The position numbers were made by a program, and so were the translations under genes. A stretch of DNA of 39,230 nucleotides from an uncultured Bacilli bacterium (GTDB lineage Bacteria; Bacillota_I; Bacilli_A; RF39; UBA660): NCBI GenBank assembly GCA_947600335.1, contig CANQGB010000009.1, forward strand, positions 1 to 39,230. Direction: 5' to 3'. Positions 1-39,230 of the stretch are shown here, one piece after another; the first letter of the stretch is position 1, and each line of letters opens with the position of its first letter. The notes under the pieces are model-generated. The model worked only from the letters and a program-made list of their open reading frames with translations. It did no database searches and was not told where the DNA came from.

Positions 1-19
1 GAAGGAAATGATAATATAC

Positions 20-60
20 TAGTCAGTGTGTAAATACAAAATCTCTCTTGTAACTGACTA
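20..60 (+). promoter_or_regulatory. Hairpin-forming leader or operator before the polymerase gene
   Basis: TAGTCAGT (20-27) is complementary to ACTGACTA (53-60), and inside it TACAA (35-39) is complementary to TTGTA (48-52). This gives a 13-bp stem with a 7-nt bulge on the left side. A TATACT box (15-20) overlaps the left arm, so this may be an operator or a transcribed leader. The upstream context is cut off by the window edge. Confidence 0.4.
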
Positions 61-82
61 TATATATCATACAAGGATTGTT

Positions 83-2365
83 ATGGAAAAACTCAAAATT
101 CGCGATAAAATAATCATGGTCATTATCTGTTTATTACCTTTTATTGATTTAATTACTTCTATTTGTACTTGGCATAAAATTGATTTTAGTTTAGGTTTAA
201 TATTAAAAGGCATATTTTTTATCTATGCCTTAGGTTATTTACTAAAAAATTATTCTTCTAAAAAAATATTTCTGCCTTTAGTTTTATATGGCCTAATTTA
301 TCTTACTTATTTATTTCGTTATCAACAAAACAATTTACTAGCCGAGTTAATTAACATTATTAAAATATTTTACTTACCGGTTTTAATTTTATTCTTTTCT
401 ACTTATGAAAATAAAAATCTGACCAAAAAAACTTTATTCACTTTATTTATTACTTATGCACTTTTATATTTGATTCCTTTCTTTTTAGGCATCGGACATA
501 ATGCGAATGAAATTGCCGAAAATCGTGAATTATATTTATCTTATTTTTATATTGGAAATGAACTAGCCAATGTCTTTATCATGTTACTGCCTATCGCGGT
601 TACTTACTTATTAGAATGCCACAATTACATTTTAAAAATATTTATTGGTTTTATAATCGTTATGTTACTTATTTTAATGGGAACTAAAGCCTTTTATTTA
701 AGTTTTATCATTATTTTAAGTTATTTTATCATGAAGAGACATAAACAAATCGGGACCTTTATTAAAAAGAATTATTTAAAAACTTTAGTAACAGTTCTGG
801 TTTTCTTAATAGCCATTGTCGTTTATATACCACATTTAGATTTTACTAAAAGTTTAAAAAATACTTTAGACTACTACGAAGTTGATTCTCTAAAAGAAGT
901 CCTAACTTGGGAAAATGTCGACAATGTCTTATTAAACAGTCGCCTAACTTATCTAAAAAATATTAATACGGCTTATCATCAAGGCACATCTTTAGAAAAG
1001 TTAATGGGTTTAGGTAAAAGTAAAATTGCGAATATTAAAGAAATTGAAATGGATATTTTTGATATCTTTTATAGCATAGGTATCATTGGAACATTATTCT
1101 ATTTGACTTTCTTTATCTATGTTTTAAAAAAATCGCCAATAAAAAAAGAGTATCGTTTTTCCTTTATTCTATTGATTATCATTTCTTGCTTTACAGGTCA
1201 TGTTTTAATAAGTCCTTTTACTTCCACAATTTTAGCCTTACTGTTTATTGCTAGTAAAAATAAGCAAAACTTGACTAAAGATATTTTATTAGTAAGTAAT
1301 ATGTATCCTAGTCAAAAATATCCGCATTATGGCATCTTTGTTCAAAACACTTATGAACAATTAAAAAATGCCAATTATCGTATTGACTTAGTAACAATTC
1401 CTAAAACCGATAATGTCTTAATCAGATTAGGAAAATACATTAAATTTGGTTTAGTATCTTTTTTTAAAGTTATCTTCAATAATTACAATTATATATATGT
1501 CCATTTTATTTCGCATTCTACAATCGGAGTATTTTTACCTTATTTAACGAGTAAAAATACCCAATTAGTGTTAAATGTTCATGGTAATGATGTAATTCCC
1601 GATACGCAAGAAGATGAAAAAAATATCAAACGTAGTAAAATATTCTTAAAAAAGGCGGACAAAGTAGTCGTTCCATCGGCTTATTTTGCTACGGAATTGG
1701 TAAAAAGATATCAACTGGAAAAAAATAAAATAACTATCTATCCATCTAGTGGTATTGATTTTACTAAGTTTTATAAAATGCCAAAAACTAAAGCCTTAAA
1801 GCAAGCCAAACTAAATTCCAAATATAAATACTTTGGTTATGTATCGCGGATTGAAAAAAATAAAGGTTACGATGTTTTAATTGAAGCGATTAATGAATTA
1901 AAAAAGCAAAAAAAATTATCTAATATTAAATTTTTAATCGTGGGTAGTGGCAGAGAAGAAGACCAGCTTAACAACCTGATTACAAAATATAAGCTAAACA
2001 AATATATCATCCGCCAACCCTTAGTTAATCAAGAAGAATTGAACTATATCTATAACTCTTTAGAAGCTTTAATCTATCCAACTAGGCGTGCAAGTGAAAG
2101 CCTTGGCTTAACCGGTTTAGAAGCCATGGCTTGTGAAACATTAGTTATCGGTAGCAATAAATATGGTCCAAGTTCTTATCTAAATAACACCAATAGTTTA
2201 ACTTTTAATCCGGAAAGTAAAGATGAATTAGTCTTAAAAATATTAGAAGTTTTAAAAATGAAGAGTCAAGACAAAAAGGCTATCTTAGCCCAAGCTTATG
2301 CTAAAAGCCAAGAATATAGTCAAGAAAATACCCAAAAAATCTTATTAAAAATTTTTGAAAAATGA
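83..2365 (+). CDS. O-antigen ligase/polymerase-like membrane protein fused to a GT4 glycosyltransferase
   Basis: The 760-residue protein has two parts. Residues 1 to about 395 are a polytopic membrane domain with roughly ten hydrophobic segments and a large extracytoplasmic loop. Its NSRLTYL and MDIFDIFYSIGIIG stretches resemble O-antigen ligase/polymerase (WaaL/Wzy-like) proteins. Residues from about 398 to the end form a GT-B glycosyltransferase of family GT4, with an N-terminal LLVSNMYPSQKYPHYG start, a VHGND motif, the FGYVSRIEKNKG turn that opens the nucleotide-sugar domain, and an EX7E-type ESLGLTGLEAM motif. ATG 83 is chosen because AAGGA lies five bases upstream; a GTG at 26 in frame lacks such a site. 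It would transfer a sugar inside and polymerise or ligate glycan outside. Such domains are usually separate genes. The fusion is clear; the precise substrate is unknown. Confidence 0.8.
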   Translation: MEKLKIRDKIIMVIICLLPFIDLITSICTWHKIDFSLGLILKGIFFIYALGYLLKNYSSKKIFLPLVLYGLIYLTYLFRYQQNNLLAELINIIKIFYLPVLILFFSTYENKNLTKKTLFTLFITYALLYLIPFFLGIGHNANEIAENRELYLSYFYIGNELANVFIMLLPIAVTYLLECHNYILKIFIGFIIVMLLILMGTKAFYLSFIIILSYFIMKRHKQIGTFIKKNYLKTLVTVLVFLIAIVVYIPHLDFTKSLKNTLDYYEVDSLKEVLTWENVDNVLLNSRLTYLKNINTAYHQGTSLEKLMGLGKSKIANIKEIEMDIFDIFYSIGIIGTLFYLTFFIYVLKKSPIKKEYRFSFILLIIISCFTGHVLISPFTSTILALLFIASKNKQNLTKDILLVSNMYPSQKYPHYGIFVQNTYEQLKNANYRIDLVTIPKTDNVLIRLGKYIKFGLVSFFKVIFNNYNYIYVHFISHSTIGVFLPYLTSKNTQLVLNVHGNDVIPDTQEDEKNIKRSKIFLKKADKVVVPSAYFATELVKRYQLEKNKITIYPSSGIDFTKFYKMPKTKALKQAKLNSKYKYFGYVSRIEKNKGYDVLIEAINELKKQKKLSNIKFLIVGSGREEDQLNNLITKYKLNKYIIRQPLVNQEELNYIYNSLEALIYPTRRASESLGLTGLEAMACETLVIGSNKYGPSSYLNNTNSLTFNPESKDELVLKILEVLKMKSQDKKAILAQAYAKSQEYSQENTQKILLKIFEK

Positions 2366-2376
2366 AAGGCTTAATT

Positions 2377-3387
2377 ATGAAGAATACTAAAAAAGATAAA
2401 TATTATATAGAAATGAATTACTTAAAAGGTTTAGCTATTATCTGGGTCTTAATCGGTCATTCATTTACTGATTATCAAACTGGTTTTATTAATCCGGTTA
2501 ACAAATTTATCTTTTACTATATGTATTCTTTTCATATGCCTTTGTTTTTCTTAATTTCTGGTTTTTTATTTACTAAACAATTAACTGATAAGTGGCCTGA
2601 GAAAGTAGGGACTATTCGCAAGAAATTTATTCATCTATTTATCCCATACTTGGTTTATTCCTTTTTAACTTTAATTCTAAAAGTGGCCTTTTCTCAATAT
2701 GCTTTTCATGAATTTACGATTTCCGAATTTTATAAAATTTTTCTCAGTTCTAATCCTAATGGAGGACTTTGGTTCTTATATGTTTTATTCTTTATTACTG
2801 TTATCGCAAGTCTTCTTTTAAATCAAAAGCATTTTAGAACTTACATTCTCTTTATCATCAGCTTATTAACTTTTAGTTTATCAAATTATTTACCCAGCGA
2901 TGTCTATTTTATTGCTCGGATTTTTCAAAATTTACCATACTTTATTTTAGGTATAATTCTTAATTACCATTATGTTAAAGTTCAAAAAACGCTCCAAAAA
3001 AACTATTTTATCGGTATATTAACTTTTGGTATTTCCTGTCTCTTATTAAACCAAATGGATTTTGCCAAGATTAATTATTTTATGTTTCTTCTAGCGATAT
3101 GCGGTAGTATTACTTCTTATGTATTAATTAGCTTCTTACCACCTAAATCTAAAATAGCCCAAATATTAAATACTATTTCTCACTATGCTATGGCTATTTA
3201 TCTATTAAGTTACTTTGTTTCCGTACCATTTAAACTAATTGCTTCTTATCTTAGTTTTCCATACTATTTAACTTTCTTTCTTAATATTGGTTTAAGTTGT
3301 TTACTTCCGATGTTAATTGCCAAATATATTATTCGCGATAATAAACTTTTAAATATTTTATTATTAGGTAATCAACATATTAAATAA
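2377..3387 (+). CDS. Acyltransferase-3 family membrane protein (probable polysaccharide O-acyltransferase)
   Basis: The product is a 336-residue polytopic membrane protein of the acyltransferase-3 family, whose members transfer acetyl or other acyl groups to sugars at the membrane. The N-terminal LKGLAIIWVLIGHSF holds the family's conserved His (H28), and FHMPLFFLISGFLF is the second conserved segment; about ten hydrophobic helices follow. ATG 2377 has AAAGG seven bases upstream. A further ATG at 2362 overlaps the preceding TGA stop (ATGA) but has no ribosome site. It is translationally coupled to the polymerase-GT4 gene, so it probably decorates the same glycan. The acyl donor and acceptor cannot be read from sequence. 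Confidence 0.85.
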   Translation: MKNTKKDKYYIEMNYLKGLAIIWVLIGHSFTDYQTGFINPVNKFIFYYMYSFHMPLFFLISGFLFTKQLTDKWPEKVGTIRKKFIHLFIPYLVYSFLTLILKVAFSQYAFHEFTISEFYKIFLSSNPNGGLWFLYVLFFITVIASLLLNQKHFRTYILFIISLLTFSLSNYLPSDVYFIARIFQNLPYFILGIILNYHYVKVQKTLQKNYFIGILTFGISCLLLNQMDFAKINYFMFLLAICGSITSYVLISFLPPKSKIAQILNTISHYAMAIYLLSYFVSVPFKLIASYLSFPYYLTFFLNIGLSCLLPMLIAKYIIRDNKLLNILLLGNQHIK

Positions 3388-3388
3388 A

Positions 3389-3416
3389 TTACTTTTTTCG
3401 GTATCTATGTTATAAT
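3389..3416 (+). promoter_or_regulatory. Extended -10 promoter for the GT-C-like gene
   Basis: TGtTATAAT at 3408-3416 is a perfect extended -10 element. A weak -35 (TTACTT, 3389-3394) lies 16 bases upstream. Transcription would start near 3423, leaving a leader of about 20 bases. Confidence 0.65.
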
Positions 3417-3443
3417 TTTAGCAATGAAAGGTTTGAAATTTTT

Positions 3444-5237
3444 ATGTTTGTAATTTTAGTTTTAATATTCTTAACATTTGGTTTGATCTTTATGTTAAAA
3501 AAATCTTTTGGTAAATTATTACCACTTTCTTTGATGATTATTCCTTTAATTCTTTATATTAGTCAATTTATTTTTCATACCTTTAAAATCGGAATATATC
3601 TTATTTTAATATTATCTTTGTTAGGTTTAATTGGTACAATTTATAAATTGATCAAAAAAGATGTTAATTTTCGCCAAAACATTTTCTCCGCAGGATTTTG
3701 GACTTTTTTAATAATATGTTTCTTAATCTATCTAACCGATTTTGGTCAACAATTTTCCTTGTGGGATGAACTAGCTCACTGGGGAATGATGGTTAAAGAA
3801 ATGTTAAGACTAGACAATTTTTATGCTGTTGTTGAATCTCAAATGGTTTGGCATAAAGACTATCCACCATTTATCAGTTTATTTCAATATTTTTGGTGCC
3901 GCATATTAGGTTATAGTGAGCAAACTATGAATATTTCTTTACATGTTTATATGTTTTCCCTAATAGTTCCTTACTTAGTCGATAAATTCAAACGAAAAAT
4001 TAATGTAATTATTTTACCATTATTAAGTTTACTAGTAATTTTAATGATAGACCCATATCAAACTTTTAAATCTATTCAAACAGATATTCTAATCGCGGTC
4101 ATGACTACTTATTCTTTAGTTTTAGTTTTCTTTGAAAAAGAATCACTCTTAAAAAAAGTTTTACTTACTTTAAGTTTAATCGCGCTTTTATTAACCAAAC
4201 AAATTGGCCTACCTTTATTTTTAATGGTAATTGTCAGTTATATATTCAATCTTATTATCAAAGATAAGCAAATTCTTAAAAATAAAAAGTTTTATTTAAG
4301 CATAATTATAATGGCTTTAATTCCATTAGGTCTTTATAAAATATGGGGACTTTATACAACTAAATTAAATACTGGAGCCCAATTCTTTTTAGGCAATATT
4401 AATGTAGGTGAGTATTTAAATTTATTATTCAAGCATCAAGGTGAAAGTTATAAACTAGCCGCTTTAGATTTATTCAAACAATATTTATTTACTGAATCAG
4501 TAATTGTTAAACCTTTTAAAATTGGTTACATTTATGCTTATTTCTTAGCTATTATTTTATTAGTTTTATTATATCTATGTCATAAAAAAGATTTCCCTTT
4601 AAAAAAATTATTTTTATTAATCTTTATTTTCACTTGTGGGACATTTGGTTATGCTTTAGTTATCTCGATATTATATATGTTTTGTTTTTCGGTCGAAGAA
4701 ACCTTAAGTCTTGCTTGCTTTGGTCGATACATGGGTAGTTTAGTATTACTCGAATACTTATTTATTTTATACTTATACTGTTTTTTAAAATCGAAAGATA
4801 AAAATTATAATTGGCAAAGTTTATTACTGGGAATTTTACTCTTAATCGGAGTCAATACTAATTTAAAATGTTTATTACCCCAAAAATACTTTGGAGACAA
4901 TTTTATCGAATTTAAAGAAATAGCTCAAACCATAAAAGACCATACAGAAACAAATTCTAAAGTTTACATTGTGATGCAAGATTATAGTTATAATTACTTA
5001 TTGCCATACTTTTTAGACTCGCGAATTATGGAACATGAATATTGTTATCTTTATGATAATGTTAATGAATATGATAAAGAAAAAGTTCTCGATGTAATTT
5101 TAAAACAAGATTATGTGTATCTAAATGATATCAATGCTGATTTTATTAAAGAATATCAGAAGATTTTTACTAGTGAAATTACCGAAAATACTTTATATAA
5201 AGTCAATAAAGACCAAGCAAAATTAGAAAAAATTTAA
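3444..5237 (+). CDS. Polytopic GT-C-like membrane glycosyltransferase
   Basis: This 597-residue protein has about 12 hydrophobic segments and a soluble C-terminal tail of about 110 residues. The first large loop, near residues 103-115, carries SLWDELAHWG, and about 25 residues later comes KDYPPFISLFQYFW. This pattern (an acidic pair in the first outer loop, then a PP motif before the next helix) is typical of ArnT/PMT-like GT-C enzymes, which take sugars from polyprenyl phosphates on the outer face. I infer that role; no specific family was recognised. It has its own promoter and sits behind the polymerase-GT4 and acyltransferase genes, so it most likely modifies the same surface glycan. AAAGG (3427-3431) is 12 bases before ATG 3444, a rather long spacing. 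Confidence 0.6.
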   Translation: MFVILVLIFLTFGLIFMLKKSFGKLLPLSLMIIPLILYISQFIFHTFKIGIYLILILSLLGLIGTIYKLIKKDVNFRQNIFSAGFWTFLIICFLIYLTDFGQQFSLWDELAHWGMMVKEMLRLDNFYAVVESQMVWHKDYPPFISLFQYFWCRILGYSEQTMNISLHVYMFSLIVPYLVDKFKRKINVIILPLLSLLVILMIDPYQTFKSIQTDILIAVMTTYSLVLVFFEKESLLKKVLLTLSLIALLLTKQIGLPLFLMVIVSYIFNLIIKDKQILKNKKFYLSIIIMALIPLGLYKIWGLYTTKLNTGAQFFLGNINVGEYLNLLFKHQGESYKLAALDLFKQYLFTESVIVKPFKIGYIYAYFLAIILLVLLYLCHKKDFPLKKLFLLIFIFTCGTFGYALVISILYMFCFSVEETLSLACFGRYMGSLVLLEYLFILYLYCFLKSKDKNYNWQSLLLGILLLIGVNTNLKCLLPQKYFGDNFIEFKEIAQTIKDHTETNSKVYIVMQDYSYNYLLPYFLDSRIMEHEYCYLYDNVNEYDKEKVLDVILKQDYVYLNDINADFIKEYQKIFTSEITENTLYKVNKDQAKLEKI

Positions 5238-5305
5238 AAAATACTATATTATGCCTTAATTTTTAATTAAATTTCGTAATTTTTAGTAGCAATTTTTAAA
5301 ATTAG

Positions 5306-5314
5306 TGGTATAAT
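5306..5314 (+). promoter_or_regulatory. Extended -10 promoter of tRNA-Pro
   Basis: TGgTATAAT is a perfect extended -10 box ending 12 bases before the mature tRNA 5' end. No convincing -35 is seen at the expected position. Confidence 0.7.
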
Positions 5315-5326
5315 GTAGTAGTAACT

Positions 5327-5403
5327 CGGGAAGTGGCTCAACTTGGTAGAGCACTTGGTTTGGGACCAAGGGGTTGCAGGTTCAAATCCTGTCTTCCCGA
5401 CCA
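5327..5403 (+). tRNA. tRNA-Pro(UGG)
   Basis: A complete cloverleaf can be folded. The acceptor stem CGGGAAG pairs with CTTCCCG (5393-5399). The anticodon stem CTTGG/CCAAG encloses loop TTTGGGA with anticodon TGG at 5361-5363. The T-arm contains GGTTCAAATCC. The discriminator base is A and the 3' CCA (5401-5403) is encoded in the DNA. UGG reads proline codons CCA and related codons. Confidence 0.97.
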
Positions 5404-5442
5404 TTTTAAATTTTAGTTGAATTCTCAACATTAAATAATTAC

Positions 5443-5483
5443 AAGAACATTGGCTTTTACTTGAAAAACGATGTTCTTTTTTT
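5443..5483 (+). terminator. Rho-independent terminator after tRNA-Pro
   Basis: AAGAACAT (5443-5450) pairs with ATGTTCTT (5471-5478) and is followed by a T run to 5483. The loop is long (20 nt) and the stem GC-poor, but the position directly after the tRNA fits. Confidence 0.65.
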
Positions 5484-5522
5484 ATCGAAAAGTAAAACTA
5501 ACTAAGAAGAAGATGATAGAAT

Positions 5523-7037
5523 ATGCGGCAATTGCAATTAGATATCAATTCCGGACAAATAGTGGAAGAAATACCTAAATACTGGATTACTTCCGATGAT
5601 ATTCCCTTTGATGTAAAACAATTTATCTTAGACCAAACTAATAAGTATGTTTTACAAGATGAAATAACAAAAATATTTTATTGTCCTCTTTGTCTTCATG
5701 AGTTAGAAGCTCACGGCTTTTGTCCCGATTGTCAAAAAACTTATGCTATTCAAGATAATAATTATATTCAAGAAATTGATATAAATAAAATAAGAGAGTT
5801 CACTTTAGAAAATTGTTACTCAGTTTTTGATGTTGTCAATGGAGAAGTAATATTTTACAATATCTTGGCATATATTTCTTATAACCATCCATCCGCTAGT
5901 CAACCATTTCGCGTTATTCAATATATAATAAATAATGCTTATCACGTTTTACCCGATAAAATGATTAATTTAAAATCTAATAAAATTTATTCGTACGCCG
6001 CCATTTATCAAAAAATACTCACAGAAGAGGAAACTATCAATTTTGATATCGATTATTATTTAGAAAGTTACTATCAAAGTCAGTTATATACTGCGAACTT
6101 AGATATTTTGAAAAATACCATTTACCGTTATACCTACATTTGGGAAGCTAAAGAATATTTAGCTGAAAAATATCTTTTAACCTCTAATTTAACTTATATA
6201 CCGATTTACTGTCCTGGTTTTGAATATTTAAGCAAAATGCACTTTTATTCCTTAGCCTTTGATAATCCCCATTTAATAAAAAAAGATAACACCACCAAAT
6301 TGTTGTTAAATCCTAAAGGAAAATATTTAGATTTCATGCTCAAAAATAATTTTGATTATTGGCATTTTAAAACTTTAAAACTTTGTAAAATAAAAGATAT
6401 GGCTTTAATAAATTTCTTGGCCAATAACTTAGAAATATATGAAGATATTTTAAAAATTAAAAAAATCGATATTTTAAAATTATCTACCTATTTAAAAGAT
6501 AATAAATATGATGTAACTGAATATTATGATTATATTTGCAATGCCATTGAATTAGGCTATGATTTAAAAAATAAACAAGTTTTATATCCCCAAAATTTAA
6601 TGCAAGTTCATGATGAAATAGTGGAGAAGAAATATGTCATTTTAGATAAAAATTGTAATCAAAAAATTCAAAAATTAGCCCATGAATTAGAAACTAATAT
6701 CTATGAAGATGTTGACTATATTATTTATCCGGCTGGTTCTGTTGAAGATTTAATTAAAGAAGGTCGTAACCAAAATAATTGTCTTCGTTTATATATAGAG
6801 AAATATAGTCAAAACGCCTGTCAAATTTATTTCATGCGCCAGAAAAAAAACTTGGATAAATCTTTCATTACCATTGAAGTAAAAAATAAAAAAATTATCC
6901 AAGCTAAATTAAAAAACAACGAAAATCCTGATGAGAAAATTATGTCCATCTTAAAAAAATGGGAAAAGAGTTTAAACAAATATCCCGAAAATTTTAACAT
7001 TAACGATATTTTTAACCATATAGAAGAAATTAACTAA
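5523..7037 (+). CDS. Zinc-ribbon PcfJ-like protein
   Basis: The 504-residue soluble protein has an N-terminal zinc ribbon made of two CxxC knuckles, C54-C57 and C67-C70 (YCPLC and FCPDC). The C-terminal part, about residues 400-480, matches the PcfJ family: AGSVEDLIKEGRNQNNCL, then a run of basic residues and FITIEVKNKKIIQAK. PcfJ-like proteins were named from the conjugative plasmid pCF10 and occur on plasmids, phages and genomic islands of Bacillota; their biochemical role is not established. The gene stands alone on the plus strand between a tRNA and a convergent unknown gene, with no relaxase or conjugation genes beside it. It is low in GC like its neighbours, so composition does not mark it as foreign. 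The family call is firm; a function cannot be given. Confidence 0.75.
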   Translation: MRQLQLDINSGQIVEEIPKYWITSDDIPFDVKQFILDQTNKYVLQDEITKIFYCPLCLHELEAHGFCPDCQKTYAIQDNNYIQEIDINKIREFTLENCYSVFDVVNGEVIFYNILAYISYNHPSASQPFRVIQYIINNAYHVLPDKMINLKSNKIYSYAAIYQKILTEEETINFDIDYYLESYYQSQLYTANLDILKNTIYRYTYIWEAKEYLAEKYLLTSNLTYIPIYCPGFEYLSKMHFYSLAFDNPHLIKKDNTTKLLLNPKGKYLDFMLKNNFDYWHFKTLKLCKIKDMALINFLANNLEIYEDILKIKKIDILKLSTYLKDNKYDVTEYYDYICNAIELGYDLKNKQVLYPQNLMQVHDEIVEKKYVILDKNCNQKIQKLAHELETNIYEDVDYIIYPAGSVEDLIKEGRNQNNCLRLYIEKYSQNACQIYFMRQKKNLDKSFITIEVKNKKIIQAKLKNNENPDEKIMSILKKWEKSLNKYPENFNINDIFNHIEEIN

Positions 7038-7060
7038 AATTATTTTTTATTAGTTTTCTT
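7032..7060. terminator. Possible weak terminator between convergent genes
   Basis: AACTAA (7032-7037, overlapping the stop of the PcfJ-like gene) pairs with TTAGTT (7050-7055), followed by TTCTTT. The stem is short and AT-rich. It lies exactly where the plus-strand gene and the minus-strand gene converge with two bases between them. Confidence 0.3.
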
Positions 7061-7522
7061 TAAAACATGTTTGTTACTTAAATCGTTAACATATTCTTGA
7101 ATTATGTCTAAATATTTATCAATTGTTTCCAAAAAGTAATCTATCTCGACAGTTCTTCCGGGATTGATATTTGTTTTGATATAAGTATTTAAATTTTTAT
7201 CCATTTCAATTATCATTTCAAAAATATTTAACATCATATTTAAATCACTACTATCTGTTGCCTCTGGTAAAATCTCCATAATAGTTTGTAAATAGTAAAT
7301 CTCTAAATTAACGATAGTTATAGTATTTTTATTAACTGATTGATATATTTTGTTATTCAGCAATTTATAGTAGAACTTAGTCAAATAGTTAATTTGTAAT
7401 TCTGTTTTCTTACTTTTTAAATAATGAGCGAGCATTTTATTAAATTCATATTTAAATACTTCTATTTTACATAAATCATTTCCGTATATTAATTCATAAG
7501 CGGTACTAAAAAATTCTTCCAT
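7040..7522 (-). CDS. Hypothetical all-helical protein
   Basis: I do not recognise this 160-residue protein. It lacks a signal peptide, membrane segments and Cys motifs. It is rich in Lys, Ile, Leu, Asn and Tyr with evenly spaced hydrophobic residues, so it is probably all alpha-helical, and it ends in a basic tail (HVLKKTNKK). I chose the ATG at 7522 because AAGGTGAT, a strong match to the anti-Shine-Dalgarno, ends close upstream; the longest frame starts at 7552 behind a weaker GGGGT site and would add ten residues. It converges on the PcfJ-like gene with two bases between stop codons and is divergent from the M23 endopeptidase gene. Both neighbours are accessory-type genes, which suggests this one may be accessory too. 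Confidence 0.65.
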   Translation of the reverse strand: MEEFFSTAYELIYGNDLCKIEVFKYEFNKMLAHYLKSKKTELQINYLTKFYYKLLNNKIYQSVNKNTITIVNLEIYYLQTIMEILPEATDSSDLNMMLNIFEMIIEMDKNLNTYIKTNINPGRTVEIDYFLETIDKYLDIIQEYVNDLSNKHVLKKTNKK

Positions 7523-7632
7523 CTTCATCACCTTTTTATCTATTTTAATCATCTTACCCCAAAATGCAATAAAAAGTAGTTATTCGTAAATAAAAAAAAT
7601 ATCGTTTTACATATCTTATAGTAGGAGGTAAA

Positions 7633-8427
7633 ATGAGTAGAGTTTTAAAAGTCGGGGAACATCAAATAACGCAAGGTTATAAAAGTAGCCATAAAGCCGT
7701 CGATTTAGTGAAATATAAAAATCAAGCGGGAATGATTGTAGCCCACAGCGATGGTGAAGTCATCATGGTTCAAACAGGTAAGAAAAAAGCCATTGGTTCT
7801 ACCGGAAATGCTTCTTATGGCAATTTTGTTAAAATTAAACACAATAATGGTTACTATACTTTGTATGCGCACTTAGAAAATGTGTTAGTTAAGAAAGGGC
7901 AATTTGTTAAAAAAGGGGATAGTCTAGGTTTAATGGGGGAAAGTGGCAATGCTTATGGTGTTCATCTTCATTTTGAATTACGAGATACATCCGACAATCG
8001 AATCGACCCAACCGCTTATTTAGATAATGATTTACCCGGTAGTGAAAATAGCCAGATAACTTACCAAGTTTATGATAAAACAAAAGCCAAATGGTTAAGT
8101 AATGTAAAAGTTAACGTAACCAAAGGCATCATGGCCTACGCTGGCAATTTTGGGAATCCGATTAGTGGCTTAGCTATTGATGAATTAATTTATCGCGTGC
8201 ATGATAAAATAAAAAATAAATGGTTACCGATAGTTCAAGGACGCGCTGGTTATGCCGGTAATTTAGGTAATAGTATTGATGGTCTTCAAATCGAAAATGC
8301 CAAATATCGGGTACATTTGGTAAACGGAAAATGGTTACCTTGGGTTACTAAATGGGATGATACTAACTCTGGTTATGCTGGTATCTTCGGTCAAGAAATC
8401 GATGCCGTTCAAATCAAGACAATTTAA
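7633..8427 (+). CDS. M23 peptidoglycan endopeptidase with three C-terminal ChW-like repeats (endolysin-like)
   Basis: Residues 1 to about 135 form an M23/LytM zinc endopeptidase domain that cleaves peptidoglycan cross-links. The zinc ligands are visible: H20 and D24 in HKAVD, and the HLH motif (H111-L112-H113), with the catalytic-side YAHL His near residue 76. Three repeats follow at about residues 144, 187 and 225, each of the form YxVH/Y...KWL..V...YAGxxGxxIxGLxI. They resemble the clostridial hydrophobic-W type of wall-binding repeat. The N-terminus (MSRVLKVGEH) has no signal peptide or membrane anchor, as in phage endolysins that rely on a holin, yet no holin or phage gene is nearby. AGGAGG (7623-7628) lies four bases before the ATG. 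A terminator overlaps the last codons, so the gene is a single unit. Confidence 0.85.
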   Translation: MSRVLKVGEHQITQGYKSSHKAVDLVKYKNQAGMIVAHSDGEVIMVQTGKKKAIGSTGNASYGNFVKIKHNNGYYTLYAHLENVLVKKGQFVKKGDSLGLMGESGNAYGVHLHFELRDTSDNRIDPTAYLDNDLPGSENSQITYQVYDKTKAKWLSNVKVNVTKGIMAYAGNFGNPISGLAIDELIYRVHDKIKNKWLPIVQGRAGYAGNLGNSIDGLQIENAKYRVHLVNGKWLPWVTKWDDTNSGYAGIFGQEIDAVQIKTI

Positions 8428-8440
8428 GTTGTCTTTTTTT
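8416..8440 (+). terminator. Terminator overlapping the end of the M23 gene
   Basis: AAGACAA (8416-8422) pairs with TTGTCTT (8429-8435), followed by a run of T to 8440. The left arm lies inside the last sense codons and the TAA stop (8425-8427) is in the loop. Confidence 0.8.
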
Positions 8441-8467
8441 GATATTTTGCCTTTTTTATAGTATACT
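8439..8467 (+). promoter_or_regulatory. Promoter of the phosphoketolase gene
   Basis: TTGATA (8439-8444) and TATACT (8462-8467) are separated by exactly 17 bases, a good sigma-A promoter. It starts within the T run of the preceding terminator. The leader is about 17 bases long and ends in an AGGG ribosome site eight bases before ATG 8491. Confidence 0.75.
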
Positions 8468-8490
8468 AATTTTATGATAGGGTTGATAAT

Positions 8491-10857
8491 ATGAACGGTA
8501 AAGTTTTAAGTGATGACTGTATAGAAAAAATGGATGCATATTTTCGGGCGGCTAATTATTTAAGTGTTGCCCAATTATATTTAAAAGATAATGTGTTATT
8601 GCAAAGAAAATTGACTTTTGATGATATCAAGTCTAAATTAGTTGGTCATTTTGGCACAACTCCCGGTCAAAATTTTATTTATGTCCATTTAAATAGAGTA
8701 ATCAAAAAATATAATCTCAATATGATTTATATTTGTGGTCCTGGTCATGGGGGTAATTCGCCGGTTGCCAATACTTATTTAGAAGGTAGTTATAGTGATT
8801 ATTACCCCGATATTACTAATGATTTAAAAGGACTAACTAAATTATGTCGCCAATTTAGTTTTCCAGGAGGCATAGGTTCTCATGCGACCCCTGAATTACC
8901 TGGTTCTATCAATGAAGGTGGCGAATTAGGTTATAGTCTTAGTCATGCTTTCGGAGCTGTTTTAGATAATCCAAGTTTAATCGCCGCCTGTGTTATTGGT
9001 GATGGTGAGGCCGAAACCGGACCGCTTGCTACATCTTGGCATTTAAATAAATTTTTAAATCCTATTACCGATGGAGCCGTTATTCCAATTTTACATTTGA
9101 ATGGTTACAAAATTGCTAATCCCACTATTTTAGCCCGGATTAGTGATACCGAATTAGATGCGTTCTTAAGAGGATGTGGTTGGGAACCATTTTATGTAAC
9201 AGGTAACGATAGTTTAAAAATGCATGAAGATATGGCCTCTGTTTTAGATTTAACAATTGAAAAAATTAAAAAGATTCAAAATGAAGCCCGAAAAAATAAT
9301 GAATTTACTCGTCCAATGTGGCCAATGATAGTTTTAAGAACCCCTAAAGGTTGGACTGGACCTGAATCAGTCAAAGGTGCCAAAGTCTTAGATAGTTTCC
9401 GTTCTCATCAAATACCCATTTCTTTAAAAAAAGGAGATAACGAATCTTTAGAACTTTTAGAAAACTGGCTTAAAAGTTATAAACCTTGGGAACTTTTCAA
9501 CGAAGATGGTTCATTTAAAGCTGAACTCCAAGAACTAGCTCCCGTTAGTTATCAACGCATGGGTAGCAATCCTTATGCCAATGGGGGAGAATTATTAATT
9601 CCTTTAGTTACTCCCAATTATTTTGATTATGAAGTTAAGTTTAATAAACCCGGTAGTGTCTTAAAAGAAGACATGAAAGAATTAGGTAAGTACATTAAAG
9701 ATTTAATTAATTTAAATGCTGAGAAAAGAAACTTTCGCATTTTTGGACCTGATGAAGCTTTATCTAATCGTTTAAGTCATATTTTTGAAGTAACTGACCG
9801 CCAATTCAATGCCCAAATTTTAAATAGTGATGAATTTTTAGCCAGTGATGGTCGGGTAATTGACTCATATTTATCCGAACATGTATGTGAAGGTTTATTA
9901 GAAGGCTACTTATTAACTGGTCGTCATGGTTTTATTCACAGTTATGAAGCATTTATTCGAATTGTCGATTCCATGGTTAGTCAACATGCTAAATGGCTTA
10001 AAATGGCAAAAGAAATTCCTTGGCGAAAAGATATTGCCTCTCTAAATATTATTTTATCAAGTCATGTATGGCAACAAGACCACAATGGTTTTACTCATCA
10101 AGACCCCGGTTTCTTAAATCATATTGTTACCAAAAAAGCCGACATTGTTAGAGCTTATTTACCACCGGATGCTAATACGCTGATTTGTACTTTTGACCAT
10201 ATCATAAAAACTAAAAATTATATCAATGTTGTCATCGCCAGTAAACATCCTAGCAAGCAATGGCTAAGTATGGAAGAAGCCAGTAAACATTGCGCTAAAG
10301 GTATTGGTATTTGGGGTTTTGCCAGCAATGATAAAGGTGTCACTCCTGATTTAATTATTGCTACTTGTGGAGATACTCCGACTCTTGAAGGCTTAGCGGC
10401 CGTAAGTATCTTGCGTAAATTTTTACCAGAATTAAAAATTCGATTTGTCAATGTTGTCGACTTAATGAAATTACAATCTAATTCAATCCATCCTCATGGT
10501 TTAACAGACCAAGATTATGATTTAATATTCACTAAAGATAAACCTATAATTTTTGCTTTCCATGGTTATGCTAATTTAATTCATGAACTTACTTATCGCC
10601 GTAACAATAAAAACTTACATGTTCGCGGTTATCAAGAAGAAGGCACCATTACCACGCCATTTGATATGCGGGTTTTAAACAAAATAGATAGATTCAACTT
10701 AGTTCTTTTAGCTTTAAAGCACTTGCCAGAATATGAAGCCAAATCGATTTACTGTGCAGAATATTGTAAAGACATGCTTACTAAACATCAAAAATATATT
10801 CGGGAAAATGGCGTAGATATGCCGGAAGTTACAAACTGGAACTTTTCATTAAAATAA
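8491..10857 (+). CDS. xfp: Xylulose-5-phosphate/fructose-6-phosphate phosphoketolase
   Basis: The 788-residue thiamine-diphosphate enzyme splits xylulose 5-phosphate (and in many members fructose 6-phosphate) with phosphate into acetyl phosphate and glyceraldehyde 3-phosphate or erythrose 4-phosphate. Family signatures are the N-terminal GPGHGGNSPVANTYLEGSY, SFPGGIGSHATPE, and the ThDP-binding GDGEAETGPLATSWH at about residue 169, followed by ILHLNGYKIANPT. Later come SSHVWQQDHNGFTHQDPGF and the C-terminal VRGYQEEGTITTPFDMRVLN. Length is normal for the family and no lesions are seen. It has its own promoter and terminator and is monocistronic. The enzyme is cytosolic and central to heterofermentative or bifid-type sugar breakdown. 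Together with the pyruvate:ferredoxin oxidoreductase in this window it indicates mixed-acid fermentation with acetyl-phosphate and acetyl-CoA branches. Preference between the two substrates cannot be decided. Confidence 0.97.
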   Translation: MNGKVLSDDCIEKMDAYFRAANYLSVAQLYLKDNVLLQRKLTFDDIKSKLVGHFGTTPGQNFIYVHLNRVIKKYNLNMIYICGPGHGGNSPVANTYLEGSYSDYYPDITNDLKGLTKLCRQFSFPGGIGSHATPELPGSINEGGELGYSLSHAFGAVLDNPSLIAACVIGDGEAETGPLATSWHLNKFLNPITDGAVIPILHLNGYKIANPTILARISDTELDAFLRGCGWEPFYVTGNDSLKMHEDMASVLDLTIEKIKKIQNEARKNNEFTRPMWPMIVLRTPKGWTGPESVKGAKVLDSFRSHQIPISLKKGDNESLELLENWLKSYKPWELFNEDGSFKAELQELAPVSYQRMGSNPYANGGELLIPLVTPNYFDYEVKFNKPGSVLKEDMKELGKYIKDLINLNAEKRNFRIFGPDEALSNRLSHIFEVTDRQFNAQILNSDEFLASDGRVIDSYLSEHVCEGLLEGYLLTGRHGFIHSYEAFIRIVDSMVSQHAKWLKMAKEIPWRKDIASLNIILSSHVWQQDHNGFTHQDPGFLNHIVTKKADIVRAYLPPDANTLICTFDHIIKTKNYINVVIASKHPSKQWLSMEEASKHCAKGIGIWGFASNDKGVTPDLIIATCGDTPTLEGLAAVSILRKFLPELKIRFVNVVDLMKLQSNSIHPHGLTDQDYDLIFTKDKPIIFAFHGYANLIHELTYRRNNKNLHVRGYQEEGTITTPFDMRVLNKIDRFNLVLLALKHLPEYEAKSIYCAEYCKDMLTKHQKYIRENGVDMPEVTNWNFSLK

Positions 10858-10885
10858 AAAAATGTAGGTTGGGCTACATTTTTTT
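10857..10885. terminator. Bidirectional terminator between phosphoketolase and cold-shock genes
   Basis: AATGTAG (10861-10867) pairs with CTACATT (10874-10880) around a six-base GTTGGG loop, with A runs on the left and T runs on the right, so it can work on both strands. It fills the gap between the two convergent genes. Confidence 0.85.
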
Positions 10886-11096
10886 ACTTGGTATTAGAGC
10901 TAATTTTTTTCGTATTAACGGCTTGATAACCTTTCGCAGTTTCGATAAGGTCAAATTCCACTTCATCATCTTTTTTCAAAGTTTTATAACCATCTTGAAT
11001 AATTGAAGAATAATGAACGAATACATCTTCATCTTCAGTATATTTAATGAATCCATATCCTTTTTCATCTTTAAACCACTTAACTCTACTTCGCAT
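10884..11096 (-). CDS. Cold-shock protein (CspA family)
   Basis: The 70-residue protein is a single cold-shock domain, a small OB-fold that binds single-stranded RNA and DNA and melts RNA secondary structure. The two RNA-binding motifs are present: KGYGFIKY (RNP1 type) and VFVHYSSI (RNP2 type), preceded by the typical VKWF. Length is normal (CspA proteins are 65-75 residues). GAGGTG lies about nine bases before the ATG and an extended -10 promoter lies upstream, so it is expressed independently of the Agr-like pair that precedes it on the same strand. No long cold-shock type 5' leader is seen: only about 25 bases separate the predicted start of transcription from the ATG. Confidence 0.95.
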   Translation of the reverse strand: MRSRVKWFKDEKGYGFIKYTEDEDVFVHYSSIIQDGYKTLKKDDEVEFDLIETAKGYQAVNTKKISSNTK

Positions 11097-11126
11097 AAAA
11101 TATGCACCTCACTTTCAACTGTTTAC

Positions 11127-11135
11127 ATGATACCA
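11127..11135 (-). promoter_or_regulatory. Extended -10 promoter of the cold-shock gene
   Basis: Read on the minus strand, the bases are TGgTATCAT, an extended -10 element with no clear -35. The start point would fall near 11120. Confidence 0.55.
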
Positions 11136-11194
11136 TATAAATTTAAGAAGTTTGTCGAACGAGGTATAAAGTGTCATTTTTGAATGATTTTTGG

Positions 11195-12445
11195 TTACTG
11201 AATATTAAAACCAATTTTTTGATAAAAGAAATTACATTTAATATCGGTATCTTTAGTTATTTTTGCATTTTTATTAATCGTATCATCAACTAAATATAAG
11301 CCCATGCCGCGATTTTTACCTTTAGTACTATAACCTTTTTCATGAATATGATTTAATTCAATAAACTTATAAGTATTAGCAATTAAAAAAATTAATTGAT
11401 TGTTCTCTAAATAAATATGAATAGCTATCATTTTATCTTGACTCTCCAAAGCCGCCTCTAGAGCATTATCGGTAATAATTCCAATAATCGTATATAAATC
11501 TTTTTTATCTTTCGGTGAAAAACTCTTATCGTTCAATAAATTAATATTATCGCCAACATATATTTCCGTGGTAATATTTTGTTCTTGCATTTTTAAAATT
11601 TTATAATTTATTAAACCTTTTAATCCGGGAATCGGAATGTTTTTTAAATCTGTTAGCCAATGCCATTCATTTGCATTTTTTTCATTTAAAATTAAGGAGA
11701 TATAATTGGTTAGTTCTTCATTATCTTTAACTAAGCTTTTAATAATTATTAGTTGATTTTTTATTTCATGAATTCTACTTTTGTATTTAGTTAATAAATC
11801 TTCAATATTTTTGTAATATTCTAAGGTGTTTTGAAAATTATCTAAAAGTAAATGCTGTTTTGATTTCTCGACTAATAAAATAAAACCCAAATTAAAAATA
11901 ATGAATGTGGTTAATAATGATAATATATTAGAAGAATTAATTAGGAAAAGATATTTACTAAAGAAAATAAAAATTAAATAACTATTGATAAATAAGAGGT
12001 TTTGAAATGTACTATGATTAGTAAAATTTGGTTTAGCAATAATCCTTTGAATGTTATCTTGCAAGGTAAATGTCAAAATAATAGTTAACAAACTAGTCAT
12101 TAAATACATTAAATTTTGACTAGGCAAGGGGATTTTTAAAAGATATAAAGTTATAACTAATAAAATTTCAAATAAAAATCGAATTGTATAAGTTAGATAA
12201 ATTAGGAATATAATTTCGCTTTTTGGTTTAGCAACTTCATAACAACAAAACGTAATAATTAAAAATAAATAAAAAATCATTTCCATAAATATATTAGCAT
12301 AAGTTAAATTAATAAAATGGAGTAAACCAAAAAAGATAATTGGTAAAATTTTATGTTGTTTATGTTTAAAGATTAAAGAAATAATTATATAGTTATACAA
12401 AGCCATCCATAATCCCGTAAATAAATTAAATGTATTTAAAACCAT
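11195..12445 (-). CDS. AgrC-like membrane sensor histidine kinase (GHKL type)
   Basis: This 416-residue protein has about six hydrophobic segments in its first 200 residues and a cytoplasmic kinase module. The phosphoacceptor His is in SRIHEIKNQ at about residue 226, followed by the Agr/CitA-type GHKL ATPase domain with N box ITDNALEAA and G box STKGKNRGMGLYLV. AgrC-type kinases sense peptide pheromones and phosphorylate a LytTR regulator. ATG 12445 is preferred because AAAGGAGG ends six bases before it; ATG 12451 overlaps that site. The frame overlaps the end of the regulator gene by 20 bases, so the two are translationally coupled. No AgrB protease or AgrD-like pro-peptide is seen nearby, so the ligand is unknown. 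Confidence 0.88.
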   Translation of the reverse strand: MVLNTFNLFTGLWMALYNYIIISLIFKHKQHKILPIIFFGLLHFINLTYANIFMEMIFYLFLIITFCCYEVAKPKSEIIFLIYLTYTIRFLFEILLVITLYLLKIPLPSQNLMYLMTSLLTIILTFTLQDNIQRIIAKPNFTNHSTFQNLLFINSYLIFIFFSKYLFLINSSNILSLLTTFIIFNLGFILLVEKSKQHLLLDNFQNTLEYYKNIEDLLTKYKSRIHEIKNQLIIIKSLVKDNEELTNYISLILNEKNANEWHWLTDLKNIPIPGLKGLINYKILKMQEQNITTEIYVGDNINLLNDKSFSPKDKKDLYTIIGIITDNALEAALESQDKMIAIHIYLENNQLIFLIANTYKFIELNHIHEKGYSTKGKNRGMGLYLVDDTINKNAKITKDTDIKCNFFYQKIGFNIQ

Positions 12446-13175
12446 AATCATCCTCCTTTAGCATTTTTTCTTTTAAAGTTCTTTTTCGGTCCCGGGCAAT
12501 TAAATTTATTTGTTGTTCTTTAAAATGAATCGTATTATATTCCCAAGATATTTTCGTAACATTGGCTAAATTAACAATACAACTGCGATGAGTTTTATAA
12601 AATTCAGGGCATGTTAAAAGTCTCTTTTCGATGTTTATGATACTTTCCTTAATTTTAAATTTTTGCTTTTTAGTCACAATATGCGTGTAATTTTGATTTA
12701 AATCTTTTTCAAAATAAAGAATATCCTGATGCGGAATTTGATAAGTTTCATTTTCATATATAAAATTAAAAGACTTATGGTGTTCATGAATTCTTAAAGC
12801 CAAAATTAGTGAATCAATTATTTTTTCTTCAACATTATCTTCTTTCGAAATAAAATCTAACATTAAAATTTTACTTGTAAATCCTTCATTTTTAAATTGG
12901 GTATGTTGCGTAATCACAATAATGGGACTTAGCCAATCATCACCGGCTCTAATGTCTCTCGCTAAATCTAATCCTGATTTACCTGGAACTTCTAAATCAA
13001 GTAAAAAAATCTTCTTACCTATAAGGTTATTGATTAAAGATTTAGTCTCTAAAGTATATTTATCTATTGTAACAATATGGTATTTATCGTTAGTTTTTCC
13101 AATTACTTTTAAGATGGCATCATGGTATTTTTCTTGCCATTTTTTGTTATCTTCGTAGATTATAAAATTTATCAT
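12426..13175 (-). CDS. LytTR-family response regulator (AgrA-like)
   Basis: The 249-residue regulator has an N-terminal receiver domain with acidic pair E8-D9, phosphoacceptor D60 in FLLDLEVPGKSG, and the switch residue T in VITQH. A LytTR DNA-binding domain covers about residues 143-245, with the characteristic FYKTHRSCIVNL stretch. LytTR proteins bind pairs of short direct repeats upstream of target promoters. The gene is first in a two-gene operon with the AgrC-like kinase and overlaps it by 20 bases. The receiver is slightly unusual in having a Glu next to the phosphoacceptor and a long insert before it, but the key residues are intact. A target cannot be named; the divergently placed zinc-ribbon/UPF0316 pair is the nearest candidate. 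Confidence 0.92.
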   Translation of the reverse strand: MINFIIYEDNKKWQEKYHDAILKVIGKTNDKYHIVTIDKYTLETKSLINNLIGKKIFLLDLEVPGKSGLDLARDIRAGDDWLSPIIVITQHTQFKNEGFTSKILMLDFISKEDNVEEKIIDSLILALRIHEHHKSFNFIYENETYQIPHQDILYFEKDLNQNYTHIVTKKQKFKIKESIINIEKRLLTCPEFYKTHRSCIVNLANVTKISWEYNTIHFKEQQINLIARDRKRTLKEKMLKEDDYGFKYI

Positions 13176-13206
13176 AATGTGTACTCCTTATTTTTACGCT
13201 TTTTGT

Positions 13207-13215
13207 AGTGTAGCA
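13207..13215 (-). promoter_or_regulatory. Possible extended -10 promoter of the response-regulator operon
   Basis: On the minus strand the bases read TGcTACACT, 32 bases before the ATG. No clear -35 is seen. The rest of the 13176-13361 intergenic region is AT-rich, and I see no convincing LytTR direct-repeat pair in it. Confidence 0.45.
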
Positions 13216-13361
13216 TATTGCGTAAATGAGAATTTTTATAAAAGTATGTAATTTATGTTTTTTTGTCTTAAATGGAAAAAAGTTTTAAAATCCAAAAATT
13301 TTTAAGGAAGAATAGTTGTTCTTTTATTCGTTTTATTTTATTATTAATTTAGGTGATTACA

Positions 13362-13643
13362 ATGATATGTCGAAAATGTGGTAGCGCTTTACCAAGTGAA
13401 GGCTTTGTTTGTAAAAGATGTGGAGCCATGATGAACGAAGACCAAATTAAAGAACAAAACGCTTATATGAAAGAAAATAAAACTAAATATCAAACAAAAT
13501 TAGTTAGTGAAGAATATGGTAAACATAAATTATTTCAAGCCCGTGATAAAGAAAGCAACACTAATAAATTAATGGGGTTAGTCGTTGTTTTGGGAGTCCT
13601 ATTATTTATAATTATTATTGCCATTGTAGTTTATTTAGGTTAG
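13362..13643 (+). CDS. Small zinc-ribbon protein with C-terminal membrane anchor
   Basis: The 93-residue protein begins with a zinc ribbon (C3, C6, C17, C20; CRKCG and CKRCG), continues with a charged, Lys/Glu-rich linker of about 45 residues, and ends in one strongly hydrophobic helix (about residues 67-90). The zinc knuckle should face the cytoplasm. ATG 13362 is set by AGGTGA five bases upstream; a GTG at 13353 overlaps that site. Proteins of this layout are common in Bacillota and have no assigned role. It is followed after about 30 bases by the UPF0316 gene with an identical ribosome-site layout, so the two are probably co-transcribed. Confidence 0.75.
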   Translation: MICRKCGSALPSEGFVCKRCGAMMNEDQIKEQNAYMKENKTKYQTKLVSEEYGKHKLFQARDKESNTNKLMGLVVVLGVLLFIIIIAIVVYLG

Positions 13644-13673
13644 TTTTGGGCACAATAGTTTCAGGTGAATATC

Positions 13674-14189
13674 ATGGAACTATTTTTTTTATGTATTAAA
13701 ATTTTTTTCGCCCGCATTTTAGATGTTTCAATTGGGACAGTTAGAACAATGTTAATGGTTAAGGGCAAGACTTTCATCATGGCCATTTTAGCCTTTTTAG
13801 AGGTTTTTATCTGGTTTATTGTTGCGAGAGAAGCTTTAATATCGAATGTCCAAAGTATTTTTATTCCTATTTCTTATTCTTTAGGGTATGCCACTGGAAC
13901 ATTAATCGGGGCTTTCATCGCCAATCGTTTTATCCGGGGAATTGTTGGTGTTCAAGTTGTAATTAATAAGAAAAATGCTGGATTACTAAAAGCCATTCGT
14001 AAACACGATTTTGAAGTTTCTATTGTAGATTTAAAAGATGATTTTGAAGGTAACAAAAGAGAAATGTTGTTTTTTCAAGTCAACAGTCGCCACTTAAAAG
14101 AACTTATCAATTTAGTCAAACATTATGATAAAAAAGCCTTTATTGTTGTTAGTGAAACTAAAACTGTGCAAAATGGATTTATTAAATAA
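13674..14189 (+). CDS. UPF0316 family membrane protein (YebE-like, DUF5698/DUF2179)
   Basis: The 171-residue protein has three N-terminal membrane helices, with the family's RILDVSIGTVRTMLMVKG in the first loop, then a soluble domain of about 75 residues with VGVQVVINKKNAGLLKAIR and KREMLFFQVNSR. This matches the YebE/UPF0316 family, a membrane part plus a DUF2179-type cytoplasmic domain of unknown function. DUF2179-like domains are found as regulatory modules on membrane proteins. ATG 13674 is chosen because AGGTGA is five bases upstream; the in-frame GTG at 13665 overlaps that site. The length is normal for the family. No terminator is evident before the polysaccharide operon. Confidence 0.85.
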   Translation: MELFFLCIKIFFARILDVSIGTVRTMLMVKGKTFIMAILAFLEVFIWFIVAREALISNVQSIFIPISYSLGYATGTLIGAFIANRFIRGIVGVQVVINKKNAGLLKAIRKHDFEVSIVDLKDDFEGNKREMLFFQVNSRHLKELINLVKHYDKKAFIVVSETKTVQNGFIK

Positions 14190-14264
14190 AGTTATAATTG
14201 GTTGTTTTTCATTTAACATAAACGGTTGTTTCGCAATATATATGTTTTTATTTACCTAAAATTA

Positions 14265-14273
14265 TGATAAGAT
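14265..14273 (+). promoter_or_regulatory. Extended -10 promoter of the polysaccharide operon
   Basis: TGaTAAGAT lies 16 bases before ATG 14290, with AGAGG as ribosome site. No good -35 is found at 17 bases. This is the only recognisable promoter before the long run of coupled genes that starts here. Confidence 0.5.
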
Positions 14274-14289
14274 ATTTAAGAGGTTAATT

Positions 14290-15138
14290 ATGAAAAATGG
14301 AATAATAATTTTAAATTATAACGATAGTGAAAATACCAAAATATTTTTAGATGATATCAAAGACTATCAATGTTTAGATCATATTATCGTCGTAGATAAT
14401 CATAGTACAGATAACTCTTTTAAAGAATTAAAAAAATATGCTAATCAAAAAATTGAAGTTATCAAAACTTCCGAAAATAAAGGTTATGCAGCGGGTAATA
14501 ATTTTGGTATTAAATATTTAATTGATAAATATTCTGTTGATAATATTATTATTTCGAATCCCGATATAATAGTTAGAGAAGAAGATATTGAAAAGTTATT
14601 GTTACCTTTAAAAGAAAAAAATGTCGCGGTTATAGCTCCCGTTGTCGAAGAACCAACTAGCATATCTCGTGGTTGGAAACATCCGAACTTTTTATCCCTT
14701 CTCATTTCAAATATTCCTTATTTTCGTAAATATGCCGACAAAATTCTTGCCTATAAAGAGAATCATTATGACACCAAATTAAGTCAAGTTGATGTGGTTA
14801 AAGGTTGCTTTTTTATCATTAAAGCCAGTGTTATTCAAGATATCGATTATTTTGATGAAAATACCTTTCTTTATTTCGAAGAAAATATCTTAGCTAAAAA
14901 GTTAGAAAGTAAACATTATCGGACTTACATTCATAATGAAGTTAAAGTCATTCATGCTTTATCAAAAAGTGTAGATAAAAGTTTAATTAGTTTAGAAAAA
15001 TTTAAGATTTTAAAAAGTAGTCAATATTACTATGCTAGATATATTTTAAAATTAAATGTTTTTGAATTATTAACGCTTCACTTAACTTATTACATTTATT
15101 ACTTTTTAGTTAAGTTATTAAACTATAAAAGGAGGTAG
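14290..15138 (+). CDS. GT2 glycosyltransferase (rhamnosyltransferase-like)
   Basis: The 282-residue cytoplasmic GT-A enzyme of family GT2 begins with IIILNYNDSENT, followed by IIVVDNHSTDNS (nucleotide-binding part), NKGYAAGNNFGI, and a metal-binding DXD-type motif seen as SNPD at about residue 97. The acceptor part has VKGCFFIIKASV and FLYFEENILAKKL, the layout of WcaE/RfbF-type rhamnosyl- and galactosyltransferases. It is the first gene of the operon; the next gene follows after two bases. In rhamnopolysaccharide clusters a GT2 of this kind adds the second or third sugar on the lipid carrier. The sugar specificity is inferred only from context. Confidence 0.85.
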   Translation: MKNGIIILNYNDSENTKIFLDDIKDYQCLDHIIVVDNHSTDNSFKELKKYANQKIEVIKTSENKGYAAGNNFGIKYLIDKYSVDNIIISNPDIIVREEDIEKLLLPLKEKNVAVIAPVVEEPTSISRGWKHPNFLSLLISNIPYFRKYADKILAYKENHYDTKLSQVDVVKGCFFIIKASVIQDIDYFDENTFLYFEENILAKKLESKHYRTYIHNEVKVIHALSKSVDKSLISLEKFKILKSSQYYYARYILKLNVFELLTLHLTYYIYYFLVKLLNYKRR

Positions 15139-15140
15139 CC

Positions 15141-16298
15141 ATGAAAGATATAATAATCATCGGCGCTAGAGGCTATCAAAATAACTATGGGGGATGGGAA
15201 ACTTTTGTTACTAACTTAATTGCTAATTATCCTAAAGGTAAAGCCAAGTTTCATGTTCCTGAACTAACTACTGATAAAACGCAAAAAAATAAAATCATCG
15301 TAAAAGATAATGTTATATGCCCCCAATTATATTCTCCCCAAGTTGGTTTTGTAACCATGTTTATTTATGCTATTAAAGCTTTAGCCAAAATGAAGAAATA
15401 TTTAAAAGACAATAATTTAAAAAATCCTATCATTTACATTTTAGGTTGTCGCATGGGTCCAATTTATCGATTCTTAGTTAAGCCTTTAAAAAAACAACAT
15501 GCGCAAATTTATATGAATCCCGATGGACTGGAATGGAAAAGAGAAAAGTGGGCTTGGTGGATAAAACAATGTTTTAAAATATCAGAAAGGTCTATGGTAA
15601 AACATAGTGATGTTATAATCTGTGATTCGATGGCCATTAAAAATTATATTGATACTCATTATCAAAAATATCATAAACCATCGGCTTTTATTGCTTATGG
15701 AGCCTATTTAAATCCTGACATCAAAAAAGATAACCAAATTAAAGCTATTTTAAAAGGTAATGGTATTCAAGAAAAAAATTACTATTTAATAGTTGGCCGT
15801 TTTGTTCCCGAAAATAATTATGAATTAATCATTAAAGAATTTATGAAAAGCAATACGTCAAAAGATTTAGTAATTGTTAGCAATGTTGAGGAAAATAAAT
15901 TTTATCAAGAACTTCAAACCAAAACTAACTTTCCTAGTGATAAAAGAATTAAATTCATCGGCAGTGTTTATGAGAAAAATACTTTGAATTACTTAAGAAA
16001 AAATGCTTATGCCTATATTCATGGACATTCAGCTGGAGGAACTAATCCTAGTTTACTAGAAGCTTTATCCTTAACCGATATTAATATTTTATATAATGCA
16101 GTTTACAATGTAGAAGTGGCTACTTTCTCAGCCCTTTACTTTAGTAAAAGAGAAAATGATTTAAAAAAGATAATTGAAAAAGCTGAACAATTTGATACTA
16201 AAACCATAACTAAATATAGCAAGTTGGCTAAAGAAAGAATCAAAAGTGCTTATACATGGAAAATAGTTGTTGATAAATATCAAAAGTTGTGGAAATAG
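15141..16298 (+). CDS. DUF1972/GT4 glycosyltransferase (RgpA/Cps2T-like rhamnosyltransferase)
   Basis: The 385-residue GT-B protein begins with a DUF1972 domain, recognised by IIGARGYQNNYGGWETFV, IYILGCRMGP and MNPDGLEWKREKW. It continues with a GT4 nucleotide-sugar domain with YLIVGRFVPENNYE and HSAGGTNPSLLEAL (EX7E region). This architecture is that of streptococcal RgpA and pneumococcal Cps2T, rhamnosyltransferases acting early on undecaprenyl-linked intermediates. AAAGGAGG precedes the ATG. It sits between a GT2 and the ABC exporter, as in rgp clusters. No dTDP-rhamnose synthesis genes are in the window, so rhamnose as donor sugar is an inference. Confidence 0.88.
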   Translation: MKDIIIIGARGYQNNYGGWETFVTNLIANYPKGKAKFHVPELTTDKTQKNKIIVKDNVICPQLYSPQVGFVTMFIYAIKALAKMKKYLKDNNLKNPIIYILGCRMGPIYRFLVKPLKKQHAQIYMNPDGLEWKREKWAWWIKQCFKISERSMVKHSDVIICDSMAIKNYIDTHYQKYHKPSAFIAYGAYLNPDIKKDNQIKAILKGNGIQEKNYYLIVGRFVPENNYELIIKEFMKSNTSKDLVIVSNVEENKFYQELQTKTNFPSDKRIKFIGSVYEKNTLNYLRKNAYAYIHGHSAGGTNPSLLEALSLTDINILYNAVYNVEVATFSALYFSKRENDLKKIIEKAEQFDTKTITKYSKLAKERIKSAYTWKIVVDKYQKLWK

Positions 16299-16312
16299 AA
16301 AAGAGGTAAAAA

Positions 16313-17041
16313 ATGGAAAATGCTATAGAAATCAAAAAAGTCACCAAAAGTTTTAAACTTTTTTATGACAAACCTAGTACTTTAAAAGAACGCCTAGTTT
16401 TTTGGAATCATAAAAAAGCTGATGTTCGCGTTGTCTTAGATAATATTGATCTAACAATCAAAAAAGGGGAAACTGTTGCTCTAATTGGAGTCAATGGTAG
16501 TGGTAAGTCAACTTTGTTAAAATTAATGACCAAAATAATTTATCCTACCAGTGGTAAAATTAAAACATACGGTAAATTAACCTCGCTCTTAGAATTAGGT
16601 GCTGGCTTTCACCCTGACTTTACTGGTCGAGAAAATATTTATTTTAATGCTTCTATTTTTGGCTTAACTAAAAAAGAAATCGATAAAAGAATAGATGATA
16701 TTATTGAATTTTCTGAACTAGGTGAGTTTATTGAAAGTCCGGTTCGAACATATTCATCAGGTATGTACATGCGCTTAGCTTTTTCAGTCGCCATCAATGT
16801 CGATGCCGAAATTCTTTTAATAGATGAAATACTAGCCGTAGGTGACCAACACTTTCAAGATAAATGCTTTAATAAATTAATGGAACTAAAAAATAGCGAT
16901 AAAACGATAGTTATTGTTACTCATGACTTAGATTCCGTCAAAAATTTATGTTCTCGCGCAATTTGGCTATATGATGGTAAAATAAAAATGGATGGTAAGC
17001 CAAATAAAGTTGTTGAAGAATACTTAAAGGTGTGTGGTTAA
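16313..17041 (+). CDS. Polysaccharide ABC exporter, ATP-binding protein (Wzt/RgpD/TagH-like)
   Basis: This 242-residue ATPase has Walker A GVNGSGKST, the Q-loop region LLELGAGFHPDFTGREN typical of polysaccharide exporters, signature TYSSGMYMRLAFS, Walker B ILLIDEILAVGD and the H-loop IVTHD. The N-terminal VTKSFKLFYDKPSTLKERL is also diagnostic of the Wzt/TagH branch. It lacks the extra C-terminal carbohydrate-binding domain seen in some Wzt proteins, so recognition of a chain terminus by that route is unlikely. It works with the permease encoded directly downstream to move lipid-linked polysaccharide across the membrane. Gene order here is ATPase then permease, the reverse of streptococcal rgpC-rgpD. 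Confidence 0.93.
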   Translation: MENAIEIKKVTKSFKLFYDKPSTLKERLVFWNHKKADVRVVLDNIDLTIKKGETVALIGVNGSGKSTLLKLMTKIIYPTSGKIKTYGKLTSLLELGAGFHPDFTGRENIYFNASIFGLTKKEIDKRIDDIIEFSELGEFIESPVRTYSSGMYMRLAFSVAINVDAEILLIDEILAVGDQHFQDKCFNKLMELKNSDKTIVIVTHDLDSVKNLCSRAIWLYDGKIKMDGKPNKVVEEYLKVCG

Positions 17042-17042
17042 A

Positions 17043-17810
17043 ATGTTTAAAAATATCTATAACTATCGGCAATTATTAAAAAGTAATATCAAAAAAGAAA
17101 TTAGAGGAAAGTATAAAGGTTCTTTTTTAGGTATTTTATGGTCATTTCTTAACCCTTTATTAATGGCTTGCATATACGCAATTGTTTTTCCTTTTATTTT
17201 AAAAAATACTCAAGAACATTATGTAACTTATATTATAATTGGAATAATACCATGGAATTTTTTTACAACTGCCATTTTTCAAGGAACATTTTGTATCGTT
17301 GGTAATGGTTCAATTATTAAAAAAGTTTATTTTCCCCGAGAAATACTGCCCTTATCTATAGTTATTAGTGGCGCTGTCAATTTTTTAATATCTTTGCCTA
17401 TTATAATTATATTTGTTTTATGTAGTGGGTTAGGTTTATCACATAATCTAATTTATGTTCCTTTAGTTTTATTAGTTCAATGTTTATTACAATTAGGAAT
17501 TGTTTTGATTACTTGTTCAATAAATGTTTATATTCGTGATGCCGAATACATTATCCAATTTTTAGTAAATATGTTATTTTATGCTACCCCAATAATATAT
17601 GATGCCACTTTGTTTCCTGAAAAATTTAGATGGATTTTAAATTTAAATCCTATGACTCCTATTATAAATGGTTATCGTAATATTTTCTATTATCATGCTC
17701 ATCCTAATTTAACTCAATTACTATTTTTGTTAATAATATGTACGATACTTTGCTTTGTTGGTTATAAAATATTTAATAAATTAGAAAAAGGCTTTGCCGA
17801 GGAAGTATAA
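17043..17810 (+). CDS. Polysaccharide ABC exporter, permease (Wzm/RgpC/TagG-like)
   Basis: The 255-residue membrane protein of the ABC-2 type has six hydrophobic segments and the family hallmarks REIRGKYKGSFLGILWSFLN near the N-terminus and LNPMTPIINGYRN before the last helices. It forms the channel for undecaprenyl-linked polysaccharide together with the preceding ATPase. ATG 17043 follows the ATPase stop by one base. A GTG at 17034 in the same frame would overlap the ATPase by eight bases but is only three bases from the AAAGG site. Its stop TAA overlaps the next ATG by one base (TAATG). Confidence 0.92.
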   Translation: MFKNIYNYRQLLKSNIKKEIRGKYKGSFLGILWSFLNPLLMACIYAIVFPFILKNTQEHYVTYIIIGIIPWNFFTTAIFQGTFCIVGNGSIIKKVYFPREILPLSIVISGAVNFLISLPIIIIFVLCSGLGLSHNLIYVPLVLLVQCLLQLGIVLITCSINVYIRDAEYIIQFLVNMLFYATPIIYDATLFPEKFRWILNLNPMTPIINGYRNIFYYHAHPNLTQLLFLLIICTILCFVGYKIFNKLEKGFAEEV

Positions 17811-18667
17811 TGAATTGTTTCATTGTTTTGCATTATAAAAATTTGGCTGATACTTTAGAATGTATAAGTTCTATAAAACAAATATCGGGACCTAAAAAAA
17901 TTATTGTTGTCGATAATCATTCATTAAATGAAGAAGAAAAAAAAATATTAAAGAAAAATGTCGATGATTTAATTCTTCTAAATGAAAATTTAGGATTTGC
18001 TAAAGCCAATAATATAGGATGTAAGTTAGCTTTAGAAAAATACAAACCACAGTTCCTAGTTGTTTTAAATAATGATACATTAATCAATCAAAAGGATTTT
18101 TTAAAGTTGATTAAAGAAGATTATGATAAATATAATTTTGCTATATTAGGTCCTAAAATAATTACCAACAATGGTGATTCTACTAATCCTTTTCCAGTAT
18201 ATAAAAGCCTTGAAGAGATCAATAAAAAAATTAAATATTCGGAAAAACTAGTTAAAATTTATAGTAATACCTTTTTAACTTATTTACTAGAAACTTATGT
18301 CAGAATAAAAGGAAAGATAAAAAAAAGGACTCCTCCTCAAAATGGAATAAAAAGAGTTCAAAATGTAGCATTACACGGTTGTGCTTTAATATTTTCGCCT
18401 AATTATTTTAATAATAATTCGGATATATTTGATTCACGTACATTTTTATTTCATGAAGAAGAATTCCTATATCAAAGAATGCTAAAGCAAAAATTTATAA
18501 CTTTATACGACCCTAAAATAGAAATATTTCATAAAGAAGGAAAATCTTTAGATAATACATACAGTAAGAATAACCGTTTAAAAAAGAAATTTCGCAATGA
18601 AGAAATAATTAAATCATTAAAAATATTAAAACAAGATTTAGAAAGAGAGGAACAAAATGACAAATAA
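17810..18667 (+). CDS. GT2 glycosyltransferase
   Basis: This 285-residue GT-A enzyme starts CFIVLHYKNLADT, followed by KIIVVDNHS, LLNENLGFAKANNIG and a DXD-type motif LNNDTLI at about residue 87. The acceptor half includes ALHGCALIFSPNYF and FLFHEEEFLYQRM. It resembles the rhamnosyltransferase-type GT2 proteins of rgp and capsule clusters, and is a distant paralogue of the first gene of the operon. It overlaps the permease gene by one base and the next gene by 11, so it is made in step with them. The sugar transferred is unknown. Confidence 0.85.
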   Translation: MNCFIVLHYKNLADTLECISSIKQISGPKKIIVVDNHSLNEEEKKILKKNVDDLILLNENLGFAKANNIGCKLALEKYKPQFLVVLNNDTLINQKDFLKLIKEDYDKYNFAILGPKIITNNGDSTNPFPVYKSLEEINKKIKYSEKLVKIYSNTFLTYLLETYVRIKGKIKKRTPPQNGIKRVQNVALHGCALIFSPNYFNNNSDIFDSRTFLFHEEEFLYQRMLKQKFITLYDPKIEIFHKEGKSLDNTYSKNNRLKKKFRNEEIIKSLKILKQDLEREEQNDK

Positions 18668-20567
18668 AATTTCAGTTATTGTTAGTTGTTACAATACCGA
18701 AAAATATGTGGAAAAATGTTTAAATTCTCTTTTAAATCAAACATATCAAAATATTGAAATAATATTAATTGATGATGCTTCCCAAGATAACACTTTAAAA
18801 ATATTAAAAAAATACACTCAAAATAATTTAAAAATTAAATTGTTTGAAAATAAGACTAATAAAGGACTAGCATATTCTCGTAATCTTGGAATGAAAAAGG
18901 CAACTGGTGAATATCTTGGTTTCATCGATTCGGATGATTATATAGCACCTGATTATTATGAAAATTTAATGGCAAGTTTAATTAACAAAAAGGCCGACTT
19001 AGCAATATGTGATATGAAACTCATTTATGAAACAAAAAAAGAAGAGATAGTCAAAGCTTGTAATAATCCAGATAATAAACTTGATTTTGTCAATAATGGC
19101 TTAGCAGCCAGTGCTTGTAACAAATTATTTAAAAAAGAATTGATTAAAAAATATTACTTTGAAGAAGGGAAAATTAATGAGGATTTAGCCGTTGTAATTC
19201 CCGCAATAATTTCAGCTACCAAGATTGCTTATGTAGAAAATGTTTTTTACAATTATATTCAAAGAGAGAAATCTATTCAAAATTCAACATTTAGTGATAA
19301 AAGATTTGAAATTTTTGATGGTGTTAAAACTACTTTATCAAGAATACCCCAAGATGAGTATTATGCTAAATATAAAGATGCTATTATTTATAATCAACTA
19401 ATTGTCTTATTTATTTATAAAATAATCAAAATAGAAGATTTCTGGTTAAGAAAAAAATACATAAAAAAATTTGTTACTTTATCTAAAGATTATGCCATAT
19501 TAAGTAATAATTATTTAAAAGATTTCCTTGCTCATCAAGCCAAAAAATATCAAATATTTTATAAATGTATTTTTAAATTATCTTTTACCCATTTTTATCT
19601 TTTAGCTAACTTAATGGTCTCTTTTTCCCGTATTGTTAAAAGGATTGGAAAAATTAATATTCCCCCAACCATAACTATGAATGATTTAATAAAGCTAGCT
19701 AAAAAACAAAAAAATAAAAAATCCAATTTAAGTATTTCTGCTGTTATCCCAAATTATAATTACGGCCAAATGTTATTTCAAAGAGTATATAGCATTTTGT
19801 ATCAAACCCAAAAAGTCTCTGAAATAATAATTTTAGATGATGATTCTACTGATGATAGTCCCCAAATAATTGCTCAAATAGTCGAAGAATTAAAGCCTTA
19901 CATTTCTCTAAAAACTATTTATAATAAAAAAAATAGTGGTTCACCTTTTAAACAATGGAAAAAAGGTTTTGAGTTAGCGCAAGGTGATTATATATGGATA
20001 GCGGAAGCCGATGATTATTGTGATAAACACTTTTTAGAAAGTGTTGTTAAACCTATAAAAAATGATTCTAATATAATCATATCATTTTGTGATACATCCT
20101 TTATAAAAAGCGATGGAAGTGTTATAATAAAAAATGTTAAAAATGAAGTAGATATTCAAAATAGTGGCCATTGGAATAAAAATTATGTAATTGATAGCCA
20201 AAAAGAATTTGCATCTTTTACTTATTTAAATTGTACTATTCCTAATGTATCTGGAGCATTAATAAAGAAAGATGATTATGCTAAAGAATTTGAATATGCA
20301 CTTGATTTTCATCAAGCTGGAGATTGGATATTTTATGCAAATCTTATGCAAAGAAAGAATAAAAAGATTGCCTATGTGAACAAAGCATTAAATTATTATC
20401 GAATTCATGACAATAATATTAGTTTGACATTTGAAAAAGGAAAACATATGGAAGAAATAAAAAAAATTCATGAATTCTTTGATAAAAATTATGGGTTAAG
20501 CTCATTTCAAAAACAAAATATTCAAAAAAGATATGAATTTTTGAAAAATGCTTGGAAACTTAAGTAA
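18657..20567 (+). CDS. Tandem double GT2 glycosyltransferase
   Basis: This 636-residue protein carries two complete GT-A domains. Domain 1 (residues about 4-230) has SVIVSCYNTEKYVEKCL, IILIDDASQDNT and DXD motif FIDSDDYI. A linker of about 120 residues rich in basic and aromatic positions may touch the membrane. Domain 2 (from about residue 356) has SAVIPNYNYGQ, IIILDDDSTDDSP, SGSPFKQWKKGFELAQGDY and the metal site EADDYC near residue 447. Domain 2 is much closer to the N-terminal domain of the next gene than to domain 1. Two-domain GT2 enzymes can add two different linkages in turn. GAGAGG precedes the ATG, inside the end of the preceding gene. Confidence 0.85.
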   Translation: MTNKISVIVSCYNTEKYVEKCLNSLLNQTYQNIEIILIDDASQDNTLKILKKYTQNNLKIKLFENKTNKGLAYSRNLGMKKATGEYLGFIDSDDYIAPDYYENLMASLINKKADLAICDMKLIYETKKEEIVKACNNPDNKLDFVNNGLAASACNKLFKKELIKKYYFEEGKINEDLAVVIPAIISATKIAYVENVFYNYIQREKSIQNSTFSDKRFEIFDGVKTTLSRIPQDEYYAKYKDAIIYNQLIVLFIYKIIKIEDFWLRKKYIKKFVTLSKDYAILSNNYLKDFLAHQAKKYQIFYKCIFKLSFTHFYLLANLMVSFSRIVKRIGKINIPPTITMNDLIKLAKKQKNKKSNLSISAVIPNYNYGQMLFQRVYSILYQTQKVSEIIILDDDSTDDSPQIIAQIVEELKPYISLKTIYNKKNSGSPFKQWKKGFELAQGDYIWIAEADDYCDKHFLESVVKPIKNDSNIIISFCDTSFIKSDGSVIIKNVKNEVDIQNSGHWNKNYVIDSQKEFASFTYLNCTIPNVSGALIKKDDYAKEFEYALDFHQAGDWIFYANLMQRKNKKIAYVNKALNYYRIHDNNISLTFEKGKHMEEIKKIHEFFDKNYGLSSFQKQNIQKRYEFLKNAWKLK

Positions 20568-20579
20568 TGGAGGCGTAGT

Positions 20580-22778
20580 ATGAGTAATAAATTAAAAAAG
20601 GCATTGAAAAAAGTAACACCTGATATTATTTATGATGCCTATCTTTCTAAAAAAAATAATCGAACTGTAAATATTTATAAAAAATATTCCAAAGTTCAAG
20701 GACAAAATTTAAAAAAAGTATCTGTAATTGTTCCTAATTATAATTATGAAAAATATTTAAAAGAGAGAATAGATTCAATTATAAATCAAACTTATCCTAT
20801 TTATGAAATAATAATTTTAGATGATGCTTCAACAGATAATAGTGTTAATTTAATAAAAAAAATTATTCAAGAAAATAACAATATTAATATTAAATTAATT
20901 GAAAATAAAACTAATAGTGGTTCTGTTTTTAGCCAATGGCAAAAAGGTGTTAAAAATGCTACTGGTGACTATATTTGGATTGCTGAAGCAGATGATATTT
21001 GTCACGCGCGATTTTTAGAAAAAGTTATGCCCGCATTTGATAATAAAGATGTAGTTATATCTTATGCTGAAAGTAAAAGAATAGATTCAGAAAATCGCAT
21101 TATTGCAGATTCATGTCGTGATTGGCTTTTAGCAATCAGTGATAATAGATGGCAAGCAAGTTATATAAAAGATGGCGTGGATGAAATAAAAGAAGCTTTA
21201 TCAGTTTGTAATACTATTCCTAATGTTTCTGCAGTTGTCTTTAAAAATCAAAATTTAGTAGACACCTTTGAATTAGCTAAAGATTTTAAAATAAGTGGGG
21301 ACTGGTATACTTATTACAAATTATTGAAAAATGGTAAAATTGCTTATTGCTCTGACAGTTTGAATTATTTTCGTAAGCATAACAAATCAACTAGTACCGT
21401 TGCTACGAAAGAGTTAGAATTAAAAGAACTATTAAAAATACAAAAAGATATTAGAGATAATTATCAATTAACTAGTAATCAAATTCATAAGCAATCATTC
21501 CGTTATGGTAATTTATTAAATGAAGTAAATAATAAAACTATAACTGAATTATCTCCTTTAATAGCTAAAAAAATTGCTTGGATAATTCCTCATCCCATTA
21601 AAGGTTCTGGTGGGATAAGAACTATGATTCAAAATGCTAATTTTCTCGTAAAATGCGGATATGAATGTGATTTATATTTAGAGGAAGATTACGTTAGTAA
21701 TTCTACAAGTATGAAAGCCATTATTGAAAAATTTTATGGAGAATGCTTGTGTGATGTTTTTATTGGCATTGAGTTAGTAAAAGATTATGATTTAGTATTT
21801 GCAACATATTCTATTCTTACTCCTGATTATTTGTATTATATGCCTGTAAAAAGAAAAGCCTATTTCATTCAAGATTTTGAACCTTGGTTTGAACCAATGG
21901 GCAATCTTTATTTAGAAATGGAACGAACATATCGATACAAATTTCATGGTATAAGCATTGGTAAATGGTTGTCTTATAAAATAAATCATGAATTTGCTTC
22001 ACCAATGAATTATTTTGATTTTTGTGCGGATATTTCTGTTTATAAAAAATTAGAAAATGTCAAAAAAGAAAATGCCGTATGTTTTATATTTCAACCTGAA
22101 AAAGCTAGAAGATGTGGTAGTTTAGGAATAAAAGCCTTATTATTATTACAAAAACTTCGGCCAGATGTTAAAATTTATTTATATGGTTCTGATGTAAATA
22201 TTAATTTAGGCTTAAATGCCGAGAATTTAAAAATCATTCCTATTGAAGAATGCAACAAATTATATAATAAATGTAAAGTAGGTCTATGTATTAGTTCTTC
22301 TAATCCCTCAAGAATTCCTTTTGAAATGATGGCTGCTGGATTACCAGTTGTCGATTTATATCGGGAAAATAATTTATATGATATGCCTGAGGATGGAATT
22401 TTGTTAGCGGACAGTTCTCCCGAAGCAGTTGCTACTGCATTAATAAAAATCCTTGATAATCCCGAATTACAAGAAAAAATGGCCAAAAAGGGTAATGAAT
22501 ATATGCAAAATTATCCTATCGAAAAAGGTTATGAACAATTTAAAATATTTGTCGAAGATTTACTTAATGATAAAATCAAAAAAGATAAACCGATAAAACA
22601 AATATATAATAAAAAGCCTATAATGCCATCTAAAGAAGTTTTAAATGCCATGGATGTTATAAAACCTCAACCAGTGGCTAAATATAATAGTAGTAATTAT
22701 GTAAGAAAATTAGTAAGAATAAAGAGAAGCTTACGGTATCGTTATCAAAATTTTATAAGAAAGGTATTTAAAGTTTAA
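20580..22778 (+). CDS. GT2-GT4 fusion glycosyltransferase with WsaF-like C-terminal half
   Basis: This 732-residue protein has an N-terminal GT-A domain (residues about 45-260) with SVIVPNYNYEKY, IIILDDASTDNS and WIAEADDIC. A GT-B part (about 330-670) starts IAWIIPHPIKGSGGIRTMI and includes AYFIQDFEPWFEPMG, VCFIFQPEKARRCG and NPSRIPFEMMAAGLPVVD (EX7E-like). The second part is like the WsaF family, rhamnosyltransferases of S-layer glycan assembly, and is the likely counterpart of RgpF in rgp clusters. A basic tail (RKLVRIKRSLRYRYQ) could bind the membrane. GGAGG lies six bases before the ATG; the next gene starts one base after the stop. Both active sites look intact. Confidence 0.85.
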   Translation: MSNKLKKALKKVTPDIIYDAYLSKKNNRTVNIYKKYSKVQGQNLKKVSVIVPNYNYEKYLKERIDSIINQTYPIYEIIILDDASTDNSVNLIKKIIQENNNINIKLIENKTNSGSVFSQWQKGVKNATGDYIWIAEADDICHARFLEKVMPAFDNKDVVISYAESKRIDSENRIIADSCRDWLLAISDNRWQASYIKDGVDEIKEALSVCNTIPNVSAVVFKNQNLVDTFELAKDFKISGDWYTYYKLLKNGKIAYCSDSLNYFRKHNKSTSTVATKELELKELLKIQKDIRDNYQLTSNQIHKQSFRYGNLLNEVNNKTITELSPLIAKKIAWIIPHPIKGSGGIRTMIQNANFLVKCGYECDLYLEEDYVSNSTSMKAIIEKFYGECLCDVFIGIELVKDYDLVFATYSILTPDYLYYMPVKRKAYFIQDFEPWFEPMGNLYLEMERTYRYKFHGISIGKWLSYKINHEFASPMNYFDFCADISVYKKLENVKKENAVCFIFQPEKARRCGSLGIKALLLLQKLRPDVKIYLYGSDVNINLGLNAENLKIIPIEECNKLYNKCKVGLCISSSNPSRIPFEMMAAGLPVVDLYRENNLYDMPEDGILLADSSPEAVATALIKILDNPELQEKMAKKGNEYMQNYPIEKGYEQFKIFVEDLLNDKIKKDKPIKQIYNKKPIMPSKEVLNAMDVIKPQPVAKYNSSNYVRKLVRIKRSLRYRYQNFIRKVFKV

Positions 22779-22779
22779 A

Positions 22780-24621
22780 ATGAAAAAAGTTTTAAGAAAA
22801 ATATATGCCAAATTTCCTTTAAGTCAAAACTTTAAAGAAAAGATAAGAAAAGTATTAAAAAATGATTCTAAAGAAATTTTAAATAGACAAGCCTTTTTTC
22901 ATCATTTAGAAAAGGCCAAAGTAATTTCATTCGACATTTTTGATACTTTAATTTCAAGAGTAGTTTATAATCCAGATGACATATTTTACTTAATAGAAGA
23001 ACAATTAAATATTCCTAATTTTATAGAGAAACGTAAAAAAGCCGAAAATTATGCTCGGGAACAATTAAAAAAAGATGTTAATTTAGATGAGATTTACCAT
23101 GCTTACACCGAATTATATGGTGAAAAATCCCAAGAAATTAAAGATTTAGAAATTAATTTAGAACTAGAATTATGCATTCCTCGTAAAGATATGTTAGATA
23201 TTTATAATAAACTAAAAGCTGACAATAAAAAAATAATTTTAACTAGTGACATGTATTTACCTAAAAAAGTTATTATCAAAATGTTAGCTAAATGTGGTTA
23301 TAAAGATTTTGATACTCTTTATCTTTCTAATGAATTAAATAAACGAAAAGATACTCAAGAAATTTGGCCATACTTAATCCAAAAATATGGTAAAAATATA
23401 GTTCATGTTGGTGATAACATACAATCTGATTATATAAATCCTCAAAATTTTGGAATAAAAGCTCTTAAAATTGATAGTCCTAGAGAATCATTTTCCAAAA
23501 CGGAAATGTTTAATTATGTCCAAGAATTTATTAATAATAAAAACGTAAGTGATTCTTTATATTTAGGATTTTTTGTCAACAAGATAGTTTTTAATTCGCC
23601 GTTTACTACTTTAAAAATTGACACGATAGAAGATTTTAGTTATGTCTTTCATGGTTTTATAATTAATTCTTTTTTAGAATATATTTGTACCAATAATAAA
23701 AATGAAGAAATTCTTTTTTTAGCTAGAGAAGGGTATAATCTTCAAAAATTATATAAATATTATTGTCAAAAAAATGATCTTCCAGAAATAGATAATAAAT
23801 ATTTTTTAGCTTCTCGCAAATCTACTATGACAGCAATTATAAAAAATGTAAATGAATTGGAAAAAATTTTAGATAATGATTATCAGGGAACTATTAAAGA
23901 TTATTTCAGCCAAATATTAGATATTGATTATAATGGTGAAAATTTTGATATAAAACTACCTGATCAAAAAGAAAAAATTCTTCCTATAATAAAAAATTAT
24001 TCTAAAGTAATTTTACCTAAATATAAAATTGAAAAAGAAAATTATTTAAATTATATTCAAAAAACTGTCGGAGAAATTAAAAATAATAAAGTATCAATAG
24101 TTGACTTAGGATATTCAGGAACGATTCAAAAACAATTATCTGAAATGACTAAAAAGGAATTTACTGGTTACTATTTAGTTAATTCATCTAAAGTAAAAAA
24201 ATATTCTGAAAAATCCCAATTAAATTTTTTATTTAATATAAATGATAATAAAGAATATGAAAAAATATATAATTATTCTTTAATTTTAGAATATTTTTTA
24301 ACGGCTCCTCATGGTCAATTAATAAGATTTACAAAAGTAAAGAATAAAGTTGAGCCAGTTTTCAATAATGAAACTATATCTCAAAATAAGCAAGAAACAA
24401 TTAATAAAATAAATATAAGTGTTAAGAATTGTATCGATGATTTTGCTAAATTATCAAGTATTTATAAGATAAAAACGAGTAAAAACTTAATTTGTCGCTT
24501 ATATACGTGTATGATAGAATCAGGAATAATTACCCGAAATGTCAAAGATCAGTTTATGTTTATGGATGCTTTTTGTAGCAATGAAGAGCGTAACGTTTTT
24601 AAAATTATAAGTAGATATTAA
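22780..24621 (+). CDS. HAD-superfamily hydrolase with long C-terminal domain (COG5610-like)
   Basis: Of the 613 residues, about 45-240 form a HAD phosphohydrolase domain: motif I SFDIFDTLISR (nucleophile D in DxD), motif II LTSDMYL near residue 154, and motif IV HVGDNIQSDY near residue 209. The remaining 370 residues belong to no family I can name with certainty; EEILFLAREGYNLQKLY and VSIVDLGYSGTIQKQL are conserved-looking and also occur in predicted HAD proteins of polysaccharide loci (COG5610). It has a basic N-terminus (KKVLRKIYAKF) that may touch the membrane. Given its place between a WsaF-like transferase and GtrA, a phosphatase or phosphotransferase acting on a glycan or lipid intermediate is possible, but this is inference. 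Confidence 0.75.
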   Translation: MKKVLRKIYAKFPLSQNFKEKIRKVLKNDSKEILNRQAFFHHLEKAKVISFDIFDTLISRVVYNPDDIFYLIEEQLNIPNFIEKRKKAENYAREQLKKDVNLDEIYHAYTELYGEKSQEIKDLEINLELELCIPRKDMLDIYNKLKADNKKIILTSDMYLPKKVIIKMLAKCGYKDFDTLYLSNELNKRKDTQEIWPYLIQKYGKNIVHVGDNIQSDYINPQNFGIKALKIDSPRESFSKTEMFNYVQEFINNKNVSDSLYLGFFVNKIVFNSPFTTLKIDTIEDFSYVFHGFIINSFLEYICTNNKNEEILFLAREGYNLQKLYKYYCQKNDLPEIDNKYFLASRKSTMTAIIKNVNELEKILDNDYQGTIKDYFSQILDIDYNGENFDIKLPDQKEKILPIIKNYSKVILPKYKIEKENYLNYIQKTVGEIKNNKVSIVDLGYSGTIQKQLSEMTKKEFTGYYLVNSSKVKKYSEKSQLNFLFNINDNKEYEKIYNYSLILEYFLTAPHGQLIRFTKVKNKVEPVFNNETISQNKQETINKINISVKNCIDDFAKLSSIYKIKTSKNLICRLYTCMIESGIITRNVKDQFMFMDAFCSNEERNVFKIISRY

Positions 24622-24643
24622 CCAAAAAAGGTGTAAAAAATTT

Positions 24644-25024
24644 ATGAGTATAATAAAAAAATATCAAAAAGAAATAAGATTTTTAATCATTGGTGGTATA
24701 TCTACAACAATTGATTTTATCTTTTATATGTTATTTAGTACAAAAATTGATATATCTATATCCAAATTATTATCTATGACTATCGCTACTATTTTTTCTT
24801 ATATTTTTAATAAAAATTGGACTTTTTCTGTCAAAGAAAAATCTCATGCAATATTAGTAATAAAATATATAATATGTCAATTATTAAATATTTTATGTAA
24901 TACATTAACCAACACTATAGTTTTCAAGATAACTGGATTAAAAGTAGTTTCTTTTATTGCCGCTACAGGTATAGCTATGATTGTTAATTTTTTATTACAA
25001 AATAAAGTAGTATTTAAAAAATAA
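24644..25024 (+). CDS. GtrA family membrane protein
   Basis: The 126-residue protein has four hydrophobic helices and matches the GtrA/DPMS family: EIRFLIIGGISTTIDFIFY at the start, FSYIFNKNWTFS in the middle loop and NFLLQNKVVFKK at the C-terminus. GtrA-like proteins are thought to flip polyprenyl-phosphate-linked sugars or help the synthase do so. Here it stands before two GT-C-like genes and a DPM1-type GT2, the expected partners. Its stop codon lies just before a possible internal promoter. Confidence 0.9.
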   Translation: MSIIKKYQKEIRFLIIGGISTTIDFIFYMLFSTKIDISISKLLSMTIATIFSYIFNKNWTFSVKEKSHAILVIKYIICQLLNILCNTLTNTIVFKITGLKVVSFIAATGIAMIVNFLLQNKVVFKK

Positions 25025-25025
25025 T

Positions 25026-25054
25026 TTTACTAAATAATTAAAATAATATATAAT
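25026..25054 (+). promoter_or_regulatory. Possible internal promoter before the twin GT-C genes
   Basis: TTTACT (25026-25031) and a perfect TATAAT (25049-25054) are 17 bases apart, in the longest gap of this part of the operon. It could add extra transcription for the side-chain module. The local AT content makes chance matches likely. Confidence 0.4.
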
Positions 25055-25086
25055 TATTATAACTAAAACAAGAGGTGAATGTCATA

Positions 25087-26463
25087 ATGAAAGTATTAAC
25101 AAAAATAAAAGATTCGCGAATATTTAATAATAATTTAGTCCTATTAAGTTTAACATTTGTATTTTTTATAATTATATTAATTGCTCTTAATCCTGCAATT
25201 TTAAAAGCACCATATCTGTTCATGGAAGATGGATGGGTTTTCATTAAAGAATATTATAAATATGGCTTGGGCTCATTTAAACTAACTTACGGAGGCTATT
25301 TTGATACTTTATCCAGGATATTTGCCATGATTGCTGTTAGTTTAGCCAAATTAACTAATAGTGCTGTAGTACTTGCTAACACAATTAAATGGTTATCTAT
25401 CTTTTTTTCAGCTTTCGTTGTAACTTATTTTACTTCTAATAATTTTGAAAAAATAATTAAAAGTAGATTTAAAAGAATAATAATTTCTGGTCTAACAATT
25501 ATACTAATTTCCAATTTTGCATGGCTATTATATAATGGAGTAGCAATTCATTGGTGGTGTGGTTTACTAATTTTTTATGTATCCCTAAATTTATTACAAG
25601 ATAAAATGCCATCGTATGTTATGCTGCCAATCATATTAATATCAATTATCTCAACTGCTTCATCTATGATATTAGGCTTCGCTTTAATGTATTATGTATT
25701 TAAGAAAATTGATTTTAAAAAGCCTTTGAATACTATTAAAAATATTGGCAAAAACAGCTTAATTAAATTAATATTAATGGGACTCTTTTTATTATTCCAA
25801 GCCTATGCAATTTTGTTTATAACTGATGTTGAAACGTTAATTAAAATAGATTTATCATTTAATCATTTGCTTGAGGTTATTAAATATTCATTACTCCTTT
25901 TAATTTCTAGTATTAATTTTGTTTTTGGTACTGATACGTTTTTAGCCCTTAATTCTAGTAAATTAAATATTTTAGCAGGCTCAATTCTTTGGATAACAGT
26001 TATTTGTTTGGCTATTAAAACCAAAACATTAAAATACTGTTTATTAGTTATACTTGATATTTTCTTGTTATATTTTATGATTAATTTTAAAAAAGTTGAG
26101 TTTATTGAGTTTTACAATGAAATCATGAGTTATGCTTATCAAACATGGTATCATTCTTTGCCAGCTAGTTTTGTATTTATAGGAATAACAATTATTTTAT
26201 TTCACCTAGGCTTAAAAAGTAATGCCTTTAAAAGCATTGAAATTACATTTTTAATTTTTGCTGCTTTCTTTTTCATTCGAAATATAAATCATCCAGAATT
26301 AGAAACAAGTCAAAAAATTTTAGAAATTGAACCTTTTGTTGATTTTAATAATAATATATATGCTCATGTACCTATTAGTCCTCCTCATTTGAATGTAAGT
26401 GTTACAATTCCTGTTTCTGAAGATTATTGTTTAGAAAATACTTGCTATGACAGCATAAATTAG
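25087..26463 (+). CDS. GT-C-like polytopic membrane protein, copy 1
   Basis: This 458-residue protein has about ten hydrophobic helices. The first outer loop (residues about 40-75) carries an acidic motif MEDGWVF followed by YGGYFDTLSRIFAM, a layout typical of GT-C enzymes that use polyprenyl-phosphate sugars, though I did not recognise a named family. The C-terminus is soluble and contains two Cys (ENTCYDS). It starts at ATG 25087 behind AGAGGTGA; a GTG at 25075 overlaps that site. The following gene is a close paralogue; the two share a perfectly identical 135-base block. In context it probably transfers a sugar from the carrier made by the downstream GT2 and flipped by GtrA. Confidence 0.65.
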   Translation: MKVLTKIKDSRIFNNNLVLLSLTFVFFIIILIALNPAILKAPYLFMEDGWVFIKEYYKYGLGSFKLTYGGYFDTLSRIFAMIAVSLAKLTNSAVVLANTIKWLSIFFSAFVVTYFTSNNFEKIIKSRFKRIIISGLTIILISNFAWLLYNGVAIHWWCGLLIFYVSLNLLQDKMPSYVMLPIILISIISTASSMILGFALMYYVFKKIDFKKPLNTIKNIGKNSLIKLILMGLFLLFQAYAILFITDVETLIKIDLSFNHLLEVIKYSLLLLISSINFVFGTDTFLALNSSKLNILAGSILWITVICLAIKTKTLKYCLLVILDIFLLYFMINFKKVEFIEFYNEIMSYAYQTWYHSLPASFVFIGITIILFHLGLKSNAFKSIEITFLIFAAFFFIRNINHPELETSQKILEIEPFVDFNNNIYAHVPISPPHLNVSVTIPVSEDYCLENTCYDSIN

Positions 26464-26480
26464 CTAGCAAGGAGTAAATA

Positions 26481-27878
26481 ATGAATCGGATAAAACAATT
26501 AAAAATATTCAAAAATAATTTTGTACTATTAAGTTTAACTTTTATATTTTTTACAATTTTATTAATTGCAATTAACCCTAAAATTATAAAGGTACCTTAT
26601 ATTTTCGGTGAAGATGGTTGGGTCTTTACCATTGAGTATATGAAATATGGTTTAAAATCATTTGCTATGACTTATGGAGGCTATTTTGATACTTTATCAA
26701 GAATATTTGCCATGATTGCTGTTAGTTTAGCCAAATTAACTAATAGTGCTGTAGTACTTGCTAACACAATTAAATGGTTATCTATCTTTTTTTCAGCTTT
26801 CGTTGTAACTTATTTTACTTCTAATAATTTTGAAAAATTTATTAAAAGTAGATTTAAAAGAATAATAGTTTCTAGTCTTACAATCATGCTAATCTCAAAC
26901 TTTTCATGGCTATTATATAATGGAGTAGCAATCCACTGGTGGTGTGGTTTACTAATCTTTTATGTATCCTTAAATTTATTACAAGATAAAATGCCATCGT
27001 ATGCTATACTGCCAATCATATTAATATCAATTATCTCAACTGCTTCATCTATGATATTAGGCTTTGCTTTAATGTATTATGTATTTAAGAAAGTCGATTT
27101 TAAAAAGCCTTTGAATACTATTAAAAACATTGGCAAGACCAACTTAATAAAATTAATATTAATGGGACTATTCTTATTATTCCAAGCCTATGCAATTTTG
27201 TTTATCACCGATGTTACAACCTTAGTTAAAGTAGATTTATCTTTAACTCGTCTGGTAAGCATAACTTATCATTCAATATTACTTTTAATTTCTAGCATCA
27301 ACTTAATTTTTGGTACAGAAACATTTTTAACTTTAAATTCTCTTGGGTTAAATTTATTAGTTGGTTCAATCCTTTGGATGGCAGTTATTTACTTAGCAAC
27401 TAAAACCAAAACGCTAAAATATTGTTTGTTAATTATAATAGATATTGTATTTTTATACTTTATGATAATGTTTAAAAGAACTGAATTTATCGCATATTAT
27501 CAAGAAATAACTTCAGGGTATAGTTATCAAGTATGGTATCATGCCTTACCTGCAATCTTTATCTTTTTAACAATCATGTTTTCTTTTAATCAAATAAAAA
27601 ATATATCATCAAGTTATAAGTCATTAGAAATTTGCTTTTTATGCATTACAGCTATGTTTTTCATTCAAAATATAAATCACCCCGAATTAGAAACAAGTCA
27701 AAAAATTTCAGAAATTGAACCATTTGTAGATTTTAATAATAATCAATATGCTTCTGTTCAGATAAGTCCCGACTTCCAAAAGGTATATACAGAAATACCA
27801 GTATCAAAAAGTTATTGCCAAGAACATGAATGTCATAGTGAAATATACGAATATAGAAGTGAGGTAGAAGTAAAATGA
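26481..27878 (+). CDS. GT-C-like polytopic membrane protein, copy 2
   Basis: This 465-residue paralogue of the preceding protein has the same topology, the acidic loop motif GEDGWVF, YGGYFDTLSRIFAM and the shared HPELETSQKI segment near the end. The N-terminal 40 residues and several later stretches differ clearly from copy 1, while the stretch from about residue 75 to 120 is identical at DNA level. Both copies keep an open frame and the acidic motif, so both are probably active, perhaps with different acceptors or linkages. The tail has two Cys (YCQEHECHSE), as in copy 1. It overlaps the next gene by four bases (ATGA). Confidence 0.65.
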   Translation: MNRIKQLKIFKNNFVLLSLTFIFFTILLIAINPKIIKVPYIFGEDGWVFTIEYMKYGLKSFAMTYGGYFDTLSRIFAMIAVSLAKLTNSAVVLANTIKWLSIFFSAFVVTYFTSNNFEKFIKSRFKRIIVSSLTIMLISNFSWLLYNGVAIHWWCGLLIFYVSLNLLQDKMPSYAILPIILISIISTASSMILGFALMYYVFKKVDFKKPLNTIKNIGKTNLIKLILMGLFLLFQAYAILFITDVTTLVKVDLSLTRLVSITYHSILLLISSINLIFGTETFLTLNSLGLNLLVGSILWMAVIYLATKTKTLKYCLLIIIDIVFLYFMIMFKRTEFIAYYQEITSGYSYQVWYHALPAIFIFLTIMFSFNQIKNISSSYKSLEICFLCITAMFFIQNINHPELETSQKISEIEPFVDFNNNQYASVQISPDFQKVYTEIPVSKSYCQEHECHSEIYEYRSEVEVK

Positions 27879-28582
27879 AATATTCTGTAGTAATTCCATG
27901 TTATAATGAAAGTGAAAATCTAGAAAATATGGTTGCCACATTAAAAAAATTTGAAAAGTATGATAACACCGAATTTATTTTGGTTGAAAATGGCTCCAAA
28001 GACAATAGTAAAGAAGTTTTTGAAAAAATAAAATTGGATAAGACCCACTTTAAAAAAGTTTATGTTAAAACAAATAAAGGCTATGGCTATGGTCTTCAAC
28101 AAGGTTTAAAACAAGCGACTGGTGATTATGTTGGTTGGCTTCATGCCGATTTACAAGTAGAGCCTAAAGAAATGGTCAAACTTATAGAGTTTATTGAAAG
28201 TCATGATAATAATGAACATTATTTTTTAAAAGGCCGGAGAAAAAATAGAAGTTTATTTGATTGCTTTTTTACTGGCAGTATGACTATTTTTGAATTTTTA
28301 CTTTTTCATCGCCGAATGAATGATATTGGCGCTATCCCTGTATTATTCAATCGCGAATTGTTAACTAATATGGAAAAAGCCCCGTATGATTTCTCCATTG
28401 AGTTATTCACTTATTATCAAGCGAAAAAAGAGAAATATATTGTTAAAAGATTTCCCGTAATTCTTAAAAAACGTGAAAAAGGGGAATCATCTTGGAATAA
28501 AGGGCTGAAATCTAAAATAAAACAGAGTATAATAATTATGAAAGATAGTATTAAAATTAGAAAAGGAGAACAAGTAAAATGA
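27875..28582 (+). CDS. Polyprenyl-phosphate GT2 glycosyltransferase (DPM1/GtrB-like)
   Basis: This 235-residue GT-A enzyme begins YSVVIPCYNESENL, followed by FILVENGSKDNS, KGYGYGLQQGLKQATGDYV and the metal site HADLQ near residue 90. This is the pattern of dolichyl/polyprenyl-phosphate sugar synthases (DPM1, GtrB, ArnC). It lacks the C-terminal membrane helices some of these have, so it probably relies on GtrA or the GT-C partners for membrane contact. It overlaps both neighbours by four bases. It likely makes the polyprenyl-phosphate sugar used by the two GT-C-like proteins. Confidence 0.85.
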   Translation: MKYSVVIPCYNESENLENMVATLKKFEKYDNTEFILVENGSKDNSKEVFEKIKLDKTHFKKVYVKTNKGYGYGLQQGLKQATGDYVGWLHADLQVEPKEMVKLIEFIESHDNNEHYFLKGRRKNRSLFDCFFTGSMTIFEFLLFHRRMNDIGAIPVLFNRELLTNMEKAPYDFSIELFTYYQAKKEKYIVKRFPVILKKREKGESSWNKGLKSKIKQSIIIMKDSIKIRKGEQVK

Positions 28583-29604
28583 AAATATTAATAACGGGAG
28601 CAGCCGGTTTTATCGGCTCACAATTAGCTTATAGACTATGGAAAGAGAATAATGAATTAATTTTAATCGATAATTTCTCTTATGGAAAAAAGGATAATTT
28701 AATCTTTAAAGACCATGATTTTACTAATGAATTAATTAATATGGATATTAGAGATAAAATAAAAATGGAAGAAATATTCCAAAACAATAAAATCGACTAT
28801 GTATATAATATAGCTGGAATAGCACCATTGCCAGACTGTCAATCAAATCCCTGCGAAGCCATTGATGTAAACGTTAATGGATTAGTTAATATTTTGGAAA
28901 ATAGTAGAAAATATGGTGTCAAAAAAGTTATTCAAGCTAGTACTAATGCTATGTACGAAAATGAAACAGAATTTCCTACCAAAGAAAATAAATTTGAATT
29001 ACCTACATTAATTTATCCTAATACTAAATATTGTGCTGAAAGATTTGCTCAATCATTTTGTGATACTTATGGTATGAATGTGACATGTATAAGATTTGCC
29101 AATGTTTATGGTCCTCATATTGATTGCTTAAGAAAACAACCTCCATTTGTTGCCTATATGATAAGAGAATTATTTTACAATCGGGTTCCAATTTTTCATT
29201 CAGATGGAACTCAAAGAAGAGACTATATTTATGTAGATGATTTAATTGATTTAGCAATTGCTGTCCAACAAGGAGAAGGATTTGATTGTGTTAACTGTTC
29301 ATCAATGAAAAATTATTCTGTTAATGAAATGTATGAAATTGCTTCTAAAATAATGAATAAAAATATTAAAGCCGAATATGCCAGCGATGCTCATTATTGG
29401 GAAAAATATCCTAGTTTATTTGAAGGCGAATATAAAATCAAAGATGAAATATTAAAAAATGAAATAAATAAATATTCTTTATGTGATAATAATTATGCTA
29501 AAGAAAAATATAATTGGGTACCTAAAATTGATATAGAAGAAGGATTAAAAAGAGTAATTGAAAACGAGTGTGAACTTTTACAAAAATTAGAGAAAGAAAA
29601 ATAG
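28579..29604 (+). CDS. NAD-dependent sugar-nucleotide epimerase/dehydratase (extended SDR)
   Basis: The 341-residue protein is an extended short-chain dehydrogenase. The N-terminal Rossmann motif is ITGAAGFIGS, the catalytic YxxxK is seen as YPNTK near residue 149, and GTQRRDYIYVDD near residue 214 is typical of UDP-glucose 4-epimerase-like enzymes. An insert of about 20 residues near 275-295 with HYWEKYPS is unusual for simple epimerases. It probably converts a nucleotide sugar used by this operon. The substrate cannot be read from the sequence. It overlaps the preceding GT2 gene by four bases. Confidence 0.88.
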   Translation: MKILITGAAGFIGSQLAYRLWKENNELILIDNFSYGKKDNLIFKDHDFTNELINMDIRDKIKMEEIFQNNKIDYVYNIAGIAPLPDCQSNPCEAIDVNVNGLVNILENSRKYGVKKVIQASTNAMYENETEFPTKENKFELPTLIYPNTKYCAERFAQSFCDTYGMNVTCIRFANVYGPHIDCLRKQPPFVAYMIRELFYNRVPIFHSDGTQRRDYIYVDDLIDLAIAVQQGEGFDCVNCSSMKNYSVNEMYEIASKIMNKNIKAEYASDAHYWEKYPSLFEGEYKIKDEILKNEINKYSLCDNNYAKEKYNWVPKIDIEEGLKRVIENECELLQKLEKEK

Positions 29605-29624
29605 TTTTGAAAGGATGAGTAAAA

Positions 29625-30368
29625 ATGTCAAAAGTTCATTTAATAATGCCCATGGGTGGAGCAGGATCTAGATTTTTTAAAAACGGATTTATTATGCCTA
29701 AACCTTTAATTGAAATTAATAATAAACCATTTTTATATTGGTCTACTATTTCACTAACCAATTTTATGGAAGTAGAAGATATCACTTTTGTAGTTTTACA
29801 ACAACATATCGATGAATTTAATATAGATAAAATTATCAAAAAATATTTTCCATCATCAAAAATAGTTGTGATCCCTCAAATTTTAAATGGGGCAGTATTA
29901 ACCTGTATGGAAGGAGCAAAAAACATAGCAGATGATTTACCTATAATCTTCAATGATTGTGATCATATTTTTATAGCTAATTCCTTTTATGAATTTTGTA
30001 AGCAAAAAGATAACTCTAAAATTGATGGTGCCTTACTGACATTTATTTCTAATGATCCTAAGTATTCATATTTAGAACTTAATAAAGAAAATAATGTCAT
30101 AAGAACTGTTGAAAAACAAGCGATTAGTGAACATGCTATTTGTGGTGCTTATTATTTTAAAAATAAAGAAATTTTTCTGCAAAATGCTTTAGAATATCTA
30201 GAAAATTGTAGTTATAACGAATATTATGTAAGCGGTGTTTATAACATTATGGCTAATCATAATATGAAAATTGTTAATTTTGACTGTGATGAACATGTTC
30301 CTTTTGGTACCCCAGAAGAATATTATGAGGCCGAAAAAAATGACATTTTTAAAAGGGTTTTAAAATGA
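29625..30368 (+). CDS. Sugar-phosphate nucleotidyltransferase
   Basis: The 247-residue protein is a nucleotidyltransferase of the sugar-1-phosphate/LicC type. The NTP-binding signature is MPMGGAGSRF followed by the Lys of MPKPLIEI, with FNDCDHIF as the metal-binding acidic site near residue 106. The C-terminal PFGTPEEYYEAE is typical for the group. It activates a phosphorylated sugar or alcohol with a nucleotide. AAGGATGA lies six bases before the ATG. Next to it is an APH-type kinase domain that could make the phosphorylated substrate. Similar pairs occur in capsule loci (for example heptose and phosphoramidate pathways), but which nucleotide and substrate are used here is unknown. Confidence 0.85.
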   Translation: MSKVHLIMPMGGAGSRFFKNGFIMPKPLIEINNKPFLYWSTISLTNFMEVEDITFVVLQQHIDEFNIDKIIKKYFPSSKIVVIPQILNGAVLTCMEGAKNIADDLPIIFNDCDHIFIANSFYEFCKQKDNSKIDGALLTFISNDPKYSYLELNKENNVIRTVEKQAISEHAICGAYYFKNKEIFLQNALEYLENCSYNEYYVSGVYNIMANHNMKIVNFDCDEHVPFGTPEEYYEAEKNDIFKRVLK

Positions 30369-32236
30369 TAATTGTATATCTTGGCCTATCTATTTTACTT
30401 TTAATCGCCGCTAATATCTTTAAAATTTTAAGATTATCGCAATTTATTGAACCATACGAAAAACCAAATTCAAAAAGATTGATTCAAGCTCTTTCAATAG
30501 GAAATATTCTAAATTTGGTTCTTCCTTTTCGTTTAGGTAATTTATTTAGGATTTATCTTCCAGGTAAATATATGAAAAATGGCATCTCATTTTCCTTTGC
30601 CACAATCATCGTTGAAATATTTATAGATTTTATTATTGTTTCCTTAATTTATATAATGTTTTTTGCTCTAGGGTTTGATACACTTAATAACATATTATTT
30701 TACTTATCATTTTTAATTGGTACAACAGCCTTAATACTATTATTAACAAAATTAAAGCCTTTAATAAAAAAAGCAATATTAAAAGTAGCATCTATTTTCA
30801 ATAAATCTATTGAATTAAAAATTTTAAAATTATCTTGGTTTACTATTATATCATTTGAAAATATTTTGAAAAAAGTAAATAAAAGAAAACTATTAATTTA
30901 TTCTGTAATTGTTTGGAGTTTAAATATTTTATCTTGTTATCTTTTATCATTTACTTTAAATGGAGGCAATTTATATTCTTGCTTTGATATGTTTTTTTCT
31001 AGAAGCGGAATAACTTCAAATTTCTTATTTTTATTTAAAAATATAGATTATAAAATAATATTTGCTTATTATATATTAAGTGCAATTATCTTATTTTTAA
31101 TGTCTTTTGTACTTAAATTTAAAGAAAAATCTCAAACATATATTGAATTGTTGCCTCAAAGTAATGTAAACGATCGTTTACAATTTTTAGAACTTTATTT
31201 TAACAATTATAGTCGGGAATATTTTAATGATTATTTAAAATTAAATAGTGATGTTGCCGTTTTGGAAGATTATTCAGCTGGAAGTAATGCCACAACTATC
31301 TTATGCTCAAAAAATGATGAAACTTTTTATCGTAAGTATGCTTTTGGAAAAGATGCCGATAAATTAAAAAAACAAATTGACTGGATACATAAGTATGAAA
31401 ATAAAATATCCTTAACTAAAATTATATATGAATATTATGAAGATGGTATCTGTTCTTATGATATGACTTTTAATCCCAATGCCGTAACTTGTTTTAATTA
31501 TGTTCATACCAATTCATTTAAAGAATCATGGTCTAAAATTGTTTCTGCTTTAGAAGAATTAGAAAAATTACATAATCTAGAAAAAAGTCAAAAAGCTGAT
31601 AAAAAAACTATTGAGCAATACATAAATGATAAAGTATTAAAAAATATTGAGAAAATTGAGAAATGTACTCCAATTAAAAATATTTTAAACTACGATTATG
31701 TTTATATTAATGGTCAAAAATATCATAATTTAAATTATTATAAAAAGTACTTAAACTTTAACTATTTATATAAGATTTTTAAAAATGATTTATATACTGA
31801 TATCCATGGTGATTTTACAATTGAAAATATTATTTGTCTAAAAGATCGTAACAAGACTAAACAAGAAATTTATCTTATTGATCCCAACATAGGTAATATA
31901 CATAATTCACCTTATTTAGATTATGCTAAATTGTTTCAATCTTTACATGGTGGTTATGAATTTTTAATGAATACTAAAAATGTATCATTTCATAATAATC
32001 AAATAGAATTTTTCTTTACAAAGTCATCTACTTATAATAAACTTTTTGACAATTTAGTTGATTACTTAAATACCAAATTTGGTCAAGAAGGTTTAAAAAG
32101 TATATTTTTTCATGAAATAATTCATTGGCTTCGGTTAATGCCATATAAAATTGAAAAAGATTCTGAGAGAGCAATGTTATTTTATGCGGGATTATTAATG
32201 GTATGCCAAGATATAGAAAAGAGATTTAATTTATGA
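30365..32236 (+). CDS. YbhN-like flippase domain fused to an APH/choline-kinase-like domain
   Basis: The 623-residue protein has a membrane domain (about residues 1-265) and a soluble kinase-like domain (about 290-623). The first matches the YbhN/lysylphosphatidylglycerol-synthase membrane family: LSIGNILNLVLPFRLGNLFR, then FATIIVEIFIDFI. The second has the aminoglycoside-phosphotransferase catalytic loop DIHGDFTIEN near residue 480 and the metal-binding YLIDPN near residue 505, so catalytic and metal residues are intact. A membrane lipid flippase joined to a small-molecule kinase is unusual. It is coupled by ATGA overlaps to the nucleotidyltransferase before it and the HAD phosphatase after it. 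It may phosphorylate a lipid-linked or imported substrate; this is inference. Confidence 0.8.
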   Translation: MIIVYLGLSILLLIAANIFKILRLSQFIEPYEKPNSKRLIQALSIGNILNLVLPFRLGNLFRIYLPGKYMKNGISFSFATIIVEIFIDFIIVSLIYIMFFALGFDTLNNILFYLSFLIGTTALILLLTKLKPLIKKAILKVASIFNKSIELKILKLSWFTIISFENILKKVNKRKLLIYSVIVWSLNILSCYLLSFTLNGGNLYSCFDMFFSRSGITSNFLFLFKNIDYKIIFAYYILSAIILFLMSFVLKFKEKSQTYIELLPQSNVNDRLQFLELYFNNYSREYFNDYLKLNSDVAVLEDYSAGSNATTILCSKNDETFYRKYAFGKDADKLKKQIDWIHKYENKISLTKIIYEYYEDGICSYDMTFNPNAVTCFNYVHTNSFKESWSKIVSALEELEKLHNLEKSQKADKKTIEQYINDKVLKNIEKIEKCTPIKNILNYDYVYINGQKYHNLNYYKKYLNFNYLYKIFKNDLYTDIHGDFTIENIICLKDRNKTKQEIYLIDPNIGNIHNSPYLDYAKLFQSLHGGYEFLMNTKNVSFHNNQIEFFFTKSSTYNKLFDNLVDYLNTKFGQEGLKSIFFHEIIHWLRLMPYKIEKDSERAMLFYAGLLMVCQDIEKRFNL

Positions 32237-32781
32237 AATTAGCAATATTTGATATGGATGGTACGCTTTATAATACAAATGACGTAAATTATTATGCCTA
32301 TAATGAAGCATTATCAAAATATAATATTAATTTAGATTATCATTTTTTTTGCCAATATTGTAATGGTCGTTCTTATAAAGTTTTTTTGCCTCAAATAGTT
32401 GAAAATCAAGGCATAATTGAAGAGATTCACAATAATAAAAAAACTTTATATTCTAAATACTTAGATAAAGTAAAATTAAATGAGCATTTATTTAATATAA
32501 TTAATTTGATCAAAAAAGAATATAAAATAGCTTTGGTTACTACAGCATCCCGAAAAAATACATTAGATATTTTAGAATATACTAATAAAATAAATCTTTT
32601 TGATATTATTCTAACAGCTGATGAAATAACAAATCCTAAACCTGATCCAGAAGGATTTTTGCTAGCCATGAATAAAATTAACGCTCTACCAGAAGAAACT
32701 ATAATATTTGAAGATTCCGATGTTGGAATAGAAGCTGCTGTAAACACCAAAGCAACTGTCTTTAAAATTAATAATTTTTAA
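32233..32781 (+). CDS. HAD-IA family phosphatase (beta-phosphoglucomutase/GmhB-like context)
   Basis: The 182-residue HAD hydrolase has motif I IFDMDGTLYNT, motif II TTASRKN, motif III Lys in NPKPDPEGF and motif IV IFEDSDVGIEAA. The cap is a small helical C1 type. It is slightly short for subfamily IA (usually 200-230 residues), and ends soon after motif IV, but no frameshift is evident. It overlaps the flippase-kinase gene by four bases and is the last gene of the operon. It could be the phosphatase step of an activation route made of kinase, phosphatase and nucleotidyltransferase, as in GDP-heptose synthesis, or a sugar mutase. Confidence 0.85.
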   Translation: MKLAIFDMDGTLYNTNDVNYYAYNEALSKYNINLDYHFFCQYCNGRSYKVFLPQIVENQGIIEEIHNNKKTLYSKYLDKVKLNEHLFNIINLIKKEYKIALVTTASRKNTLDILEYTNKINLFDIILTADEITNPKPDPEGFLLAMNKINALPEETIIFEDSDVGIEAAVNTKATVFKINNF

Positions 32782-32922
32782 TAGATAGAAATAAAAATTT
32801 TTATATTTAAAGATAACTATGAAAAATTTATAAAATATTTTTTGAAAAATAAAGATTAGTAAACTAAATTTACTTTAAAATAATCATAAAGTTTTATACA
32901 ATATAATTTAAGGTAGGAAAAA
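32782..32922. other. AT-rich intergenic region after the operon
   Basis: No gene is seen. AGTAAA (32858-32863) and TTTACT (32869-32874) form a weak 6-bp stem without a good T tail, so no convincing operon terminator is found. A TATAAT box for the Fic gene lies at the right end. Confidence 0.4.
32902..32907 (+). promoter_or_regulatory. -10 box of the Fic gene
   Basis: A perfect TATAAT lies 15 bases before ATG 32923, with AGGTAGG as ribosome site. No -35 is seen at the expected distance. The messenger would have almost no leader. Confidence 0.4.
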
Positions 32923-33660
32923 ATGGAAATAAGTAAAATAAAAAAAGCTTTAATTGAACAAAAAAATATGAATTTATCAGGAAACTTATATCATAAAACT
33001 CAAATAGATTTTGCTTATAATAACAACCATATTGAAGGTTCAACTATAACACCAGATGAAACAGCCAGCATTTATGATACAGGAACAATTTTAACTAGCA
33101 ATGATAAAGTTATTGTTTTAAAAGATGCTACGGAAACTAAAAATCATTTTACCTTGTTTAAATATATGTTAGACACTATTGATGATAATCTTACTGAAGA
33201 TATGATTAAAAAATTTCATTTTATATTGAAAGATGGAACTTTAAGTGATAGTGAAAAAGAATGGTTTAATGTTGGCGAATATAAACAAAAGAAAAACTTT
33301 GTCGGGAATATTACTACTTCAATTCCTAAAGATGTAGCTAAAGATATGAAAAATCTACTTCAGTGGTATAATCAAATACCTAAAAAAAATTTAGAAGATA
33401 TAATAGAATTTCATGTTAGATTCGAACATATTCATCCTTTTCAAGATGGTAATGGTCGAGTAGGGAGAATGATAATGTTTAGAGAATGCCTACATAATGA
33501 TATGATGCCATTCTACATTGAAGATAGAAATAAAGATTTTTATATTAGAGGTATTAAAGAATACCAAACCAATAATGAAAAAGGTTATTTAATAGATACT
33601 TGTTTAAATAGTCAAGACAATTATGAAAAACTAGCAAAATATTTTTTAGAAGATGAATAG
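32923..33660 (+). CDS. Fic family protein (putative AMP transferase)
   Basis: The 245-residue protein contains the Fic catalytic motif HPFQDGNGRVGR with H171, N177 and R179, so it should be active in transferring AMP (or another phosphate-containing group) to a target hydroxyl. An internal inhibitory helix is suggested by NNNHIEGS (E38-G39), near the N-terminus as in class II Fic proteins, but the usual Ser/Thr four residues before the Glu is Asn here. The protein is short and lacks the extra DNA-binding domain of many Fic proteins. It stands alone with its own -10 box. A truncated antitoxin-like frame follows 39 bases later on the same strand. The target is unknown. Confidence 0.92.
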   Translation: MEISKIKKALIEQKNMNLSGNLYHKTQIDFAYNNNHIEGSTITPDETASIYDTGTILTSNDKVIVLKDATETKNHFTLFKYMLDTIDDNLTEDMIKKFHFILKDGTLSDSEKEWFNVGEYKQKKNFVGNITTSIPKDVAKDMKNLLQWYNQIPKKNLEDIIEFHVRFEHIHPFQDGNGRVGRMIMFRECLHNDMMPFYIEDRNKDFYIRGIKEYQTNNEKGYLIDTCLNSQDNYEKLAKYFLEDE

Positions 33661-33699
33661 TAATAATTTATCAAATGATTTAATTATATGTTATGATTT

Positions 33700-33894
33700 A
33701 TGCATAAAAGCCAAATGGATATGTTTTTAAAAAGAGCAATCTTTGAAAAAAGAATACCTTTTGAAATAGAACAACAACCTTCGAAAGAATTAACTAATGC
33801 TTTAAAAGAACTAGATTACATGGAAACCCATCTTGATGAATATAAAACTTATCATGATGTTGATGCAATGTTTAAAGATATTTTAAATATGTAG
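33700..33894 (+). pseudogene. Truncated RelB/DinJ-type antitoxin remnant
   Basis: The 64-residue frame matches only the C-terminal two thirds of RelB/DinJ antitoxins: MFLKRAIFEKRIPFEI is the end of the dimerisation/DNA-binding part, and EYKTYHDVDAMFKDIL is the toxin-binding tail. The N-terminal ribbon-helix-helix strand and first helix are absent, and the DNA just upstream (33661-33699) does not encode them in any frame I read. No Shine-Dalgarno precedes ATG 33700 or the later ATG 33715. No RelE/YafQ-type toxin gene follows. It is therefore probably the decayed end of a former toxin-antitoxin pair. A translated mini-antitoxin cannot be excluded. Confidence 0.6.
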
Positions 33895-33967
33895 AAATAC
33901 ATATTTTTTGTTTTCCTTTAAAACTTTTATGACTTATGAAAATAAAAATTAAATATCCCCAATAGTA

Positions 33968-33976
33968 TGGTATAAT
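33968..33976 (+). promoter_or_regulatory. Extended -10 promoter of the GT2 gene
   Basis: TGgTATAAT is a perfect extended -10 element; the -35 region is poor. AGGAG (33986-33990) lies eight bases before ATG 33999. Confidence 0.7.
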
Positions 33977-33998
33977 TTTTATATAAGGAGTAGTAAAT

Positions 33999-34934
33999 AT
34001 GTCAAAAAATAAAAGTACCATTGCCGTTTTAATACCTTGTTATAATGAATCAAAAACTATCAAAAAGGTTGTCGAAGATTACCACAAAGCTTTACCAGAA
34101 GCCGATATCTATGTCTATGATAATAATTCCAAAGATAATACCGATAAAATTGCCAAAGAAGCTGGCGCGATTGTTAAATATGAATATCGTCAAGGAAAAG
34201 GTAATGTTATTCGAACTATGTTTCGGGAAATTGATGCTGATTGTTATTTAATGATTGATGGTGATGATACATATCCGGCTGAAAATGCTCGGGAAATGTG
34301 TGATTTAGTTTTAAAAGGTAAGGCTGACATGGTAATTGGTGATCGATTATCTAGTACTTATTTTACAGAAAATAAACGTCCATTTCATAATTTTGGTAAC
34401 AAGATAGTTCGGTTATTAATAAATCGTTTATTCCATAATAATATTAAAGATATAATGACTGGCTATCGGGCTTTTAGTTATGAATTTGTTAAAGGCTTTC
34501 CTATATTATCTAAAGGATTTGAAATCGAAACCGAAATGACTATTCATGCTGTTGATAAAAATTTTAAAATTGTAGAAATTCCTGTAACTTATCGGGACCG
34601 ACCAAAGGGTAGTGTTTCCAAACTTAATACTTATTCTGATGGTTTTAAAGTTTTAAAAACGATAGCTATCTTATTTAAAGAATATAAACCTATGAGCTTC
34701 TTTGGTATTATCTCAGCCATTTTAACTTTAATTTCCTTAGTTTTAATTATTCCTATTTTCTTTGAATACTTCGAAACCAAACTCGTTTTAAGATTTCCCA
34801 CTTTAATAGTTGGTTGTTTTACTCTTTTAACCGCTATCTTATCAATAATATGTGGTATTATCTTGCAAGTAATTGTCAAAAAAGAACGCCAAAATTACGA
34901 ATTATATTTAAATCTTTTGCATAAAAATGACTAA
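33999..34934 (+). CDS. Polyprenyl-phosphate GT2 glycosyltransferase with two C-terminal membrane helices
   Basis: This 311-residue protein has an N-terminal GT-A domain with AVLIPCYNESKTIKKVV, IYVYDNNSKDNT, RQGKGNVIRTMF and the metal site MIDGDDTYP near residue 88. Two hydrophobic helices follow after about residue 230. The catalytic region also has MTGYRAFSYEFVKGFP and YRDRPKGSVSKLNTYSDG, the pattern of DPM1/GtrB-type synthases that put a sugar on polyprenyl phosphate. It is a monocistronic second member of this class in the window; the other (27875-28582) has no membrane helices. It could supply the GT-C-like protein at 3444-5237 or another locus. Sugar unknown. Confidence 0.9.
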   Translation: MSKNKSTIAVLIPCYNESKTIKKVVEDYHKALPEADIYVYDNNSKDNTDKIAKEAGAIVKYEYRQGKGNVIRTMFREIDADCYLMIDGDDTYPAENAREMCDLVLKGKADMVIGDRLSSTYFTENKRPFHNFGNKIVRLLINRLFHNNIKDIMTGYRAFSYEFVKGFPILSKGFEIETEMTIHAVDKNFKIVEIPVTYRDRPKGSVSKLNTYSDGFKVLKTIAILFKEYKPMSFFGIISAILTLISLVLIIPIFFEYFETKLVLRFPTLIVGCFTLLTAILSIICGIILQVIVKKERQNYELYLNLLHKND

Positions 34935-34971
34935 TTAGTTAAAACTATAAATAGAGTAGGTTATAAAAAAA

Positions 34972-34998
34972 GTAGCACTCACTATTGACAAGTGCTAA
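34972..34998 (+). promoter_or_regulatory. CIRCE operator (HrcA site) of the hsp20 gene
   Basis: GTAGCACTC, nine bases, AAGTGCTAA: this matches the CIRCE consensus TTAGCACTC-N9-GAGTGCTAA except for two bases, with 7 bp of perfect inverted repeat (TAGCACT/AGTGCTA). The -35 of the hsp20 promoter lies inside it. HrcA repressor is therefore the likely regulator; hrcA itself is not in the window. Confidence 0.85.
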
Positions 34999-35013
34999 CT
35001 AAAGTGCTATATT
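34985..35013 (+). promoter_or_regulatory. Sigma-A promoter of the hsp20 gene
   Basis: A consensus TTGACA (34985-34990), 17 bases and TGcTATATT (-10 at 35008-35013, extended by TG) make the best promoter in the window. The -35 lies in the spacer of the CIRCE element, so bound HrcA would block polymerase. Confidence 0.85.
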
Positions 35014-35103
35014 GATTATAGGGAAAAAATCCCAGGTATTAAATTATAAAAATGTGCTACCTGAAAAATGGAATCAACACATAATGAAAGGAAGAGTATA
35101 TTT

Positions 35104-35517
35104 ATGATGTTAGTACCAAGAAGAAATAATTTTGATGTATTTGATGATTTTTTTGGCGATTCATTTTTTAAAGAAAATAACAAAATGATGAAAACCGATA
35201 TTAAGGAACATGACAATAGTTATGAATTAATTGTCGATTTGCCAGGACTTAATAAAGAAAATATAAACCTTGAAATTGAAAATGGTTATCTAACAATTAG
35301 TGCGCAAACTAAAAAAGATAACGAAGAACAAGAAGAAGGAAAATTTATTCGCCGGGAAAGATACAGTGGTGAATATCAAAGAAGTTTTTATGTTGGTGAT
35401 AATATCACTGAAGAAGATATCAAAGCTTCATTTAAAAATGGGGTATTGAATATCAATCTTCCGAAAAAAGATTATCAACCAGAAAAAGCAAAAAAATGCA
35501 TCGAAATTGAGGATTAA
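35104..35517 (+). CDS. Hsp20 small heat-shock protein
   Basis: The 137-residue protein has an alpha-crystallin domain (about residues 30-125) with YELIVDLPGLNKENI, the GEYQRSFYVGD stretch and the conserved ASFKNGVLNINLPK (GVLxIxxP) near the end. It holds unfolding proteins for refolding by DnaK and related chaperones. ATG 35104 follows AAAGGAAG by about nine bases; an upstream in-frame ATG at 35068 would add 12 residues that lack a ribosome site. The gene is single, has a CIRCE-controlled sigma-A promoter with a leader of about 80 bases, and ends in a good terminator. HrcA control of a small heat-shock gene fits its function. Confidence 0.95.
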   Translation: MMLVPRRNNFDVFDDFFGDSFFKENNKMMKTDIKEHDNSYELIVDLPGLNKENINLEIENGYLTISAQTKKDNEEQEEGKFIRRERYSGEYQRSFYVGDNITEEDIKASFKNGVLNINLPKKDYQPEKAKKCIEIED

Positions 35518-35527
35518 TAAGTTTACT

Positions 35528-35560
35528 AAGGATTATCTCAAAAAAGATAGTCCTTTTCTT
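35528..35560 (+). terminator. Terminator of the hsp20 gene
   Basis: AAGGATTATCT (35528-35538) pairs with AGATAGTCCTT (35545-35555) with one T-G wobble, around the loop CAAAAA, followed by TTCTT. Confidence 0.85.
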
Positions 35561-35618
35561 TGGCAAAAAACGCTAAAATTTTTCTTTTTTCTTGCTAGTA
35601 AGTAGACCATTTCTATTG

Positions 35619-35624
35619 TATAAT
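35619..35624 (+). promoter_or_regulatory. -10 box before the small peptide and pyruvate oxidoreductase genes
   Basis: A perfect TATAAT lies 25 bases before ATG 35649. The best -35 candidate, TTGCTA (35592-35597), is 21 bases away, which is too far to be convincing. It is the only promoter candidate for the pyruvate:ferredoxin oxidoreductase gene. Confidence 0.5.
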
Positions 35625-35648
35625 AAATTAAAAGAAAGTAGGGATACT

Positions 35649-35762
35649 ATGAAATTAAATTTATCTAAACGGCGAGTAATTATCTATGCTTTTGTAATAA
35701 TATATATTATTTTAGCTTTGTTCCTTAAAAATGCGGGCTTGAGCTATTTTATCAGTTTATAA
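35649..35762 (+). CDS. 37-residue single-helix membrane peptide
   Basis: An open frame of 37 codons encodes a short basic N-terminus (MKLNLSKRR), one hydrophobic helix of about 18 residues and a short polar tail with LKNAGLSYF. The layout is that of a small inner-membrane peptide with the N-terminus inside by the positive-inside rule. GTAGGG precedes the ATG by about five bases and a TATAAT box lies upstream. It ends 16 bases before the start of the pyruvate:ferredoxin oxidoreductase gene and is probably co-transcribed with it. No homologue is recognised. Confidence 0.6.
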   Translation: MKLNLSKRRVIIYAFVIIYIILALFLKNAGLSYFISL

Positions 35763-35778
35763 TAAAGGAGTAGTAAAA

Positions 35779-38700
35779 ATGAATATTGTTACCGATGCCA
35801 ATAAAGAATGTTCTAAAATTGCCTATCTATTTAGTGAAGTAGCCTCTATTTATCCTATAACCCCATCTAGTCCAATGGCTTCTAACATTGATTATTTAAA
35901 TCATACTGATAAATTAAATTTATTTAATAATAAGGTTGAGTTAGTTGAAATGCAAAGTGAAGCGGGAGCAGCTGGAGCCATGCATGGCGCTTTAATCACC
36001 GGTTCTTTAGCTTCGACTTTTACAGCCAGTCAAGGCTTACTTTTAATGATACCTAATATGTACAAAATGGCGGGAGAAATGTTACCGGGCGTTATTCATG
36101 TGGCTTCTAGAACCGTGGCTACCCATGCTTTATCTATTTTTGGAGACCATAGTGATATCTATGCTACGCGCCAAACTGGTTTTTGTCTTTTAGCTTCAAC
36201 TAATGCGCAAGATGCTAGAAATTTGGCTGCCGTTGCCCATTTATCAGCCATCGAAAGTAGTCTACCGTTTTTACATTTCTTTGATGGCTTTCGGACAAGT
36301 CATGCCTTAACTACTATTTCAGAAGTTCCCGAAACTGAATTTTTAAAATTAATCAATTGGTCAAAAGTCCAAGAATTTAAAAACCGAGCTTTAAAAGTTG
36401 ATAAACAAATTGAACGCGGAATGTCAGAAACCGAAGACATCTATTTTCAAACAATGGAATCCCGCAATCAAGATTACAACAATGTGGCAAAAATTGTCGA
36501 TTCCTACATGCAAAAAGTTAATAAAATTGCTAAAACTAATTATCATCCTTTTAACTACTATGGTCATAAAGAAGCCGAAAATATTATTGTTGCCATGGGT
36601 AGTGTAAATGATACCATAAAATTAGTAGTCGATGAAGAAATTAAAAAAGGTAAAAAAATTGGCTTAATCGAAGTCCATTTATATCGGCCTTTTAGTCAAG
36701 AGTATCTTTTGAAAGTTTTACCTAAAACCGTTAAAAACATTGCCGTGTTAGACCGAACTAAAGAAAGCGGTAGCATAGGTGAACCTTTATACTTAGACTG
36801 TCTTGCCGCTTTAAAACAGGAGAAAATAAATATTGTCGGTGGTAGATATGGTCTATCAAGTAAAAATACTTCTCCTAGTGATATTTACAGTGTCTATCAA
36901 ATGCTGGAAACTAATTTAAAAGAAAACTTTACCATTGGTATTGAAGATGATGTTACTAATTTATCCTTACCCAAAACTACTTACAACATTAACCTAAATG
37001 CCCAAGAGTTTTTAATTTATGGCTTTGGTAGTGATGGGATGGTTAGTGCCAGTAAAGATATTTTAAAAATTGCCTCTCAAGTTTTAAACAAATATGTCGA
37101 TGGTTATTTTGAATATGATTCTCGAAAAAGTGGTGGGGTAACAGTTAGCCATTTACGAATTAAAAATGAAAACATCGAAGCCCCTTACTATGTCACAAAT
37201 CCTAGTCTATTAGTTGTAACCAAAGATGAATATTTTTTAAAGTATGATTTATTACGCAACTTAAAAGACCAAGCAACCATCCTTATTAATACCACTAACC
37301 CTCAAGAATTAGACAATAAAATAACTAAACAAGATAAAGAAATAATTAAAAAGAAAAACTTAAAAGTCTTAGTTATCAACGCTACGAAGATTGCTGAAGA
37401 TAACCATATTAAAGGTAAAATCAATAAAATCATGGAAGTTATTATCTTGAAAATCCTAGGAATTAAAAATGCTTTAGAATTAGTTAGTGAAACCATCAAA
37501 AAAGACTTTGCGAACAAAGGCGAAGAAGTGATTAACAACAATTTAAAGGCATTACAAAATTGTCAAAATGAAATTTATCAAATGACTTTAAATGATAATG
37601 GTTTGAGCCAAACTACCAATGCCAATATCTTTACTAAAATAAACAAAAGAGAAGGCAATCTATTAAAAGTAAGTGATTTGCTTACACTAAAAGCTGGGGC
37701 TTTCCCTGGTGGTTTATCACAAAGTGAAAAACGCAAGATTTCGGATAAAGTAGCTAAATGGATACCGGAAAACTGTATTGAATGTGGCATGTGTAGTTTT
37801 GTTTGTCCGCATGCTGTCATCCGTTCCTTTAAAACAACCGATAAAAATGTCGGTAAACCTTTAATGGGTAACGATAAATATAATTATTTAGTAAGTATCA
37901 GTGAAGCCGATTGTACCAGTTGTGGCTTATGTATAAATATTTGTCCTGGTTTGAAAGGCAAGAAAGCCTTAGAATTTGGCGAATATGATGAAGAAAAACA
38001 AGAGCAAAGTGATTACTATTTTAACGAATATCAACCACCTAAAGAGGAAAATAAAAACACAGTCAAAGATTTAAGTTTTGTTAAACCTTTATTTGAATTT
38101 CCTGGTTCTTGTGCCGGTTGTGGAGAAACATCTTATATTAAAATTCTGACCCAAATTGTTGGCGAAAAATTGCTTATTGCTAATGCCACCGGTTGTTCTA
38201 GTATTTATGGTGGTAGTGCTCCTTCCACACCGTATTTAATTCCTTGGGCTAACAGTTTATTTGAAGATAATGCCGAATTTGCTTATGGTATGTATTTGTC
38301 TTTCAAACAAAAAAGAGAACAAATAAAAAATATCATGCTTAAATCTATGGATTCAGTTGATAAAAATATTCAATCTAAATATCAAGAGTATTTAAAAAAT
38401 CCTAACGATTTTGAATTAACTAAGCGTTTACAACAAGAATTTGCCACTTTAACTGTTCCGCAAGATTTAAAAGATTTGCTCGATTATTTACCGCTTCCTA
38501 GCATTTGGGCTGTTGGTGGCGATGGTTGGGCTTACGACATTGGCTTTGGGGGTATTGACCATATTTTATCAAGTAATGAAAATATCAATATCTTAGTTTT
38601 AGATACCGAGGTTTATTCTAATACTGGTGGCCAAATGTCTAAATCTAGTAAAATTGGGGCTGTCGCGGAATTTGCCGATTTTGGTAAAAAAACTATCAAA

Positions 38701-39132
38701 AAAGATTTATTTAAAATTGCTATGTGTTATCCTAATTGTTATGTAGCCAGTATCTCTTTAGGAGCTAATTTTATGCAAGCTATCAAAGCCTTCCAAGAAG
38801 CTGAAGCCCATGTTGGACCAAGTATTATTATTGCGTATTCTCCTTGTATTGAACATGGTATCAAAAATGGCTTATCTTGTACAAATCAAGAACAAGCTTT
38901 GGCTGTTACTACTGGTTATCAACTGCTTATGCGGTATAATCCTGAAGAAAACAAACTTCACTTAGACTCAAAAGAACCAGACTTTACGAGATATGAAGAA
39001 TTCATAGATAATGAAACAAGATATCATGCTTTAAAAATAAAAGATGCCAAATTAGCCCAAGAACTTTTAAAACTTAATAAAGAAGAAGCTCAAAAAAGAT
39101 ATGAGTATTACAAAGAAAAAAGTACCAACTAA
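35779..39132 (+). CDS. nifJ: Pyruvate:ferredoxin (flavodoxin) oxidoreductase, single-chain type
   Basis: This 1117-residue single-chain enzyme oxidises pyruvate with CoA to acetyl-CoA and CO2, reducing ferredoxin or flavodoxin. The N-terminal YPITPSSPM and QSEAGAAGAMHGAL belong to the pyruvate-binding domain. Two 4Fe-4S motifs are complete: CIECGMCSFVCPH and CTSCGLCINICPG. The C-terminal ThDP domain has CAGCGETSY and ATGCSSIYGGSAPSTPY, which supply Cys ligands of the proximal cluster, then GDGWAYDIGFGGIDH and VYSNTGGQMS for ThDP and Mg binding. A further Cys occurs in LSCTNQEQA. Length is at the lower end for the family (about 1170-1200). AAAGGAG lies about seven bases before ATG 35779. It shows a strictly fermentative, low-oxygen lifestyle. 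Confidence 0.96.
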   Translation: MNIVTDANKECSKIAYLFSEVASIYPITPSSPMASNIDYLNHTDKLNLFNNKVELVEMQSEAGAAGAMHGALITGSLASTFTASQGLLLMIPNMYKMAGEMLPGVIHVASRTVATHALSIFGDHSDIYATRQTGFCLLASTNAQDARNLAAVAHLSAIESSLPFLHFFDGFRTSHALTTISEVPETEFLKLINWSKVQEFKNRALKVDKQIERGMSETEDIYFQTMESRNQDYNNVAKIVDSYMQKVNKIAKTNYHPFNYYGHKEAENIIVAMGSVNDTIKLVVDEEIKKGKKIGLIEVHLYRPFSQEYLLKVLPKTVKNIAVLDRTKESGSIGEPLYLDCLAALKQEKINIVGGRYGLSSKNTSPSDIYSVYQMLETNLKENFTIGIEDDVTNLSLPKTTYNINLNAQEFLIYGFGSDGMVSASKDILKIASQVLNKYVDGYFEYDSRKSGGVTVSHLRIKNENIEAPYYVTNPSLLVVTKDEYFLKYDLLRNLKDQATILINTTNPQELDNKITKQDKEIIKKKNLKVLVINATKIAEDNHIKGKINKIMEVIILKILGIKNALELVSETIKKDFANKGEEVINNNLKALQNCQNEIYQMTLNDNGLSQTTNANIFTKINKREGNLLKVSDLLTLKAGAFPGGLSQSEKRKISDKVAKWIPENCIECGMCSFVCPHAVIRSFKTTDKNVGKPLMGNDKYNYLVSISEADCTSCGLCINICPGLKGKKALEFGEYDEEKQEQSDYYFNEYQPPKEENKNTVKDLSFVKPLFEFPGSCAGCGETSYIKILTQIVGEKLLIANATGCSSIYGGSAPSTPYLIPWANSLFEDNAEFAYGMYLSFKQKREQIKNIMLKSMDSVDKNIQSKYQEYLKNPNDFELTKRLQQEFATLTVPQDLKDLLDYLPLPSIWAVGGDGWAYDIGFGGIDHILSSNENINILVLDTEVYSNTGGQMSKSSKIGAVAEFADFGKKTIKKDLFKIAMCYPNCYVASISLGANFMQAIKAFQEAEAHVGPSIIIAYSPCIEHGIKNGLSCTNQEQALAVTTGYQLLMRYNPEENKLHLDSKEPDFTRYEEFIDNETRYHALKIKDAKLAQELLKLNKEEAQKRYEYYKEKSTN

Positions 39133-39150
39133 AATGTTAGTACTTTTTTT
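39119..39150 (+). terminator. Terminator of the pyruvate oxidoreductase gene
   Basis: AAAGTAC (39119-39125) pairs with GTACTTT (39140-39146), and AAC with GTT inside it, with one C-A mismatch between; a T run follows. The stop codon TAA (39130-39132) is in the loop. Confidence 0.85.
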
Positions 39151-39162
39151 AAAATTCCACAA

Positions 39163-39191
39163 TGGAAGCTGCCCCCTGAAGACAGCTTCTA
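39163..39191. repeat. Inverted repeat without T tail
   Basis: GAAGCTG (39165-39171) pairs with CAGCTTC (39183-39189), extended by a G-T and a T-A pair at the base, around an 11-base C-rich loop. It is more GC-rich than anything near it but lacks a T run on either strand, so it is not a standard terminator. Confidence 0.5.
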
Positions 39192-39207
39192 AAAGAATAA
39201 AAAGGGG

Positions 39208-39226
39208 TTGACTAGTGTGATACTAG
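39208..39226 (+). promoter_or_regulatory. -35 element with overlapping inverted repeat for the next gene
   Basis: TTGACT (39208-39213) is a good -35; the -10 would begin at 39231, just outside the window. CTAGT (39212-39216) and ACTAG (39222-39226) form an inverted repeat over the -35 edge and spacer, where a repressor site would be expected. Confidence 0.4.
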
Positions 39227-39230
39227 CACC

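Follow-up and report, generated by a model that had tools for sequence, protein, structure and literature searches.

The window, that is the whole stretch of 39,230 nucleotides analyzed here, contains a surface-polysaccharide locus, with glycosyltransferases and an ABC-2 exporter located upstream of the gene under study (Table 1). This gene (30365-32236) is a single intact ORF of 623 residues with an ATG start, and shares 4-bp ATGA overlaps with both its upstream and downstream neighbors. Its product joins a membrane half to a kinase half in one reading frame, as an earlier note on this DNA had proposed, and the motifs LPFRLGNLFR, HGDFTIEN, and IDPN fall at residues 53-62, 481-488, and 505-508, respectively. 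The GT2 protein of the cassette resembles dolichol-phosphate mannose synthase (PDB 5mlz, 3.5e-12) and ArnC (PDB 9hwj, 4e-12), while the nearest solved relative of the HAD protein is the phosphorylated-carbohydrate phosphatase TM_1254.

Table 1. Features of the surface-polysaccharide locus and of the two domains of the fusion protein
Feature	Position	Strand	Basis
DUF1972/GT1 glycosyltransferase and ABC-2 polysaccharide exporter (ATPase, permease)	15141..17810	+	Pfam
GtrA/DPMS transmembrane protein	24644..25024	+	PF04138, 68 bits vs cut-off 26.1
Polytopic membrane protein, candidate GT-C glycosyltransferase, tandem copy 1	25075..26463	+	No Pfam match; candidate from locus position
Polytopic membrane protein, candidate GT-C glycosyltransferase, tandem copy 2	26481..27878	+	No Pfam match; candidate from locus position
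GT2, DPM/ArnC polyprenyl-phosphate-sugar synthase type	27875..28582	+	PDB matches
NAD-dependent sugar epimerase/dehydratase	28579..29604	+	PF01370
Sugar-1-phosphate nucleotidyltransferase (NTP_transferase), 4-bp overlap with fusion start	29625..30368	+	PF00483, 39.5 bits; triad context
Fusion, N-terminal membrane domain, LPG_synthase_TM (PF03706), MprF-flippase-like, ~6 predicted membrane helices	30365..31150	+	Pfam, VIA, hydrophobic segments
Fusion, C-terminal APH-fold kinase domain (RK lysine, HGDxTxEN, IDPN), predicted cytoplasmic	31154..32233	+	AlphaFold, Foldseek, VIA, invariant residues
HAD-IA sugar phosphatase (HAD_2), 4-bp overlap with fusion stop	32233..32781	+	PF13419, 108 bits

The two polytopic membrane proteins are regarded as candidate GT-C enzymes on the grounds of topology and position. 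They have a long near-identical middle in common and differ in their tails, possibly as an outcome of gene conversion, and a related contig from an uncultured Bacilli bacterium (L002) likewise carries two such copies (2424-3824 and 4061-5455). L002 begins with a protein similar to the one encoded at 22780-24621 of the window, a protein of 613 residues whose N-terminal region resembles HAD-IA and whose C-terminal half is devoid of any clear Pfam match. A Fic-domain protein (32923-33660) is placed between the cassette and a second GT2 (33999-34934), a close relative of which directly follows the cassette in another uncultured Bacilli contig (L003).

Pfam analysis assigns residues 5-196 of the fusion to LPG_synthase_TM (PF03706; E 2.1e-11, 44.3 bits for a curated cut-off of 33.4), and three relatives (L005, L011, and L060) also pass this cut-off. 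The match spans positions 35-231 of the 302 in the profile and misses the first ~34, and the membrane half seems, judging from this alignment, to be somewhat truncated relative to the domain. Structure prediction, suggested in the earlier note for both domains, yields an MprF-like N-terminal half and an APH-fold C-terminal half. VIA comparison of residues 1-252 with the MprF flippase domain (PDB 7duw) reports a Z-score of 12.0 over 223 residues at 4.4 Å, covering MprF residues 66-320, for a full-length model whose mean pLDDT is only 65, the transmembrane part lying mostly at 65-89. The proposed YbhN/LPG-synthase-type nature of this half is thereby borne out by both profile and predicted fold. 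In MprF the flippase domain has an aminoacyl transferase as its partner, whereas in the fusion it seems shorter at the N-terminus and is followed by a kinase. The fusion is the sole PF03706 protein of the source genome.

The kinase half does not return any Pfam match with APH (PF01636), and the relative L011 reaches 19.9 bits, below the cut-off of 23.2. PDB sequence searches with the whole protein and with the kinase profile report chance matches only, mostly repebodies. Since the kinase N-lobe was poor in the first full-length AlphaFold model, this half was refolded alone with 18 sequences, resulting in a model with a pLDDT of 89 and a pTM of 0.86. Its top Foldseek match is APH(3')-Ia (1.4e-6), and VIA reports hits with APH(2'')-IIIa (PDB 3tdw; Z 18.6, 3.4 Å, 273 aligned residues), a glucosamine kinase (PDB 6hwl; Z 18.6, 5.4 Å, 307 aligned), and a maltokinase (PDB 5jy7; Z 17.4, 4.4 Å, 290 aligned). 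Sugar kinases and APH are thus the top fold neighbors, while choline kinases follow at a Z-score of about 15.8 and LicA is also among the fold matches. Invariant positions in the 18 kinases are, as numbered there, R60 K61, H218 G219 D220, N225, and I242 D243, so that the catalytic set typical of APH and choline kinases (ATP lysine, HGDxxxxN, and metal-binding ID) is complete. The complete kinase fold claimed from the motifs is therefore upheld, as a predicted fold with intact catalytic residues.

Seven distinct full-length members of the fusion have been identified, including one on an alphaproteobacterial plasmid. They occur in uncultured Bacilli (L002, about 70-71% identity to the fusion, and L003, about 46-47%, both for the best segment), in Paenibacillus (L004, 45%), on a Pseudochrobactrum plasmid (L005, about 25-26%), and in a human-gut contig (L011); one genome of the same genus carries two copies, one identical to that of L002 (L007) and a second one (L008/L060). 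A chance or assembly origin of the fusion can be dismissed because it recurs at full length at 70, 47, 45, and 26% identity, as well as in L060/L008 and L011. The window copy is the only fusion among the 395 genomes of a class survey and the 392 of a phylum survey, and in a survey of 60 close relatives the fusion occurs in two genomes; this rarity fits an accessory polysaccharide gene moving between lineages. The seven members form one group in the kinase tree with a support that is not strong (87/86), and the membrane-fusion label requires 1 change on this tree as compared with 6.3 in shuffles. A single fusion event is likely, since the membrane-fused kinases group together and a single change accounts for the label.

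All seven fusion loci share the same cassette order, GT2, NTP transferase, fusion, and HAD phosphatase, into which an epimerase is inserted between GT2 and NTP transferase in three of them (the window, L002, and L011). GtrA lies upstream in five of the seven, and an EamA/SMR-type protein is found downstream in L004. A DPM/ArnC-type GT2 adjoins every membrane-fused kinase (7/7) and none of the others (0/21; Fisher p 8e-7), an association that is phylogenetically non-independent as the membrane-fused kinases group together (87/86). Because the membrane domain occurs only with a GT2 of the Und-P-sugar type, it probably seats the kinase at a lipid-linked sugar, or works on this sugar. Among the substrates listed in the earlier note, the lipid-linked sugar is hence favored as the context of the protein, by this GT2 at all seven loci and by GtrA at five. 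Seating next to the Und-P-sugar synthase is the role that we favor for the membrane half, and flippase activity is the leading rival. According to the latter, the LPG_synthase_TM domain would itself flip the Und-P-sugar, GtrA being, instead of a flippase, the membrane anchor of GT2 as in archaeal DPM synthase, and a single protein would both begin sugar activation and transport the completed lipid-linked sugar. The MprF flippase fold of the predicted model, the strict link with the DPM/ArnC-type GT2, the lack of another PF03706 protein in the genome, and the inclusion of the DPMS transmembrane domain in the GtrA family are all consistent with this proposal. However, most loci possess a separate flippase candidate (GtrA in five, the EamA/SMR-type protein in L004), and the membrane half misses the first positions of the profile, which makes flipping by the fusion a tentative alternative, clearly less probable than seating.

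The kinase has two constant partners well beyond the membrane-fused form. Both a nucleotidyltransferase and a phosphatase are located beside the kinase, or fused to it, for 26 of the 28 distinct kinases in the tree, from phages, Mollicutes, capsule plasmids, and Bacilli; the two exceptions possess a fused HAD and have no NTP gene within about 4 kb. The family was gathered mainly by kinase searches that disregard neighbors, and the count becomes 24/26 when two enteric plasmids found via the NTP gene, and therefore biased, are removed; the flanks of the compared loci are of unequal length. When only the membrane-fused sequences served as input, pattern-based scans of viruses found nothing, and adding the phage G gp311-like kinases gave access to the wider family. 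In Bacillus phage G, the kinase gp311 is accompanied by gp310 (HAD) and gp309 (NTP), and the NTP, HAD, and kinase genes are consecutive in three other phages (L018-L020). Viral contigs encode single NTP::HAD::kinase polypeptides (L029, L034, L035, and L043, as well as L046 by HMM), HAD::kinase (L033 and L040), and NTP::kinase (L036). An EcbF-type HAD, an NTP transferase, and an NTP-like::kinase protein occur together in one Bacilli genome and in the two enteric plasmids, while Mollicutes have either an NTP transferase, an EcbF-type HAD, and the kinase, or an NTP transferase with a histidine phosphatase::kinase. In one Mollicute (L057 5880-7382, minus strand, code 4), the histidine phosphatase (PF00300) is fused to the kinase, and a GT2 and an NTP transferase adjoin. 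The type of phosphatase varies (HAD-IA, EcbF-type HAD, or histidine phosphatase), while its partnership with the kinase is constant. Linkage and fusion that recur so widely argue strongly for a shared pathway, in line with the coupling of the kinase to a nucleotidyltransferase and a HAD phosphatase that had been noted at the window locus. The halves of the fusion do not occur apart in unrelated roles, which would have spoken against the earlier note: the stand-alone kinases retain the NTP and phosphatase partners of the fusion. In phages, the kinase family is listed as 'unknown function' (PHROG 21938), and Pfam mostly misses the family.

Two phage loci provide clues to the substrate. The DNA of phage RB69 bears arabinose (PMC6024577), and its ORF055c-ORF051c module has been proposed to provide UDP-arabinose (PMC6024577, PMC8056088), similarities to APH and to phosphatases having been remarked by later authors (PMC8056088). 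ORF055c, annotated as arabinose 5-phosphate isomerase, has a SIS domain, and the kinase relative ORF052c is placed between the NTP gene ORF053c and ORF051c. ORF052c missed the E 1e-4 threshold of the pooled HMM search and was accepted after a targeted search (40 bits) and a Foldseek fold match (2.6e-9). ORF051c (L061 3709-4095, minus strand), annotated as a phosphoheptose isomerase, is scored at 78 bits by a model of EcbF-type HAD proteins from which it was left out, and looks by sequence like an EcbF-type HAD phosphatase. The RB69 module resembles the window cassette in its NTP transferase, related kinase, and phosphatase, while its product would be destined for DNA and its kinase is devoid of the membrane fusion. 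In cyanophage S-SKS1 (L062 3493-4917), an NTP transferase domain is fused to 3,4-dihydroxy-2-butanone 4-phosphate synthase (DHBP synthase), and adjoins the kinase and an EcbF-type HAD. Both contexts suggest that a small sugar with a terminal phosphate is what enters the triad, which may hold for the bacterial loci as well; no sugar isomerase was identified in these bacterial loci, including among the window proteins scanned.

These data bear on two further substrates put forward in the earlier note. The membrane domain might import a free sugar or a small alcohol such as choline, which the kinase would trap by phosphorylation before its activation, much as LicB/LicA/LicC do for choline; the fold matches indeed include choline kinase and LicA, and the kinase has a nucleotidyltransferase at its side just as LicA has LicC. 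Yet the near-constant phosphatase would be superfluous for simple salvage, RB69 ties the triad to a sugar isomerase, and LicD does not return any Pfam match in the 19 window proteins scanned (13665-34934). Choline kinases carry HND, whereas the motif is HGD in the present family. Salvage is thus improbable, and choline or ethanolamine is weakened as a substrate. Alternatively, the fusion to a lipid-handling domain could mean that the kinase acts within the membrane on a lipid, either polyprenol or a lipid-linked sugar, but the related phage kinases stand alone without any membrane domain, and the presence of a nucleotidyltransferase as partner implies that the sugar phosphate is small and soluble. 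Such a lipid kinase is very improbable, and polyprenol loses ground accordingly as the kinase substrate. Choline/ethanolamine activation and a polyprenol kinase were both set aside on this evidence.

The whole is probably best explained by a membrane-seated sugar 1-kinase taking part in sugar activation for an exported polysaccharide. The starting compound would be a sugar phosphorylated away from C1, to which the kinase domain would add a phosphate at the anomeric C1 while the neighboring HAD phosphatase would remove the other one, the pair standing in for a phosphosugar mutase. The nucleotidyltransferase would convert the resulting sugar 1-phosphate to an NDP-sugar. The sugar would then be transferred to undecaprenyl phosphate by the adjacent GT2 together with GtrA, and added outside the cell to the exported polysaccharide by a membrane protein of GT-C-like type. 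The LPG_synthase_TM domain would keep the kinase at the membrane, next to the enzymes handling the Und-P-sugar, and may contribute to the movement of this lipid-linked sugar. A bolder version, in which one kinase-coupled flippase activates and exports one sugar and the triad is a general, so far unrecognised activation route for sugars without a mutase, serving DNA or other glycosylation in phages and surface glycans in bacteria, appears unlikely.

The logic of this proposal is established in other systems. In MurNAc recycling by Pseudomonas, the HAD_2 phosphatase MupP, the anomeric sugar kinase AmgK, and the nucleotidyltransferase MurU together turn a sugar 6-phosphate into an NDP-sugar (PMC5371407). 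A similar unit of phosphatase, APH-type kinase, and nucleotidyltransferase is present in the window, in a different setting, a surface-polysaccharide locus, and its HAD protein scores 26.7 bits with the MupP model (cut-off 359), which does not indicate orthology for that protein. To our knowledge, AmgK is devoid of a membrane domain. A shift of the phosphate to C1 followed by nucleotide addition is also established for the GDP-D-glycero-D-manno-heptose route, where isomerase (GmhA), C1 kinase (HddA), phosphatase (GmhB), and nucleotidyltransferase (HddC) act in series (PMC10680097). The RB69 set is comparable; the kinase precedes the phosphatase in the heptose route, while either order could apply in the window. 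As far as we know, HddA is not of the APH fold. Downstream, the three-component Und-P-sugar glycosylation systems of wall-polysaccharide loci (CsbB/GtcA/YfhO type; GacI-L) comprise a DPM/ArnC-type GT2, GtrA, and a polytopic membrane protein (PMC8035078), to which the window adds a dedicated kinase/HAD/NTP sugar-activating unit with a membrane-fused kinase.

The fusion is real, well conserved, and, as far as our searches reached, uncharacterised, and is made of known parts that probably follow a known logic. Our literature searches on the fusion, LPG_synthase_TM, and EcbF/BcbF found nothing useful, and biochemistry was not found for any member of the kinase family. The new result is the partnership of the kinase with the nucleotidyltransferase and the phosphatase, in a family that spans capsule loci, wall-polysaccharide loci, Mollicutes, and many phages. 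A role for this family would explain dispersed sugar-activation genes, including the proposed RB69 arabinose route. The membrane-fused form would offer a direct handle on LPG_synthase_TM function in glycan assembly, because the matching lipid-linked sugar should come from the same operon.

Lastly, one protein (9435-11417) of an E. coli plasmid (L013, NZ_CP145712.1) combines a polytopic membrane domain with a kinase whose fold is of the P-loop uridine-kinase/PRK type, within a cassette (also 6001-9369 and 11336-12163) comprising a double NTP transferase, GtrA, a GT2 of the window-type family, and a HAD protein. This membrane-kinase fusion is apparently a convergent counterpart of that of the window.
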